Part shown: positions 1 to 64,000 of the stretch, piece after piece
Layout: each line of letters begins with the position of its first letter
Position numbering within the stretch: position 1 is the first letter of the stretch
Assembly (NCBI RefSeq): GCF_900172375.1
Contig: NZ_FWFS01000013.1
Location: 25,794-89,793 of the forward strand
Length of the DNA: 64,000 nt
Origin: Aquimixticola soesokkakensis
Lineage (GTDB): Bacteria; Pseudomonadota; Alphaproteobacteria; Rhodobacterales; Rhodobacteraceae
Direction of reading: 5' to 3'
The notes under the pieces: generated by a model
The model's database searches: none
What the model saw: the letters and a program-made list of their open reading frames with translations, nothing else
What the model was told of the DNA's origin: nothing
Made by a program: the position numbers and the translations under genes

Positions 1-471
1 ATCATGATGTCGGCCAAGGGCATCGGCGGGGGCTTTCCGCTGGGCGCGGTTCTGGCCACGCAGGAGGCCGCCAGCGGCATGGTCGCAGGCACCCATGGCT
101 CGACCTATGGGGGCAACCCGCTGGGCTGTGCCATCGGGTTGAAAGTGCTCGAAATCGTATCCGATCCGGCCTTTTTGGCCGAAGTGAACCGCAAGGGCGG
201 GTTGTTGCGCCAAAAGCTGGAAGGTCTCGTGGCCTCCTATCCCGATCTGTTCGAGGGCGTGCGCGGGCAGGGCCTGATGCTGGGGCTGAAACTGAAAACT
301 GCGCCCGCCGGTTTGGTTGCGCAGGCCTATGCGCAGAACCTGCTGGTGGTGCCCGCTGCCGACAACGTGGTGCGCTTGTTGCCCGCGCTCAACATTCCCG
401 ACGAAGACCTGACCGAGGCCGTGGCCCGCCTGGATGCGGCTGCCAAGGCGACCACCGCGCTGGCCTCGTGA
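1..471 (+). CDS. argD: Acetylornithine aminotransferase, C-terminal part (cut by window start)
   Basis: This is the last 156 codons of a class-III PLP-dependent aminotransferase; the 5' part lies outside the window. The segment MSAKGIGGGFPLGA near the start holds the lysine that would form the Schiff base with PLP, and THGSTYGGNPLGCAIG follows, both typical of ArgD. The enzyme makes N-acetylornithine from N-acetylglutamate semialdehyde in cytoplasmic arginine biosynthesis. The gene stops 65 bp before argF, and an argD-argF pair is common in alphaproteobacteria, which supports ArgD over other class-III aminotransferases. The true start cannot be given. Confidence 0.9.
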   Translation: MMMSAKGIGGGFPLGAVLATQEAASGMVAGTHGSTYGGNPLGCAIGLKVLEIVSDPAFLAEVNRKGGLLRQKLEGLVASYPDLFEGVRGQGLMLGLKLKTAPAGLVAQAYAQNLLVVPAADNVVRLLPALNIPDEDLTEAVARLDAAAKATTALAS

Positions 472-536
472 GGTTTTTCCCATTTCCCCTGACCGGCGCC
501 GGATGCGCTGCAGGGCATAAGACAAAGATGTAAACG

Positions 537-1463
537 ATGACCCATTTTCTTGATATCCATTCCACGGCCCCTGATGACTTGCGGGCGATGATCGACACGG
601 CGCGCGCCACGAAAGAGGCGCGCAAGGGCCTGCCCAAAGCCGCGCCCGACGCTGACCTGCCCCTCAAGGACAAGATGGTTGCGCTGATTTTTGAAAAACC
701 GTCAACGCGGACCCGTGTGTCTTTTGATGTCGGTGTGCGCCAGATGGGCGGCCAAACGCTGGTCCTGTCGGGCGCGGATATGCAGCTTGGCCACGGCGAA
801 ACCATTGCCGACACCGCCCGCGTGCTGTCGCGCTATGTCGATATGATCATGATCCGCACATTCGAGGAGCAGACGCTGCTGGAGATGGCCGAACATGCGT
901 CGGTGCCGGTGATCAACGGGCTGACCAACCGCACGCATCCCTGCCAGATCATGGCCGATATCCTCACCTATGAGGAACATCGCGGGCCGATCAGGGGCAA
1001 GAAGGTCGTGTGGTCGGGCGATGGCAACAACGTTTGCGCCAGCTTCATCCACGCTGCGGGGCAGTTCGGCTTTGATTTCACCTTTGCCGGTCCTGAAGCG
1101 CTTGATCCTGAACGCGGCTTTATGGACGATGCGCGCAAGAAGGGCGTGAAGGTCGAGGTCGAGCGCAACGCCGAAAAGGCCTTTGCCGATGCCGACCTGA
1201 TCGTCACCGATACGTGGCTGTCGATGCATGACGCCCAATCCACCCGCGAGCGGCGGTTCAATATGCTGCGCCCCTACCGCGTGGATCGCAAGCTGATGGG
1301 CTTTGCCAAGCCCGACGCGCTGTTCATGCACTGTCTGCCGGCGCACCGCGGCGAAGAAGTGACCAATTCGGTGATGGATGGTCCGGCTTCGGTGATTTTC
1401 GACGAGGCGGAAAACCGGCTTCATGCGCAAAAGGCGATCATGAAATATTGCGTCGAAAACTGA
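537..1463 (+). CDS. argF: Ornithine carbamoyltransferase
   Basis: A 308-residue protein of the usual length for anabolic OTCase. It transfers the carbamoyl group from carbamoyl phosphate to ornithine to give citrulline. The carbamoyl-phosphate loop STRTR is at residues 56-60, HPCQ lies in the middle domain, and the ornithine-binding [11 protein letters not shown] is near the C-terminus. The ATG at 537 has no strong Shine-Dalgarno sequence, so translation may depend on upstream argD. The two genes probably form one transcript ending at the strong hairpin at 1489-1526. Confidence 0.97.
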
Positions 1464-1488
1464 CCTCGCCACGCGACAGGCGGGACTG

Positions 1489-1526
1489 AAAAACGGCGCG
1501 CAAGGAGGTCTTGCGCGCCGTTTTTT
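1489..1526. terminator. Intrinsic terminator between argF and pit (bidirectional)
   Basis: A 16-bp stem (AAAAACGGCGCGCAAG pairing with CTTGCGCGCCGTTTTT) closes a 5-base loop and ends in a T run on the plus strand. The A run on the other side gives a T run on the minus strand. It sits between the convergent stops of argF and pit and can serve both. Confidence 0.9.
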
Positions 1527-1550
1527 ATGTTGGTCGGAAGGGGCGGATGC

Positions 1551-3026
1551 TCAGCCAAACAGGCCGGTCAGCGCCAGAAAAATCACCCCGGACAAAACGG
1601 CGGCGGCGGGCACCGTAAAGACCCAGGCGGCAACGATTGTCATGAAATGCGACCGGCGCACCAGCTTGCGACGACGACGCTCTTCCTTGGCGATCATGCG
1701 TTCGGGGCGGTTCTTTGACAATTGCCGCACGCGCCGCTCGGCGTGCCATTCACGAAAGAATCCCACGCCGAATACGCCGCCCACGGCGATATGGGTCGAG
1801 GAGACCGGCAGGCCCAGCCAGCTTGCCACGATCACCGTGATCGCCGCCGAAAGCGCCACGCAATAGGCGCGCATGGGGTTCAATTTGGTAATCTGGCTGC
1901 CCACCATTTTGATCAACTTGGGACCAAAAAGCACCAGACCAAAGGAGATGCCACAGGCGCCAATGATCATCACCCAGAGCGGGATCTGGACCTCGCCTGC
2001 AAAGGCGCCAACGCCTTCGGCATGGACGATGGCGGCGAGCGGGCCGACCGCATTGGCCACGTCATTTGCGCCATGGGCAAAGGACAAAAGTCCGGCGGAA
2101 ATGACCAAAGGCAGGCCGAACAGCACTTTGAGGGAGCGGTTGCGGTTTTCCAGTCCTTCCGATTGGCGGCGCACCAGCGGGGTCGAGGCGGCAAAGACGA
2201 CAATGCCCACGATCACCCCGATCAGCAGGGCAAAGGGCAGGTCAATCGAGATGATTTTCTTGAGGCCCTTCACCGACAGATAGACCGCAAAAACGCCCAT
2301 CATCACGCCGGTCAGCACCGGAACCCAGAAACGGGCGGCTTCGATTTTATCGGGAACATAGATCACGCGCCATTTGATAAAGGCGAGAAAACCGGCTGCC
2401 ACCAGCCCGCCCAGCACCGGCGAGACGATCCAGCTTAGCGCAATCTGCCCCATCGACACCCAGTTCACGGCGGCAAACCCGGCCGCGGCGATCCCCGCGC
2501 CCATGACGCCGCCCACCACCGAATGGGTGGTGGAAACCGGCGCGCCGACCCAGGTCGCAAGGTTCACCCAAAGCGCCGAGGACACCAGAGCGGCCATCAT
2601 CGCCCAGATAAAGGTTTGGGTGTCGGCCATGGCCGCAGGGTCGATGATGCCCTTGGAAATGGTGGACACAACATCGCCACCGGCCAAAAGCGCGCCCGCA
2701 CTTTCGCACAGAGCGGCGATGACAATCGCCCCGCCCATGGTCAGCGCTTTGGCGCCCACCGCGGGCCCCATGTTGTTGGCCACGTCATTGGCACCGATGT
2801 TGATGGCCATATAGGCGCCAAAGGCGGCCGCAGCGACAACTACCAGCGATCCGGGTTCCGAGCCGAATACCAGCATCGCGCCCAAGGCGGCCAGCACGAT
2901 AAACGCCAGCGCGATGCCAAGCCCGACCATCGGGCGCGCAACATATTGCGTGGCGTATTCCACTTGCGAAATCCGGCCCAGATCGCGATCAAGCGTCTTC
3001 CATTTGTAGTCGTCGGATTGTTGCAC
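1551..3026 (-). CDS. pit: PiT-family inorganic phosphate transporter
   Basis: A 491-residue, strongly hydrophobic protein with the two PiT signature repeats, GANDVANNMGPAVGA in the N-terminal half and GANDVANAVGPLAA in the C-terminal half. These mark the inverted-topology duplication of the family. It should be an inner-membrane cation-coupled phosphate (or metal-phosphate) symporter. The N-terminus carries about 45 hydrophilic residues before the first membrane segment. The start is GTG, preceded by AGGAGAG at good spacing. No phoU-like gene is adjacent; the upstream neighbour on the same strand is a Nudix hydrolase. A Pho-box-like repeat lies about 90 bp upstream. Confidence 0.94.
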   Translation of the reverse strand: MQQSDDYKWKTLDRDLGRISQVEYATQYVARPMVGLGIALAFIVLAALGAMLVFGSEPGSLVVVAAAAFGAYMAINIGANDVANNMGPAVGAKALTMGGAIVIAALCESAGALLAGGDVVSTISKGIIDPAAMADTQTFIWAMMAALVSSALWVNLATWVGAPVSTTHSVVGGVMGAGIAAAGFAAVNWVSMGQIALSWIVSPVLGGLVAAGFLAFIKWRVIYVPDKIEAARFWVPVLTGVMMGVFAVYLSVKGLKKIISIDLPFALLIGVIVGIVVFAASTPLVRRQSEGLENRNRSLKVLFGLPLVISAGLLSFAHGANDVANAVGPLAAIVHAEGVGAFAGEVQIPLWVMIIGACGISFGLVLFGPKLIKMVGSQITKLNPMRAYCVALSAAITVIVASWLGLPVSSTHIAVGGVFGVGFFREWHAERRVRQLSKNRPERMIAKEERRRRKLVRRSHFMTIVAAWVFTVPAAAVLSGVIFLALTGLFG

Positions 3027-3114
3027 CGTCGGTCTCTCCTGCCGTCCTGTCCGCCCGAGCGGGATGTTTTTGAAACGGCAGGCCGCGTGCCATCCAGCGG
3101 CGCGCGACAGGGTG

Positions 3115-3143
3115 TGTTACAAAAACGTCATCAAATTGTTACA
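3115..3143. promoter_or_regulatory. Candidate Pho-box-like direct repeats upstream of pit
   Basis: Three 7-bp units separated by 4-bp spacers read TGTTACA, CGTCATC and TGTTACA on the plus strand. This is the 7+4 spacing of a PhoB box, whose half-site consensus is CTGTCAT-like. It lies 89-117 bp upstream of the pit start. The repeats read in the opposite direction to pit, which is not the usual arrangement, so this is only a candidate. Confidence 0.4.
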
Positions 3144-3305
3144 TTTACCCAGCCAGCTACCGGATCAGACCGACGCATTCAAGTCTGACATTGCGTGAGC
3201 TGTGCAGGCGGACACTCTGCGCCAGGCAGATGAAAACGCGGTAAAGATTTTGTGAAATGCGCAGGCCGGTGCAGGTCGGTTCAGGCCGTTGCGCCTTCGG
3301 GCGGC

Positions 3306-3785
3306 TCAAAAGTCGCGCAGGATGTCTTTGAGATCCGCTTCGCCGACCATCTGGGCGGCGCGGGCGGGCGAGACCCATTTGCTGCTGCGCTCGAGGGCTT
3401 CGGGGAAGTCGCGATGGACCTCGTCCACTTCGATCAGAAACACCATCGTGTCCACCTGGGCCTGCGCGCCGGACCCCAGGGTTTTGAAATAGCGAAACTG
3501 CCCCGCAGGACGGGTGGCGACTTTCGCGGGGCGCACGCCGCCCTCTTCCCAGGCTTCCTGAGCGGCGGCCTGCGCAAGGTTCTTGCCGTCGATCGGCCAG
3601 CCTTTGGGCAGAATCCAGCGTTTGGTTTCGCGCGAGGTGATCAGCAGAATCTCGCGGCTGTCGCCGTCCACTTCGATCCCGCCCTTGCGTTCGCGCCAGC
3701 ACAGCGCAGCCACCTGCACCATGGGCGGGCGGCGAAAGAGCGGGGTGACCACGTCATTCCACGCGGCTTTGAGAAGCGGTGACAT
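3306..3785 (-). CDS. Nudix hydrolase, DIPP-like, with a variant Nudix box
   Basis: A 159-residue protein with the short Nudix fold. The segment RWILPKGWPIDGK precedes AAAQEAWEEGGV, the Nudix helix, where the usual REUxEExGU reads QEAWEEGG. The two metal-binding glutamates are kept but the arginine is glutamine. The LPKGW part resembles the diphosphoinositol-polyphosphate/Ap4A hydrolase branch, so a (di)nucleoside polyphosphate or polyphosphorylated substrate is the best guess. It starts at an ATG and is divergent from gnd; pit follows 280 bp downstream on the same strand. Confidence 0.85.
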   Translation of the reverse strand: MSPLLKAAWNDVVTPLFRRPPMVQVAALCWRERKGGIEVDGDSREILLITSRETKRWILPKGWPIDGKNLAQAAAQEAWEEGGVRPAKVATRPAGQFRYFKTLGSGAQAQVDTMVFLIEVDEVHRDFPEALERSSKWVSPARAAQMVGEADLKDILRDF

Positions 3786-3944
3786 CGAACCGGAACCTGT
3801 CTAAATCGTTTCTTGTTTTTAGGTAAACCTTAATGACTTAACTAATCGTTAAAATCAAGTTTTCAACAGCAGCATGCGCTCACGGGTTGAACATCGGTCA
3901 ATTTGAAGGCACCTATGGCGCTAACATTGCAAAGGGGAAGTTGC

Positions 3945-5369
3945 ATGAGCAAAGCACGTATCGGCCTTGTCGGCCTTGGTGTCATGGGGGCGAACCTTGC
4001 CCTGAATATTGCGGAAAACGGGTTTCCGATTGCGGTTTACAACCGTACAACGTCGCATACGGACGACTTTATGGCCGATGCGGGCGCGCTGGCCGACCAG
4101 CTGACGCCCTGCCACGAGGTCGAGACGCTCTGTGCTTCGCTGACAACGCCGCGCGCGATCATCATCATGGTCCAGGCCGGTGCGCCGGTAGACAGCGTGA
4201 TCGACAGCCTCAAGCCCTACCTTGAAAAAGGCGACATGATCATCGACGCGGGCAACGCGAATTTCCACGACACCCGTCGTCGCGAAGCTGCCCTGAAAGA
4301 AGAAGGGCTGAACTTTATCGGCATGGGTGTCTCGGGCGGTGAAGAAGGCGCGCGCCACGGTCCGGCCATCATGGTCGGCGGCGATCCGGCGTCTTTCGAG
4401 GTCATTCGCGACATCATTGAAGCGATCTCGGCAAAGTATCAAGATAGCCCCTGCGCCGATCACCTTGGCACCGATGGCGCGGGTCATTTCGTCAAGACCG
4501 TGCATAACGGCATCGAATATGCTGACATGCAGATGATTGCCGAAGTCTACGGCATCCTGCGCGACATGGATGGCCGCTCGGCGGGCGACATTGGCAAGCT
4601 GTTCGAGGAATGGAACGCAGGGCCGCTGGCCTCCTACCTTGTCGAGATTTCCGCCCATGTGCTGCAGGCGAGCGATCCGATTTCCGGTGGGCCGATGGTC
4701 GATATGATCGTCGATAAGGCCGGGCAAAAGGGCACGGGTCGCTGGACAGCGATCGAGGCGCTGACGCTGGGCGAAAGCCCGATGACCATCGAAGCGGCCG
4801 TTGGTGCGCGCGGTTGGTCTGCGGCGAAAGAGGCGCGCGAGGCGGGCGAAAAGATCTATGCGGGTCTCGAGGTGCAGGGCGGTGCCCATGCCATTCTCGA
4901 CGCCGATCTCGAACAGGCGCTTCTGGCGGCAAAAATCATCGCCTATTCCCAAGGGTTCGCGCTGCTTGATGCCGCCTCCAAAGAATATGACTGGAACCTC
5001 GATCTGGGCCGCTGCGCCGAAGTATGGCGCGCGGGCTGCATCATCCGCTCGTCGATGCTGGATGAAATGGCCTCTGCGGCGCGCGCAGGTCTGCCAAACG
5101 GCCAGTTGATCTTTGCCGATGGCTTTGCCGAAAAGATGAAAGACGCCTCGGGCGCGTTGCGCCGCGTTGTGGCGGCGGCGGCGCTCAAAGGTCAGCCGAT
5201 GCCGGCGTTCTCTGCGGCGCTGGCGTTTTTTGACACGATGCGCAAAGGCCGTGGCACGACCGATCTGGTGCAAGCGCAGCGCGATTTCTTCGGGGCGCAC
5301 GGGTTTGATCGTGTGGACGGCAAAGACCACCACCACGGCCCGTGGGGCTCCGGTCTGAAAAGCTTCTGA
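3945..5369 (+). CDS. gnd: 6-phosphogluconate dehydrogenase, decarboxylating
   Basis: A 474-residue protein that oxidises and decarboxylates 6-phosphogluconate to ribulose 5-phosphate in the pentose phosphate pathway. The Rossmann motif GLGVMGANLALN is at the N-terminus, the catalytic-lysine segment GHFVKTVHNGIEYADMQ near residue 185, and the substrate-binding tail HGFDRVDGKDHHHGPWG at the C-terminus. A frame extension up to a TTG at 3903 exists, but the ATG at 3945 is chosen because AAAGGGGA precedes it at good spacing and the Rossmann strand begins directly. It stands alone and ends at a strong terminator. Confidence 0.96.
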   Translation: MSKARIGLVGLGVMGANLALNIAENGFPIAVYNRTTSHTDDFMADAGALADQLTPCHEVETLCASLTTPRAIIIMVQAGAPVDSVIDSLKPYLEKGDMIIDAGNANFHDTRRREAALKEEGLNFIGMGVSGGEEGARHGPAIMVGGDPASFEVIRDIIEAISAKYQDSPCADHLGTDGAGHFVKTVHNGIEYADMQMIAEVYGILRDMDGRSAGDIGKLFEEWNAGPLASYLVEISAHVLQASDPISGGPMVDMIVDKAGQKGTGRWTAIEALTLGESPMTIEAAVGARGWSAAKEAREAGEKIYAGLEVQGGAHAILDADLEQALLAAKIIAYSQGFALLDAASKEYDWNLDLGRCAEVWRAGCIIRSSMLDEMASAARAGLPNGQLIFADGFAEKMKDASGALRRVVAAAALKGQPMPAFSAALAFFDTMRKGRGTTDLVQAQRDFFGAHGFDRVDGKDHHHGPWGSGLKSF

Positions 5370-5386
5370 TCCGGATCATCATCACC

Positions 5387-5424
5387 AAAACGGCCCGCAG
5401 CGAAATCTGCGGGCCGTTTTCTTT
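5387..5424 (+). terminator. Intrinsic terminator of gnd
   Basis: A perfect 14-bp stem (AAAACGGCCCGCAG with CTGCGGGCCGTTTT) around a 6-base loop is followed by CTTTT, 17 bases after the gnd stop. Confidence 0.9.
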
Positions 5425-5425
5425 T

Positions 5426-5447
5426 GGGTATTTTTATCCGAAAGAAA
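5426..5447 (+). repeat. 22-bp dispersed repeat, copy 1
   Basis: The sequence begins GGGTATTTTTATCCGAAAG and ends AAA. The same 22 bases occur exactly at 37080-37101 and, inverted, at 37283-37304. This copy sits just after the gnd terminator and 3 bp past the hrpB stop. Confidence 0.85.
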
Positions 5448-5450
5448 CCC

Positions 5451-7865
5451 TCAGGTGCCGCGCGGTTTTGCGCGCAGGGTCGGGTCGGCGACGCTCGGGT
5501 CTTCGGGCCAGGGGTGGCGGGGATAGCGCCCGCGCATATCCTTGCGCACGTCGGTGTAGGAGGTTTTCCAGAAGGTGGGAATATCCATTGTCACCTGAAG
5601 CGGCTTTTGGGCCGGAGAGGTCAGGGTGACTTTCAGCGGCACGCGGTTGGGGCCCACGCTTGGGTGACGGGTGGTGCCGAACATTTCTTGCAGGCGGACG
5701 GTGATTTCGGGGGCGTCGCCGGAGTAATCGATGGGCACTTGGCGCCCCATCGGGGTGGTGAATTGCGCGGGGACGTCGCGCTCCAGCGTTTGGGTTTGGG
5801 ACCAGTCGAGAAGGCTGTGCAGCGCTTGGGTGATGTCGAGGGCCCGTAGGGCGGCTTCGGATTTTGCGCCTTTGAGGTAGGGAAGAAGCCAGTCCAGATC
5901 GGCCATGAGGGCGGTGTCGCTCATGTCGGGAAAGGCTATGCCTGTGCCGCGCATCAGGGTGACGCGGGCGGCAAAGCGGCGGGCGCTCTCCGACCAGGGC
6001 AGGCCGATCTGGCGAATGCCGTCGAGGGCGGCGCGCGCGATTTCGGTTTTCGGCGCATCCGGCCAGGTGCGGTCATCCAGCACCAGCGCGCCGAAGGTTT
6101 CACGTTTGCGCGCGACCACGCGGCCCTCGCGTTTGGACCATTCGCAGACCGGTTGCCATGCGATCTGCGACTCGAAAAGCGTTCGGATTTCGGCCTCGGT
6201 GATTGGCGCGGCCATGCGCACACGGGCTTCGCGCGGATGGCCGTCGGTGTCGGCGACGACGATCAGGCGCTGTCCCGCCAGCGCGTCTTGGGCGTCAAGA
6301 GCGGCGCCTTTGCCGCCCGACAGAATATAGCGCGGATCATCGCCTTTGCGGCGCAAGCCGATGCGGTCGGGATAGGCCAGCGCCAGCATCGCGCCCGTTG
6401 ACAGCGGTGCGGTTTGCGCCAGCCCTTTGCGCAGGCGTTTTGCCTCCTGGCGAATGCGCTCGAGTCCGGCGCGATCTGCCGCGCGGTCCTGCGTGTGCAC
6501 CGCACGCAGGCGCAGGTCCAGGTCACTGCCCGCGCCGCGCAGGATGTCGCGTTCGCCGAGCAGGGCGGCGAGGGGGGCCGCTTGCGCGCCTGCCACGCTC
6601 AGCATGTGGCCCAGTCGCGGGTGGGTGGGGAGCGCGGCGAGCGCTCTGCCGTGATCGCTGATCCGCCCTTCTGGCGTGAGGGCACCGAGACTGACAAGCA
6701 GGCTGCGGGCTTCGGCGAGGGCCCCCGCGTGGGGCGGGGTCAGCAGTGCCAGTTCGTCTTCGCGCGCGCCCCACTGCGCGAGGTCCAGCGCGAATCCGGT
6801 CAGGTCGGCGGTTTCGATTTCCACGGGCGGGAAACCCGCGAGCGCGCCTTCCTCGCCTTTGGTCCAGAGGCGAAAGCAGGTGCCAGCGGCGACGCGACCT
6901 GCGCGGCCGCGGCGTTGTTCGGCTTCGGCTTTGGACACTCTTTCTGTGACCAGACGCGACATGCCCGAGCCTGCGTCAAAGCGCGCGCGACGTGCGCGGC
7001 CCGCGTCGACGACGATGCGCACGTCTTCGATGGTCAGGGAGGTTTCTGCGATGGCGGTGGCCAGGACGACTTTGCGTCCCGTTTCGCAGGGGGCAATCGC
7101 GGCGCGCTGCGCGGCAAAGTCCATGGCGCCGAAAAGGGGGCGCAGCACGCAGTCGGCGGGCAGGCGTCCGCTGAGCAGGGCTTGGGTGCGCCGGATTTCT
7201 CCCTCTCCGGGAAGAAAGACCAAAGCGGAGCCTCCGGCCTCGTCAAGCGCGCAGAGCACCAGATCGGCCACCGCCTGTTCGAGGCGCGTGGTTTTGGGGG
7301 TCGGGGTGTCGAGCCAGCGGGTTTCGACATCAAAGGCGCGGCCCTCGCTGATGACAACGGGGGCCGCGTCGAGTAGCGCCGACACAGGTCCGGCGTCGAG
7401 CGTTGCCGACATCACCACGACGGCCAGATCGTCGCGCAGCGCGCCGCGCACCTCCCAGACCAGCGCAAGGCCCAGATCGGCATTGAGCGAGCGTTCGTGA
7501 AATTCGTCGAAAATCACGCAGCCGATGCCCGCCAGTTCGGGGTCAGACTGGATTATGCGCGTGAGGATCCCCTCGGTCACGACCTCGATCCGCGTGTCTT
7601 TGGACACTTTGGCCGCGCCGCGCATCCGGTAGCCAACCGTTTGGCCCACAGGTTCGCCCAAGGTGGCGGCCATGCGTTCGGCGGCGGCGCGCGCGGCCAG
7701 ACGGCGCGGCTCGAGCATCAGGATGCGCCCCTGTACGGCTGGCAAAAGCGCCAGTGGCACGCGGGTGGTCTTGCCCGCACCGGGGGGCGCCATGAGCACG
7801 CAGCGCCCGTGGGTTTTGACGGCTGCAACGACATCGTCCAGCACGGCTTCGATCGGTAATCTCAT
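5451..7865 (-). CDS. hrpB: ATP-dependent RNA helicase HrpB
   Basis: An 804-residue DEAH-box helicase of the HrpB subfamily, counted from the ATG at 7865. The reading frame is open further to 7961, but the ATG followed by RLPIEAVLDDVVAAV is the usual family N-terminus. Motif I is APPGAGKTTRVPL, motif II is DEFHERSLNADLG, motif III is VMSATLD, and motif VI is EQRRGRAGRVAAG. The C-terminal third carries the HrpB-specific domain. Its role is poorly defined in most bacteria (RNA processing is suspected). It lies convergent to gnd and back to back with meaB. Confidence 0.93.
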   Translation of the reverse strand: MRLPIEAVLDDVVAAVKTHGRCVLMAPPGAGKTTRVPLALLPAVQGRILMLEPRRLAARAAAERMAATLGEPVGQTVGYRMRGAAKVSKDTRIEVVTEGILTRIIQSDPELAGIGCVIFDEFHERSLNADLGLALVWEVRGALRDDLAVVVMSATLDAGPVSALLDAAPVVISEGRAFDVETRWLDTPTPKTTRLEQAVADLVLCALDEAGGSALVFLPGEGEIRRTQALLSGRLPADCVLRPLFGAMDFAAQRAAIAPCETGRKVVLATAIAETSLTIEDVRIVVDAGRARRARFDAGSGMSRLVTERVSKAEAEQRRGRAGRVAAGTCFRLWTKGEEGALAGFPPVEIETADLTGFALDLAQWGAREDELALLTPPHAGALAEARSLLVSLGALTPEGRISDHGRALAALPTHPRLGHMLSVAGAQAAPLAALLGERDILRGAGSDLDLRLRAVHTQDRAADRAGLERIRQEAKRLRKGLAQTAPLSTGAMLALAYPDRIGLRRKGDDPRYILSGGKGAALDAQDALAGQRLIVVADTDGHPREARVRMAAPITEAEIRTLFESQIAWQPVCEWSKREGRVVARKRETFGALVLDDRTWPDAPKTEIARAALDGIRQIGLPWSESARRFAARVTLMRGTGIAFPDMSDTALMADLDWLLPYLKGAKSEAALRALDITQALHSLLDWSQTQTLERDVPAQFTTPMGRQVPIDYSGDAPEITVRLQEMFGTTRHPSVGPNRVPLKVTLTSPAQKPLQVTMDIPTFWKTSYTDVRKDMRGRYPRHPWPEDPSVADPTLRAKPRGT

Positions 7866-8028
7866 GGCTGTCTTATCGCGCAGGGCGGCGATGCTGAAAA
7901 GCGCCTGCGCGGTGTGATGCAGGTTTTTTGCAAGAAAACACGCAGCATTCCGTGCGCCCAAAGCCGCGCTGGACAGGGTGCGCGCGGATCAGGCATCAAG
8001 GGCACATCCCGCAGCCAAAGGATGACTT

Positions 8029-9093
8029 ATGGATACCAAGACCCTCTGCGATGGCATTCTGGACGGTCAGCGCCGCGCTTTGTCCAAGGCGATCACGTTG
8101 GTCGAAAGCGCGCGCGCCGATCATCGTGTGCAGGCCGCCGCGCTGCTGGAGGCGCTAAAAGCCGCGCAAGCCTCGCCGCGTGAGGCGTTGCGCATCGGGC
8201 TTTCGGGCACGCCGGGGGTCGGGAAATCGACCTTCATCGAAAGTTTCGGCATGGCGTTGGTGCGCGAGGGGCTGAAGGTGGCGGTGCTGGCGGTCGATCC
8301 TTCGTCGGCGCGGTCGGGCGGCTCGATTTTGGGCGACAAGACGCGCATGGAGTTGCTGAGCCGCGAAGCTGGCGCGTTCATCCGGCCCTCGCCGTCGCAA
8401 ACCGAACTGGGCGGTGTGGCGCGGCGCACGCGCGAAGCCGTGGCGCTCTGTGAAGCGGCGGGGTTTGATGTTGTGTTGATCGAAACCGTTGGGGTGGGGC
8501 AATCCGAAACCGTGGTGTCCGAAATGTCGGACCTGTTCGTTCTGTTGCTTGCGCCGGCGGGGGGAGACGAACTTCAGGGCGTCAAGCGCGGCATTATGGA
8601 GATGGCGGACCTCATTTTGGTCAACAAGGCGGATGGCGATCTGAAAGCGGCGGCGAACCGGACCCGCGCCGATTATGCCGCGGCGCTGCGATTGCTGCGC
8701 AAACGCCCGCAAGATCCTGACGGATTTCCCAAGGCGCTGGCGATTTCGGCGCTGCAAGAGGACGGGCTGGCGCAGGCCTGGGCCGAGATGGGGACGCTTG
8801 CCGACTGGCGGCGCGCGCAGGGGCATTGGGCACGGACCCGCGCCAACCAGAACCGCCACTGGTTTATGGAGGAGCTGCGCCTTGCGCTTTTGGCGCAGCT
8901 GACGCAGGCAGGGCCGGTGCGCGATGCGGTGGCGCGGCTGGGCGATTCTGTGGCAAGCGGGACGACCACACCCGCGCTTGCGGTCCAATCCGCCTTGGCG
9001 CTGCTGCATCCGGCGGTCCATCGGGCGCAGGATGGGCCGACACCGCAGCACGATGGCCCCAAGAATGACGATTTTACGACGGGTATCGGGTGA
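8029..9093 (+). CDS. meaB: MeaB/ArgK-family G-protein chaperone of methylmalonyl-CoA mutase
   Basis: A 354-residue P-loop GTPase of the G3E/MeaB family. The Walker A motif GTPGVGKST is near residue 60, the ETVGVGQSE switch segment near 165, and NKAD, the guanine-specificity motif, near 205. The family loads and protects adenosylcobalamin-dependent acyl-CoA mutases. No mutase gene is in this window, so the partner is inferred from the family. The ATG at 8029 has AAAGGA upstream. The last about 60 residues are a helical dimerisation arm in known members. Confidence 0.92.
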
Positions 9094-9241
9094 ATCGCTT
9101 GACGGCTTGCTGAATCCCCCCTATGGACAGCGGACGAAATTCAGGGCTCGGCCTCGCCGCGCCCTTCATCTTTTTAGCCCATCCTCTAGGGAACGCCATT
9201 CGGGCACACCCTACGATGATCTTGAAACAAGGAGCGAGACC

Positions 9242-9532
9242 ATGTCGCGCCGTTGCGAATTGACCGGTAAAGGTCCGATGACTGGCAACAATGTCAGCCA
9301 TGCTAACAACAAAACCCGTCGTCGGTTCTTGCCGAACCTGAACGATGTGTCCCTGATTTCCGACGCGCTCGGCCGGACCTTCAAACTGAAGATCTCCGCA
9401 TCCGCTCTGCGCACCGTGGATCACCGCGGTGGCCTCGACGCCTTCCTCGCGAAAGCGAAAGACGAAGAGCTGTCGGCGAACGCGCTGAAAATCAAGAAAG
9501 ACATCGCCAAAGCTCAAACCGCAGCGGCCTAA
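9242..9532 (+). CDS. rpmB: 50S ribosomal protein L28
   Basis: A 96-residue basic protein. The N-terminus [20 protein letters not shown] is typical of L28, and [10 protein letters not shown] follows. The alphaproteobacterial C-terminal extension ends in [14 protein letters not shown]. The start is the ATG at 9242, preceded by AAGGAGCGAGACC. It is monocistronic and ends at a terminator hairpin. Confidence 0.97.
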
Positions 9533-9570
9533 GCCACACTGCGGGGCTTTGCGCCTCTTTCGACGGATAG

Positions 9571-9602
9571 AACCCCGCTTGCCTTTGCATGCGGGGTTTT
9601 GT
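9571..9602 (+). terminator. Intrinsic terminator of rpmB
   Basis: An 8-bp stem AACCCCGC/GCGGGGTT with a 12-base loop, followed by a short T run, 38 bases past the rpmB stop. Confidence 0.75.
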
Positions 9603-9679
9603 CGTCCGTGCCCGCCATTCTTGCGCGCGGGCCGATTGCCTCTTTTGCGTTGCGCTGGCTTGCGCTAATTCTTCGCCCC

Positions 9680-10030
9680 ATGATCCGCATCCTGCGCCCC
9701 CTTTCGGCTTTGGCCCTCTGTTTCACTCTGGTGTTGACCGCCAGTGCGATGGCGCAGGCGCGTGGCCAGATGCGCGCGGCCTCCGGTGCGATTGTGCTGT
9801 GTACCGGCACGGGGCCGGTGACGGTCGTCGTTGATGAAAACGGTGCGCCGCTGGGGCGGATTCACATCTGCCCTGACTGCGCCCTAAGCCTGATCGCGGG
9901 GCTTTTGCCTCTCTGGCAATTGCCTCAAAAAGCGGCGCGCGCGCAGAGGCTTGTGGCGATCGACATGGCGCTGCACGCAACGCCGCGTGCCCTGCCGATC
10001 CCCGCGGCCCGCGCGCCACCTTTTGCGTGA
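9680..10030 (+). CDS. Small secreted DUF2946-like protein next to copper chaperone
   Basis: A 116-residue protein. Residues 1-25 look like a signal peptide or membrane anchor (basic start MIRILRPL, then a hydrophobic stretch to SAMA). The segment VLCTGTGPVTVVVDENG is followed by HICPDC, a cysteine-histidine arrangement like that of DUF2946 proteins, which are often found with copper genes. The gene ends 44 bp before the PCuAC copper chaperone, so co-transcription and a periplasmic metal role are likely. The frame is open to 9599, but the ATG at 9680 gives a proper signal peptide. The function has not been shown for this family. Confidence 0.7.
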   Translation: MIRILRPLSALALCFTLVLTASAMAQARGQMRAASGAIVLCTGTGPVTVVVDENGAPLGRIHICPDCALSLIAGLLPLWQLPQKAARAQRLVAIDMALHATPRALPIPAARAPPFA

Positions 10031-10074
10031 TTTCCAGCGACCCTTTGTTGAAATCACCTAAAAGGAGAGGACAG

Positions 10075-10638
10075 ATGTCCCTCAAATTTCCCCTTCTGGC
10101 GGCGGCTCTGGCCTGCATCGCCTTGCCCGCTTTTGCCGATATCGTCGTTGAAAACCCCTATTTCCGGACCTCCGGTGCGATGGCGACCTCCGGCGCTGCC
10201 TTTATGGTCTTGCACAACACCGGCGAGACAGCGGACCGGCTGATCGCCGCGCGCTCCGATCTGTCGAGCCGCGTCGAACTGCACACCCATCTTGCGGGTG
10301 ACAATGGCGTCATGCGGATGCTGGAGGTCGAAGACGGCTTTGCCGTTGCGCCACAAGCGCGCCACGAACTGGCCCGTGGCGGCGATCACGTCATGTTCCT
10401 TGGCCTTGATCGCCGCGTGGCAGAGGGCGACATCGTCACCGTAACCTTGACCTTCGAGCAGGCGGGCGATGTGGTCGTCGAGGTTCCCGTCAGGCTTGAT
10501 GCGCCTGTGGGCAGCGCACCGGCGGCTGACATGGGCCACGGCGCGATGGATCACGGGGCGATGGATCACGGGGCGATGGATGATGGCGCGATGGATCACA
10601 GCGACACGGAACAGGGCGGGGCAGGGCACACGCACTAA
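10075..10638 (+). CDS. Periplasmic copper chaperone PCuAC with a His/Met-rich repeat tail
   Basis: A 187-residue protein with a signal peptide (residues 1-21, cleavage after PAFA). It has the PCuAC metal site: H70/H72, M80/M82, then H105 and M107 in the segment GGDHVMFLGL. PCuAC carries Cu(I) in the periplasm for assembly of the CuA or CuB site of cytochrome c oxidase. After residue 150 the protein adds a tail of near-exact MDHGA repeats ending in HTH, a likely extra copper-binding region. The start is fixed by AAAGGAGAGGAC before the ATG at 10075. It probably shares a transcript with the DUF2946-like gene. Confidence 0.92.
   Translation: MSLKFPLLAAALACIALPAFADIVVENPYFRTSGAMATSGAAFMVLHNTGETADRLIAARSDLSSRVELHTHLAGDNGVMRMLEVEDGFAVAPQARHELARGGDHVMFLGLDRRVAEGDIVTVTLTFEQAGDVVVEVPVRLDAPVGSAPAADMGHGAMDHGAMDHGAMDDGAMDHSDTEQGGAGHTH
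10531..10605 (+). repeat. 15-bp in-frame tandem repeat coding MDHGA units
   Basis: Five 15-bp units start at 10531, 10546, 10561, 10576 and 10591. The second and third are identical (ATGGATCACGGGGCG) and the others differ by a few bases. They encode the His/Met tail of the copper chaperone. Confidence 0.9.
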
Positions 10639-10660
10639 ACGCCCTGTTGCTCGGGATATG

Positions 10661-10695
10661 AAAAGGCGAGGGGCAAGAGCCTACTCGCCTTTTTT
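10661..10695 (+). terminator. Intrinsic terminator of the copper chaperone gene
   Basis: A 10-bp stem AAAAGGCGAG/CTCGCCTTTT with a 13-base loop, followed by further T residues, 22 bases past the stop. Confidence 0.85.
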
Positions 10696-10780
10696 CTTGC
10701 CAAAGGGGCAATTTGCTGCGCAAAGCAACCCGTATTCGGCGCCTGACACGCGCTGCCCCTTTCAGACAATCGAGTCCCTG

Positions 10781-11332
10781 ATGCACAGCGTCTTCACGTT
10801 CCCTGCCGCCTTTTCGTCCGCCGAATGCGATGCCATCATCGCCCTCGCGCATGAGGATGAGCTGCGCGATGCCGGCCTCACCAAAGGCCAGACAGACCAC
10901 AATTACCGGCGGGCCGATCTGGCATGGCTTGACGAACGCGCGGGCACTGACTGGGTGATGACGCGGATCATCGACGTGGTGGCTCAAGCCAACCGCAGCC
11001 ATTTCGACTTTGCCCTCACCGAGTTCGGCGAAAGCCCGCAGATCGCGCGCTACGGCGCCGACCGCGAGGGGCATTTCATCTGGCATAGCGACATCGGTGA
11101 CGGGGCGTTTGCCGCCAAGCGCAAGCTGACGCTGGTGGTGCAACTGTCCGACCCTGACAGCTATGCGGGCGGCGCGTTGGAACTCTGGCCTGCCAGCCAT
11201 ACGCAAACCGCGCAGACGGCGCGTGGCACGGCGACGTTATTTCCGTCCTTTGTGTTGCACCGGGTGACGCCCGTGACGCAGGGCGAGCGCTATTCGCTGA
11301 CGACCTGGGCGCATGGGCCGCTGTTTCGCTAA
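10781..11332 (+). CDS. 2OG-Fe(II) oxygenase family protein
   Basis: A 183-residue protein with the prolyl-4-hydroxylase-type fold. The iron ligands are the HxD in FIWHSDIGDG and the distal histidine in SFVLHRVTPV, and an arginine in GERYSLTTW is placed to bind 2-oxoglutarate. The central segment RKLTLVVQLSD is also typical. The substrate is unknown. It stands alone, with the sirtuin gene convergent and overlapping its stop by 4 bases. The ATG at 10781 is used because the protein body starts there; the frame is open further upstream, but that part looks non-coding. Confidence 0.85.
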   Translation: MHSVFTFPAAFSSAECDAIIALAHEDELRDAGLTKGQTDHNYRRADLAWLDERAGTDWVMTRIIDVVAQANRSHFDFALTEFGESPQIARYGADREGHFIWHSDIGDGAFAAKRKLTLVVQLSDPDSYAGGALELWPASHTQTAQTARGTATLFPSFVLHRVTPVTQGERYSLTTWAHGPLFR

Positions 11333-12033
11333 AGCTGGGCGTTGATCTGCGCGCACCACTCGGGCACCAGAACACTTGCAGGGCCTTGGCGGCAGGTCTC
11401 GAAGACCCCGTGTGAGCGCGCGAGGTTCAATTCCAGTGTCGCGGCCCCGGCCTCGCGCGCCATCGCCACAAAGCCCGCCGCCGGATAGACCGTGCCGGAG
11501 GTGCCGATGGACACGAAAAGATCGGCCTGCCCGATCGCGGCAAAAATCGCCTCCATGTGATAGGGCATTTCCCCGAACCAGACGATGTCGGGGCGCGTGG
11601 CGGGCCGGGCACAGTTCGGGCAGGGGGCCTTGGGGTCACTTGGTCCGCTGTGAGGCCATGTCGTTTCACAGGCCGCGCATTTCAACCGACCCAGACTGCC
11701 GTGCATGTGGATTACCTCAGCCCCCGCCCGCCGGTGCAGGTCATCGACGTTTTGGGTCACAAGCGTCAGGGCGCCGCCCGCGCGTGCCAGCGCAGTTTGC
11801 AGCGCGGCCAAGGCGACATGTGCCGGGTTTGGCTTTGCTGCATCGCTGGCCGCGCGGCGGGCGTTGTAAAAGCGGTGGACCAGGGCGGGATCGCGGGCAA
11901 ATGCGGCCGGAGTCGCCACATCTTCGATGCGATGGTCCTCCCACAGGCCATCGGCGGCGCGAAACGTGGACAATCCGCTTTCAGCGGAGATACCAGCGCC
12001 GGTAAGCGCAACAATGCGTCGATGATTAACCAT
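11329..12033 (-). CDS. cobB: NAD-dependent protein deacylase, sirtuin class
   Basis: A 234-residue sirtuin that removes acyl groups from lysines with NAD+. The NAD-binding GAGISAESGL is near residue 12, TQNVDDLHRRAG in the middle, and the catalytic histidine is in IHMHGSLG. A zinc ribbon is present, with cysteine pairs CAAC and CPNC. The start is set at the ATG giving VNHRRIVALTG; an ATG four codons upstream (12045) and an open frame to 12120 also exist. Its stop overlaps the convergent oxygenase gene. Confidence 0.92.
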   Translation of the reverse strand: MVNHRRIVALTGAGISAESGLSTFRAADGLWEDHRIEDVATPAAFARDPALVHRFYNARRAASDAAKPNPAHVALAALQTALARAGGALTLVTQNVDDLHRRAGAEVIHMHGSLGRLKCAACETTWPHSGPSDPKAPCPNCARPATRPDIVWFGEMPYHMEAIFAAIGQADLFVSIGTSGTVYPAAGFVAMAREAGAATLELNLARSHGVFETCRQGPASVLVPEWCAQINAQL

Positions 12034-12265
12034 GAAAAGCCTCATTTGCGCCGCCTGCGCACCTTTTTCTTGCTGCAAGACTGCCTTGAAATCGCCATTG
12101 CGCGCCAGCGCTTTGAACATTCAGCCAGAGAATGCGCGGGGCGTCGTGTCAAATTCCCGCATCGGTGTCACTGGGGGCACAGCGTATGAAGCAGACAGTT
12201 CGGGGCAGGAGTGCCCGATGTGGACGGGGATACGGGACCTGCGTTGCCCGCTGTGGAGGTCCGGC

Positions 12266-12727
12266 ATGAGGGCGGTTCTTTTCGTCTGTCTGGGCAATAT
12301 TTGCCGCTCGCCCACGGCGCAGGTCGTGTTCGAGCAGGCGATACAGGCACGCGGTCTGACGATGACCGTCGCGAGCGCGGGCACCGGAAGCTGGCATGTG
12401 GGCGAGCGCCCCTATGCACCGATGCGCGCAGCGGCCAGTGCGCGGGGCTACCTGATGGACGATCTGCGCGCGCGCCAGTTTCGCCGCGACGATTTCGATC
12501 ACTTCGACCTGATCCTCGCGATGGATGACGAAAACCTGCGCGCGCTGGAAGGGATGCGCCCTGCGGCCTGTCGCGCAGAGCTACAATTGCTGATGGCCTA
12601 CGCGCCGCAACTGGGCGTGCGCGCCGTTCCGGACCCCTATTACACACGCCGCTTTGACGAGGCGATCACCTTGATCGAAACCGCCGTGACGGGGCTTATC
12701 GCGGCGCTGGGCCGCGACTGTGCCTGA
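12266..12727 (+). CDS. Low-molecular-weight protein-tyrosine phosphatase
   Basis: A 153-residue protein with the family active site right after the start: C8-LGNIC-R14-S. The general acid lies in PDPYY near the C-terminus. It should dephosphorylate phosphotyrosine or other small phosphoesters in the cytoplasm. The true start is the ATG at 12266, preceded by GGAGG; the longer upstream frame lacks any family sequence. It is divergent from cobB across 232 bp and ends directly against the convergent small secreted protein gene. Confidence 0.92.
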   Translation: MRAVLFVCLGNICRSPTAQVVFEQAIQARGLTMTVASAGTGSWHVGERPYAPMRAAASARGYLMDDLRARQFRRDDFDHFDLILAMDDENLRALEGMRPAACRAELQLLMAYAPQLGVRAVPDPYYTRRFDEAITLIETAVTGLIAALGRDCA

Positions 12728-13054
12728 TCAGCCGCAGGAGTTTTGCGCTGCCGTGCCAAAGACCTTGTATTTGCGCCAGAAGGTCTCATGCGAGCTGCGG
12801 TCGGATTGGCGAATGTCTTGGGCTTTTTGCGGGTTGCGAAAAAATTTCGCTGCCATGCGCTGATCGGAATTGGTCAGATGCTGATCGGCGACGCGCTGGA
12901 TGCAGCCGCACAAGGCGTTGGACGCTTTGGAGCGTCCCGAGCTCATGCAGGCGCGTTCAATGGCGCCAGCCTCTGCTGTGGCAATCGGAGAAAACCCGAT
13001 GCCGCTGACAAGAACGCCTGCGATCAGGGTGGATTTTACGAAAGTTTTGATCAT
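12728..13054 (-). CDS. Small secreted four-cysteine protein (often labelled 'arginine transporter')
   Basis: A 108-residue protein with a signal peptide of about 27 residues (basic MIKTFVK, hydrophobic core, then ATA/EA). The mature part has four cysteines (C36, C49, C51, C107) and the conserved-looking segment AIERAC, CGCIQRVAD and QDIRQSD. I recall near relatives across Rhodobacterales, where databases sometimes call it an arginine transporter. Nothing here supports transport: it is small, soluble and secreted. Function is unknown. Confidence 0.75.
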   Translation of the reverse strand: MIKTFVKSTLIAGVLVSGIGFSPIATAEAGAIERACMSSGRSKASNALCGCIQRVADQHLTNSDQRMAAKFFRNPQKAQDIRQSDRSSHETFWRKYKVFGTAAQNSCG

Positions 13055-13395
13055 GTTTTGCCTCGTTCCGGTGCTCTGCCGGTTGTTTTTATCTCGGGTC
13101 CCATCCGTTCAGGGGCGGACGTTGCCACCCCGTGTTTTTTGCCATCGCACTCTTCGCTGCGCAGGGTCAAAACAGGGCTAGGATGACAAAAAGAGGGTAA
13201 ATGATCAATTAAAGATCACATAGCAGCGAGGCAGAACGCCCGCTTGCGCCGTTTTTTGCCACATGCCCGCGCCGCTGACCCCGAAATGCGGTGCGCGTTG
13301 CCCGTCGCGCAGGGGGCTCAACCCCCGCTCCCTCTTGCAAAACCGCGCATTCCGCCCCATAGACACAGGCTCATTCAGCAGATGGGCCGAGCCAG
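13055..13395. other. Intergenic region upstream of lepA
   Basis: These 341 bp separate the divergent starts of the small secreted protein and lepA. I see no convincing gene. A weak promoter-like pair (TTGCAA at 13335 and CATAGA 17 bases on) lies before lepA. Confidence 0.5.
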
Positions 13396-15195
13396 ATGAC
13401 CGACCTCAAAAATATCCGCAATTTTTCCATCGTGGCGCATATCGACCACGGGAAATCCACGCTTGCCGACCGGTTGATCCAATTGACCGGCACCGTGGCC
13501 GAGCGGGATATGAAGGCGCAGATGCTCGATTCGATGGATATCGAACGCGAGCGCGGCATCACCATCAAGGCCAACTCCGTGCGCATCGAATATCCTGCGC
13601 AGGATGGTCAAACCTATATTCTGAACCTCATCGACACCCCCGGCCACGTCGATTTCGCCTATGAGGTCTCGCGCTCCATGCGCGCGGTCGAGGGGTCCTT
13701 GTTGGTCGTGGACGCCACCCAGGGCGTCGAGGCGCAGACGCTGGCCAACGTGTATCAGGCGATTGACGCGGATCACGAAATCGTCCCTGTGCTGAACAAG
13801 ATCGACCTGCCTGCATCCGAACCGGAGCAGGTCAAAGCCAATATCGAAGACGTGATCGGCATCGACGCGTCGGAATCCATCGAAATTTCGGCCAAGACCG
13901 GCCTTGGCATTCCCGATGTGCTGGAAGCCATTGTCAAACGCCTGCCCGCGCCCACGGGCGATCGCGACAAGCCGCTTAAGGCGATGCTGGTCGACAGCTG
14001 GTATGACAGCTATCTCGGCGTTGTCGTTTTGATCCGCGTCATGGATGGCGTGATCAAAAAAGGCGACAAGATCAAGATGATGAAGACCGGCGCGGCTTAC
14101 GGCGTCGATAAATTGTCCGTCCTCAAACCGCAAATGGTCGATATCGCGGAATTGGGCCCGGGGGAGATCGGGATCTTCACCGCCTCGATCAAACAGGTGC
14201 GCGATACGAAAGTGGGGGACACGATCACCCACGAGAAAAAGCCCTGCGCAGAGGCCCTGCCGGGCTTTAAACCCTCGATTCCGGTGGTGTTTTGCGGGCT
14301 GTTCCCCGTCGATGCCGCCGATTTTGAAGACCTGCGCACGGCGATCGAAAAACTGTCGCTCAACGATGCCTCCTTCAGTTCGGAAATGGAAACCTCCGCC
14401 GCGCTGGGCTTTGGCTTTCGCTGCGGCTTCCTTGGGCTGTTGCACCTCGAGGTGATCCGCGATCGCCTTGAGCGCGAATATGACATCGATCTGATCACCA
14501 CCGCGCCCTCGGTGATCTACAAATTGCACATGAAAGACGGCTCGGTCGAGGATCTGCACAACCCTGCGGATATGCCCGATCTGACCTATGTCGACCACAT
14601 CGAAGAGCCGCGCATCAAGGCCACGATCATGGTGCCCGACGATTATCTCGGTGACGTTTTGAAGCTGTGCCAGGACCGTCGCGGCATCCAGATGGACCTC
14701 ACCTACGCCGGTTCGCGCGCGATGGTGGTCTATGACCTGCCGCTCAACGAAGTGGTGTTCGATTTCTACGACCGGTTGAAATCGGTGACCAAGGGCTATG
14801 CCTCTTTCGATTACCAGATGATCGGCTACCGCGAGGATAACCTCGTGAAAATGCAGATCCTTGTGAACGACGAGCCGGTCGATGCGCTGTCAACCATGGT
14901 CCACCGCGAACGCGCCGAGTCGCGCGGGCGCGCCATGTGCGAAAAGCTCAAGGACCTGATCCCGCGCCACATGTTCAAAATTCCGATCCAGGCGGCCATC
15001 GGCGGCAAGGTGATCGCCCGCGAAACACTGGCCGCCCTGCGCAAGGACGTGACAGCCAAATGCTACGGCGGCGATGCGACCCGTAAGAAGAAACTGCTTG
15101 AAAAGCAGAAAGCGGGTAAGAAAAAGATGCGCCAATTCGGGAAAGTCGAAATCCCGCAAGAAGCCTTCATCAACGCGCTGAAGATGGATGATTGA
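13396..15195 (+). CDS. lepA: Elongation factor 4 (LepA), ribosome back-translocase
   Basis: A 599-residue translational GTPase of the usual LepA length. G1 is AHIDHGKST, the G2 region is [13 protein letters not shown]3 is DTPGHVD and G4 is NKIDLP. Domains II, III and V follow, then the LepA-specific C-terminal domain with [20 protein letters not shown]. The family acts on stalled or wrongly translocated ribosomes, at the membrane or in the cytoplasm. The gene is alone on its transcript and ends at a strong terminator. The Shine-Dalgarno sequence is weak (GAG). Confidence 0.98.
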
Positions 15196-15262
15196 TCCCG
15201 TATAGACGGGGTATCATGGCGCTGAGCGAGGCTCGACAGCCGGAATGTTCTAGGACCAAAAG

Positions 15263-15289
15263 CGGGGCCACGCAGGCCCCGTTTTTTTT
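15263..15289 (+). terminator. Intrinsic terminator of lepA
   Basis: A 7-bp GC stem CGGGGCC/GGCCCCG with loop ACGCA and eight T residues. Confidence 0.92.
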
Positions 15290-15312
15290 CTGTTTCTCGC
15301 AGCCGTTCAAAC

Positions 15313-15450
15313 TCACATGCCCGATTGGACTTCGCGGCTTTCCTGGCTGATGGTCTGGCCGGCATTGGACAGGTCTTGTCCGGCGCCCTCGATGGTTTCG
15401 CAGGCGGCGAGGCCCAGAAGGGCGGTGCAAAGAATGATCAAACGGGTCAT
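15313..15450 (-). CDS. Entericidin-like small lipoprotein
   Basis: A 45-residue reading frame. It starts MTRLIILCTALLG and continues LAAC, a lipobox that puts the lipid-modified cysteine at residue 17. The mature part ETIEGAGQDLSNAGQTIS matches the style of entericidin A/B, small outer-membrane lipoproteins of alpha- and gammaproteobacteria whose role (stress or cell-death related) is not settled. The start ATG has GGAGGA upstream. The gene lies between lepA and the hydrolase gene and is easily missed because of its size. Confidence 0.82.
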   Translation of the reverse strand: MTRLIILCTALLGLAACETIEGAGQDLSNAGQTISQESREVQSGM

Positions 15451-15512
15451 GGGAAATCCTCCGTGGTGCGTTGGAAGATCAACGCAGCGCATCGCAAGCG
15501 GTTCCCGCCTCG

Positions 15513-16307
15513 TTAGAGGCTGTGGCGCAGCTCGTCTACCGCGCCGATGTAGGCCCTGATCGCCCCCTCGAATTCACGCGGCTTTTCGGCATGCAGCCAA
15601 TGCCCCGTGCCCTCGATCTTGGCAAAACGGGCCTTGGGGAACAGCCCTTTGATCACGGGGCGATATTCGGGCAGCACATAGGTACTCTGTGCGCCGGAGA
15701 GAAAGAAAGCGGGGCCGTCAAACGTGCCGCGGACGTCCTCGGGCCAGCCGACGATCTTGGGCATCTCGGCGCGCAGAACGTCGAGGTTCAGGAGCCATTT
15801 CTGCCCCTTGATATCCAGACTTTGCAGCAAAAATGCCCGCACGCCATCGTCCAGAACATCCTCGGCCAGCATCTCGTCGGCTTGCGAGCGGCGGGTGATT
15901 TTGGATAGGTCCAGCTTTTTCATTGCATCGACCAGCGGCACGTTGGAGTGCTCATAGGCGACGGGGGCGATATCGGCGACGACCAGTGATTTCAACAGGT
16001 CAGGTCGCGTCAGCGCCAGCATCATCGCCGCTTTGCCGCCCATTGAGTGGCCCATCACGTGAAAGGGGCGCGCGGCCGCGCCCTGGGCTTCCAGCACCTC
16101 GGCCACATCGCCCGCCATATCGGCGTAGCTTTGGGTCGGCGCGCGGAAACTGTCGCCGTGGTTGCGTTGGTCGACCGCGATCACCAGCCGCTCGTCCGAC
16201 AGACGTTTGGCCACCACACCCAGGTTGCGCGCCGAGCCGAACAGCCCGTGGACGATCAAAAGCGGTGGCTCGCCCGTGTCGGTGCCATAGGTCACGAAAT
16301 TCAGCAT
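15513..16307 (-). CDS. Alpha/beta-fold hydrolase, YbfF-like esterase
   Basis: A 264-residue hydrolase. The oxyanion-hole HG is at residues 20-21 (LLIVHGLFGSARN), the nucleophile elbow GHSMGG places serine at residue 88, and the catalytic histidine is in EGTGHWLHAEKP. The DQRNHGDS segment near residue 46 matches the YbfF esterase group, which acts on short acyl esters. The exact substrate is unknown. It lies downstream of glyA on the same strand, but a terminator separates the two. Confidence 0.88.
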   Translation of the reverse strand: MLNFVTYGTDTGEPPLLIVHGLFGSARNLGVVAKRLSDERLVIAVDQRNHGDSFRAPTQSYADMAGDVAEVLEAQGAAARPFHVMGHSMGGKAAMMLALTRPDLLKSLVVADIAPVAYEHSNVPLVDAMKKLDLSKITRRSQADEMLAEDVLDDGVRAFLLQSLDIKGQKWLLNLDVLRAEMPKIVGWPEDVRGTFDGPAFFLSGAQSTYVLPEYRPVIKGLFPKARFAKIEGTGHWLHAEKPREFEGAIRAYIGAVDELRHSL

Positions 16308-16336
16308 GCGCGCGGTATCCTGTTGGAACGAAATCG

Positions 16337-16366
16337 AAAAACACGAAAGGGGCCCGCAGGCCCCTT
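16337..16366 (-). terminator. Intrinsic terminator of glyA
   Basis: On the minus strand an 8-bp stem AAGGGGCC/GGCCCCTT is followed by TCGTGTTTTT. It lies 23 bases past the glyA stop and before the hydrolase start. Confidence 0.8.
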
Positions 16367-16388
16367 CCCTTGTCTTAGGAAAGCCCGA

Positions 16389-17681
<1,293 letters not shown>

Positions 17682-17894
17682 GGTGTGCTCCCTTGGCAGC
17701 AGGGGTGAAGTCTTGCGCGCTGTTTACCCAATGTGACGGGCGCGCAAAACCCTATTTCGCTGCATAATCATCTTGAACGCAGGCGCAATCGCACAAAATC
17801 GCATCGCCAAGCGGGGATAAACCGCGTGAACTTCGCGCCGCGCTTTGTTAGGCAAGGTGAAGGTCGAAAAATCGACAGTTTGGGAGGCATCTCT

Positions 17895-18659
17895 GTGAGC
17901 GTCAGGATTTCATTTGCGGCCAGCGAAAGCGAGATCGCGCAGCGCGCGCTGGAGCGCTTGGTGGAACGCTACGGACAGGTCGAACAGGGCCAAGCCGATG
18001 TGATCGTCGCCCTTGGCGGGGACGGCTTTATGTTGCAGGCGCTGCATGCGACCCAAGGGCTGAGCGCGCCGGTCTACGGGATGAACTGTGGCACCATCGG
18101 TTTTTTGATGAACGAGTTTTCCGAATATGATCTGGACGCGCGTCTGTCTGACGCAGAGGAAGAAGTCATCAACCCGCTGGTGATGCGTGCGATCGACATT
18201 CACGGTGTCCAGCACGAAGCGCTGGCCATCAACGAAGTCGCCCTGCTGCGTGCGGGATCTCAGGCGGCCAAGCTGCGCGTGTCCGTCGACGGGCGGGTGC
18301 GGATGGATGAATTGGTCTGTGACGGGGCGCTGGTGGCGACACCTGCGGGATCGACCGCCTACAACTATTCCTCGCACGGCCCGATTTTACCGATCGGCTC
18401 GGACGTGTTGGCGCTGACGGCGATGGCGGCGTTTCGCCCCCGACGCTGGCGCGGGGCCTTGTTGCCCAAAGCGGCAACGGTACGCTTTGATGTGCTCGAC
18501 GCAGAAAAGCGCCCCGTGATGGCGGATGCGGACAGCCGCAACTCCGTGCCCGCCGTCGCGGCGGTGGAGGTGTCATCGGATGAAAATGTGCGCCATCGCA
18601 TTTTGTTCGACCCCGGCCACGGGCTTGAGGAACGGCTGATCCGCGAACAATTTGTCTAA
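17895..18659 (+). CDS. nadK: NAD kinase
   Basis: A 254-residue enzyme that phosphorylates NAD+ to NADP+. The catalytic GGDG motif is at about residues 39-42 (VIVALGGDGFML), NEVALLR in the middle, and TPAGSTAYNYSSHGPI in the substrate loop. The start is taken as GTG at 17895: GGGAGG lies just upstream and the product begins VSVRISFAASES, as in relatives. The frame is open to 17733, but that part has no family sequence. Confidence 0.95.
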   Translation: MSVRISFAASESEIAQRALERLVERYGQVEQGQADVIVALGGDGFMLQALHATQGLSAPVYGMNCGTIGFLMNEFSEYDLDARLSDAEEEVINPLVMRAIDIHGVQHEALAINEVALLRAGSQAAKLRVSVDGRVRMDELVCDGALVATPAGSTAYNYSSHGPILPIGSDVLALTAMAAFRPRRWRGALLPKAATVRFDVLDAEKRPVMADADSRNSVPAVAAVEVSSDENVRHRILFDPGHGLEERLIREQFV

Positions 18660-18668
18660 CGCGGGCCG

Positions 18669-18750
18669 CGCGGCCTTGCAGGTATTGGCGCGGCCTTGCG
18701 GGGGGTTACTTTCGCGGCCTTGCAGGGGCTTATTTGCGCGGCCTTGCAGG
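18669..18750. repeat. Four direct repeats of CGCGGCCTTGCAGG between nadK and the response regulator
   Basis: Copies start at 18669, 18689, 18713 and 18737; the second has G in place of A. The spacing is 20, 24 and 24 bp. The last copy lies inside the 3' end of the response-regulator gene, so the array runs across its stop codon. Confidence 0.85.
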
Positions 18751-20121
18751 CCGACCCCAAGCTTCGAGTTTACGATACAGCGTCGAGGGCGACACGTCCA
18801 AAACCCGCGCTGCCTGGGGAACCGATCCACCCTCGCGCTCGATGGTCGCTTCAATTGCAATGCGTTCGATTTCGGCCAGCGTCATGCCCGCAAAGGCTTC
18901 GATATCGGCCAGCGGTTGGTGGGTCGCAACCTGACCCGTGCCGCCAAAGGTCATGTCACCGCCCGTATCCAGAAAATTCGGCGGCAAGGTGGCGCGGGTC
19001 ACCACAGGGCCGTCGTTCAGCACCACGACATTCCACAGAACATTGAGCAGTTGGCGCACATTCCCGGGCCAGCTGTAGTTCAAGAACAGCTGCTTGACCT
19101 CGTCGTCGAGGGCGCGAAAAGACCGCCCTTCGCGGGTCGCAAACCGTGACAGCATTGCCTCGGCGATCTCGACCACATCGTGGCCGCGGTCGCGCAGGGG
19201 CGGCAGATGCAGAGGCACGACGTGAAGCCGGTAGTACAGATCGGCGCGCAACCGCCCTGCGCGGACCTCTTCCAGCGGGTCGCGCGAGGTGGCGCAGATG
19301 ATGCGCGTCGTGATGCGCTTGCCCTCGGCGGCCCCCAGCGGCGTCACGGTCGAGGTCTGCAAAAACCGCAAGAACCGCGCCTGCAGGCCAAGGTCCATCT
19401 CACAGACCTCATCGAGGAACAGGGTGCCGCCATCGGCGTCTTCGGCGGCCCCGCGTTTGTCGCTGATGGCCGCGGGAAAGGCCCCCGCCACATGGCCGAA
19501 CACTTCGGATTCCAGAAACCCCGAGGGGATCGCGCCGCAATTGAGCGGCACAAACGGGCCGTCGGACTGGCTGGACAGGGCGTGGATCGCCTCGGCGGCG
19601 ATTTCTTTGCCCGCACCGCTTTCGCCGGTGACAAACACGGTCGCCATCGACCCCGCAACCGCGCGGATCGTGCTGTAGACCTGCTGCATCACCGGTGAGG
19701 AGCCGATGAACCCGCCCAGCGGCAAAGCCGTGGGGGTGGCGCGCAGATGTTGGTGGCGTTCCGAGCGGGCATTGGTCACGGCCTTGACAAGGTTCGCCGG
19801 ATCAATCGGCTTGAGCAGAAAGTCGAAGGCCCCGATGCGCATCGCCTCGACCGCCTTGTCGACAGACCCGTTGGCCGTGATCACGATAACCTTCGTCGCC
19901 GGCGCCTGTGCGACCAACTCGGCCAAAAGATCAAGCCCGTCACCGTCAGGCAACAGCAGATCCAACAAAACGATCGGCGGTGCGCCGTTTTGCAAAACCG
20001 CGCGCGCTTGCGACAGGGAACCAACAGCCACGGGGTGGTGACCGACGCTCTCGAGAAGCGCGCAATAGAGCGTCTGGAGAGAGGCTGTGTCTTCAACGAC
20101 GAGGATCTGGTTGGCAATCAT
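18730..20121 (-). CDS. NtrC-family response regulator with a degenerate GAFTGA motif
   Basis: A 463-residue regulator. The receiver domain (1-120) has acidic E10/D11, phospho-acceptor D54 and K104. The AAA+ domain (about 133-360) has Walker A GESGAGKE at 166-173 and Walker B TLFLDEV near 233. A Fis-type HTH is at the C-terminus (VPQAARVLDVSPSTLYRKL). The sigma-54 contact loop, normally GAFTGA, reads GAFPAA (213-218). It may therefore fail to activate sigma-54 polymerase or act in another way, as the sigma-70-linked NtrC of Rhodobacter capsulatus does. Its start overlaps the stop of the kinase gene by ATGA, so the two are translationally coupled. Confidence 0.92.
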   Translation of the reverse strand: MIANQILVVEDTASLQTLYCALLESVGHHPVAVGSLSQARAVLQNGAPPIVLLDLLLPDGDGLDLLAELVAQAPATKVIVITANGSVDKAVEAMRIGAFDFLLKPIDPANLVKAVTNARSERHQHLRATPTALPLGGFIGSSPVMQQVYSTIRAVAGSMATVFVTGESGAGKEIAAEAIHALSSQSDGPFVPLNCGAIPSGFLESEVFGHVAGAFPAAISDKRGAAEDADGGTLFLDEVCEMDLGLQARFLRFLQTSTVTPLGAAEGKRITTRIICATSRDPLEEVRAGRLRADLYYRLHVVPLHLPPLRDRGHDVVEIAEAMLSRFATREGRSFRALDDEVKQLFLNYSWPGNVRQLLNVLWNVVVLNDGPVVTRATLPPNFLDTGGDMTFGGTGQVATHQPLADIEAFAGMTLAEIERIAIEATIEREGGSVPQAARVLDVSPSTLYRKLEAWGRPARPRK

Positions 20122-21740
20122 ATGCAGTCACTATTCTCGAGGCGAATGGCTTTAACAAATTCAACCAGCGCCTGTGTATTCTGTCCCACAGAACGACCGA
20201 GAGCAATAATTTCCGTGATATTTCTGACATTTGCGTCTTGCAAAAGTCGCTGCGCGTTTTCGCGTTCTGCATCGGTTGCGCAGGTGCCAAACAGGCTCGA
20301 GAGGACATGCGCGACGCGCGCGACCGCTTTGTTGTCGCCGCGCGCGAGGGCTTCGTTGAGGGCTTCAGCGGCGCTGGAGAGATCACTTTCGAGGCGTTCG
20401 AGAAAGGTTGCGCGGCTTTCGGGCGTGAGGCGGCTGGCCAGCTTGTTGAGGCGCGCGCGGCGCTGGGCGGTCATCGGATCGTCGATTTTAACCGGTTTTT
20501 CCGGAAAGGGCAGGGGCGAGGGACGGCCTTGGGGGTCGGACTGATACCCCCGCCCAAGCGCGGCCTGAATGGTTTCCCACAGCCGCAGCGTCGAGAGGAT
20601 CGGTTTGGAAAGAATGGCTTGCGCGCCTGCCTGCATGATCGCCTGCCGGTTGGGCGCAAAAATATAGGCCGACAGGGCAATGATCGGTGTCTGGGCAACC
20701 GGCCCCTCGCGGCCTCGCAAAAAGCGAATAACCTCGAGTCCGGTGAACAGAGGCATTTCCATATCGAGAATGGCGAGGTCGAATTTTTCGTCTTCCAGCG
20801 CTTCAAGCGCCGCCAGACCGTCGCCAACAAGGACACAATCCCCCCCCAATTCGCGAATGATCTCGGCCATCATGAAACGGTTTGTTTCGATATCATCGGC
20901 AATCAGAATGCGCAGCCCGTCAAGACGATGCTGCGAAGGATCGGCGGATTGTTCCGACTCCGTCGAGGCAGGGATTCGGTTTGGCACGGTCAGACGGGCC
21001 TCACCGCCGCCTTCGGGGCGGTTGAACAGGTCCAGTTTCGCACCCATCCGCGCCGCCATTTCGCGCACGATCCGCAAGCCAAATCCCGACCCGGGCTCAC
21101 CGACGCCAAGTGCAATCGGCTCGGGCAGGGCGGCGAGGCGCGACATCAGGTCCTTGGGAAAGCCTGGACCTTTGTCGCGCACGCCCAGTTCGATCCCCTC
21201 CGGCGAGGCCTGCGCAAAGAGGGTCACCTGACCCGGGCCGCCGTGGCGGATCGCATTGGCGAGGAAATTGGACAGAATGCGTTCGACCTCCAGACGGTCG
21301 ATCACCGCGTGTTCGGGTAGGTCATCGGCAATGGCAACAGTCAGGCAGCAGCCCGCCGATTTGGCCAGTTTTCGCCACCGAAGCCCCATGTTTTCAACCA
21401 TTTCGCGCAAGGGGATCGGGTCGCTCAGTTCCGGGCCGTCAAGTTTTTCCCCGACCACGAGAAACAGGGCTTCCTCAAGCAACCGCGCCAGATGTTCCGA
21501 TGTCATGCGCAGGCGGGTAACCTCGCTCATGCCGCGGACGGTTGTGTCTTCGCTATGGAAAAACCGCAGGCCCATGATGACATCCGTCATCGCCGAGCGA
21601 ATGTCATGCGCCAACAATGTGAAGCGGCCTGTGTCCGTGGTCTGCAGAGCTGCGCCGATATCCTCGCCTTGGGTCAATGGTAATCCTACTACTCTGTCTT
21701 CTGCGCACGCAGGGGCTCTGCGCGCGCGTACGGGCATCAC
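20118..21740 (-). CDS. Soluble hybrid histidine kinase with receiver and Hpt domains
   Basis: A protein of up to 540 residues with no membrane segment. A kinase core comes first: H45 in LLAHDIRSA, N158 in the N box (NFLANAIRHG), DKGPGFP at 189-195 and GSGFGL at 217-222. A receiver domain follows (D326, K379), then an Hpt-like domain with H478 in ARVAHVLSSLFG. It likely feeds phosphate to the downstream coupled NtrC-type regulator. The HDIR segment replaces the common HE[IL]R. The start is uncertain: GTG 21740, ATG 21737, or TTG 21677, which has AGGA upstream. Confidence 0.88.
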   Translation of the reverse strand: MMPVRARRAPACAEDRVVGLPLTQGEDIGAALQTTDTGRFTLLAHDIRSAMTDVIMGLRFFHSEDTTVRGMSEVTRLRMTSEHLARLLEEALFLVVGEKLDGPELSDPIPLREMVENMGLRWRKLAKSAGCCLTVAIADDLPEHAVIDRLEVERILSNFLANAIRHGGPGQVTLFAQASPEGIELGVRDKGPGFPKDLMSRLAALPEPIALGVGEPGSGFGLRIVREMAARMGAKLDLFNRPEGGGEARLTVPNRIPASTESEQSADPSQHRLDGLRILIADDIETNRFMMAEIIRELGGDCVLVGDGLAALEALEDEKFDLAILDMEMPLFTGLEVIRFLRGREGPVAQTPIIALSAYIFAPNRQAIMQAGAQAILSKPILSTLRLWETIQAALGRGYQSDPQGRPSPLPFPEKPVKIDDPMTAQRRARLNKLASRLTPESRATFLERLESDLSSAAEALNEALARGDNKAVARVAHVLSSLFGTCATDAERENAQRLLQDANVRNITEIIALGRSVGQNTQALVEFVKAIRLENSDCI

Positions 21741-22079
21741 GCCGCGCAGGGCGGCTGGTCTTAACTATATGTTTACCTTTTATCGCACCAAAATTAAGGC
21801 AACAGGCCAAGATGCCTAAAACTTTAGCCGATGCTGTCGTATGGGGCGCGGGCTGTCCATCGTTTGTCATGCATGAGTGGGAATGTGATCTTGGGACTGT
21901 TGCGCGATCTTGGGGTAATGGCAGGGTTTGACGGTATGGCCAGTCGTTAGGGGCCAGCCTTTAGAGGCCAGTCCTTAGGGTCCAGTCGTCGAGCCTGCTG
22001 TCGGGACATGCCGCAAATATGACAACGGGCGACAGTGTCCTGCCGCCCGCTTGGAAAAGATCGTTTCAGATCGCTGCGC
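21741..22079. other. Intergenic region between maeB and the kinase gene
   Basis: These 339 bp carry no convincing gene on either strand. They should hold the kinase promoter. A weak GC hairpin (22026-22049) may end maeB, and a 14-bp tandem array lies at 21937-21992. Confidence 0.6.
21937..21992. repeat. 14-bp tandem repeat, four units
   Basis: Four back-to-back 14-bp units, starting at 21937, 21951, 21965 and 21979, share the core GGCCAGTCNTTAG with some changes. No coding frame uses them. Confidence 0.85.
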
Positions 22080-24428
22080 TTATCCGTAATGCGCGACGGG
22101 GGTTCCCGCGATGGCCGACATGTTCAACAATCCACGCGACGTGATCGAGGGCGTCACGATATGGGCCCGGTTGCCCATGCCCATCAGGATCGGACCGACC
22201 TCAAGCCCCATGCCTTTGGTCTTGAGGATGTTGCGCACGCCAGAGGCCGCGTCGGAATTGGCGAACACCAGAACATTCGCGGGACCCGCAAGGCGCGAGT
22301 CGGGGAAAATCCGCTCGCGGGTGTCCACCGAAAGCGCGCTGTCGATGTGCATTTCGCCTTCATAGGCAAAGTTGCGCGGGGCGCTGTCGAGAATCTCCAT
22401 CGCTGCGCGGGTGACGCGCCCCGACGCGCAATCGAGGTTGCCGAACTGCGAATGCGAACAGATCGCCACCTGCGGCTCCAGCCCAAAGCGCCGCACGTGG
22501 CGCGCCGCCGCGATGCAGCTTTCGGCGATTTGCTGTGCCGTGGGTTCGGGGTGCACATGGGTGTCTGCGATGAACAGCGGCCCGTCTTCGAGGATCATCA
22601 ACGACAGCGCGCCGATCGGGTGTAGCCCCTGCGTGCCCTGCGGTGCGCCCAGCACCTGGCTGATGTAGTTGAGGTGCCACAGATACTGACCGAATGTGCC
22701 ACAGATCATGCTGTCGGCATGGCCCAGATGCACCATGATTGCCGCAATGGCTGTCGTGTTGGTGCGCAGGATGGCCTTTGCCAGATCCGGCGTCACACCG
22801 CGGCGCGCCATGATTTTATGGTATTCGGACCAATATTGACGATAGCGCGCATCGCTTTCGGGGTTCACGATTTCAAAGTCCACACCGGGGCGGATTTGCA
22901 GACCCGAGCGCTCGGCGCGCACCGCGATCACCTCGGGGCGGCCGATCAGGATCGGCTTGTCGGTGGTTTCCTCGATCATCGCGGAGGCTGCACGCAGCAC
23001 GCGCTCGTCCTCGCCTTCGGCAAAGACGATGCGCCGTTCGGCCTGGTTGGCGGCGGCAAAAACCGGTTTCATCAGCAGGGCGGATTTGAACACCGAGCCG
23101 TCGAGCTTGGCTTTGTAGCCCGCGATGTCGTCGAGGGGGCGGGTGGCGACCCCGCTTGCCATCGCCGCTTTGGCCACGGCGGTCGCAACGACCCCCATGA
23201 GCCGCGGATCAAAGGGTTTGGGGATCAGATATTCCGCGCCAAAGGTAAGCTGCTCGCCCTGATAGGCCGCGGCGGCTTCGGCAGAGGTCGTGGCGCGTGC
23301 GAGGGCCGCGATGCCTTCGATGCAGGCGATTTTCATCTCGTCGTTGATCTCGGTCGCCCCCACGTCGAGCGCCCCGCGAAAGATGAAGGGGAAACACAGC
23401 ACGTTGTTGACCTGGTTGGGGTAATCCGAGCGCCCCGTGGCCATGATCGCGTCGGGCGAGACCTTTTTGACCTCTTCGGGGGTGATTTCCGGCGTGGGGT
23501 TGGCCAGTGCAAAAATGATCGGCTGCGGCGCCATCTTGGCGACCATTTCGGGCTTGAGCACGCCGGGACCGGAGAGGCCGAGGAACAGGTCAGCGCCCGC
23601 GATCACGTCGCCCACGGTGCGCAGATCGGACACCTGTGCGTAATCGGCCTTTTGCGGGTTGAGGTCGGTGCGCTCGCTGTGCACGAGCCCCTCGATATCA
23701 CAAAGCCACACATTTTCACGTTTGACGCCCAGCTTTAGAAGCATGTTGAGGCAGGCGATGCCAGCAGCCCCGCCACCGGTCGAGACCACTTTGATATCCG
23801 CAAAATTCTTGCCCGCGACCCGCAGCGCATTGGTGGCGGCAGCCCCCACAACGATGGCCGTACCGTGCTGATCGTCATGGAAAACAGGGATATTCATCCG
23901 TTCGCGGCACAGTTGTTCAACGATAAAGCATTCGGGCGCTTTGATGTCTTCCAGGTTGATCGCGCCAAAGGTCGGTTCCAGCGCGCAGACGATATCGGCC
24001 AGCTTGTAGGGGTCGGCTTCGTTCACCTCGATGTCAAAACAGTCGATATTGGCGAATTTCTTGAACAGGACGGCTTTGCCTTCCATCACCGGTTTGGAGG
24101 CAATCGCCCCGATGTTGCCAAGCCCCAGAACGGCCGAGCCGTTCGATACCACGGCGACCAGATTGCCGCGCGAGGTGTAGCGCGAGGCGGTGGCAGGGTC
24201 GGCCTTGATTTCCAGACAGGCCTCGGCAACGCCGGGAGAATAGGCAAGGCTGAGGTCGCGCCCGTTGGCCAGCGGCTTGGTCGCGCGGATCTCGAGTTTG
24301 CCCGGCTTGGGCTCCTCGTGATAGCGCAGCGCAGCGCGGCGCAGTTGGGCCTGACGGTCCTCGGACCGGTCTTCGGTCGAATGCGTGGCGGAAGCGGTGG
24401 TGGTCTCGTCTGTCCGGTCGGTGGGCAC
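22080..24428 (-). CDS. maeB: NADP-dependent malic enzyme with phosphotransacetylase-like C-terminal domain
   Basis: A 782-residue MaeB-type enzyme that decarboxylates malate to pyruvate. The N-terminal malic domain (about 30-180) includes [13 protein letters not shown] and the NAD(P) domain has [12 protein letters not shown]. From about residue 450 a PTA/PTB-type domain ([15 protein letters not shown]) follows; in this class it is thought to bind acetyl-CoA and regulate the enzyme. The start is GTG at 24428 with AAGGAGA upstream. It is divergent from the nucleoside salvage operon. Confidence 0.96.
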
Positions 24429-24703
24429 GGCTGTCTCCTTGGAGATTGTTCAGCGTTAAACTACTTATTGCGGTCGGGTCTCTCCTTCTGGGGTTCAAGC
24501 CCTTCTGGGGCTGGATTTCAAGTGATATCGCCCTCTGCAATGCAGCATCTGCCCTTTTCGACAGCGTTCGGAGGCAAAGCTGTCCCAAATGCTCCTGCCA
24601 AAGGCCAAGGACCGGCTGCTATCCGCGCAAGGCGCTTGCAACCGCAGGGCCTGCGGCGCAATCTGGACCGAATGATAAAATTCTAGCGAGACCGCGCCAA
24701 ACG

Positions 24704-25132
24704 ATGAGCCACTCCGCCGATCCCTCCCCCGAAGATCTGACGCGCTACCTGCGCGAGGCCGCCACGGCCATCCGTCCCCGGGCCTATGCGCCCTATTCCA
24801 GGTTTCAGGTCGGTGCGGCCTTGCGCACGACCAGCGGCGCGGTGTTCACCGGCGTGAATGTCGAAAACGTTGCCTACCCCGAAGGCACCTGCGCCGAAGC
24901 GGGGGCGATTGCTGCAATGATTGCCGCCGGCGAAACGCAGATTGCCGAAGTCTGCGTGATCGCCCAAAGCCCGCTTCCGGTCACGCCCTGTGGCGGCTGT
25001 CGCCAGAAACTCAAAGAGTTTTCCACGCCCGATGTCAAAGTCACCATGACCACGACGCAGGGCCGCGATCTGGTGATGACGATGGGCGAGTTGTTGCCCG
25101 GCGCCTTTACCGCCGACCACCTGGAGCTGTGA
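24704..25132 (+). CDS. cdd: Cytidine deaminase
   Basis: A 142-residue homotetramer-type cytidine deaminase that converts cytidine and deoxycytidine to uridine and deoxyuridine. The zinc site is formed by NVENVAYPEGTCAEAGAI (cysteine ligand and catalytic glutamate) and PCGGCRQ (two cysteines). The ATG at 24704 fits the family length; the frame is open further upstream without family sequence. It begins a tight salvage operon: deoA starts 2 bases after its stop. Confidence 0.95.
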   Translation: MSHSADPSPEDLTRYLREAATAIRPRAYAPYSRFQVGAALRTTSGAVFTGVNVENVAYPEGTCAEAGAIAAMIAAGETQIAEVCVIAQSPLPVTPCGGCRQKLKEFSTPDVKVTMTTTQGRDLVMTMGELLPGAFTADHLEL

Positions 25133-25134
25133 CC

Positions 25135-26472
25135 ATGGCGGGGGGCGCATCATCGGCGGGCTTTGACCCGCGCGCGTTGATTGCCAAACTGCGCGACAGT
25201 GTCGAACCCGACGCAGGCGCGCTGGCGCAGTTTTCGCAGGGCCTTGCGGATGGCGGCGTCAGTGACGCCCAGGCTGCGGCCTTTGCCATGGCGGTGTTTT
25301 TGAACGGGCTGTCGGAAAGCGCGCGGGTCGATTTGACCACGGCAATGCGCGACAGCGGCGATGTGTTGCATTGGGATCTGCCCGGACCGGCCATCGACAA
25401 ACATTCCACCGGCGGCGTCGGTGACAGCGTGTCCTTGCTGCTGGCTCCGGCGCTGGCGGCGCTGGGCTGTTACGTGCCGATGGTCTCGGGGCGCGGGCTG
25501 GGTCACACGGGCGGCACATTGGACAAACTCGAATCCATTCCCGGTCTGCGCACCGAAGTGGATGCCCATAAATTTCGCGACATCACCACCCGCGCCGGCT
25601 GCGCCATCGTTTCGGCGACAGGGCGCATCGCCCCTGCGGACAAGCGGCTCTATGCGATCCGCGACGTGACGGGGACGGTTGAAAGCCTCGATCTGATCAC
25701 CGCGTCGATCCTGTCCAAAAAGCTCGCTGCCGGTTTGGAAGCGTTGGTGCTGGATGTAAAATGCGGTTCGGGTGCCTTCATGAAGACCAAGGACGACGCC
25801 CGCGCTCTGGCGCGCGCTCTGGTGCGCACGGCGCAGGGAGCGGGGTGCAAAACCTCCGCGCTGATCACCGATATGAACCAGCCGTGCTGCGGCGCGCTGG
25901 GCAATGCGCTTGAGATCATGGAAGTGATGGAAGCGCTGACCAGCGGCGAAGTGGACTCCGCGCTGTGCGATCTGACCTGCGCGCTGGGCGGCGAATTGAT
26001 GGTCTCGGCGGGGCTTGCGCCCACGGCAGATGAGGCGGCATGGGACATTCGCGATGTGCTGGCCGACGGGCGGGCAGCCGAACGGTTCGGCGTCATGGTG
26101 GGCGCTTTGGGTGGTCCTGTGGATTTCGTGGATCGCTGGCGCGACCGCTTGCCTTCGGCTCCGGTCGTGCGCGATGTCTGCGCGCCCAAAAATGGCTATG
26201 TCGTTGAAATGGATTGCGAAGCCCTGGGGAATGTCGTCGTGCATCTGGGGGGCGGCCGCCTGAAGGACGGCGATAAAATCGACCCCGCTGTGGGGCTGTC
26301 GCAGGTCTGTATGTTAGGCGATTCTGTGAATCCCGATGTGCCGATGTGCCTCATTCACGCGCGCAGTGACGCTCAGGCAGATGCTGCCGAAGCCGCGATC
26401 CGCAGGGCGGTGGTGATCGGCGAGCGCCCCGTCAACGAACCGCCGCTGGTTTACGAACGGATCACCGCATGA
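25135..26472 (+). CDS. deoA: Thymidine phosphorylase
   Basis: A 445-residue phosphorylase that splits thymidine or deoxyuridine into base and deoxyribose 1-phosphate. DKHSTGGVGD binds phosphate and SGRGLGHTGGTLDKL follows, both signature segments. The chosen ATG is at 25135; a GTG two codons earlier overlaps the cdd stop. Its stop overlaps the start of deoB by ATGA, so expression is coupled. Confidence 0.96.
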   Translation: MAGGASSAGFDPRALIAKLRDSVEPDAGALAQFSQGLADGGVSDAQAAAFAMAVFLNGLSESARVDLTTAMRDSGDVLHWDLPGPAIDKHSTGGVGDSVSLLLAPALAALGCYVPMVSGRGLGHTGGTLDKLESIPGLRTEVDAHKFRDITTRAGCAIVSATGRIAPADKRLYAIRDVTGTVESLDLITASILSKKLAAGLEALVLDVKCGSGAFMKTKDDARALARALVRTAQGAGCKTSALITDMNQPCCGALGNALEIMEVMEALTSGEVDSALCDLTCALGGELMVSAGLAPTADEAAWDIRDVLADGRAAERFGVMVGALGGPVDFVDRWRDRLPSAPVVRDVCAPKNGYVVEMDCEALGNVVVHLGGGRLKDGDKIDPAVGLSQVCMLGDSVNPDVPMCLIHARSDAQADAAEAAIRRAVVIGERPVNEPPLVYERITA

Positions 26473-27713
26473 GCCGCGCATTTTTGATCGTTCTGGATTC
26501 TGTCGGTCTTGGCGGTGCGCCGGATGCGGCCGCTTTTTTCAACGACGGACGCCCCGATACGGGGGCCAATACCCTGGCGCATATCGCGCAGGCCTGCGCT
26601 ACGGGGGGCGCCAACGCGGGGCGCAGCGGCCCGCTGCACATGCCGAATCTGGATGCGCTGGGCCTGGGTGCGGCGATCGCCCTGACCACGGGCAGCGCGC
26701 CGGATCTGGGCGCGCGCGGGGCGGCGCCTGCGGGTCTGTTCGGCGTCGCACAAGAAGTGTCCAACGGCAAGGATACCCCCTCGGGCCATTGGGAACTCGC
26801 CGGTGTGCCGGTGCCCTTTGACTGGGGGTATTTTCCCAAAGAAGACCCCGCGTTTTCGCCGGAGTTGCAGGCGCGGGTTGCGCAGCTGTGCGGCGCGGGC
26901 GGGACTTTGGGCAATTGCCATGCGTCGGGGACGAATATCATCGAAAGCCTCGCCGAGGAGCACATGCGCTGCGGTTGGCCGATCTGCTATACCTCGGTGG
27001 ACAGCGTGTTCCAGATCGCGGCACATGAGGAAACCTTTGGCCTTGCGCGCCTGTTGACGCTTTGTGAAGACCTCGCCCCCGAATTGCACGCGCGCAACAT
27101 CGGGCGGGTGATCGCGCGCCCCTTTGTGGGCGATGCGCAGCGCGGCTTCAAGCGCACGGCCAATCGTCACGACTACGCGATGATGCCGCCCAGTCCGACG
27201 CTGTGCGACTGGGTGCATGGGGCGGGCCGAGCTGTGCATGCCATTGGCAAGATTGGCGATATTTTCTCGATGCAGGGAATTGACGACTGCGTCAAAGGCA
27301 GCGATGCGCAATTGTTCGATCATCTTGTGCAAGCGGCGCGCACCGCGCAAGACGGCGCGCTGGTCTTTGCCAATTTCGTTGAATTTGACAGCCTGTACGG
27401 GCACCGGCGCGATGTGTCCGGCTATGCGCGGCATCTGGAATGGTTCGACGCGGCGCTGCCGCGCCTGTTCCAGCACGCCCGCCCTGACGATTTGTTCCTG
27501 TTCACCGCCGATCACGGCAACGACCCGACGTGGCACGGCACGGATCACACCCGCGAGCGGGTGCCGGTTTTGGGCTTTGGCGTCGGGGCGCAGGCGGTCG
27601 GTCCCGTGGCCTTCGTCGATATTGCCGCGTCGATCGCGGCGCATCTCAACGTGCCGGCGCAGGGCAACGGGCGCTCGTTTCTGTCCGCGCCATCCCCCGA
27701 AAATGCAAAATAA
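26469..27713 (+). CDS. deoB: Phosphopentomutase
   Basis: A 414-residue alkaline-phosphatase-superfamily mutase that interconverts (deoxy)ribose 1-phosphate and 5-phosphate. The N-terminal metal site is in LDSVGLGG, followed by [10 protein letters not shown]. The C-terminal metal site is in TADHGNDPT. It would take deoxyribose 1-phosphate from DeoA. A deoC aldolase is not in the window. It starts inside the deoA stop and ends 19 bp before upp. Confidence 0.96.
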
Positions 27714-27732
27714 TGACCCAAGAGGCCCCGAC

Positions 27733-28365
27733 ATGCTTGACCATCTGACTGTGGTGAAACACCCGCTTGTGCAGCACAAACTGACCATCATGCGCGACCG
27801 TGACACGCCGACGGCGGTGTTTCGCCAACTCTTGCGCGAGATTTCCCAGTTGCTTGCCTATGAGATCACCCGTGGTCTCGACATGACCACCAAACGGATC
27901 GAGACGCCGATGCAGCCGATGGATGCCCCGACGCTGGCGGGCAAGAAACTGGCGCTGATTTCGATCCTGCGCGCGGGCAACGGGTTGCTTGACGGGGTGT
28001 TGGAACTGATCCCTTCGGCGCGCGTCGGATTTGTCGGCCTTTACCGCGATGAAGAAACGCTGGAACCGGTGGAATATTATTTCAAAGTCCCCGAGGCGCT
28101 TGAAGACCGCCTTGTCATCGCCGTGGACCCGATGCTGGCGACCGGAAATTCCTCGGCGGCAGCCATCACCAAACTCAAGGAGGCAGGGGCGACCAACATC
28201 CGCTTTCTCTGCCTGCTCGCCTCGCCCGAGGGGGTGGCAAAGATGAAAGAGGTGCATCCCGATGTGCCCATCGTGACGGCGGCGCTCGACGATTGCCTCA
28301 ACGAAAAGGGATACATCGTGCCCGGATTGGGCGACGCGGGGGATCGGATGTTCGGCACAAAATAG
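27733..28365 (+). CDS. upp: Uracil phosphoribosyltransferase
   Basis: A 210-residue PRPP-dependent enzyme that turns uracil into [15 protein letters not shown] and the PRPP loop [13 protein letters not shown] are present, and the C-terminal uracil site contains [12 protein letters not shown]. It is the last gene of the cdd-deoA-deoB-upp operon, so uracil released upstream would be salvaged here. Confidence 0.97.
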
Positions 28366-28475
28366 CCAACTGCCCTGCGCAGGCCGCTTTGCTGCCCCAT
28401 TCCTGCCACATTGTTCTTTGCAACCGAGGGTAGCTGCGTTATCCTCGGACACAATAATTTGTGTAGAGGCACGAA

Positions 28476-29843
28476 ATGCAGGCAGTAGAACTGGCCCGAA
28501 AACAGGGCTGGAAATCCGTTTTCGCGGCGGTGACCATCGCAGTTTGCGCGTCGTTCGGCGCGCCGGCCCCGGCTTTGGCCGCTGGGAAGTTGTCCAGCGG
28601 CGGCGAGCCGGCGGAATTCCCGCCCAGTTCCTACAAGGGAACACAATACGTCGACAGCCGCGGCTGCGCCTTTGTGCGGGCAGGCTATGGGACGACTGTA
28701 AACTGGGTGCCGCGCGTCAGCCGCGACCGCAGTTTGCTGTGCAATTTCGTGCCAACCTTCGATGCCCCCGTCGCGGAAACTTTGCCGGTGATCGCGGATG
28801 CGCCCGCAACCGCGGCGCCCGTACCCGTGGTGGCCGCGCCTGCGCCCGTTCAAACCGCCAAGATCGCGCCCATCGCTGTGACGCCCTTCGCGCCTGCGGT
28901 TGCGCCTGCTGCTGTGCCTGCGCCCATTGCCGTGACGGCCCCGCCGCGCGACGTGGCCTTGTCCCCGCGCGTTGTGCCTGCGCCCGTGACCACGCCCGCA
29001 CCGGTGCGCACCCCGCAGGTAAGCGTTCCGACGCGCCTTGCGGCGCCTGCGGCCAGCGCAAGCTGTAGCGGATTGTCGGCGGAGTCGGCCCAATACATGA
29101 CCTCGCGCCTCGCGGTGCGCTGTGGCCCGCAAGCGGTACACCCGTCGGATTACGGACGCCAAACCATGCCAGCGGGGCGGACTTTGCAGACCGCCAATCG
29201 CGGCGTCGTCACCACCAGCCAGCAGCCCACAGTGGTCGCTGTGCCGCAGGGCACAACGGTTGCGACAGTCGCAAACGGGGCCAGCGCCTATCGCGCGCCC
29301 GCCGTCCAAAAGCCGAAAATTCCCGCAGGCTACCGCCCGACCTTTGATGACGACCGGTTGAACCCTGCGCGTGGCCCCCGCACGGCGGCGGGGGATGCGC
29401 AAATGGCGTTGCGCTGGACCAATGATGTGCCCCATCAGCTGATCGACCGTGCCACGGGGCAGGTGGTGGGCAACCTCTATCCGGGCCTCACCTTTCCCTA
29501 CACCAGCTACGAAGAGCAGACGCTTGCCTCGGTGACTGTCTCGAGCAAAAGCGTTGCGCCCGTGCGGGTGACTGCGCCGCGCGCTGCGATTGCAGCAACG
29601 CCTGCGCTTGGGGCGGGACACCGTTTTGTTCAGGTTGGCACCTTCGGTGTGCCGCAAAACGCCAGTGCGACGGTTGCCCGCCTGCAAGCCATGGGCCTGC
29701 CGGTGTCGACCGCATCGTCGACGGGCAAGGGGCGCGCGTTGAAAGTTGTGCTCGCGGGGCCGTTTGCGGACCCCGTAGCGGTCCAATCGGCTTTGGCCCG
29801 CGCGCGCGCCGCCGGGTTTTCGGACGCTTTCACGCGGCGCTGA
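28476..29843 (+). CDS. SPOR-domain protein with a long Pro/Ala-rich linker
   Basis: A 455-residue protein. The N-terminus (about 12-35) is a signal peptide or signal anchor. Residues about 100-190 are a low-complexity linker of repeated APV/VPAP units. The last about 75 residues (HRFVQVGTFGVPQNAS to the end) match a SPOR domain, which binds denuded peptidoglycan at division septa. A cell-envelope or septal role is inferred from that domain alone. It is a single gene ending at a strong terminator. Confidence 0.82.
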   Translation: MQAVELARKQGWKSVFAAVTIAVCASFGAPAPALAAGKLSSGGEPAEFPPSSYKGTQYVDSRGCAFVRAGYGTTVNWVPRVSRDRSLLCNFVPTFDAPVAETLPVIADAPATAAPVPVVAAPAPVQTAKIAPIAVTPFAPAVAPAAVPAPIAVTAPPRDVALSPRVVPAPVTTPAPVRTPQVSVPTRLAAPAASASCSGLSAESAQYMTSRLAVRCGPQAVHPSDYGRQTMPAGRTLQTANRGVVTTSQQPTVVAVPQGTTVATVANGASAYRAPAVQKPKIPAGYRPTFDDDRLNPARGPRTAAGDAQMALRWTNDVPHQLIDRATGQVVGNLYPGLTFPYTSYEEQTLASVTVSSKSVAPVRVTAPRAAIAATPALGAGHRFVQVGTFGVPQNASATVARLQAMGLPVSTASSTGKGRALKVVLAGPFADPVAVQSALARARAAGFSDAFTRR

Positions 29844-29860
29844 CAGCCGAGTTTACTCAC

Positions 29861-29897
29861 AAAAAAGCCCCGCCAGAAACCTGTGCGGGGCTTTTTT
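29861..29897. terminator. Bidirectional intrinsic terminator
   Basis: A 13-bp stem AAAAAAGCCCCGC/GCGGGGCTTTTTT around an 11-base loop sits between two convergent genes. It gives T runs on both strands. Confidence 0.95.
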
Positions 29898-29918
29898 AAT
29901 GCGCAGCGCAGCTCTGGC

Positions 29919-30950
29919 TTAGCCGCCACAGATCCCTTGCAACGCGACCCAATCGCCATCGGCCAGCAAGGGGGTTGTGTCTTTGCCCTGCATCGGGTCG
30001 CCTTCGATCAGCGCAAGGGTCTGCGCGCCGCTGACATCGACAGCATAGGCATAGGGCGTGCTGCGGACATTGGCAGCGGCAAAGCGCGCCAAAAGCGCAG
30101 AATCCAAGACAGGTTCGGGCGTTTGGTCGCGCAGGCTGAGCGCGTAGTCATCCAGCACCTCTGGCGCGATTTCGCCCGTGGTCAGCAACTTGAGCGACAC
30201 CCAGAGACCGGCGTGGTCCAGAAGTTGTTCCAGCGGGTCGCGGGTATTGGCGCGCAGGTCTTCGGCCAGAATATAGCCCGCCACGACATCCGGCTCCTCA
30301 TAGCTTTCCACAAGCGCACGGTTGAGCAGGTAGATACGCCCCGGCAGGTGGCTGGCAGTTTGCACTGCCTGGGACAGAACAACCAGCGTTCCAGCGCCGT
30401 CCGGCAACAGGCGGGTCTGAAGCCGCTGCAAGGCCCGCGCGCCCAGAACGCTGTCACAGGCGGGGCCGGCGATGGGACGCAGTCGCGCCAACAGCGCCTG
30501 ACCGATGGCCGCCCGCTTGACGGTGGGCACGATTTCCACCGTCTGGCGCACGAGCGCACCCGGGAGCCAGAACACCGCAAGGCCAAGGGCCAGCGCTGCC
30601 ACTCCCCCCAGCATCAACCCGCGCAGACGCCCCGGACGCGGACGGGTGCGGTCGATGGCCGAACGCACGCGCTCGATGGCGTCGATCATGGTTTCGTCTT
30701 CCAGCTCCAGCGTCTCGTCGGCCTCGGGCGGGCCATCGGCGTCGGGGCGGTACAGGGCGGGGCGGGCCTCGCTTGGGGTGACGCGTCCAAGCGCGGGGAG
30801 AGACCAATGGGTCAGGGCACGGCCCGAAATCTCGGAGATCACCAACGTCGCCTCGCCAACCGACACGATCACTTCGCGCCGCTGTTCTGCGCTGTTGGGG
30901 CGCCAAAGGCCGACGGCCTCGAGCCGCTGATACTCGCTGAGCGCTGTCAT
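29919..30950 (-). CDS. Unknown protein with one membrane segment
   Basis: A 343-residue protein I do not recognise. Residues 1-105 are hydrophilic and acidic. One membrane helix lies at about 112-132 (LMLGGVAALALGLAVFWLPG). The remaining about 210 residues would face the periplasm, with C165 and C340 available for a disulfide. The C-terminal part is rich in leucine and alanine. There is no HExxH or other catalytic motif, although the general layout recalls degenerate membrane-linked peptidase-like proteins. It stands alone between a SPOR-domain gene and a sulfotransferase gene. Confidence 0.75.
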   Translation of the reverse strand: MTALSEYQRLEAVGLWRPNSAEQRREVIVSVGEATLVISEISGRALTHWSLPALGRVTPSEARPALYRPDADGPPEADETLELEDETMIDAIERVRSAIDRTRPRPGRLRGLMLGGVAALALGLAVFWLPGALVRQTVEIVPTVKRAAIGQALLARLRPIAGPACDSVLGARALQRLQTRLLPDGAGTLVVLSQAVQTASHLPGRIYLLNRALVESYEEPDVVAGYILAEDLRANTRDPLEQLLDHAGLWVSLKLLTTGEIAPEVLDDYALSLRDQTPEPVLDSALLARFAAANVRSTPYAYAVDVSGAQTLALIEGDPMQGKDTTPLLADGDWVALQGICGG

Positions 30951-31093
30951 TGGGTCTGCTGTGCTCTCTTTTGCCTGAAAGGTCTTGTTCCTGACCTGTG
31001 ATCAAGACCTTAGCGGCGAATTGCGCAGGCGACAATCATGTCGCGCACGCATTGGCAATTCCCAAAGGCGCGGCACAAGGATAGCCTGCCCCC

Positions 31094-31750
31094 ATGATTA
31101 TTTCGCCCGGACGCAAGTTCATCTTTGTGCATATCCCCAAAACCGGCGGCACGGCCTTGTCGTTGGCGCTGGAAGATCGTGCGCAGGCCGATGATCTGCT
31201 GATCGGAGACACGCCCAAAGCTCTGCGCCGGCGCGGTCGCGTCAAACGGTTGCAAGGGCGCGGCAAGATCTGGAAACACGCGACACTGGCCGATATCGAA
31301 GGCGTGGTCGATGCGGCGCAGATGGAACAGTGGTTCACGCTGGCGCTGGTGCGCAACCCCTGGGATCGCGCGGTGAGCTACTATCACTGGCTGCGCGCGC
31401 AGGGCTGGGAACATCCGCAGGTCGCTTTGGCCAAGGCGCGCGGCTTTTCCGCTTTTCTCAACCATCCCGACACCCAGCGTGCGCTGTCCGTGCCTGCGTC
31501 GCATTACATGCGCGACAGTGCGGGGCGCGAACATGCCCGCCTCTATGCGCGGCTTGAACATCTTGACCGCGACCTTGCGCCCTTTTGGGACCATCTGGGA
31601 TTTTCGCTCTCGCCGATCCAGCGCATCAACGCCTCGACGCGAGACGCGGATTGGCGCAGCTATTATTCCGACCATGATCTGGCGCTGATCGCCCGCCTTG
31701 CCGCCGAAGATATCGCGCGCTTCGGCTATGGGAACAGCGTGGCGAAATAA
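31094..31750 (+). CDS. Sulfotransferase family protein
   Basis: A 218-residue protein with the two PAPS-binding motifs of sulfotransferase family 2: the 5'-phosphosulfate loop HIPKTGGTAL at about residues 13-22, and LVRNPWDRAVSYY, the 3'-phosphate motif, near 86-98. It should move a sulfuryl group from PAPS to an acceptor, perhaps a sugar or surface polymer. No polysaccharide genes are adjacent, so the acceptor is unknown. The start ATG has AAGGAT upstream. Confidence 0.88.
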   Translation: MIISPGRKFIFVHIPKTGGTALSLALEDRAQADDLLIGDTPKALRRRGRVKRLQGRGKIWKHATLADIEGVVDAAQMEQWFTLALVRNPWDRAVSYYHWLRAQGWEHPQVALAKARGFSAFLNHPDTQRALSVPASHYMRDSAGREHARLYARLEHLDRDLAPFWDHLGFSLSPIQRINASTRDADWRSYYSDHDLALIARLAAEDIARFGYGNSVAK

Positions 31751-32092
31751 GGCGCTTCAGGGCCAAACCGTTAACGGCCGGTGGGGAAAGCGAATCAAAT
31801 TCGACACAAATGGGACCGTTCTGATCGCCCGCAGGCCCTGAAAGATCAAAAATTCTCCTGTTGCGTTTGATTTTTTCACAGGAAAACCCACGCAATTTGG
31901 CGTGATTGTTTTTGGGCGCAACACAATTTCAGTGTCTTGTTTTGATTAACGCCGATGTCGGGATTATGCCGCATTTCGACCCAAATCGGGTCGAAGTCTT
32001 ACCTTTTGCGACGGGCTAACTGCTCTCATAGCCGAACACGCCCCACGCAAGTCACTTGGCACTTCTGGGGAAACGACCGAGGGATGACACCG
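31751..32092. other. Intergenic region upstream of the Hint-domain gene
   Basis: About 340 bp that are AT-rich for this genome between about 31840 and 31955. I see no gene. It most likely holds the promoter of the Hint-domain gene. Confidence 0.5.
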
Positions 32093-32785
32093 ATGTTTAC
32101 ACTGCGGGCACAGCGCAAATCCGAGATGACACGCAAATCTTGCGAGGCGAGTGGCGCGTGGGACGGTGGTTTTTCGACCCTGATGGCGCCGCAGGCGACG
32201 GGCCTGATCGCGGGAACGCGGGTGGCCACGACGATGGGGTGGCGCGGGGTGGAAAGCCTTGCGGTCGGTGATGCGGTGATGACCTTTGACAACGGGTTGC
32301 AGATCGTGCGCGGCGTGGCGCGCAGTTTCGTCTGGCTCGAGGTCCAAGAGCTGCCTCGGGCGCTTTACCCAATTCTGATCCCCGCCGGTGCGATCGGAAA
32401 TTCCCACGATGTCAGGGTTCTGCCCGAACAGCCGGTGATGGTCGAAAGTGACAGCGCCGAAGAGGTGTTTGGCGACCCGTTTGCGCTCGTGCCCGCGGCG
32501 GCCTTGGAGGGGTTCAACGGCATCGAGCGGGTGATCCCGCGCAAGCCGATCGAGGTTGTGACGCTGACCTTTGCGCGCGACGAAGTGGTCTTTGCCGAGG
32601 CTGGTGCGCTGTTCTTTTGTCCTGCTCAGGCGGGGGATCTGTGGGGCGCGCCCGAGGAAAGCAGCTACACCCAGCTTGGCCTCGAACAGGCACGGCTGTT
32701 GGTTGATTGCATGTCGGCCGAAACCTGCGCGCAGTGCTACGTGCCCGCAGGTACGCCCGACGCGGCGTTTATCCGCGCCGCCTGA
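32093..32785 (+). CDS. Hint-domain (hedgehog/intein-type) protein
   Basis: A 230-residue protein with a Hint-type core: GLIAGTRVATTMGWRGVESLAVGDAVMTFDN looks like the intein/hedgehog N-terminal block, read here as GTRVATTMGWRGVE then VGDAVMTFD. Later segments (HDVRVLPEQPVMV, VVTLTFARDEVVFAEAG) also fit. The usual catalytic cysteine/serine at the block start is replaced by glycine/threonine, so self-splicing is doubtful. Such proteins are common in Rhodobacterales, sometimes attached to large secreted proteins; this one stands alone. The start is set at 32093 by GAGGG at 9-base spacing; an ATG at 32084 is possible. Confidence 0.75.
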   Translation: MFTLRAQRKSEMTRKSCEASGAWDGGFSTLMAPQATGLIAGTRVATTMGWRGVESLAVGDAVMTFDNGLQIVRGVARSFVWLEVQELPRALYPILIPAGAIGNSHDVRVLPEQPVMVESDSAEEVFGDPFALVPAAALEGFNGIERVIPRKPIEVVTLTFARDEVVFAEAGALFFCPAQAGDLWGAPEESSYTQLGLEQARLLVDCMSAETCAQCYVPAGTPDAAFIRAA

Positions 32786-32804
32786 GACGGCGGCGGGAGG
32801 GATC

Positions 32805-32839
32805 AAACCGCGCGCTCCGCCGGGAGCACGCGGTTTTTT
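32805..32839 (+). terminator. Intrinsic terminator of the Hint-domain gene
   Basis: An 8-bp outer stem AAACCGCG/CGCGGTTT plus an inner GCTCC/GGAGC stem ends in six T residues, 20 bases past the stop. Confidence 0.9.
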
Positions 32840-32850
32840 GAGCCGCGGGC

Positions 32851-35049
32851 CTATGCGGCCTCTTGCGCGCCTGTGCCGAAACGGGCGTAAAACGTGTCGC
32901 CTTTTGCGGCCACGTCGCGCAGCAGGGCAGGGGCCTCGAAACGCGCACCGTATTGGGCGGCGAGACCTTCACAAATTTCCACCGCTTTGGCCGCTCCAAG
33001 AATGTCGAGCCAGCTAAAGGGACCGCCCGACCAGGGCGCAAAGCCCCACCCCAGGATCGCGCCCACATCGCCTTCGCGAATATCGGTGAGGACCCCCTCT
33101 TCAAGGGCGCGCACGGCCTCCAGAACCTGAGCCATCAACAGCCGGTGCTGGACATGGGCCAGATCGGGTTGATCGGCGCTGACGGCATATTTCTGTTTGA
33201 AGCCTTCCCAAAGCCCCTGACGTTTGCCAGCGGCATCGTAGTCGTAGAACCCCGCCTTGGCTTTTTTGCCCAGCCGCCCTTCGTCAGCGAGCCAAAAGAT
33301 CACCTCGTCCACGGCAGCGTCGGGATAGGCATCGCCCATCGCGGCTTTGGTGGCTTTGGCGATTTTGACCCCAAGATCGACGGAGGTCTCGTCGATCAGT
33401 TGCAACGGCCCCAGCGGCATGCCGACCATCTGCGCGGCATGTTCGATCAATGGCAAGGCCACGCCCTCAGCCGCCATGCGCACACCCTCGTTGATATAGG
33501 GAATGATGCAGCGGTTGGCGTAAAAGAAGCGCGCATCATTGACGACGATGGGCGTCTTGCGGATCTGGCGCACATAGTCGAGCGCCTTGGCGACCGCCAC
33601 ATCGCCCGTCTTTTCGCCCTTGATGATCTCGACCAGCAGCATTTTATCGACCGGCGAGAAAAAGTGGATGCCGATGAAGTTTTGCGCGCGCGCCGACGCC
33701 TGCGCCAGCGTCGTGATCGGCAGCGTCGAGGTGTTGGTCGCAAAAATGCAATCGGGTCCGACGATGGCCTCGACCCGTTGGGTGACAGAGGCCTTGACCT
33801 TGGGGTCTTCGAACACCGCCTCGACGATCAGGTCGCAGCCGGCAAGGCTGTCGTAATCGGTGGTGGCATGGATGCGCGCCAAGGTCGCGGCCTTGCTTTC
33901 CACCGTTTCCTTCTTGCGCGAGATCCCTTTGTCCAAAAGCCCCTCGCTATAGGCTTTGCCGCGATCCGCCGAGCCTTGTTCGGCATCGATCAGAACCACC
34001 TCGATCCCCGCCTTGGCGGACACATAGGCAATGCCCGCGCCCATCATGCCCGCGCCGATGATCCCGACCTTTTTGACCTTCTGATCCGCAGCTTCGGGGC
34101 GGTTTGCCCCTTTTTCCAGGGCTTCCTTGTTGATGAAGAGAGAGCGGATCATCGCTTCGGAAGAAGGGTTCATCAGCACATGGGTGAACCAGCGCGCTTC
34201 GATCTTGAGCGCCGTGTCAAAGGGCACAAGCGCCCCTTCATACACGGCCGACAACAGCGCCTTGGCCGCGGGATACACGCCCATTGTCTGGCCATTGACC
34301 ATGGCGGAGGCCCCGACGAAGGTCATGAAACCGGCGGGATGGTAGGGCGCGCCACCGGGGAATTTAAAGCCCTTCACGTCCCAGGGTTTGACGATATCGA
34401 CGTCCTTGGCGCCCAGCACCCACTCCTTGGCCGACGCCAGAGGATCGGCCACGACCTCGTCGATCACGCCCGCCGATTTGGCCTTGGCAGGGCTGAGCAT
34501 CTGGCCTTGCAGCAGGATGGGCGAGGCCGCCATCGCGCCCAGTTTGCGCGAAATGCGGGTGGTGCCCCCCGCGCCGGGGAAAATGCCGACCTTGATTTCG
34601 GGCAGGCCGATTTTGGCCTTGTCGTTATCGGCGGCAAAAATGCGGTGGCAGGCGAGCGGCAATTCCAACCCGATGCCAAGCGCCGTGCCCGGTAGAGCGG
34701 CGGCGATGGGCTTGCCGCCCTTGTTGGTCTTGGGGTCCATGCCCGCGCGCTCGATCTTGCGCAAAATGGCATGCATCTGCATGATGCCCTCGAACAGCCC
34801 GCGTGCCGGATCGTCGCCCGCCGAGGCCTTCATCCCCGCAAGGATATTGAGGTCCATGCCACCGGCAAAGCTGTCCTTGCCCGACGTGATGACAATGCCT
34901 TTCACGCCATCGTCCGCCAGCAGCGTATCGATCTGGCCATCCAAAGTGGCAAGAGCGTCCAGCGAGAGCACATTCATGCTTTTGTCCGGCACGTCCCACG
35001 TGATGACGGCCACGCCGTCGCTGTCGATGTCATAGGTAAAATCGGTCAT
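32851..35049 (-). CDS. fadJ: Fatty-acid oxidation multifunctional protein (enoyl-CoA hydratase / 3-hydroxyacyl-CoA dehydrogenase)
   Basis: A 732-residue fusion of the FadB/FadJ type. Residues about 10-200 form the crotonase domain. The NAD-binding domain starts with KVGIIGAGMMGAGIAYVSAK near 330, followed by two 3HCDH C-terminal domains. It would hydrate enoyl-CoA and oxidise L-3-hydroxyacyl-CoA in beta-oxidation. The ATG at 35049 has GGGAGGAAA upstream. The thiolase gene lies 129 bp upstream on the same strand, so the pair supplies the last three steps of the cycle. Confidence 0.95.
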   Translation of the reverse strand: MTDFTYDIDSDGVAVITWDVPDKSMNVLSLDALATLDGQIDTLLADDGVKGIVITSGKDSFAGGMDLNILAGMKASAGDDPARGLFEGIMQMHAILRKIERAGMDPKTNKGGKPIAAALPGTALGIGLELPLACHRIFAADNDKAKIGLPEIKVGIFPGAGGTTRISRKLGAMAASPILLQGQMLSPAKAKSAGVIDEVVADPLASAKEWVLGAKDVDIVKPWDVKGFKFPGGAPYHPAGFMTFVGASAMVNGQTMGVYPAAKALLSAVYEGALVPFDTALKIEARWFTHVLMNPSSEAMIRSLFINKEALEKGANRPEAADQKVKKVGIIGAGMMGAGIAYVSAKAGIEVVLIDAEQGSADRGKAYSEGLLDKGISRKKETVESKAATLARIHATTDYDSLAGCDLIVEAVFEDPKVKASVTQRVEAIVGPDCIFATNTSTLPITTLAQASARAQNFIGIHFFSPVDKMLLVEIIKGEKTGDVAVAKALDYVRQIRKTPIVVNDARFFYANRCIIPYINEGVRMAAEGVALPLIEHAAQMVGMPLGPLQLIDETSVDLGVKIAKATKAAMGDAYPDAAVDEVIFWLADEGRLGKKAKAGFYDYDAAGKRQGLWEGFKQKYAVSADQPDLAHVQHRLLMAQVLEAVRALEEGVLTDIREGDVGAILGWGFAPWSGGPFSWLDILGAAKAVEICEGLAAQYGARFEAPALLRDVAAKGDTFYARFGTGAQEAA

Positions 35050-35178
35050 ATATTTTCCTCCCGGATGAGGCTGGCGGTGCGCTGCCAGCGCGTCGGTCAC
35101 GCGCGCAGGACCTGCCAGCCTGTGTTGGCCATGACAGTGACGCGGGCCTCGAACCACTGCGAGGCCCCGCGCAAAGCT

Positions 35179-36390
35179 TTAGAGACGTTCGATGATCGTC
35201 GCGGCGCCCATGCCCGAGGCGATGCACAGCGTCGCAAGGCCGGTCCCTTTGCCGGTGCGTTCCAGTTCATCCAGCAGAGTGCCGATGATGATCGCGCCGG
35301 TCGCCCCCAGCGGGTGCCCCATCGCAATGGAACCGCCGTTCACGTTCACTTTGGCGGCATCCACATCAAAAGCCTGCATGAAGCGCAACACGACGGAGGC
35401 AAAGGCTTCGTTCACCTCGAAAAGGTCAATGTCGGAAATCGCCATGCCCGCGTCGGCCAGAATTTTTTCGGTCACGGGGACAGGACCCGTCAGCATCATC
35501 GTCGGATCGGTGCCGATCTTGGCGGTGGCACGGATGCGCGCGCGCGGTTTCAGTCCGTATTTCTCGCCAAATTCCTTGTTCCCGATCAAAACGGCGGCCG
35601 AACCGTCCACGATGCCCGACGAATTTCCCGCATGGTGGATGTGGTTCACCCGCTCCAGTTCGGGGTATTTCATCAACGCGACCTTGTCGAAACCGGGCAT
35701 GGTTTCGCCCATGTCTTTGAACGAGGCCTTTAGCCCGCCGAGGCTTTGCATATCGGTCTGGGGACGCATGAATTCGTCGCGATCCAGAATGGTCAGCCCA
35801 TTGATGTCGCGCACAGGGACCACCGAATTGGCAAAGCGGTTGTCGGCCCAGGCCGCCGCGGCGCGTTTCTGGCTTTCGACCGCAAGCGCATCCGCGTCAT
35901 CGCGCGAAAAGCCGTATTTCGTGGCAATGAGATCGGCAGAAATACCCTGCGGCACGAAATAGGTGTTCATCGCCAGAGACGGATCAACGGCAATCGCTGC
36001 CCCATCCGACCCCATCGGCACGCGCCCCATCATTTCAACGCCGCCCGCGACATAGGCCATGCCCGCACCGCCCCTGATCTGGTTTGCGGCCAGATTGACC
36101 GCCTCCATGCCGCTGGCGCAAAAGCGGTTGATTGCCAAACCGGGCACGGATTCGGCAAATTGCGACGCCAGAACCGCCGTGCGCGCCAGGCAGCCGCCTT
36201 GTTCACCGACCTGGGTCACATTGCCCCAGATCACATCCTCGATGGCAGTCGTGTCCAGATTGTTGCGCTCCTTGAGTGCGTCAAGCATCTGCGCCGAAAG
36301 CCGCACGGATGTGACCTCGTGCAGGCTACCGTCCGCGCGCCCCTTGCCGCGGGGTGAGCGCAGGGCGTCATAAATATAGGCCTCAGTCAT
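35179..36390 (-). CDS. fadA: Acetyl-CoA C-acyltransferase (thiolase)
   Basis: A 403-residue thiolase that cleaves 3-ketoacyl-CoA with CoA. The nucleophilic cysteine is in NRFCASGMEAV near residue 90. The conserved NVNGGSIAMGHPLGATG and the C-terminal cysteine segment TLCIASGMGAATI are present. The chosen ATG at 36390 has GGAGGA just upstream. It precedes the fadJ-type gene, forming a beta-oxidation unit. The symbol fadA is by function and context. Confidence 0.93.
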   Translation of the reverse strand: MTEAYIYDALRSPRGKGRADGSLHEVTSVRLSAQMLDALKERNNLDTTAIEDVIWGNVTQVGEQGGCLARTAVLASQFAESVPGLAINRFCASGMEAVNLAANQIRGGAGMAYVAGGVEMMGRVPMGSDGAAIAVDPSLAMNTYFVPQGISADLIATKYGFSRDDADALAVESQKRAAAAWADNRFANSVVPVRDINGLTILDRDEFMRPQTDMQSLGGLKASFKDMGETMPGFDKVALMKYPELERVNHIHHAGNSSGIVDGSAAVLIGNKEFGEKYGLKPRARIRATAKIGTDPTMMLTGPVPVTEKILADAGMAISDIDLFEVNEAFASVVLRFMQAFDVDAAKVNVNGGSIAMGHPLGATGAIIIGTLLDELERTGKGTGLATLCIASGMGAATIIERL

Positions 36391-36413
36391 CGTGTCCTCC
36401 TCCTGTCCCCACC

Positions 36414-37049
36414 TCACGCGCGATCGGCGGGAGATCCGGGCATCATGTCGTATGGGTGTGCCCAGCCGCGCAGCCCCGCGATCCGATCAAGCCAGCGGTC
36501 GATCGCTGGCCAGTCGGCGCGGGAAAACCCGAATGGCTCCTCGTAAAAAAGATAGGAACAACACGCGAGATCCGCGAGTGTTACGTCACGGCCAACCAGA
36601 AATTCGCGGCCCTGTAACGCCGCGTCGAGCGTGCCCAGCGCCGCTTCGAGCCTGCCTGCCTGCCAGCGAATGACCTCTTGGGGGCGTTTCTCTTCATGGA
36701 GAAAATTCAGCAAAAAGCGTTGGGAGCCGGCGAGCGAAGACATCTTGTGATTGTCCCACAAGAGCCAGCGTAGCACCTCGCGTGCCTGCGCGCTGGTCTG
36801 GCCGCCAAGCTTGCCCGTTTCATCCGCCGCCCATGTCTGGATGGCGCCCGATTGGCTTAGCACCAGACTGCCCTCGACCAGCACCGGACATTCGCCCATC
36901 ACGTTCAATTTGCGAAACTCTTTTGAACGGGTTTCACTGTTGAAAAAGTCGACAAAAACAGGGGCCCAGTCGATGCCGCAGAGGGTCAAGGTCAACGCAG
37001 CCTTATAGGAATGGCCGCTTTCACCAAAACAGTAGAGTTGAACCGCCAT
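36414..37049 (-). CDS. Glutathione S-transferase family protein
   Basis: A 211-residue protein of GST layout: an N-terminal thioredoxin-like domain (VQLYCFGESGHSYKAALTL, then MGECPVLVEGSLVLSQSGAI with the cis-proline and SQS glutathione-binding step) and an all-helical C-terminal domain. It stops 23 bases before the thiolase start, so it may lead that transcript. The substrate is unknown; involvement with reactive acyl-CoA products or aldehydes is a guess from context. Confidence 0.88.
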   Translation of the reverse strand: MAVQLYCFGESGHSYKAALTLTLCGIDWAPVFVDFFNSETRSKEFRKLNVMGECPVLVEGSLVLSQSGAIQTWAADETGKLGGQTSAQAREVLRWLLWDNHKMSSLAGSQRFLLNFLHEEKRPQEVIRWQAGRLEAALGTLDAALQGREFLVGRDVTLADLACCSYLFYEEPFGFSRADWPAIDRWLDRIAGLRGWAHPYDMMPGSPADRA

Positions 37050-37079
37050 AGCCTTGCTCCTGATTGAAACCGTTGAAGT

Positions 37080-37101
37080 GGGTATTTTTATCCGAAAGAA
37101 A
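37080..37101 (+). repeat. 22-bp dispersed repeat, copy 2
   Basis: Exact copy of the repeat at 5426-5447, same strand. It faces copy 3 across 181 bp. Confidence 0.85.
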
Positions 37102-37114
37102 CCTGAAGCTATTT

Positions 37115-37129
37115 ACCTTACGTTAAGGT
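37115..37129. promoter_or_regulatory. Palindrome upstream of the GST-thiolase-fadJ genes
   Basis: ACCTTA-CGT-TAAGGT is a perfect 6+3+6 inverted repeat 66-80 bp upstream of the GST start, inside an AT-rich stretch. Its shape is like the operators of LiuR/PsrA-type regulators of acyl-CoA breakdown. Two MerR-family genes lie 2.5-3.7 kb away. Binding is inferred only. Confidence 0.4.
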
Positions 37130-37282
37130 TAATGCGCCAAGATTTAAATGCGGTACAGGCTGGGGAGCCGATGACCGCTCCGAGAGAAGCCATTCCGGCT
37201 GCGGGCGGAGAAGCGACCCGCTTGTTTAGGGCACGACTGCAGCAGTCGGAATGCACTCTGGAAAGAAAGGCGCGCCTTTGCG

Positions 37283-37304
37283 TTTCTTTCGGATAAAAAT
37301 ACCC
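37283..37304 (-). repeat. 22-bp dispersed repeat, copy 3 (inverted)
   Basis: Exact reverse complement of copies 1 and 2. It lies 30 bp past the stop of the small RHH-like gene. A self-complementary AAAGGCGCGCCTTT (37267-37280) is next to it. Confidence 0.85.
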
Positions 37305-37334
37305 AGATCCCAACATGACCCCGCGCGGGGCGCG

Positions 37335-37547
37335 TTATTTTTTGCGCGCGTCCAGTTCAGAATTAAACAGGCGCAACCTGTGCTCGAGCTTTTCTTCGTT
37401 CATCACCGAGCTGAAGTTCTCGAAAACGAACGAGAGCGCTTCGCCTTCGTCCAGACCTGCGTCGCGAGCGAATGATTTCAGTCTGCGATAGCCATCTTCC
37501 GTCATGGCGACGGGAAAGCGGCGGGTCATTCGAAAACGTTTGGGCAC
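37335..37547 (-). CDS. Small ribbon-helix-helix-like protein
   Basis: A 70-residue protein. After a basic start, RRFPVAMTEDGYRRLKSFARD looks like the beta strand and first helix of an Arc/MetJ-type ribbon-helix-helix DNA-binding fold, and GLDEGEALSFVFENF like the second helix. The rest is a charged helix. The start is GTG at 37547 with GGAG at 6-base spacing. No toxin partner is adjacent. DNA binding is inferred from the pattern only. Confidence 0.6.
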   Translation of the reverse strand: MPKRFRMTRRFPVAMTEDGYRRLKSFARDAGLDEGEALSFVFENFSSVMNEEKLEHRLRLFNSELDARKK

Positions 37548-37744
37548 GGGTTACTCCAGTTCGGCTTCTGGGGACCGGTATGACCGCAGGCGGGGAAATT
37601 CTGCAAGGGTTTCAACGGCAATAAGGGCGTTTATCGTTGCAAGCCTGCCATGGCGTCCTTTGAAACCGGCGCTTTGCGGGGCTGACGCAAGGTGCTCGGG
37701 GCAGGGAAAGAGCTGCGACCTCGCGGGGATCGGGGCGCCCATTG

Positions 37745-37774
37745 AAAAGGCCCCGCCGCGGGTGTGGCGGGGCC
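37745..37774 (-). terminator. Intrinsic terminator of the acyl-CoA dehydrogenase gene
   Basis: On the minus strand a 9-bp stem GGCCCCGCC/GGCGGGGCC with an 8-base loop is followed by TTTT, 12 bases past the stop. Confidence 0.85.
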
Positions 37775-37786
37775 GAATGAGCCAGC

Positions 37787-39559
37787 TTAGAACGCGTCGG
37801 CGTCCAATGCCATGACAGGGTCTGCGCCGCTTTCGATGCGTTTGAGCAGCGTTGCAGTCATCGGCAACTGGCGCGCCATATAAAAGCGGGCGGTGGCGAG
37901 TTTGGTTTCGTAAAACGTCTTGTCTTGCGTGCCGACGGCAAGGGCCTCTTGCGCCGCTTTTGCCATTTTTGCCCACATGAGCCCAAGGGAGACGTAGCCA
38001 AACAGGTGCATGAAATCATACGATCCAGCGAGGGCTGCATCGGGGTTTTTCATGCCGTTTTGCATGAAGAACATGCCCGCCGCTTGCAGGTCTTTCGATG
38101 CCGCTTTGAGGGGGGTGACGAAATCGGCCATTTCCGCGTCGCCGTGGTCTTTGCAGAAGGTTTTGACCATCTCGAAATAGGCCATGACGTATTTGCCGCC
38201 CGATTGGGCCAGCTTGCGCCCCACCAGATCAAGCGCCTGCACGCCGTTTGCGCCTTCGTAAATCTGGGCGATGCGGGCGTCGCGCACGAATTGCGACATG
38301 CCCCATTCCTCGATGTAGCCGTGGCCCCCGTAGATTTGCTGGGCCAACACGCAGGCCTCGAACCCCTTGTCGGTCAAAAAGCCCTTGATCACCGGCGTCA
38401 TCAGCGACACCAAGCCTTCGGCGTCCGCATCTCCTGCGCGGTGGCTCGCGTCGATCAGAGACGCCCCCCACAGCAAAAAGGCGCGCGCGCCTTCGATAAA
38501 GCTTTTCTGCTCCATCAGCGAGCGGCGGATGTCGGGGTGGACAATCAGCGGATCAGCGGGGCCCGCGGGGTTCTGCGCGCCGGTAACAGCGCGCCCCTGC
38601 AAACGGTCCTTGGCGTAGATGACGGCGTTTTGATAGGCGGCTTCGGCTTGGGCGAGGCCCTGCATGCCAACGCCCAGTCGCGCTTCGTTCATCATGACGA
38701 ACATCGCGCGCATGCCTTTGTGCATCTCGCCGATCAGGAATCCCGTCGCCCCGTCGTAATTCATCACGCAGGTCGAGTTGCCGTGGATGCCCATCTTTTC
38801 TTCCAGCGCGCCAACGCTGACCGCGTTGCGCTCGCCAAGCGAGCCATCTTCGTTCACCACGAATTTCGGCACGATGAACAACGAGACGCCTTTGATCCCG
38901 TCCGGCCCGCCGGGGATTTTCGCCAGCACAAGGTGGATCACGTTTTGCGACATGTCGTGATCACCGGCGGAGATGAAGATCTTCTGACCGGTGACCTTGT
39001 AGCTGCCGTCATCTTGCGGTTCGGCTTTGGTGCGCATGAGGCCCAGATCGGTGCCGCAATGCGGCTCGGTCAGGTTCATCGTGCCGGTCCATTCACAGGA
39101 CACCATTTTGGGCAGGTAGGTTTGCTTTTGCGCCTCTGAGCCATGGGCAAGGATCGCGCTTGCCGCACCGTGGGTAAGCCCCTGATACATGGTGAAAGCC
39201 TGGTTCGCGCCGGAGAAGATTTCCCCCACGGCGGTGCCGACCAGATAGGGCATGCCTTGCCCGCCGAATTCTTCGGGCAGGTCGAGGCCGGGCCAGCCGC
39301 CCTCGCGGATCTGATCAAAGGCCTCTTTGAAGCCCTTGGGCGTGTGAACGACACCGTTTTCAAGGCGACAGCCTTCGCGATCGCCCGGCAGGTTGAGCGG
39401 GGCCACCACGTCCGAGGCCAGTGCGCCCGCCGCTTCGAGGATCGCGGCTGTGAACTCGGGCTCAAGGTCGGCGTAGCCGTCGATGCTCTGGGTGCTCACT
39501 TGCAAGACGTCATGCAGGATGAACTGTGTGTCTTTGATCGGTGCCGTATAGGTTGGCAT
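37787..39559 (-). CDS. Acyl-CoA dehydrogenase with C-terminal extension (DmdC-like length)
   Basis: A 590-residue FAD-dependent dehydrogenase, longer than the roughly 380 residues of short forms. The segment [19 protein letters not shown] binds [24 protein letters not shown] and [14 protein letters not shown] mark the catalytic region, and an extra domain occupies about 470-590. This architecture includes DmdC, the 3-methylmercaptopropionyl-CoA dehydrogenase of roseobacters, as well as general fatty acyl-CoA dehydrogenases. The flanking MerR and thiolase genes favour fatty acyl-CoA oxidation; DmdC cannot be excluded. The ATG has AGGGAGAGAAA upstream. Confidence 0.9.
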
Positions 39560-39608
39560 GGCTTTCTCTCCCTAAAAATTCTCCACGAAAGCCGGTGCCC
39601 GAGCGAAC

Positions 39609-40007
39609 TCAGGCGGCCTGCGAGGTCTTGAGTGTGGCAAGGCGTTGGGCGCCTGCCGCCAATTGGTCGCGCAACTCGTCCATCGCACGGGCCAGCTCGT
39701 CGCGCTGGGCCTGCATCTGGTCGAGACGCGTCCGGCCAAGTTCGAGCGACTTTTCAATTTGCGCCACGCCTTGGTCGGCCTTCAGATCGTACAGATCGAG
39801 CAGCTGGCGAATGTCCTCGAGCGAAAAGCCAAAGCGTTTGCCACGCAGGATCAGGGTCAGCCGTGCGCGATCGCGCTTGGTGAACAGACGTTTCTGGCCT
39901 TCGCGGATCGGGAACAGCAATTCCTTGGCCTCGTAAAACCGGAGCGTCCGGGGGGTTACATCGTAGGTTTCGCACATGGTGCGAATGGTCATCAGGTCGT
40001 CAGTCAT
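39609..40007 (-). CDS. MerR-family regulator, LiuR-like (second of a pair)
   Basis: A 132-residue MerR regulator. The winged HTH is at the N-terminus (TIRTMCETYDVTPRTLRFYEAK), followed by LILRGKRFGFSLEDIRQLLDLYD and a coiled-coil dimer helix. This recalls LiuR-type regulators of branched-chain and fatty acyl-CoA catabolism. It lacks the cysteines of metal-sensing MerR. The ATG at 40007 has GGAG upstream, and it ends 49 bp before the acyl-CoA dehydrogenase start, so the two likely share a transcript. Confidence 0.88.
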   Translation of the reverse strand: MTDDLMTIRTMCETYDVTPRTLRFYEAKELLFPIREGQKRLFTKRDRARLTLILRGKRFGFSLEDIRQLLDLYDLKADQGVAQIEKSLELGRTRLDQMQAQRDELARAMDELRDQLAAGAQRLATLKTSQAA

Positions 40008-40418
40008 ATCATCACTCCGCTGCCGGCAGACGCGGGGAGGCGTGGCCGGATTGAACTTTGCTGACCTTGGGGAAAGCCCGCAGTCTGTGAAGGCGCAAGT
40101 GATGCTTTGAAGACCATCGTACAAGTAACGTTGGCGGGAGTGTAAATGTAACGTGGCGTCAGAAGGCAAATGGCGAAATCTTTGCAAACTTCCCATAGGT
40201 AACGCGCAATTTTTTGAATGTGTGGTCGGGGGCTTTTTTGCCAAGAACCCTGTTGGCCATGCGCCTAAAACCGGCCCCGAAGCGCTTTGAGCGGCGATTC
40301 GAGGCCGGTTTGCAGGGCAGTGTCGCAATCGGGGGATGATCCAAAAGCCGCCACCCAGCGCGGTCCGGGCGCGGCGCCATCGGGTCGCGCCGCGGGTTTT
40401 GCGCTTTTGACGTTGCGT
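40008..40418. other. Intergenic region between two MerR genes
   Basis: About 410 bp with no convincing gene. Three GTAACG words at 40125, 40148 and 40199 are possible regulator contact sites, but no clear palindrome joins them. It should contain the promoter of the downstream MerR-acyl-CoA dehydrogenase genes. Confidence 0.45.
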
Positions 40419-40784
40419 CTAGATCTGCGCGGCGCTTTCGTCGCGCAGGCGGGTGAGGTCGGCGATGGTCTCGTCCAGCTCGTCGCGCTGCTTGTGCAGG
40501 GCCTCAAGTTGACGAGTCGCATATTGCACCCAGGTCTGCATTTGGGCCGTCGTGCCCTGTTGTTCGTAGATTTCGAGCCACTGGCGGATTTCTTCGAGGG
40601 GAAAACCAAACCGCCGTCCGCGCAGGATCAGCGTCATGCGGGCAATTTCGCGGTGGGTATAAAAGCGGGTGCGGCCCTCTTTTTCAGGGGTCAGCAGCTC
40701 GATGTACTCGTAATAGCGCAGCGTGCGCGGGGTCACATCGAAGTGGGTGCACATTTCTTTGAATGTCAGGCGCTCGTCGCTCAT
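40419..40784 (-). CDS. MerR-family regulator, LiuR-like (first of a pair)
   Basis: A 121-residue MerR regulator closely related in layout to its neighbour: HTH TFKEMCTHFDVTPRTLRYYEY, then LILRGRRFGFPLEEIRQWLEIYE and a coiled coil. The two appear to be paralogues from a duplication. The start is the ATG at 40784; the GTG at 40796 forms part of the GGAGG ribosome-binding site. It is divergent from the thioesterase pair, which it might control. Confidence 0.86.
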   Translation of the reverse strand: MSDERLTFKEMCTHFDVTPRTLRYYEYIELLTPEKEGRTRFYTHREIARMTLILRGRRFGFPLEEIRQWLEIYEQQGTTAQMQTWVQYATRQLEALHKQRDELDETIADLTRLRDESAAQI

Positions 40785-41031
40785 CCGGTCCTCCACGGGA
40801 TGCGCGCCGCGCGGACGACGGGCATCGGATTTGCGTCCATCTTAGGGGCGCAAGCCGGGCGTAATCAAGGGGCTGGCGGCGGCCCCGGCAAACTGCCGCT
40901 GCGTTTCTTGCGCACCCCGGTGCCGGCGGGCTTGCGCCGCGCTCTCTTGCGCCTTGCTGTGCGCGGGCTAAAACAGACGCAGCACCGGATCGGCTGACGC
41001 AACCGGTAATATAATGAAAAAAGGTCGAACC

Positions 41032-41595
41032 ATGCCCCGAAAGCTGCCCCCAAAGCCGCCACATGAGCCAACCGATGACGCGCCTCACGCGGGCGGTGCC
41101 TTGCCGCGCGACGGGCAGGCAGGGCAGGCCGGGCAGGCAGGGCAGGCAGGGCACCATGTCGCGTTCGCGCAGCAATTCGTGCAGGCTTTGCCCCATTGTG
41201 TCGCACTCGGGATTACGCTTGAGGGGGTTGGTGACGGGAAGGCCGTTCTGGCGATGCCGTATCAGGAGGCGCTGATCGGCGATCCTGAAACCGGCGTCAT
41301 CCACGGGGGGGCCGTGTCGGTTTTGATGGATACCTGTTCGGGGGCGGCGGTGATGAGCCATCCGCGCGCGGGCATTTCCACCGCCACGCTGGATCTGCGG
41401 ATCGACTACATGCGTCCGGCGGTGCCGGGCAAAACAATCACCGCGCAGGCCGAATGCTATCATGTCACCCGCACGGTGGCCTTTGTGCGCGCCACCGCCA
41501 ACGACGGCACCTCCGAGACACCTGTGGCGTCGGCGACAGGGGCCTTTACGGTGGGCCGTGCGCCGACAGCGCACAAGACCGGAGACACCGCATGA
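41032..41595 (+). CDS. PaaI-family hotdog thioesterase with Gln-Ala-Gly repeat
   Basis: A 187-residue protein. Residues about 1-45 are a disordered-looking extension with four QAG units; the hotdog domain follows. GVIHGGAVSVLMDTCSGAAV and TLDLRIDYMRPA are the PaaI-type active-site helix and strand. It would hydrolyse acyl-CoA thioesters. The ATG at 41032 has AAAAAGG at suitable spacing; an ATG at 41014 is in frame. Its stop overlaps the next gene start (ATGA), so the two are coupled. Confidence 0.88.
   Translation: MPRKLPPKPPHEPTDDAPHAGGALPRDGQAGQAGQAGQAGHHVAFAQQFVQALPHCVALGITLEGVGDGKAVLAMPYQEALIGDPETGVIHGGAVSVLMDTCSGAAVMSHPRAGISTATLDLRIDYMRPAVPGKTITAQAECYHVTRTVAFVRATANDGTSETPVASATGAFTVGRAPTAHKTGDTA
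41113..41148 (+). repeat. 9-bp in-frame tandem repeat coding Gly-Gln-Ala
   Basis: Four 9-bp units of GGGCAGGCA (the second ends in C) within the N-terminal extension of the thioesterase. Confidence 0.9.
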
Positions 41596-42095
41596 CCCGC
41601 CAGCCGCCCGAACCCGTGCAAGTGATCAAATCGCGCCGCGATGCGGCCCTTGCGGCGCTGCTCGGTCGCGTGCCCTACATCAATTTCATGGGTGTGCAGT
41701 TTGATCGGCGCGGCGATGAATTGACGGCCATTCTGCCCTTCAAGGAAAGCCTGATTGGCAATCCCGCGCTTCCGGCGCTGCATGGCGGGGCCACGGCTGC
41801 CTTTCTTGAAATCACGGCGATCATCGAATTGGGCTGGGCGGCAGTCTGGCCCCAGATCGAGGGCGGCACGCCCCCCGATGCGGTGCCGCTGAACCTGCCC
41901 AAAACCATCGACATCACCGTGGACTACCTGCGCACGGGGCTGCCGCGAGACGCCTATGCGCGGGCCTTTGTGACCCGCTCGGGACGGCGCTATGCCTCGG
42001 TGCGGATGGAGGCGTGGCAGGACAATCGCGCGCGCCCCTTTGCGCAGGCAACGGGGCATTTCCTGATGCCCGACCAGTCACGCACGCAGGGTTGA
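41592..42095 (+). CDS. PaaI-family hotdog thioesterase, second of an overlapping pair
   Basis: A 167-residue hotdog protein. LPALHGGATAAFLEITAII and TIDITVDYLRTG are the active-site helix and strand; the HGG motif is kept. It overlaps the previous thioesterase by 4 bases, so the two may form a hetero-oligomer or act on related acyl-CoAs. A MATE transporter gene starts 4 bases after its stop and may share the transcript. Confidence 0.87.
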   Translation: MTRQPPEPVQVIKSRRDAALAALLGRVPYINFMGVQFDRRGDELTAILPFKESLIGNPALPALHGGATAAFLEITAIIELGWAAVWPQIEGGTPPDAVPLNLPKTIDITVDYLRTGLPRDAYARAFVTRSGRRYASVRMEAWQDNRARPFAQATGHFLMPDQSRTQG

Positions 42096-42098
42096 GCC

Positions 42099-43415
42099 AT
42101 GACAACGCCCCCGATCCGGCTGAGCCATGCGCGGGTTCTCAAAATCGCGCTGCCGATCGTGCTGGCCAATGCGACCGTGCCTATTCTGGGCGCGGTGGAC
42201 ACGGGGGTGGTCGGCCAGCTGGGCCTTGCGACACCCATCGGGGCCGTGGGCGTCGGCGCAACGGTCCTGGCCTCGATCTACTGGATTTTCGGCTTTTTGC
42301 GCATGGGGACCACGGGGTTGGTGTCGCAGGCGCAGGGTGCGCGCGATGCGGGCGAAGTGTCGGCGCTGCTCACGCGCGCGGTGATGATCGCTGCCCTCGC
42401 GGGGCTGGTGCTGATTGCCTTTCAAGGGCCGATCATGGCGGCAGCTTTCGCGCTCGCACCCGCATCCGAGGCGGTTGAAACCCTTGCGCGCGACTATATC
42501 GGCGTGCGGGTTTGGTCCGCCCCGGCGGCGATCGCGGTCTACGGGCTGACGGGCTGGTTGATTGCACTGGAACGCACGCGCGCGGTGCTGATCTTGCAAC
42601 TGGTCATGAACGGCGTGAACATCCTGCTCGACCTGTGGTTCGTGCTTGGTCTTGGCTGGGGTGTCAGCGGCGTGGCGGGGGCCACCGTCATGTCCGAGGT
42701 CATGGGCGCCGCTCTGGGCCTGTGGCTGTGCCGCGATGCTTTTGCGCGGGGCGCATGGCGCGACTGGCCCCGCGTCTTTGAGCGCGCGCGCGTGATCCGC
42801 ATGGCGCTGGTGAACACCGATATCCTGATCCGCTCGCTGTTTCTGCTCGCGATCATGGTCAGCTTTACTTTCTTTTCCTCCGGCTTTGGCGATGTGCCGC
42901 TGGCGGCGAACCAGATCCTGATGCAGTTTCTGTCGATCACCGCCTTTGCGCTGGACGGCTTTGCCTTTGCGGCCGAGGCCATCGTGGGGCAGGCGCTGGG
43001 CGCGCGGGATCGGGGCACCTTGCGGCGCGGCGCGCTTTTGGCAAGCTTTTGGGGGCTGATCGGCGCGCTGCTGCTCACGCTGGCCTTTGGCCTGTTTGGC
43101 GGGCGGATCATCGACCTGATGACCACCGCGCCGCAGGTGCGCGAGGAGGCACGCGCCTTCCTGCCGTGGATGATCGCAACCCCGCTTGTCGGGCTGGCGA
43201 GCTGGATGTTCGACGGGATTTTCATCGGGGCCACCCGCTCGCGCGATATGCGCAATATGGCGGCGCTGTCGGCGGCGATCTATTTCGCCGCCGCCTATGC
43301 CTTGATGGGGGTGTTTGGCAATCACGGGCTGTGGATGGCCCTGCTTGTCAGCTACGTTGCGCGCGCTGTGACCCTCGCGGCGCGCTACCCTGCGTTGGAG
43401 CGCGCCGCGGTGTAA
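42099..43415 (+). CDS. MATE-family efflux transporter (DinF-like)
   Basis: A 438-residue protein with about twelve membrane segments in two homologous halves. The start LSHARVLKIALPIVLANAT and the paired GAVDTGVVGQLG motif are typical of the DinF branch of MATE exporters, which expel cationic compounds in exchange for H+ or Na+. The actual substrate is not shown. It follows the thioesterase pair with a 3-base gap and is convergent to pyrD. Confidence 0.92.
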   Translation: MTTPPIRLSHARVLKIALPIVLANATVPILGAVDTGVVGQLGLATPIGAVGVGATVLASIYWIFGFLRMGTTGLVSQAQGARDAGEVSALLTRAVMIAALAGLVLIAFQGPIMAAAFALAPASEAVETLARDYIGVRVWSAPAAIAVYGLTGWLIALERTRAVLILQLVMNGVNILLDLWFVLGLGWGVSGVAGATVMSEVMGAALGLWLCRDAFARGAWRDWPRVFERARVIRMALVNTDILIRSLFLLAIMVSFTFFSSGFGDVPLAANQILMQFLSITAFALDGFAFAAEAIVGQALGARDRGTLRRGALLASFWGLIGALLLTLAFGLFGGRIIDLMTTAPQVREEARAFLPWMIATPLVGLASWMFDGIFIGATRSRDMRNMAALSAAIYFAAAYALMGVFGNHGLWMALLVSYVARAVTLAARYPALERAAV

Positions 43416-43426
43416 CGCCCGCCGCC

Positions 43427-44500
43427 TTACAGCCAGTCGCCGCGTTTGGAGCCGACCGCATCGGCCACAGAGGTAAACCCGTCGTCTTCCAGCAATTTGT
43501 CCAACCCGCGCGCGATCTGCGGGGCGAGCGACAGCCCGTGATACACCATCGCGGAATAGAGTTGCACGGCAGAGGCCCCGGCACAGATTTTGGTGTAGGC
43601 CTCTTGGGCGGTGGCAATGCCGCCCACACCGATGAGGGGGATTTTCCCGTCGAGCTGTTGGGACAGCTGCGCCAGAACGCGGGTCGATTTTTCAAACAAG
43701 GGCGCGCCGGACAGCCCGCCCGCCTCGTCCTTGTGGGGCGAGTTCAGCCCCTCGCGCGAGAGGGTGGTGTTGGTGGCGATGACCGCGTCCAGACCGGCGG
43801 CCACGGCGACCTCGGCGATTTGCGCAATCTCTGACGTGCTCAGGTCCGGCGCGATTTTCAGGAAAACGGGCACGTGATGATCCAGGCCCGCGCGCGCGTC
43901 CATCACGCCGGCCAAAAGCGCTTGCAAGGCCTCGGCACCTTGAAGGTCGCGCAGCTTTTCGGTGTTGGGCGAGGACACGTTGACGGTGGCAAAATCGACG
44001 CCATTGCCACAGGTGCGCAGCACAGAGGCGAAATCGGCGGCGCGATCCGCGCTGTCTTTATTGGCACCCAAGTTCAACCCCACAGGGATATGGGGCGCGG
44101 GCAGCGCCGGGCGCGCGCGGTTCAGCCGCGCGCCGATGACCTCGGCCCCGTCGTTGTTGAACCCGAAGCGGTTGATCACCGCGCGGTCCTCGCTCAGGCG
44201 AAAGAGACGCGGGCGGGCATTGCCACTCTGCGGGCGCGGCGTGGCGGCGCCGACTTCGACGAACCCGAAGCCCGCGCGCACCAGTTGCGCTACCGCCTCG
44301 GCATTCTTGTCAAAGCCCGCGGCCAGCCCCACAGGGTTGGGAAAGGTCAGCCCCGCCAAAGTGGTGGTCAGCCGCGGCGATGTCACCGGACCGGGCAAAG
44401 GCGCAAGCCCTGCGCGCAGGCCGGTCAGTGCAAGGCGGTGGCTGTGTTCAGGATTGAGGCAGCGCAGCACTTTCATGCCGATTTGTTCAACAAGGCTCAT
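43427..44500 (-). CDS. pyrD: Dihydroorotate dehydrogenase (quinone), class 2
   Basis: A 357-residue flavoprotein that oxidises dihydroorotate to orotate with membrane quinone in pyrimidine synthesis. The N-terminal helix ([21 protein letters not shown]) is the membrane-attachment region of class 2. [13 protein letters not shown] binds FMN and the catalytic serine is in [14 protein letters not shown]. The ATG at 44500 gives this standard N-terminus. The DUF952 gene is 16 bp upstream, so they share a transcript. Confidence 0.96.
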
Positions 44501-44516
44501 GGGCAAAATCCTGTTC

Positions 44517-44849
44517 TTACAGTGTGATTTCGTGAGTGCCATCTGCCAAAAGCGGCATCTCGCGCACCCAGGTGACATCCGCCATGGTCAGCGCACGATA
44601 GAGATGCGGGAATAGCGCCCCGCCCCGCGAGGGTTCCCATTTCAGGGCCGCGCCCAGGGCGTCGGTGTCAATCCCGAGCAGCATCAGCCCGTCTTCGCCT
44701 GCAAACCATTTGGCGGCGGTTTGCGCGACCTGATCGGGAAGGGACATGTGGATATAGCCATCGGCCAGATCCACGGGCGCGCCCATGGTCGTGCCCGTGG
44801 CCTCGAAAGCCTGCCATTCGGCGGCGCGGAAAATTTTGAGTGCAATCAT
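44517..44849 (-). CDS. DUF952-domain protein
   Basis: A 110-residue protein matching the small DUF952 family: [15 protein letters not shown] at the start, [12 protein letters not shown] in the middle, and FPHLYRAL near the end. Function is unknown; the fold resembles glutathione-related or ADP-ribosyl-like small domains in some reports I cannot verify. It precedes pyrD on the same strand. Confidence 0.88.
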
Positions 44850-45003
44850 GGGGCGTGTGATGCCCGTTGCCCGTTATTTGGTCAAGCGGCTCGCGTCATA
44901 TGGGCGTTACCTTGGGGCAATAGCACAAGGTCCAAGCTCGGCTTTGACTTGATGGTCAATTTTGGTCCAGCATTGCGTCATTCATCAACAAGGGGGGCAG
45001 CCC

Positions 45004-46563
45004 ATGCTCAATCGTATTCTCACTTCCACGGCTGTTCTGGCGCTCAGCGCAGGCGCTGCGGCGGCAGATTATTCGCTGACCATTTTCCACACCAACGATT
45101 TCCACGCCCGTTTCGAACCGGTCTCGGCCTATGATTCGACCTGTTCAGCCGAAGACAACACCGCAGGCGACTGCTTTGGCGGCACGGCGCGCCTTGTGAC
45201 CGCGCTTGAGGCGGCGCGCGCCCAAACCGATAATTCGATCCTTGTGGATGGCGGCGACCAGTTCCAGGGCACGCTGTTTTACACCTATTACAAAGGCAAA
45301 ATGGCTGCCGAGTTCATGAACAAGCTTGGCTATGACGCGATGACCGTGGGCAACCACGAATTCGACGATGGCCCCGAAGTGCTCGCCGGTTTCATGGAGG
45401 CCGTCGATTTCCCCGTTCTGATGTCCAACGCCGATGTGTCGGGCGAGCCGCAATTGGCGGGTAAACTGGCGAAATCCACCGTCATTGAAAAGAACGGCGA
45501 AAAAATCGGCCTGATCGGTTTGACACCGCAAGACACCGACGAGCTGTCCTCGCCGGGCAAGAACGTGATCTTCACCGACCCCTCCCAAGCGGTTCAGGGC
45601 GAAGTTGACAAGCTGAGCGAAGAGGGCGTGAACAAGATCATCGTCCTGTCGCACTCGGGCTACGGCGTGGATCAGGAAGTTGCGGCCAACACCACCGGCG
45701 TCGATGTGATCGTCGGCGGCCACACCAACACCCTGCTGGGCGACATGGAGGGGGCCGAGGGCGCCTATCCGACGATGGTGAACGACACCGCGATTGTGTC
45801 CGCCTATGCCTATGGTAAATTCCTGGGCGAATTGAACGTTGTGTTCGACGACGCGGGCAATATCACCTCGGCCACCGGCGCGCCGCTGATCATGGATGCG
45901 GCCGTGACCGAGGATGAGGCCACCGTGGCCCGCATCACCGAACTGGCCCAGCCGCTGGAAGAAATCCGCTCCAAAGTCGTGGCCGAAACCACCGATATGA
46001 TCGACGGCTCGCGCGAGGTTTGCCGCGCGATGGAATGCCCGATGGGCGATTTGGTTGCGGATGCCATGCTGGACCGCGTGGCGGATCAGGGCGTGGTGGC
46101 TGCCATCACCAATGGCGGCGGGCTGCGCGCGTCGATTGACGCAGGCGAAGTCACGATGGGCGAAGTGCTGACGGTGTTGCCGTTCCAGAACACGCTGGCC
46201 ACCTTCGAAGTGGACGGGGCGGCGGTGAAGGCCGCGCTTGAAAACGGCGTAAGCCAAGTTGAAGAGGGCGGCGGCCGTTTCCCCCAAGTTGCGGGCATGA
46301 CCTTTACCGTCGATCTGACGAAACCCGCAGGCGAGCGGATTTCTGATGTGATGATCGCGGGGGAAGCGCTTGATGAAGCCACATCCTATCTGCTGGTGTC
46401 CAACAACTACGTGCGCAACGGCGGTGACGGCTATTCGATGTTTGTCGATGCCGACAACGTCTATGATTTCGGCCCCGATCTGGCCGATGTGCTGGGCGAC
46501 TACATGATCGCCAATGGTCCGGTTGCACCCTACACCGATGGCCGTATCACCATCGTCAAATAA
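45004..46563 (+). CDS. Periplasmic 5'-nucleotidase / UshA-type metallophosphoesterase
   Basis: A 519-residue secreted protein with a signal peptide (residues 1-21, ending AAAA/DYS). The dimetal site includes IFHTNDFHARFEP, GNHEFDDGPEV and VGGHTNTLL. The C-terminal nucleotide-binding domain has AITNGGGLRASID and NNYVRNGGDGYSMF. It should hydrolyse nucleotides or UDP-sugars in the periplasm, feeding nucleoside salvage. AAGGGGGG precedes the start ATG. It is monocistronic with its own terminator. Confidence 0.94.
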   Translation: MLNRILTSTAVLALSAGAAAADYSLTIFHTNDFHARFEPVSAYDSTCSAEDNTAGDCFGGTARLVTALEAARAQTDNSILVDGGDQFQGTLFYTYYKGKMAAEFMNKLGYDAMTVGNHEFDDGPEVLAGFMEAVDFPVLMSNADVSGEPQLAGKLAKSTVIEKNGEKIGLIGLTPQDTDELSSPGKNVIFTDPSQAVQGEVDKLSEEGVNKIIVLSHSGYGVDQEVAANTTGVDVIVGGHTNTLLGDMEGAEGAYPTMVNDTAIVSAYAYGKFLGELNVVFDDAGNITSATGAPLIMDAAVTEDEATVARITELAQPLEEIRSKVVAETTDMIDGSREVCRAMECPMGDLVADAMLDRVADQGVVAAITNGGGLRASIDAGEVTMGEVLTVLPFQNTLATFEVDGAAVKAALENGVSQVEEGGGRFPQVAGMTFTVDLTKPAGERISDVMIAGEALDEATSYLLVSNNYVRNGGDGYSMFVDADNVYDFGPDLADVLGDYMIANGPVAPYTDGRITIVK

Positions 46564-46587
46564 GCGATCCGGCTTTTGCCAGAAACG

Positions 46588-46615
46588 AGGGGCGTGCCGC
46601 AAGGCGCGCCCTTTT
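46588..46615 (+). terminator. Intrinsic terminator of the nucleotidase gene
   Basis: A stem GGGCGTGCC/GGCGCGCCC (one G-T pair) with loop GCAA and four T residues, about 25 bases past the stop. Confidence 0.75.
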
Positions 46616-46681
46616 GGTGTCGTTGACCCCGCGCGGGGTTGGGGTAGGGTCGGGGTTCACCGCTGCGAAAGAGACTGCGTC

Positions 46682-47101
46682 ATGACTGCACCCGATTTGA
46701 GCCAACTCTACACGCAAACAGCCGCTCAGGCGCATTTGGGGATCAGGCTGGTCGCATGGGAGACGGATTTCGCGCGCTTCGAACTGGCCCTTGAGGCGCA
46801 TCACCTCAATCGTCAGGGGCTGCCCTTTGGTGGCATCCATGCCTCGCTCCTCGATGTGGCGATGGGCTATGCGGGCTGTTTCACCGGCACCATCGACCGC
46901 CCGCAACATGCGCTGACCCTGAATATGAACGTCAGCTTTATCGGGAGGCCGCAGGGGCAGCTTTTGATCGCGGAGGGGCGGCGTGTGGGCGGTGGCAAAA
47001 ACGTGTTCTTTGCCCAGGCCGAGGTAAAGGATGCACAGGGCGCGCTTTTGGCGACGGCGACCGGCACCTTTCGCTATTCGCACCGGGCAGGTGCGAGCTG
47101 A
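46682..47101 (+). CDS. PaaI-family hotdog thioesterase
   Basis: A 139-residue single hotdog domain. LPFGGIHASLLDVAMGYAGC is the active-site helix, and ALTLNMNVSFIGRP the core strand. It is the third PaaI-type thioesterase in 6 kb but is not fused to or coupled with the other two. Its acyl-CoA substrate is unknown. The ATG at 46682 has GAAAGAGA upstream. Confidence 0.88.
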   Translation: MTAPDLSQLYTQTAAQAHLGIRLVAWETDFARFELALEAHHLNRQGLPFGGIHASLLDVAMGYAGCFTGTIDRPQHALTLNMNVSFIGRPQGQLLIAEGRRVGGGKNVFFAQAEVKDAQGALLATATGTFRYSHRAGAS

Positions 47102-47130
47102 ACAGGCCTGAATAGGCCTGAACTGGCCTG
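47101..47130. repeat. 10-bp tandem repeat, three units
   Basis: AACAGGCCTG, AATAGGCCTG and AACTGGCCTG follow each other directly after the thioesterase stop. Each unit contains the palindrome AGGCCT or TGGCC. Confidence 0.85.
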
Positions 47131-47177
47131 TCCACGGACGGATTGAATTTCACGCGCGAGAAGCTGCACAGGCAATC

Positions 47178-47206
47178 TTGACGTTGCCGAAGGCTTCGAT
47201 TAGCTA
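47178..47206 (+). promoter_or_regulatory. Likely promoter of tRNA-Gly
   Basis: TTGACG (47178-47183) and TAGCTA (47201-47206) are separated by 17 bases and lie just upstream of the tRNA. The -35 is strong and the -10 weak. Confidence 0.5.
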
Positions 47207-47219
47207 AAGCCCACACGGC

Positions 47220-47293
47220 GCGGGTGTTGTGTAATGGTAAGACCTCAGCCTTCCAAGCTGATGACACGGGTTCGATTCCCGTCACCCGCTCCA
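47220..47293 (+). tRNA. tRNA-Gly (anticodon TCC)
   Basis: A 74-base cloverleaf. The acceptor stem is GCGGGTG/CACCCGC. The anticodon stem TCAGC/GCTGA closes the loop CTTCCAA with anticodon TCC at 47252-47254. The T arm is CGGGTTCGATTCCCG. CCA is encoded. It reads GGA and GGG codons. Confidence 0.97.
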
Positions 47294-47319
47294 GTTTCCC
47301 GCCATGCACGCCGCACGCC

Positions 47320-48366
47320 CTAGATATTTTCGGGCGTGATGATTTCGAAGGGGACCGTGCGATGGATGGTGGCGCCTTGCGCGCCGCTGTTTGCGCCGCT
47401 GTTGAGCACCTCGATCATCGTCGCAACGAGGGTATTTGAGGTCGGTTCCAACGGGTGGGCCAGCGCGGCGGTGATCAACCCTTCCGACAGGCCGCGGCGT
47501 GTTTCGGGCCCGATGTCGCGGCAAATCAGCTTGATGGACTTGCGCCGCGCAACAGGGATTTCACGCAGCGCACGCAGCACCCCCGAAATCCCGCCGCCGA
47601 CAATGAATATGCCCAGCAACTTGTCCTCGGTCTGCAAGAGATCGCGCACCATTTCATAGGCGCGATCCGGTTCTTCGTTGGTCGCCTGGCTTTGGGCAAC
47701 GGTCAGATGCGGCGCATATTCGCGGATGAGCGAGCGGAAACTGGCATCGGCGACATCCTGACATTGATACCGCGGATTCCCCTGGAAAACGGCAATATGG
47801 CCCTCTTCATTGGTCATTTGCGAAATAAGCCATGCCGCCGTGCGCCCGATTTTCCAGTTGTCCGTGCCGACAAAGGCGGCGCGTTCAGGGGCGGATTGAT
47901 CGGTGATATAGGGAATGACGGGGATGCCCCGCTCGGACAGGGTGCGGATCGTCTGGCCGATTTGGGGATGATCGGCCGCGATCAGCGACACCGCGTCACA
48001 GCGTTCACCGAGCGACAAAAGACGCGCAGAGATATTTTCTGGCGTTAACGTATCAACAAACTCAATGACGGGCTCTACGATATCGAGTTGCCGGCGGTGG
48101 CAGGCGGCGGTGATTTCACGGCTGAACAGTTGATAGAGGTCACGCGATGATTGCTGCAACAAAAAACCAAGCCGATAGGTCGGGGCGTTTTTCTTGATCT
48201 GGTCCTCGATGGTGCCGAGCCCGTAAAACCCGATCTTTTCCGCTGCAATTTGAATGCGTTGTGCGGTTGCTGCTTTCACATTCGAGTGGCCGGAAAGCAG
48301 ACGATTAACGGTGGCGATCGAGACACCGGCTTCTTGTGCAAGGCTGGCAATCGTCGGGCGTTTCAT
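47320..48366 (-). CDS. LacI-family transcriptional regulator of the cyclitol-like locus
   Basis: A 348-residue LacI/GalR regulator. The N-terminal HTH is TIASLAQEAGVSIATVNRLLSG, followed by a hinge and a periplasmic-binding-like effector domain (TYRLGFLLQQSSRDLYQ onward). It is divergent from the ABC transporter genes and most likely represses them until a sugar or cyclitol binds. The ATG at 48366 is preferred because AAGG lies 9 bases upstream; the ATG at 48372 is too close to it. Confidence 0.93.
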   Translation of the reverse strand: MKRPTIASLAQEAGVSIATVNRLLSGHSNVKAATAQRIQIAAEKIGFYGLGTIEDQIKKNAPTYRLGFLLQQSSRDLYQLFSREITAACHRRQLDIVEPVIEFVDTLTPENISARLLSLGERCDAVSLIAADHPQIGQTIRTLSERGIPVIPYITDQSAPERAAFVGTDNWKIGRTAAWLISQMTNEEGHIAVFQGNPRYQCQDVADASFRSLIREYAPHLTVAQSQATNEEPDRAYEMVRDLLQTEDKLLGIFIVGGGISGVLRALREIPVARRKSIKLICRDIGPETRRGLSEGLITAALAHPLEPTSNTLVATMIEVLNSGANSGAQGATIHRTVPFEIITPENI

Positions 48367-48397
48367 CGGCATTATCCTTGTATTTCGCGCAAAATCT

Positions 48398-48426
48398 GTA
48401 TCACAATGAATGACACAAAATGATAC
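48398..48426. promoter_or_regulatory. Candidate LacI-type operator
   Basis: GTATCA (48398-48403) and TGATAC (48421-48426) form an inverted repeat with a 17-base centre in the AT-rich divergent region between the regulator and the binding-protein gene. The arms are farther apart than in a classical LacI site, so this is tentative. Confidence 0.4.
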
Positions 48427-48531
48427 TATTGCAAGATTAATAATTTTTTTGTGTTTTTTTAAATCAGGCCATGACGTAGAACCTTGTCATCGAGTCTTCC
48501 GGGGGAGGAAGGCGCTAGGGAGGTGTAACAT

Positions 48532-49506
48532 ATGAATAAATTCAAACGCATAGCCACAAGTTCCGCCGTCGCGATGGTCGCGGCCTGTAGTGCTGGGGCT
48601 GTGATGGCGGCAGATATCTTTGTCGTTGGCGGCAAGCCCGACGATCCTTTTTGGTCGATCGTCAAGCGCGGTGCCGAAGATGCGGGTCTGGTCGCTGAAG
48701 CTCAGGGTGGCTCCGTCACCTGGCTCGGGCCGCAAAACTACGACAATCTCGGCGTCGATGCCGCGGAACTGATCCGTCAGGCGATTGCGCAGGGCGCAGA
48801 TGCCATCGTGGGCCCCGATTGGGTGCCCGATGCGATGGACCCTGCTTTCGAGGCTGTGGTCGATGCCGGCATTCCGCTGATCATTTACAACGCAGGTGGC
48901 ATCGAGGCCGCCGACAAGCTGGGCGCGATGAATTACATCGGCTCGGACGACTATGAAAACGGCAAGGCCGCTGGCACCTATTTTGCCGAGCAGGGCCTCA
49001 CATCGCTGGTCTGCATCAACTCCCTGCCGGGCACGTCCAACATCGAGGACAACTGCTCTGGTATGGTCGATGGGATTACGGCGGCAGGCGGCACTGGCGA
49101 GGTTTTGCCACTGCCCGCGACCTCCTTTGGGAACGCGACGGCCGTGGCGCAGGCGGTGAAGGCCTATTTGCTGCAACATCCTGAAGTCACAGGGATTTAT
49201 ACCATTGGCCAAGGGGATACCAACGCGGCGATCAACGGCGTGATGCAGTCGGGGAAAACCGGCACTGTGCAAGTCGGCGGTCTCAACATGGACGAAACGA
49301 TCCTCAACAGTATCAAGGACGGCAAGCAACTTTTTGCCATTGATCAACAGGGCTACATGCAGGGGTATCTGGCTGTGTCGATCCTGAATGGCTACGTCAA
49401 CTACGGCCTGTCGATCCCGACCCGCGAGATTCTCACCGGTCCGGGCATCGTGGATGCGTCCAACGTTGACAGCACGCTTGAGGGCGTAAAGGCCGGAACC
49501 CGCTAG
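48532..49506 (+). CDS. Periplasmic sugar/cyclitol-binding protein of an ABC importer
   Basis: A 324-residue protein with a signal peptide (residues 1-26, ending AVMA/ADIF). The mature part has the ribose-binding-protein fold of the simple-sugar class: DIFVVGGKPDDPFWSIVKRG at the start and YTIGQGDTNAAINGV near 225. Two cysteines in the segment CINSLPGTSNIEDNC may form a disulfide. It hands the ligand to the two permeases encoded next. GGGAGG lies before the start. The ligand is not identified; the downstream IolG/IolE/IolH-like genes suggest a cyclitol. Confidence 0.93.
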   Translation: MNKFKRIATSSAVAMVAACSAGAVMAADIFVVGGKPDDPFWSIVKRGAEDAGLVAEAQGGSVTWLGPQNYDNLGVDAAELIRQAIAQGADAIVGPDWVPDAMDPAFEAVVDAGIPLIIYNAGGIEAADKLGAMNYIGSDDYENGKAAGTYFAEQGLTSLVCINSLPGTSNIEDNCSGMVDGITAAGGTGEVLPLPATSFGNATAVAQAVKAYLLQHPEVTGIYTIGQGDTNAAINGVMQSGKTGTVQVGGLNMDETILNSIKDGKQLFAIDQQGYMQGYLAVSILNGYVNYGLSIPTREILTGPGIVDASNVDSTLEGVKAGTR

Positions 49507-49570
49507 GGGCTTCTTCTGTCTGCACGCATCCGTTGTGCGGCGCGCCCTCGGGCGGGCCGCCGACAGGACT

Positions 49571-49611
49571 GCGACCGGATCAGTACCCACGGAGGGCAAC
49601 GGTCCGGTCGC
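49571..49611 (+). promoter_or_regulatory. Intergenic hairpin between binding-protein and permease genes
   Basis: GCGACCGGA (49571-49579) pairs with TCCGGTCGC (49603-49611). Hairpins here often protect the upstream mRNA and raise the binding-protein level above that of the permeases. No long T run follows, so it need not stop transcription fully. Confidence 0.55.
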
Positions 49612-49637
49612 TTACTTTTCCAAAGCGAGGAAATTCA

Positions 49638-50690
49638 ATGGCTTCTGCCACTCAACCCCCTGTCACAGCGCCTACAGCACGTCTCGGCCAAGGGATTTCA
49701 AGCGCTTTTGCGCGCCTTGTGAGACGTCCCGAAGCGGGGTCGTTTCTGGGGATGATTGCTGTCTTTGTGTTTTTCGTCCTAGCCGCCGGGCAGGTCTTCG
49801 TATCGCCCGCAGGCTTTGCGAGCTGGCTGAATGTTGCCGCTGAAATCGGCATCGTTGCGCTGCCCATCGGCCTGTTGATGATCGCGGGCGAGTTGGACCT
49901 GTCGATCGGCGCGATCATTCCGGCCTCCTCCCTGACGGTCGCGGTCATCGCGGGGTTTTTCGGCCTGCCGGACGGGGTGGCGGTGATCGCGGCCCTTGGC
50001 CTCGGGCTGGCTGTGGGGTTTGTGAACGGAACGCTGGTCAATCGCACGGCGGTGCCATCGCTGATCATCACCATCGGGACGATGTTTGCGGTCATGGGGC
50101 TGACGCTTGGCCTGTCGGTGATGGTCACCGGCTCGACCTCAGCCTCCCTTCAGCCCGCACCGCAGGCCAAAGCCCTGCTGGGCCAGTTTGTCGGCGGCAT
50201 GTTTCAGATCACGATTTTCTGGTGGCTGGGTTTTGTCGCAGTGGTGGCCTACATCCTGCATGTTTCCCCCATCGGCAACTGGATCTACGCGCTTGGCGGT
50301 GACCGGATTTCGGCGCGCAATGCGGGCATTCCGACCGAACGTCTCACTGTGGGTGTGTTTATGCTTTCAGGACTTTGCGCCGCCTTTGTGGGCGTGAGCC
50401 AGGTCATGGTCTACCAAAGCGCGCAGGTTGCGGGCGGGCAGTCGTTTATTTTCAATTCGATCATGTGTGTGGTGATCGGCGGCGTGTTGTTGACGGGGGG
50501 CTTTGGCTCGGTTCTGGGGATTGTCTTGGGCACCATCACCTTCTCGATGGTCAACCAAGGCATCTATTTCACCAGTTTCGACCCCAATTTCGGCTCGATC
50601 ATCATTGGCGCGCTTCTGCTTGTGGCGGTGCTTATGAACGACACGTTCCGCCAGATGGCACTGTCCTACACCAGCAAGAAAAAGACATGA
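49638..50690 (+). CDS. ABC transporter permease, first of two paralogues
   Basis: A 350-residue membrane protein of the simple-sugar (RbsC-like) permease family. The motif [17 protein letters not shown] marks the family, and NAGIPTERLTVGVFMLSGLCAAFVG the ATPase-contact region. About 8-10 membrane segments are expected. It shares most of its layout with the next gene, so the pair may form a heterodimeric channel. The ATG at 49638 has GCGAGGAAA upstream. Confidence 0.93.
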   Translation: MASATQPPVTAPTARLGQGISSAFARLVRRPEAGSFLGMIAVFVFFVLAAGQVFVSPAGFASWLNVAAEIGIVALPIGLLMIAGELDLSIGAIIPASSLTVAVIAGFFGLPDGVAVIAALGLGLAVGFVNGTLVNRTAVPSLIITIGTMFAVMGLTLGLSVMVTGSTSASLQPAPQAKALLGQFVGGMFQITIFWWLGFVAVVAYILHVSPIGNWIYALGGDRISARNAGIPTERLTVGVFMLSGLCAAFVGVSQVMVYQSAQVAGGQSFIFNSIMCVVIGGVLLTGGFGSVLGIVLGTITFSMVNQGIYFTSFDPNFGSIIIGALLLVAVLMNDTFRQMALSYTSKKKT

Positions 50691-50700
50691 GGGCCGCAAG

Positions 50701-51699
50701 ATGACTTCCTTTTCCTTTGGCGCTTTGCTGCGCCGCCCCGAAGCGGGCGCTGCCCTTAGTCTCATCGCCGTTGCTGCCTTTTTCGTGCTCTTTGGCGGTG
50801 TGAAACTGGGCAATTTCCTGGGGGCGGCAAGCTGGCTTAATTTCGCGGCCAATCTTGGCATCGTGGCGCTCCCTGTGGGACTGTTGATGATCGCGGGCGA
50901 GCTGGACATTTCCATCGGCGCGATGATCCCTGCAGGGTCGATGAGCATCGCGGTGGTGTCGGGCTACTACGGCCAGCCGATCCTCGTCGGCATCGCGGTA
51001 TCGCTCGGGCTTGGGGTGGTTGTGGGGCTGGTGAACGGCTATCTCACCATCAAAACCTCCGTGCCCTCGCTGATCATCACGCTCGCCACCCTTGTTGCCA
51101 TGCAGGGCCTCGTGCTGTCGGCCTCCGTGCTGCTGACGGGCAACGCCTCGGTCGCCCTGGCCGCGCCGGACTGGGCCAAAGCGGTGTTTGGCACGCTTTT
51201 GGGCGGCAGCTACCAGATCATCATCCTGTGGTGGGTGGCGATGGTGGGGGGCTATGCCTTTGTCATCCACATGACCCCCGTCGGGAACTGGTTGTTCGCC
51301 ATGGGCGGCGACAAAACCAGCGCGCGCAACGCGGGCATTCAGACCGACCGCATGACCGTCTGGCTTTTTGTCCTCTCGGCTACATCGGCCAGTTTCGTCG
51401 GGATGTGCGGCGCGATCCTGTTCAATTCGGCGCAGGTCTCGGGGGGGATGAACTACATCTTTAACGCCATCGTGTCGGTGGTGGTGGGGGGTGTTTTGCT
51501 GACGGGGGGCTTTGGCTCTGTGATCGGTATTCTTTTTGGCACGCTGACCTTCGCGGTGGTCAACCAGGGCATCTATTTCACTAATATCGACCGCAACTGG
51601 TCGAGCCTGATCATCGGCGTGATGTTGTTGCTTGCCGTGCTCATGAACAATTCATTTCGCAACATGGCGCTGAGCTACAGCCCGAAGAAAAAGAAGTAA
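50701..51699 (+). CDS. ABC transporter permease, second of two paralogues
   Basis: A 332-residue permease close to the preceding one: both have [18 protein letters not shown] (or a near match), the NYIFN/SFIFNSI segment and [13 protein letters not shown]. It starts 10 bases after the first permease stop with a weak Shine-Dalgarno sequence and ends 10 bases before the ATPase gene. The two likely arose by duplication and form the membrane part of one importer. Confidence 0.93.
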
Positions 51700-51709
51700 G
51701 GAGCGCCAA

Positions 51710-52504
51710 ATGACCCATCCTGTTCTGGAATTGCGCAACGTAAACAAGTCCTTCGGGCCGATTGACGTGCTGCACGATATTTCGCTTTCGGTAAAGGCAG
51801 GCGAAGTGATCTGCCTGCTTGGCGACAATGGTGCGGGAAAATCGACGCTGATCAAAACGCTCGCGGGTGTGCATAAACCCACCTCGGGGGAGATGCTGAT
51901 GGACGGGGCGCCTGTCAGCTTTGCGCGGCCCAAAGATGCGGCGGATCGCGGCATTGCGACCGTTCACCAATTTGGCGGGACCTTTCCGCTGATGACCATC
52001 GGGCGGTCGTTCTTTGTGGGGGTAGAACCCACCAAAGGCTTTGGTCCGTTCAAAATTTTTGACCGCAAGACCGCCAATGCCGTCGCTGTCAAAGCGGTTC
52101 AGGAATTTGGCATTACCCGCATTGATGACGGTGACCGTCTGATTGGCGGGCTGTCGGGCGGGGAGCGCCAGTCGCTGGCCATCGCGCGGGCGCTGCACTT
52201 CGGGGCGCGTGTTTTGATCCTCGACGAGCCCACGGCCGCCCTTGGTGTCAAACAGGCGAGCCATGTGTTGCGCGTCGTGATGGAAGCCAAAAAGCGTGGC
52301 GTTGCGGTGATTTTCATCACCCACCAGGTCACCCACGCGATGGCCGTTGGCGATCACTTCGCGGTGCTCATTCGCGGCGCATTGGCTGCCAGTTTTGCCA
52401 AGGGTGAAAAATCGCGCGACGAAATCACCGATCTGATGGCCGGCGGCGAGGCGCTTGCCGATCTCGATGCGCATCTCGACGACGCAGCCGCCACCGTTTC
52501 CTGA
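51710..52504 (+). CDS. ABC transporter ATP-binding protein, single nucleotide-binding domain
   Basis: A 264-residue ATPase. Walker A is GDNGAGKST at about residues 38-46, the Q-loop is in [11 protein letters not shown], the signature is [15 protein letters not shown], and Walker B is [11 protein letters not shown]. Many sugar importers of this class use a roughly 500-residue double-domain ATPase (RbsA); this one has only one domain, like FrcA of rhizobia, so a homodimer should power the transporter. AAGGAG precedes the start. Confidence 0.95.
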
Positions 52505-52522
52505 CGCCAAAACGCTTTCCTG

Positions 52523-52572
52523 CACGGCCCTTTTCAAGGGGTGATCCATCTTCCGTTGCGGAAGGGGCCGTG
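52523..52572 (+). promoter_or_regulatory. Hairpin between the transporter and catabolic genes
   Basis: CACGGCCC (52523-52530) pairs with GGGCCGTG (52565-52572), with further pairing inside. It could slow transcription or separate the transporter mRNA from the catabolic genes. It lacks a clear T run, so it is not a complete terminator. Confidence 0.5.
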
Positions 52573-52605
52573 TTCTTGCAACCAAATTTCAAAGGCAGTT
52601 GCCCC

Positions 52606-53511
52606 ATGAAAATCGCCATCGACCCCTTTATGCACCGCCATTTGTCCCTTGAGGACATGCCCGCCAAAGTCAAGGAATTGGGCTTTGACTGGATCGAACT
52701 CTCGCCGCGCGGCGATTTCCTCGAATGGTTCAAAGCGCCGCGCGTCTTCCCCGACCGGATCAAAGCGCTGAAAAAGTCGTTGAAAGACAACGAAGTGGGC
52801 ATCGCCTCCCTGCTGCCGATGTATCGCTGGGCCTCCAATGACGAGGCCGAGCGAAAGGCGGCGGTAAAACATTGGAAGCGCGCCATCGAGATTGCGGTCG
52901 AGCTGGAAGTCGACACGATGAACTCGGAATTCGGGCGCGGCCCGCATCCCGACAAGGGGTCGTGCTATTGCTGTCACACCGGTTCGATGATCGAGACCTG
53001 CGAAGACGCATGGTGGCGTTCCATGGACGAACTTGTGCCCATTCTAGAGCGCGAAGGCATCCAGTTGAACGTCGAGCCGCATCCCGAGGATTGGTGCGAA
53101 ACCCTGCAACCCGCGCTCGACATCATCCGCACGGTGAACTCGAAAAGCGTCAAGTTTCTCTACTGCGCGCCCCATACGTTTTACTTTGGCGATGACACCA
53201 AAGCGATGCTGCGCGAGGCCAAAGATGTGCTGGCGCATGTTCATGTGGGGGACACGTTCAACCACAAGGCAAGCTCGGGCCTGCGGTATATTCTCAATCC
53301 TCCGGGCACCAGCGCGCGCGTCCACCAGCACCTCAATATCGGTCAGGGCGAAGTGCCATGGGACGACTTTTTCGGCACGCTGGCCGAGATCGGCTTTGAT
53401 GGCATCATGACCGCCTGCGTCTTTGCCTGGGAAGACAAAGCGGATGAAAGCGGCCATTTCATGCGCGCCGAGATGCAGCGCTACATCGACATGTATTGGG
53501 GCAAAAAATGA
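52606..53511 (+). CDS. IolH-like TIM-barrel protein
   Basis: A 301-residue sugar-phosphate isomerase/epimerase-type TIM barrel. [20 protein letters not shown] at the start, the PHTFYFGDD segment and [18 protein letters not shown] near 230 strongly recall IolH of inositol operons, whose exact reaction is not settled. A cysteine-rich insert, GSCYCCHTG, lies near residue 125 and is not in the IolH form I recall. The start is the ATG at 52606. Its stop overlaps the IolG-like start (ATGA), so they are coupled. Confidence 0.87.
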
Positions 53512-54512
53512 CGCTACGCGTTGGGGTTATCGGCACGGGGATGATCGGTCAGGATCACATCCGCCGTCTCACAAAAGTGCTTTCCGGCGTGACCGTCACC
53601 GGTGTCAGCGACATCGACGCGACCCGCGCCGCCTCTGTCGCCCCTGCCGGGGCACAGGTCTTTGCCACGGCGCAGGATCTGATCGGATCCGACAGCGTGG
53701 ATGGGGTCGTGATCTGCTCGTGGGGACCCTCGCATGAGGACCAGCTTTTGGCCTGTATCGCCGCTGGCAAGCCGGTGTTTTGCGAAAAGCCTCTGGTTAC
53801 TTCGCAAGCTGCAGCCCTCAAGGTCATGGCCGCCGAAGTCGCCTTCGGGCGGCGGTTGGTCCAGGTCGGTTTCATGCGCCGCTTTGACGCCGACTACCGC
53901 CGCCTCAAGGCGGTGATCGACGCAGGCACCCTGGGCGCGCCGCTGATGTACAAATCCGTGCATCGCAACGCGAGCGTGCCGGAGGGGCTTTATACCAGCG
54001 AGATGCCGCTCAATGACACGCTGGTGCATGATGCGGATATTTCGCGCTGGTTGCTGGGCGAAGAGGTCGCAGGCGTCGAAGTGCGCGTGCCCCGCCGCTC
54101 CAGCCGTGGCGGTGATCTGCGCGATCCTGTGGTGGTGTTGCTGACCATGCGGTCGGGCGCCATCGTCGATGTCGAGATTTCGGTAAACGTGGCCTATGGT
54201 TATGACATTCGCGGCGAGGTGAGTTGCGAGACCGGGATTGCGGCGCTGCCCAATCGTCCCGCGACCGTGATCACCGACCAGTTCGGCATCCGCCAAGCCA
54301 TCCCTGAAGATTGGCGCGAGCGCTTTATCGAGGCCTACGATCAGGAGTTTCGCGAGTGGATCGCTGCCGCAGGGCAGGGGACAGCCACGGGTCCCTCCAC
54401 CTGGGATGGCTATGCCGCCACGCTGGTGGCCGATGCCGCTTTGCGGGCGGTGGAAACGGGCGGCTCCGAACCCGTATCCATGTGCGAAAAACCTTCAATT
54501 TACTTTTCATAA
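53508..54512 (+). CDS. Inositol 2-dehydrogenase-like oxidoreductase (IolG-type)
   Basis: A 334-residue Gfo/Idh/MocA oxidoreductase. [18 protein letters not shown] is the NAD-binding loop, CEKPL carries the catalytic lysine, [18 protein letters not shown] follows, and [13 protein letters not shown] holds the aspartate/histidine of the active site. These match IolG, which oxidises myo-inositol (and often other inositols) at C2 to an inosose with NAD+. It is coupled to the IolH-like gene and is probably the first step of the pathway. Confidence 0.88.
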
Positions 54513-54549
54513 CAAAACCCTGATCGGGTTTACCTGAGGAATATGCTCC

Positions 54550-55722
54550 ATGATCAATGGTGAAAGAACGATCCAACGCCCTCTTCGCTGGGGCATGGTG
54601 GGCGGCGGACGCACGGGGCAGGTGGGCTATAAGCACCGCACGGGCGCGCTGCGCGACGGGACCTATCAGCTGGTGGCAGGGGCGTTTGACCTTGATGCCG
54701 CGCGCGGTGTGGATTTCGGCACCAACCTGGGCGTGGCCGAAGAGCGCTGCTATGCCACCTACCAAGCGTTGATTGCGGGCGAAACCGCGCGCGCCGATGG
54801 CGTCGATGTGGTCTCGGTGGCGACGCCCAACTTCACCCATTTCGAAATCACCAAGGCGCTGCTGAATGCCGGCATCCATGTGATCTGCGAAAAGCCTTTG
54901 TTTTTCACCGTGGCCGAATGCGACGAGATTGCCGCGCTGGCGGCAGAAAAGAACCTGATCGTGGGCGTTACCTACGGGTTCACCGGCCATCCGCTGGTCC
55001 ATCAGATGGCCGCGATGGTGGCCAAGGGGATGTTGGGCGACATTCGCATCGTCGATTTGCAATACACCCATGGCTTCAACGCGGGCGACGATGTGGGCGC
55101 GGGCGAGGCGGTGAAATGGCGCACCAACCCTGCAACGGCGGGGGCGACCTTTGTGCTCGGCGATATCGGCACCCATCTCTACTACCTCTCAGAGATCGTC
55201 CTGCCCGAACTGAAAATCGAAAAATTGCTCTGCGATCGCAAGGCCTTCATCGCGACCCGCGCGCCGCTTGAAGATCACGCCACCGTGCTGACGCACTATA
55301 GCAACGGTGCACGCGGGCGGCTTTGGGTGTCCTCTGTCAACGCGGGCAATATGGGCTCGCAGCGCTATCGCTTTGTGGGTTCCAAGGCCTCGGTGGAATG
55401 GTCCGACAGCCATCCCGACCAGCTGCTGTACGACGTGCAGGGCGAACCCAACCAGATCTTGCACCACGGCATGCCCTATCTTGAAGCCGAGGGTCTGAAA
55501 TACGACCGCATGGGCGGCTTGCACACCGAGGGTTTGGGCGATGCGTGGTCCAACATCTACCTTTGGATTGCCCAGGCCATCGACGCAAAAATGCGCGGCG
55601 ACGAGGCGTTTCTGGCCACCCATCACTACCCCGACATCCACGCGGGCACCGAAGGCGTGCGCTGGCTGGAAAACTGCGTGCGCTCGGCCGATGCCGGCAG
55701 CGCGTGGGTCGATTTCGAATAA
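54550..55722 (+). CDS. Second Gfo/Idh/MocA oxidoreductase of the locus
   Basis: A 390-residue oxidoreductase, longer than the first. LRWGMVGGGRTGQVGYKHR is the nucleotide-binding loop, CEKPLFF the catalytic lysine segment, and LGDIGTHLYYL the aspartate/histidine pair. This longer class includes IolG2/scyllo- or other inositol dehydrogenase-like proteins, and also dehydrogenases of 3-keto sugars. It could act on a second position of the ring or on a stereoisomer. AGGA lies upstream of the start. Confidence 0.85.
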   Translation: MINGERTIQRPLRWGMVGGGRTGQVGYKHRTGALRDGTYQLVAGAFDLDAARGVDFGTNLGVAEERCYATYQALIAGETARADGVDVVSVATPNFTHFEITKALLNAGIHVICEKPLFFTVAECDEIAALAAEKNLIVGVTYGFTGHPLVHQMAAMVAKGMLGDIRIVDLQYTHGFNAGDDVGAGEAVKWRTNPATAGATFVLGDIGTHLYYLSEIVLPELKIEKLLCDRKAFIATRAPLEDHATVLTHYSNGARGRLWVSSVNAGNMGSQRYRFVGSKASVEWSDSHPDQLLYDVQGEPNQILHHGMPYLEAEGLKYDRMGGLHTEGLGDAWSNIYLWIAQAIDAKMRGDEAFLATHHYPDIHAGTEGVRWLENCVRSADAGSAWVDFE

Positions 55723-55746
55723 CCCTCTGTTCAGGAGATTGCAGAG

Positions 55747-56688
55747 ATGAAACTTTCCATTTGTACCGATGTGATGGCCGATCTGTCCTTCACCGAAATG
55801 CTCGACAAATGCGTGGCACTTGGTGTCGAGGGCATCGAGATGACTGGCGGTGGCTGGTCGCGCGGGCCGCATTTTCGCGCCGATGAACTGCTGGCCGACA
55901 AGGGCTTGTTGACGTCCAAACTCGCGGAAATCAGTGCGCGCGGGCTTGAAATCGCTGCGCTCAACTGCTCGGCCAACCCGCTGGATCCCGGCGCGATGGG
56001 CGCGCGCCACCTCAAGGAAATGAAAGACACCATCCGGCTTGCGGGCGAGATTGGTGTCAAAAAGATCGTCACCATGTCCGGGCTTCCCGAAGCGGCCCCC
56101 GGCGATACGGTGCCCAACTGGCTGGTCTATACCAAAAGCTGGCCCGATGAGATGCCCGAGCGCGACCGCTACCAATGGGAAGACCGCGCTTTCCCGCTGT
56201 GGCACGATCTGGTGACACATGCAGGTGCCTGCGGCGTCGAGAAAATCGCGCTGGAAAACTTCTCCGCGATGCTTGTGTGGAACCCCGAGACCCTGTTTCG
56301 TCTGCGCGACGAGGTGGGGCCGGTCGTGGGCATGAACCTTGATCCCTCGCATCTGATGTGGATGGGGGCAGACCCGATTGCCTCGGCGCGCGCTCTGGGC
56401 GATGCCATCCACCATGTCCACGGCAAAGACACCCGCATCGAGCGCGGCCTGTCGGATGTCAACGGGCTGCTGGAAACCAAGGAGGTGACCGATGTCGTCA
56501 ACCGCGCGTGGAACTATGTGGCGGTGGGCGCGGGCCATGACCTGAAGTGGTGGAAGGAATTCTTTTCCGTCGTCGGCATGCTTGGCTACAACGGCTGGGT
56601 GTCGCTGGAAATGGAAGATTTCACCATGTCTACCGAGGCGGGAATCCAGTCTTCCATCGACGCGCTCAAAGCCACCATCATCCGGTAA
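55747..56688 (+). CDS. Sugar-phosphate isomerase/epimerase-type TIM-barrel protein
   Basis: A 313-residue AP-endonuclease-2-like TIM barrel. Metal ligands are likely in ALENFSAML, MNLDPSHLMWMG, HVHGKDTRIE and the final SLEMED. It resembles isomerases often found beside Gfo/Idh/MocA dehydrogenases, where they act on keto-sugars or keto-cyclitols. CAGGAG lies upstream of the start. It starts 24 bases after the preceding dehydrogenase gene and six bases before the next gene. Confidence 0.85.
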   Translation: MKLSICTDVMADLSFTEMLDKCVALGVEGIEMTGGGWSRGPHFRADELLADKGLLTSKLAEISARGLEIAALNCSANPLDPGAMGARHLKEMKDTIRLAGEIGVKKIVTMSGLPEAAPGDTVPNWLVYTKSWPDEMPERDRYQWEDRAFPLWHDLVTHAGACGVEKIALENFSAMLVWNPETLFRLRDEVGPVVGMNLDPSHLMWMGADPIASARALGDAIHHVHGKDTRIERGLSDVNGLLETKEVTDVVNRAWNYVAVGAGHDLKWWKEFFSVVGMLGYNGWVSLEMEDFTMSTEAGIQSSIDALKATIIR

Positions 56689-56693
56689 AGCGC

Positions 56694-56978
56694 ATGTACA
56701 AGTTCATCATCACGATTGAACTCAAAGAGGGCGCGCGCGAGAAAATTCTTGCGCGCGCGCCAGCGGTTCAAGCGGCCACGCGCGCGCAAGCGGGCTGTCT
56801 GGCCTATGATTTTTTCACCTGCACCGATGATCCCGACAGATTGGTTTTCGTTGAAGCCTGGGTCGATGAAGCCGCGCATGAGATCCACATGGCCCAGGCC
56901 TATACGCGCGACTTCATCGCCTTTCACACGCCGTTCCATCGCGCGCTGACCTTTGAACGCATCATTCCTGTAGCTTAG
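56694..56978 (+). CDS. Small ABM-fold monooxygenase-like protein
   Basis: A 94-residue ferredoxin-like-fold protein of the antibiotic-biosynthesis-monooxygenase family: MYKFIITIELKEGAREKIL at the start, CLAYDFFTCTDDPDRLVFVEAW in the middle and HMAQAYTRDFIAF after it. Members include quinol monooxygenases, but many are isomerases or have no known activity. Here it sits between two TIM-barrel genes with 5- and 8-base gaps, so it is part of the pathway. Confidence 0.82.
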   Translation: MYKFIITIELKEGAREKILARAPAVQAATRAQAGCLAYDFFTCTDDPDRLVFVEAWVDEAAHEIHMAQAYTRDFIAFHTPFHRALTFERIIPVA

Positions 56979-56986
56979 GACACCCC

Positions 56987-57943
56987 ATGACCACACCGCC
57001 TGTGACCCTGACCTGTGCGCCCTGCTGCTGGGGGGTGGACGACGTGAACAACCCGCATCTTCCGCCTTGGGAAAACGTGCTCGACGAGGCCGCCGCCGCG
57101 GGGTTCGGCGGGCTGGAACTTGGCCCCTATGGCTATATGCCGCTGACGGGGACGCAGGTGGGCGATGCCCTGCGCGCGCGCGGGCTAAGCATCGTGGCGG
57201 GCACGATTTTCGACAATCTGGTGGACTCTGGCAACCGCGACAGTTTGCTTCGCCAAACCCGCGAGATTTGTGCCTTCATCACCGCGCTGCCGCCCCCGCC
57301 CCAACATGCGGGCCAGCGCTTTGCGGCGCCTTTTCTGACGGTCATGGATTGGGGGCATGAGGCGCGCGACTTCGCGGCCGGCCATAGTGCGCGCGCGCGC
57401 CGGCTGGACGCAGCCGCCTGGGCGGGAATGGTGGGCAACATCCGCCAGATTGCGCGCATCGCACGTGAGGAGTTTGGCGTGCGGGCGGTCATTCACCCCC
57501 ATGCGGGCGGGCACATCGAATTTGCCGATGAAATCGCGGCAATCACCCGCGATCTTGCGCCCGAGGAGGCGGGGCTCTGTCTGGACACAGGGCATCTGTT
57601 TTACGCGGGCATGGACCCTGTCGAGGCGCTGTCACGCTACTGGGACCGCGTCGATTACATCCATTTCAAAGATATCGATCCGCAAGTGTTTCGCACCGTG
57701 ATGGGCGAAAAAATCCGCTTTTTTGACGCCTGCGCGCGCGGTGTCATGTGCCCCATCGGGCGCGGGTGCATTGATTATCCAGCCATTCACGCCCTGCTGC
57801 GTGCGCGCGGCTATGGCGGCTATATCACCCTTGAACAGGAACGCGACCCGCGCAATGCGGGGAGTACCCTTGAGGATCTGACGGCCTCACGCCGGTATCT
57901 GGACGGTTGCGGCTTTTCGCCCGCGCCCCGCTTGGACACATGA
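56987..57943 (+). CDS. IolE-like (inosose dehydratase-type) TIM-barrel protein
   Basis: A 318-residue TIM barrel. LTCAPCCWGVDD at the start corresponds to the APIGW segment of IolE. IHPHAGGHIE, CLDTGHLFYAGMDP, YIHFKDIDPQVF, IGRGCIDYPA and LEQERDPRN follow in the same order as in IolE, which dehydrates 2-keto-myo-inositol. The ligand positions for metal look complete. Divergence from IolE is large enough that another keto-cyclitol is possible. AGGA lies upstream of the ATG. Confidence 0.85.
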   Translation: MTTPPVTLTCAPCCWGVDDVNNPHLPPWENVLDEAAAAGFGGLELGPYGYMPLTGTQVGDALRARGLSIVAGTIFDNLVDSGNRDSLLRQTREICAFITALPPPPQHAGQRFAAPFLTVMDWGHEARDFAAGHSARARRLDAAAWAGMVGNIRQIARIAREEFGVRAVIHPHAGGHIEFADEIAAITRDLAPEEAGLCLDTGHLFYAGMDPVEALSRYWDRVDYIHFKDIDPQVFRTVMGEKIRFFDACARGVMCPIGRGCIDYPAIHALLRARGYGGYITLEQERDPRNAGSTLEDLTASRRYLDGCGFSPAPRLDT

Positions 57944-57958
57944 CAAAGGAAACCCGCA

Positions 57959-58738
57959 ATGCGATTTGCCCTGAATCAGAAAACCGCCAAGCCTTTGGCA
58001 TTTGGCCCGTTTTTGGACATGGCCGCGCGGCTTGGATGCCTGGGGGTCGAGCCGCGCACCGATCTGGGGCGCCCGCTTTTTGACGGGATCGATCCGGAGG
58101 CGGCAGGGGACATGGCGCGCGCGCGCGGGCTTGTGCTGTGCGGCCTGTCGGAGGTCTATGGTTTCAACGTGTGGGACAGCACGCGCGAGGCGCAGGTTGT
58201 CGAACTCGTCGCTCAGGCGCAGGCCAGCGGCGCCCGCCACATCAGCCTGATCCCGAGCGTCGATTCCCGCCCGACCATCGCGCTGGTTGAGGCGATGCGC
58301 CACATCGCGCCTTTGGTCGCGCGAACAGGGGTTGAGCCTTTGATCGAGCCAATCGGCTTTGCGACCTCAAGCCTTGCCCGCAAGCGCCCCTTGGTTGCGG
58401 CGATGGATAAGGTGGGCGGCTTTCGCTTGGTGCATGACACTTTCCAACACCGGATTTCCGGCGAGCAGGAGCTGTTTCCCGATCACACGGCTCTGGTGCA
58501 TATTTCGGGGGTCGTTGGGCCGCAGGGTCCTTTGGATGCCACTCAGGACGCGCACCGCGTGCTGCTGGATGCGCAGGACTGCACCGGCGCGCTGGCGCAG
58601 ATATCCGACTTCGAGGCGCGCGGCTACGCGGGGGCCTATTCGGTTGAATGTACCACAGCCGCGGTTTGGCAAAGCCCGACGCTGGAACAGGATCTTGCCG
58701 ACAGCTTTGCCTATCTGCGCGCGCACTGCGCCCCCTGA
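57959..58738 (+). CDS. TIM-barrel isomerase, IolI/MocC-like candidate
   Basis: A 259-residue small TIM barrel. RFALNQKTAKPLAFGPFLD at the start, LIEPIGFATSSL, LVHDTFQHRIS and YSVECTTAAVW are the likely active-site strands. The layout resembles small inosose isomerases (IolI) and the MocC protein of rhizopine catabolism, but I cannot assign a reaction. AAAGGA precedes the ATG. It is the last gene of the plus-strand run and ends convergent to the hydroxyacid dehydrogenase gene. Confidence 0.78.
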   Translation: MRFALNQKTAKPLAFGPFLDMAARLGCLGVEPRTDLGRPLFDGIDPEAAGDMARARGLVLCGLSEVYGFNVWDSTREAQVVELVAQAQASGARHISLIPSVDSRPTIALVEAMRHIAPLVARTGVEPLIEPIGFATSSLARKRPLVAAMDKVGGFRLVHDTFQHRISGEQELFPDHTALVHISGVVGPQGPLDATQDAHRVLLDAQDCTGALAQISDFEARGYAGAYSVECTTAAVWQSPTLEQDLADSFAYLRAHCAP

Positions 58739-58756
58739 ACGACGCCGTCACAGGGG

Positions 58757-59698
58757 CTAAAAGACCTGTGACACCAACGGCTTGTCGTCAAAATATGCGA
58801 TCAGGTTTTCACGCACCAAGCGCGACATCGCCGCGCGGGTCTCGAAGGTGCCGGAGGCGTGGTGGGGAAACAGGGTGACGTTTGCAAGCGCGGTGAGCTG
58901 CTCGTCGGGCGCGGGTTCGTTTTCAAACACATCGAGGCCCGCGCTGGCCAAGTCCCCGTTTTGAAGCGCGGCGATCAGCGCGGGTTCATCGACCACCGTT
59001 CCGCGCGACACATTGATCAGGCTTGCGTTCGGGCCAAGCGCTTGGATCACGTTTTTCGAGACGAGGCCGCGCGTGCCGGCGCCGCCCGACACAGCGAGAA
59101 TGAGAATATCCGACCAGCGGGCCAAGGCGGTCAGATCCGGCTCGAATTTGTAATCGACACCGGCCTTTTGCGTGCGGCCAAAATAGCCCACATTGGCCCC
59201 CATGACGGCACAGCGCGCCGCAATGGCCGCGCCGATCTGGCCAAGCCCGACGATCCCGACATTTTTGCCTTTGACGGAAGATTGAAGCGCAAACATGCCC
59301 TTCGTGCCCCAAGACCCGTCCTGAACATAGGCATGTGCCCTGATCAGATTGCGCCGCGCCGCGAGCATCAACAGGATCGCCGTGTCAGCGACATCATCCG
59401 TCAGGGCAGGGGAGGTGTTGGTCAGCCGGATGCCGCGCGCCTTTAGTGTCTCCGTGTCGAGAGAGTCAAATCCGGCGCTCCCGCAGGCCACAAGTTCGAG
59501 CTGCGCAAGCTCTTCGATCAACGCGCGCTCCAACGGCGTATGCCCGTTTGTCACGATGGCCCGACTTGATTTTGCGGCCGCGCCAAGACCGTCAAGAGCG
59601 CTGCGGGCGTCAAAAGAATGAAGCGTAAACTTCGACGCCAAGGCCGCCATGTCGTCCGGTAGAATCGGATGTAAAACAAGAATATCCGGTTTGATCAT
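58757..59698 (-). CDS. D-isomer-specific 2-hydroxyacid dehydrogenase
   Basis: A 313-residue NAD(P)-dependent dehydrogenase. VGIVGLGQIGAAIAARC is the nucleotide-binding loop; the active site has R in NVSRGTVVDEPAL, E in DVFENEPAPDE and H in LFPHHASG. It resembles glyoxylate/hydroxypyruvate reductases. It is convergent with the cyclitol-like operon and 18 bp from it, so it may handle a hydroxyacid or keto acid from that pathway, but this link is only positional. Confidence 0.88.
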   Translation of the reverse strand: MIKPDILVLHPILPDDMAALASKFTLHSFDARSALDGLGAAAKSSRAIVTNGHTPLERALIEELAQLELVACGSAGFDSLDTETLKARGIRLTNTSPALTDDVADTAILLMLAARRNLIRAHAYVQDGSWGTKGMFALQSSVKGKNVGIVGLGQIGAAIAARCAVMGANVGYFGRTQKAGVDYKFEPDLTALARWSDILILAVSGGAGTRGLVSKNVIQALGPNASLINVSRGTVVDEPALIAALQNGDLASAGLDVFENEPAPDEQLTALANVTLFPHHASGTFETRAAMSRLVRENLIAYFDDKPLVSQVF

Positions 59699-59823
59699 TG
59701 AAAACCGCCGCCCCCGCTGGCCCTGGCCGCAAAATTACGCGCATTTCAGGTTGGCAAACCGGACCAAGGATGTCGAGCGAGAGGTTCTGCACGCACGGGC
59801 CTGCGCAGTGCGCGCCGGTTCTC

Positions 59824-60615
59824 TCAGGCGCGGTGCGCGCCATCCGCCAGTGCTTTGACGAAAGCCGCGACCTCGGCGACCGACTTGCCTTTGGCGATTT
59901 CGCTCACAATTGCCGAGCCGACGACCGTGCCGTCCGCAATGCCCGCGATCTCTTCGGCTTTTTGGGGTGTTTTGACGCCAAACCCGACGATGACGGGCAA
60001 ATCTGTGTGCGCCTTGATCCGTGCCACTTCGGGGGCGACATCTGCGCCCGAGGCTTCCGCCGCGCCGGTGATGCCCGTGATCGAGACGTAGTAGACAAAA
60101 CCGGAGGTATTGGTGAGCACTTTGGGCAGGCGCGCATCATCGGTCGTGGGGGTCGCCAGCCGGATAAAGTTCAGCCCCGCCGCCTGCGCGGGAATGCACA
60201 GTTCGTCATCTTCCTCGGGCGGCAGATCGACAACAATCAACCCGTCAATTCCGGCGGCTTTGGCATCGGCCAGAAACCTGTCCACACCGCGCGAATAGAT
60301 CGGGTTGTAGTAGCCCATCAGCACGATCGGGGTGGTGTCGTCCTCTTCGCGAAACTTCGCCGCCAGATCAAGGGTGCCCTGCAGGGTCATCCCCGCCTCA
60401 AGCGCGCGCTGACCGGCAAGCTGGATGGTTTGCCCATCGGCCATCGGATCGGTGAAGGGCAGGCCCAGCTCGATGATGTCCACACCCGCTGCGGGCAGGG
60501 CCTTGACGATTCCGAGAGAGCGGATTTCGTCGGGGTCACCGGCCATGACATAGGCCACAAAGGCTTTCTTGCCTTCGGCTTTGAGGGCGGCAAATTTTGC
60601 GTCGATACGGCTCAT
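59824..60615 (-). CDS. trpA: Tryptophan synthase alpha chain
   Basis: A 263-residue TIM barrel that releases indole from indole-3-glycerol phosphate for the beta subunit. The catalytic glutamate is in [15 protein letters not shown] and the aspartate in [11 protein letters not shown]. The phosphate-binding [14 protein letters not shown] is near the end. The ATG at 60615 has AAAGGA upstream. trpB is not adjacent, as in other Rhodobacterales, where trpA sits apart from it. A VOC-family gene lies 92 bp upstream. Confidence 0.96.
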
Positions 60616-60707
60616 GGGTCGGTCCTTTGGCTCACTTGCCAAAGGGTTTGCCCCAGACCATGCGCAAAGGCAATGGTCTGGGACCCACGAGCGGAAAACT
60701 GCGCGCC

Positions 60708-61121
60708 TCAGAACGCTTTTTGGGGCGCGCTGATTTGCCAGCGGATGTGAAAGCGGTCCTTGAGTGCGCCAAAGCCGTCGGTCCAGAACTGCGGACCGAA
60801 GTCCTGCTGGATCTCGGCCCCGTCGGCCAGCGCATCGAAGGCAGCTTTTGCGGCCTCGACGGTGTCGAAATTCATCGTCAGCGAAATATTCGAGGTTTCT
60901 GCACTGTCGCCACGAAAATTGTCGGAGGCCATGATCAGCGCGCCGTTGGGCAGGGTCAGCGTGGCATGCATCACCATCTCAGCCGCGCTTTGCGGAATCG
61001 CAGGGTCAGGCATGTCTTTCATCCGCATCAGGGCGGTAATTTCGCCACCGAAAATCCGCGCGTATGCGCTCAGTGCGGCTTCGCAACTGCCGTTGAAATA
61101 GAGATAGGGAACCGGTGTCAT
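60708..61121 (-). CDS. VOC-family (PhnB-like) protein
   Basis: A 137-residue glyoxalase-fold protein of the PhnB/DUF1338-type VOC group: [26 protein letters not shown] at the start, shortened here to [15 protein letters not shown] plus FGGEI, and [15 protein letters not shown] with a later [10 protein letters not shown]. It likely binds a small molecule; metal ligands are not clear and function is unknown. AGGAGC lies upstream. It lies between trpA and ychF and is divergent from ychF. Confidence 0.85.
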
Positions 61122-61257
61122 GATGTGCTCCTGTAACCGATTGGTGTGGCTCTGGGGCCAAGTCTAGGCGGCAGCGGCGATTGTGCCAAGCGCCTTGCGC
61201 GACAGGCCCGAGCCGCGTAGAAGTCCGCGCAATTCTGGATCAAAAAGGGGCCGTGTC

Positions 61258-62355
61258 ATGGGTTTCAAAATGGGCATCGTGGGTCTGCCGAATGTTGGCA
61301 AATCGACCCTTTTCAACGCGCTGACCAAAACGGCTGCCGCGCAGGCCGCCAACTTTCCGTTCTGCACCATCGAGCCGAATGTGGGCGATGTGGCCGTGCC
61401 CGACGCGCGCCTCGACACGCTTGCCCAGATCGCCGGATCAAAGCAGATCATCCCCACGCGCATGACCTTCGTGGACATCGCAGGTCTCGTCAAAGGGGCC
61501 TCCAAAGGCGAGGGGCTGGGCAACCAGTTCCTTGCAAACATTCGCGAATGTGATGCCATCGCCCATGTGCTGCGCTGCTTTGAGGATAAGGACGTGACCC
61601 ATGTCGAGGGCCGCGTCGATCCCATCGAGGATGCGATCACCATCGAAATGGAACTGATGTTTTCTGACATGGAAAGTATCGAAAAGCGGCGTGCCAACCT
61701 CGTGCGCAAGCTGAAAGGCGGCGACAAAGAGGCCAAGCTGCAGGACGACTTGCTGGCCCGTGCGCAGGCGGCCCTGGAAGAGGGCAAGCCCGCTCGCACG
61801 GTGGACATCGCGCCGGACGAGGAAAAGCAGTGGAAGATGCTGCAACTGCTCACCCAAAAGCCGATCCTCTATGTCTGCAACGTCGATGAGGACCAGGCGG
61901 GCAGTGGCAATGCGCTGTCGGACAAGGTCGCCGCGATGGCTGCCGAACAGGGGGCCGCTGCGGTGGTGATTTCCGCCAAGATCGAGGAAGAGATCAGCCA
62001 GCTCGAGCCCGAAGAAGCCGAAATGTTCCTTGGAGAATTGGGGCTGGAAGAGGCCGGTTTGGACCGCCTGATCCGTGCAGGCTACGCGCTTTTGAAGCTC
62101 GAGACCTATTTCACGGTTGGCCCCAAAGAGGCCCGCGCATGGACGATCAAGGCGGGCACGCAGGCCCCGCAAGCCGCCGGCGTGATCCACGGCGATTTCG
62201 AGCGCGGCTTTATCCGTGCCGAAACGATTGCCTATGACGACTACGTTGCCAGCAAGGGCGAGTCGGGCGCGCGCGATGCGGGTAAACTGCGCGCCGAGGG
62301 CAAGGCCTACACCGTCAAAGACGGCGACGTCTTGCACTTCCTGTTCAACACCTAA
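61258..62355 (+). CDS. ychF: Redox-regulated ATPase YchF
   Basis: A 365-residue Obg-family P-loop NTPase of the usual length. G1 is VGLPNVGKST; the G4 motif is NVDED in place of NKxD, which explains its preference for ATP over GTP. A coiled-coil insertion follows, then the C-terminal TGS domain. It binds ribosomes and affects oxidative-stress response. The chosen ATG at 61258 follows AAAAAGGGG. It is alone and ends at a hairpin terminator. Confidence 0.96.
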   Translation: MGFKMGIVGLPNVGKSTLFNALTKTAAAQAANFPFCTIEPNVGDVAVPDARLDTLAQIAGSKQIIPTRMTFVDIAGLVKGASKGEGLGNQFLANIRECDAIAHVLRCFEDKDVTHVEGRVDPIEDAITIEMELMFSDMESIEKRRANLVRKLKGGDKEAKLQDDLLARAQAALEEGKPARTVDIAPDEEKQWKMLQLLTQKPILYVCNVDEDQAGSGNALSDKVAAMAAEQGAAAVVISAKIEEEISQLEPEEAEMFLGELGLEEAGLDRLIRAGYALLKLETYFTVGPKEARAWTIKAGTQAPQAAGVIHGDFERGFIRAETIAYDDYVASKGESGARDAGKLRAEGKAYTVKDGDVLHFLFNT

Positions 62356-62491
62356 CGCCTTGGCCGATCGCTCCGATGGGGCTGAAATTGAAATCACCAG
62401 GGTAATTTTGCCATTCGGGGGTTTTTGGCTGCCACTTGACGGGTCTTGCTCTGCGACCTCCGTCCAAGTCATTAACTTTATGTGACCGCGC

Positions 62492-62521
62492 AAAACGCCG
62501 CTCCGACCGGGGCGGCGTTTT
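62492..62521 (+). terminator. Intrinsic terminator after ychF
   Basis: A perfect 10-bp stem AAAACGCCGC/GCGGCGTTTT with a 10-base loop, 136 bases past the ychF stop. It would also work on the minus strand. Confidence 0.75.
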
Positions 62522-62678
62522 GCATGTAAGGTGGTCGGGCTCGACCTTTTTGGCATCAGAACGCCTTCTTGTGCCGCATGACACAGCATCTTCCCATCGG
62601 CCTCAAACGGGGCGCCTGATCTGCCCCTTGCCCAGCTTTGTGGGGTTCATTCCCCATGGCCCACGACGGAAGACCACC

Positions 62679-62915
62679 ATGATCAAAACCCAGATCATTC
62701 AGGGGCGAGAATTCGCCACCGATCACGTCGCGTTGAAAAAGCGCCTGCGCAGTTTTCTCCGGGATTTCCGAGCGCAAAAAATCACACGAGAGCTCGTCGG
62801 GGATGACGAGTGGTCTGCCGAACTGGACGACATCGAAGCCGAGTTCAGCGACGCGGCGGTTGTGGTTCCACCATTCGCCATTGTCTCTCGAACCAATGGC
62901 GCTCACTCTCGCTGA
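62679..62915 (+). CDS. Small protein of unknown function, possibly cut short
   Basis: A 78-residue frame with a convincing coding composition at its start: MIKTQIIQGREFATD, then a helical, highly charged KKRLRSFLRDFRAQ and ELDDIEAEFSDA. I do not recognise it. The last about 15 residues overlap insertion-sequence remnants on the other strand, so the natural C-terminus may have been lost. No clear ribosome-binding site is visible. Confidence 0.45.
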   Translation: MIKTQIIQGREFATDHVALKKRLRSFLRDFRAQKITRELVGDDEWSAELDDIEAEFSDAAVVVPPFAIVSRTNGAHSR

Positions 62916-62964
62916 TGAGCCTGGCGTCCATGCCACCATATTTCGCCCGCCACTTGTACAGCAT
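62845..62964 (-). pseudogene. Insertion-sequence remnant, IS3-type OrfA fragment
   Basis: A 39-residue frame beginning MLYKWRAKYGGMDARL, which resembles the end of the HTH region of IS3-family OrfA (the YKWRAKYGGM segment). Nothing before or after forms an intact gene, and it overlaps the 3' end of the small gene on the opposite strand. It is a decayed piece. Confidence 0.5.
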
Positions 62965-63069
62965 GGTGCCCCGGATGACGGGACGCCGCATGAGCCTGCA
63001 AAAAGTGTTGCGGATGCTGGAGCGGGCGGAGACATTGGCAGGGCGGCGGAGGCTGTAGTGACCGCCGGA

Positions 63070-63249
63070 TCAAAGCGCCAATGCTGCTTGGACGCGGTAG
63101 AACAAGGGGCTGCCGCGTCGGTTGATGTCTGCTGTGACGGTCTTTTCGGCAGCGGCTTTCAAGCTATCCACCCCCGCCTTGGTGATCGGCCTCGCGCGAC
63201 CCGACTGCACTGGAGGCAGCAGAAACTCCGAAATATCCTCCGGATCCAT
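63070..63249 (-). other. Small reading frame of unknown status
   Basis: A 59-residue frame starting MDPEDISEFLLPPVQSG. It has no recognisable domain and no clear ribosome-binding site. It lies between two insertion-sequence remnants and may be a fragment of a lost gene. Confidence 0.3.
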
Positions 63250-63336
63250 TTTGACTGCTCTGCCTGCTGAGAACTGGACCGGTTAAAGCCGGCGTTTTCG
63301 GCTATGTTTCCCTGGCTGGGAGAGGAGCGGAATCGC

Positions 63337-63525
63337 ATGACAGCATCGAATTTCACGCAGGCGCGAGACAAGCGTTCATCCTGAAGCAGGGCGAGGAAGG
63401 CACGCCGCTCGCAGAGATTTGCCGCAAGGCCGGGACCAGCCAGGCGACCTACTTCAACTGGAAGAAGCGATACGGCGGGTTACTGCCGGATGAGATGCAG
63501 CGGCTGGAGAGTTCAGAGGGACCGT
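63337..63525 (+). pseudogene. IS3-family transposase OrfA, frameshifted and truncated
   Basis: The start ATG at 63337 gives MTASNFTQARDKRSS and stops early. After a frame change, the frame from about 63369 reads QAFILKQGEEGTPLAEICRK and then YFNWKKRYGGLLPDEM, typical of IS3-family OrfA. A frameshift near 63366 and the lack of any OrfB show it is dead. Its 3' end is replaced by the next insertion sequence. Confidence 0.82.
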
Positions 63526-64000
63526 TGAGATACTGCCGGTTTCGTGGCCACCGAGATAAGGTGTTTATGAGATTGGAGATCAGCAATGGCGAGAAGCGTT
63601 TACAGTCCTGATTTTAAGCATGAGGCATCACAGCTTGTTGTCGCGCGGGGTGTAAGCGTGGCACAAGCATCGAGGGATTTGGATGTGCATGCGACAGTGC
63701 TGCGCCGGTGGGTCCGAGAGTTTGGATCAAGCGGACAGGATGGCTTCCCCGGCAAAGGTCAACTGAAGCCCGAGGACGAAGAGGTTCGCAGCCTTGGACG
63801 AGAGGTCGCAAAGCTGACGGCGGAGCGCGACATCCTAAAAAACTATTCTGGGCCGACGCCCGCCTGTGCGCGGTAGAAACAGCCTGTGCTACACTGACGC
63901 CGAAGGGCAGTTGCCGATGGCTTATTGGTGGGCTGGACCCCGTTAAAAAACGTGGCACATGGGCTGATGCGCACTTGAGAGTGGTGACGTCGCGGTTGTG
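63526..64000 (+). mobile_element. IS3-family insertion sequence, left end and OrfA (runs to window edge)
   Basis: The element probably begins near 63526 (TGAGATACTGCCGG), where the earlier OrfA breaks off. It contains the OrfA gene at 63586. No intact OrfB is seen in the last 120 bp, and the window ends, so its right end is unknown. A second inserted piece may begin near 63930 (GGACCCCGTTAAAAAACG). Confidence 0.6.
63586..63876 (+). CDS. IS3-family transposase OrfA
   Basis: A 96-residue protein. MARSVYSPDFKHEASQLV, then GVSVAQASRDLDVHATVLRRW, is the HTH; LGREVAKLTAERDILK is the leucine-zipper-like end. After ILK the usual tail (KxAAYFA) is replaced by an unrelated NYSGPTPACAR, just at an A6C run that resembles the frameshift site of IS3 elements. 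GGAG lies upstream of the ATG. It may be a 3'-damaged copy. Confidence 0.8.
   Translation: MARSVYSPDFKHEASQLVVARGVSVAQASRDLDVHATVLRRWVREFGSSGQDGFPGKGQLKPEDEEVRSLGREVAKLTAERDILKNYSGPTPACAR

Follow-up and report, generated by a model that had tools for sequence, protein, structure and literature searches.

Organization of the Locus

The window analyzed here, a stretch of 64,000 nucleotides (contig C22, positions 25794-89793) of a 3.49 Mb genome that is distributed over 32 contigs and is 98.87% complete, contains a block of catabolic and transport genes (Table 1). The operon proper extends from the binding-protein gene (48532) to the end of TIM4 (58738), and a lacI gene is divergently transcribed from it. 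An earlier note on this DNA had described a regulator gene of the LacI family, an ABC importer of four genes, and seven genes for catabolism, all of which are present at 47320-58738 with matching frames and families, and the reported run of two dehydrogenases, four TIM barrels, and one ABM protein was borne out by the Pfam domains (two BPD_transp_2 permeases, one ATPase, four AP_endonuc_2 TIM barrels, two Gfo/Idh/MocA proteins, and one ABM protein).

Table 1. Genes and regulatory feature of the locus, in positions of the window.
Feature	Position	Strand	Remarks
LacI-family regulator	47320..48372	-	PF00356 and PF13407; divergent from the operon
Predicted LacI operator, GTATCA-N7-TGACAC-N4-TGATAC	48398..48426	.	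Motif of 46 LacI-SBP spacers and pattern scan
Periplasmic substrate-binding protein	48532..49506	+	PF13407
ABC permease A	49638..50690	+	PF02653; open frame begins at 49533, later ATG probably the start
ABC permease B	50701..51699	+	PF02653
Single-domain ABC ATPase	51710..52504	+	PF00005
TIM1, IolH-like	52606..53511	+	PF01261; open frame begins at 52570, later ATG probably the start
Gfo1, IolG-like, predicted myo-/D-chiro-inositol dehydrogenase	53508..54512	+	Later ATG probably the start
Gfo2, second Gfo/Idh/MocA dehydrogenase	54550..55722	+	PF01408
TIM2, predicted keto-inositol isomerase or epimerase	55747..56688	+	
ABM-fold protein	56691..56978	+	PF03992; open frame begins at 56547, later ATG probably the start
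TIM3, IolE-like, predicted inosose dehydratase	56987..57943	+	TIGR04379 below cut-off
TIM4, IolI-like, predicted keto-inositol isomerase	57959..58738	+	PF01261
D-2-hydroxyacid dehydrogenase	58757..59698	-	Convergent with the operon, 18 bases downstream; left out of the operon

With the preferred later start codons, the TIM1 and Gfo1 genes share 4 bases, the gaps behind the binding-protein and ATPase genes measure 131 and 101 bases, respectively, and the other intergenic gaps are 2, 8, 10, 10, 15, 24, and 37 bases long. This gene spacing is operon-like, and a chance arrangement is excluded by the identical gene order in dozens of other genomes. The block had also been described as closed by the hydroxyacid dehydrogenase. 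This did not hold: the gene faces the operon, and among 80 related loci it was matched in three, at 29-56% identity and never adjacent to the block, and it was thus left out of the operon.

Regulator, Operator, and Importer

Of the 80 related loci (the best 80 of 304 TIM2 relatives), 59 have a LacI relative no more than 9 kb from TIM2. The operator motif was derived from the spacer DNA of 46 LacI-SBP pairs and reached, at a width of 20, a log-likelihood of 196.1 compared to 35.4 for shuffled spacers, although the spacers are kin, which shuffling ignores. Another motif, at the beginning of the lacI reading frame, was rejected as an operator, and the spacer motif gave the site listed in Table 1. 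In a whole-genome pattern scan, the palindrome occurred at one other place only, within an aldo/keto reductase frame. It was not found at the iolC-iolD-iolB genes located on another contig (C10) in the scan of the inositol clusters and the whole genome, so that a control common to the operon and these core genes is unsupported.

The only strong NCBIfam match of the binding protein was the rhizopine-binding model NF052284, which was aligned over nearly its whole length with a score of 185.5 bits, less than half the cut-off of 420, and the protein thus falls short of membership in this family. Its nearest solved chain is 4ru1, whose ligand we take to be myo-inositol.

Dehydrogenases and TIM-Barrel Proteins

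The likeness to IolG, IolH, and IolE that had been noticed for three of the proteins is real, even though no curated cut-off was reached. Gfo1 scored 364.5 bits against the IolG model NF052679 (cut-off 540), and among solved structures its best matches are inositol 2-dehydrogenase/D-chiro-inositol 3-dehydrogenases. According to the covered passages of PMC9603128, NAD+-dependent myo-/D-chiro-inositol dehydrogenases are marked by a motif III GF(M/N)RR(Y/F)D, a motif V YGY, and the catalytic residues K-D-H. All three were found in Gfo1 (GFMRRFD, YGY, and K-D-H), and across 52 aligned sequences, including that of the window, YGY was kept in 49 and K-D-H in 50. Gfo1 is thereby predicted to be a myo-/D-chiro-inositol dehydrogenase.

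Gfo2 shares 212 of 389 residues with 7d5m, which, like 7d5n, we take to be an Azotobacter inositol dehydrogenase homologue, and its K115-D205-H209 residues are kept in 69 of 69 sequences. The myo-/D-chiro markers, as given in the same passages of PMC9603128, are absent from Gfo2. It retains K-D-H, whereas OxiC of Corynebacterium glutamicum is described there as lacking one catalytic Asp.

The near relatives of TIM1 bear the source name "myo-inositol catabolism protein IolH", and TIM1 belongs to the IolH sequence family, while no IolH model was matched in the NCBIfam profile search. TIM3 scored 157.2 bits against the IolE model TIGR04379 (cut-off 290) and retains 40 of the 69 columns that are invariant among the four canonical IolE proteins of the genome, including H170, H172, D200, H203, H226, K228, and E283; H170-x-H172, D200, H226, and E283 are present in 44 of 44 sequences. 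For TIM4, the NCBIfam profile search gave no match and the only solved relatives found were 4hgx and 2q02 (84.3 bits each), the latter presumably a protein from the Salmonella iol region; E130, D160, and E230 are conserved in 18 of 18 sequences. The ABM protein belongs to a set of 103 proteins, itself included, found in the protein database, and our guess is that it might act as a tautomerase or as a scavenger of a reactive dione.

The nearest solved folds of the TIM2 structure model include a keto-sugar hydratase. Among solved structures, 3dx5, presumably AsbF, a dehydroshikimate dehydratase, gave a weak match. The active site of TIM2 is a two-glutamate site, with a Phe at the position of the catalytic His in eliminases of the same fold. 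In 3-keto-glycoside eliminases of the AtOGE/CGE type, the strand-5 metal residue is followed by a catalytic His at +2, as described in the covered passages of PMC10628242. This pattern is present in TIM3 (HxH) and TIM1 (ExH) but not in TIM2, where all 84 sequences with 59% identity or more have E170-x-F172; its relatives at 37-47% identity have E-x-H in nine of nine cases. A function of TIM2 as a beta-eliminase stripping a methyl or sugar group, suggested by the match with AtHYD of Agrobacterium tumefaciens, became less likely because this His is missing. Because of the two-glutamate site and the Phe replacing the catalytic His, we infer that TIM2 may be an isomerase or epimerase, probably of a keto-inositol since 78 of the 80 loci have Gfo2 or IolG in the vicinity of TIM2.

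Related Loci in Other Genomes

A scan with one genome per species gave 304 TIM2 relatives, of which the best 80 by TIM2 similarity were kept, so that the high conservation of TIM2 is partly due to selection. According to the record titles, these loci belong to rhizobia, marine Rhodobacteraceae, and some gammaproteobacteria. Neighbors up to 9 kb from TIM2 were counted with tblastn, for which minimum identities of 40-50% were set, many loci being cut by contig ends. IolH was found in 71 of the 80 loci, followed by Gfo2 (68), the ATPase (67), permease B (65), the binding protein (62), IolG (45), the IolE-like protein (41), IolC (41), permease A (33), IolD (33), the ABM protein (29), IolB (24), and the IolI-like protein (17); the counts for the two permeases are soft because these proteins resemble each other. 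The two loci with neither Gfo2 nor a counted IolG within 9 kb are one that begins at TIM2 (L055) and one with an IolG of the type found on contig C23 (L069). Conservation within the block is highest for TIM2, IolH, and Gfo2, with median identities of 88, 87, and 86%, values biased by the choice of the loci.

In 43 of these best 80 of 304 loci, iolC or iolD lay no more than 9 kb from TIM2, the usual position being between the genes for the IolE-like and IolI-like proteins. Where 6 kb or more of downstream DNA was available (61 loci), 34 loci had iolC or iolD nearby and 27 had neither; of the 19 loci with less downstream DNA, nine had iolC or iolD. The full order IolH-IolG-Gfo2-TIM2-ABM-IolE-IolC-IolD-IolB-IolI was observed in four loci (L030, L048, L084, and L092), and the order of the window, without IolC-IolD-IolB, recurs in one other locus, from Mangrovicoccus ximenensis (L077). 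In a plasmid record of Rhizobium ruizarguesonis, lacI, the ABC genes, IolH, Gfo2, and TIM2 are followed by annotated iolC and iolD.

Smaller sets were found on other plasmids. Gfo2 and TIM2 occur without importer or iol genes on a Pantoea plasmid, accompanied by a LacI gene and a gene for a further TIM-barrel protein, and on a Priestia plasmid, together with an AraC-type gene and a gene for a sugar porter; B. subtilis yfiF-yfiI presumably encode relatives of the latter set. On a Klebsiella plasmid, TIM2 is accompanied by a dehydrogenase of the IolG type, a porter, and a LacI gene, and a Haloarcula plasmid carries a TIM2 relative of 37% identity amid other genes. Of 218 plasmid records with a match, 76 carry TIM2 relatives of 80-90% identity, and the best matches listed are rhizobial.

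Core iol Genes Elsewhere in the Genome

In the profile search, no iolB, iolC, or iolD match was found on C22, the contig of the window, and none of the IolB, IolC, IolD, and IolE families reached its cut-off there. All three core genes are adjacent to one another on C10 (159-164 kb) and above cut-off (iolC 416 bits, iolD 873, and iolB 318). A second iolD is located on C27 (802 bits), four IolE proteins above cut-off are encoded on C27, C23 (two), and C15, and an IolA-type MMSDH above cut-off on C12. The iolC frame on C10 is 677 aa long, of which about 630 residues align to a 640-aa iolC; this length fits the IolC-DUF2090 kinase-aldolase fusions known from the covered part of PMC9007349. A sister set on C23 shares 82.6% identity with the window for IolH, 47.6% for IolG, 35% for the IolI-like protein, and 49% for the binding protein.

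In the part of PMC9430895 considered, an inositol catabolic gene cluster is defined by at least three of iolB, iolC, iolD, and iolE in one determinant; the locus, with an IolE-like gene only, falls outside this definition. The layout had been called unfamiliar and perhaps an undescribed route. It looks unfamiliar because iolC-iolD-iolB are absent from the locus and located on C10, and the idea of a new route is not supported.

A family sample chosen independently of the locus was also analyzed (345 genomes; E-values of 1e-60 or better for TIM2, 1e-100 for IolD, and 1e-110 for Gfo2). TIM2 relatives were present in 21 genomes, IolD in 184, and both in 19 (Fisher p 4e-4). This association is carried by the distant TIM2 subfamily: all 16 genomes whose best TIM2 relative is 41-48% identical have IolD; a close orthologue (86-100%) is present in five genomes, and three of these have IolD. 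The three are the genome of the window and two with adjacent iolC-iolD-iolB (G245 and G302); in the two others, the contig ends just behind TIM3 (G063) and 165 bases into iolC (G282). Close Gfo2 orthologues were found in three genomes, each time adjoining TIM2, and two further TIM2 genomes have IolG in place of Gfo2.

Discussion

The earlier assignment to inositol or another cyclitol is supported by the presence of iolC, iolD, and iolB in the operon of related loci and by the inositol dehydrogenase motifs of Gfo1. Since related loci have iolC or iolD nearby and the genome itself carries the core elsewhere, we propose, with a probability of about 0.7, that the locus is a split iol operon encoding a cyclitol importer and enzymes for oxidation, isomerization, and dehydration, the product of which is finished by the core iol genes on another contig. 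The ABC importer would take up a cyclitol, one ring hydroxyl of which would be oxidized with NAD+ by Gfo1, of the myo-/D-chiro-inositol type, and Gfo2. Two-glutamate sites are present in both TIM2 and TIM4, which may then shift or epimerize the ketone to give 2-keto-myo-inositol. This compound would be dehydrated to trihydroxycyclohexanedione by the IolE relative TIM3, which has an HxH site. IolD, IolB, and IolC encoded on C10 and the IolA-type dehydrogenase encoded on C12 could complete the route in trans, and LacI would repress the operon via the palindrome at 48398-48416.

Compared to the classical iol pathway (iolG, iolE, iolD, iolB, iolC, and iolA), the locus is similar in its IolG-, IolE-, IolH-, and IolI-like proteins, but it is without iolB, iolC, and iolD, which related genomes carry within the operon and this genome carries in trans, it adds the Gfo2, TIM2, and ABM genes, and it has a two-permease sugar-type ABC importer with a LacI regulator. 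By description, the oxiC-cg3390-oxiD-oxiE genes of C. glutamicum, in which inositol dehydrogenases adjoin a putative sugar phosphate isomerase gene, are also alike (covered part of PMC9603128). Counting against a split iol operon, TIM3, Gfo1, and the binding protein all score under curated cut-offs, the TIM2 model resembles a keto-sugar hydratase, and Gfo2 is without the published myo-/D-chiro markers.

As judged from sequence conservation, Gfo2 and TIM2 form a conserved pair inside the putative split operon, with no characterized function in the literature covered. No account of the pair, which was not sought by its own sequence, was found in the open-licence literature, the passages of which leave Gfo2, TIM2, the ABM protein, and IolH unexplained. 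Tentatively, and at rather less than even odds, the pair could be an undescribed module for a rarer inositol isomer or derivative, in which the product of Gfo2 would differ from that of IolG and TIM2 would be a new epimerase derived from a hydratase/eliminase-type barrel by replacement of His with Phe; such a module would depend on IolD, with the core in the operon or elsewhere.

Alternatively, the locus may be an ordinary redundant myo-inositol operon that serves no rarer isomer, Gfo2, TIM2, and TIM4 being mere duplicates. The genome contains several further inositol-type clusters, and of the seven inositol dehydrogenases annotated in C. glutamicum, four are active and overlap in their substrates (covered part of PMC9603128). 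However, Gfo2 and TIM2 are retained together without the remaining genes on the Pantoea and Priestia plasmids, and TIM2, IolH, and Gfo2 surpass the other members of the block in conservation, albeit among loci chosen by TIM2; we thus regard redundancy as unlikely. A self-contained cyclitol route independent of IolD, IolB, and IolC, as first suggested, would agree with the lack of iolB, iolC, and iolD matches on the contig of the window and with the 27 of 61 loci without iolC or iolD nearby, but it is quite improbable given that 43 of 80 loci include iolC or iolD in the operon, that the core genes are present in trans here, and that no substitute ring-opening enzyme occurs among the genes of the block.

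A 3-keto-glycoside or levoglucosan-type pathway, in which a sugar ring is oxidized, TIM barrels eliminate and hydrate, and a second dehydrogenase reduces the ketosugar, appears more doubtful still. The 3-keto-glucoside operon of A. tumefaciens (AtOGE and AtHYD) also combines two oxidoreductases and two TIM barrels, the TIM2 model resembles AtHYD, and TIM3 has an HxH as in AtOGE (covered part of PMC10628242). Unlike that operon, the locus has a TIM2 with Phe in place of the catalytic His of AtOGE, relatives linked to iolC-iolD-iolB, and inositol dehydrogenase motifs in Gfo1. Finally, uptake and breakdown of rhizopine (methyl-scyllo-inosamine) is very hard to reconcile with a binding protein at 185.5 bits against a cut-off of 420 and a block with no aminotransferase or oxygenase-type gene, despite that protein's only strong NCBIfam match and the dependence of rhizopine use on the inositol pathway (title of a reference in PMC9430895).

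Read as a split iol operon, the block would be an inositol operon whose front end has been separated from its core genes. This raises the question of which isomerases convert other inositol isomers to 2-keto-myo-inositol, a step attributed to IolI in Bacillus subtilis and still sought in C. glutamicum in 2022, according to the passages of PMC9603128 covered. TIM2 and TIM4 may be considered candidates for this keto-inositol isomerization step.

Relatives of the TIM2 and ABM-Fold Proteins

A second subfamily of TIM2, the predicted keto-inositol isomerase/epimerase, was found, with 37–47% identity and an E-x-H site. Its gene is preceded by genes encoding LacI, binding-protein, permease, ATPase, and dehydrogenase, and in three of the extracted loci (L039, L103, and L108) it lies directly upstream of a TIM2 gene of the first kind. 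A related operon carrying two binding-protein genes with permeases, followed by a single ATPase gene, was also observed.

For the ABM-fold protein, the protein database search delineated a narrow family of 103 proteins including itself, a count that holds at the sensitivity of the search used, and five of these are encoded on contigs whose lengths equal those of related loci (L048, L057, L058, L077, and L084).

Active Site of TIM1

The active site of the IolH-like TIM1 is odd for its barrel family. The metal-binding Asp of the family is replaced by Cys in 64 of the 69 aligned sequences and by Ile in the other five, and the place of the strand-8 Glu is occupied by Cys in all 69.

Genomic Context

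The block is flanked by housekeeping-type genes. The same genome contains four or more additional sets of inositol-type genes (L023, L024, L025, and L027; contigs C10, C27, C23, and C15), of which those on C27, C23, and C15 come with ABC genes, IolE, and dehydrogenases of their own.

Coordinates of the features described in the window and in the extracted loci
Feature	Location	Position
TIM1 (IolH-like)	window	52606-53511 (+)
ABM-fold protein	window	56691-56978 (+)
Flank genes (dihydroorotate dehydrogenase, 5'-nucleotidase, hotdog thioesterase, YchF)	window	43427-47101, 61183-62355
Second-subfamily TIM2	L103	5925-6881
Second-subfamily TIM2	L108	5925-6881
Second-subfamily TIM2	L131	6690-7616
Operon variant with two binding-protein genes	L109	3021-3971
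Operon variant with two binding-protein genes	L127	8253-13609
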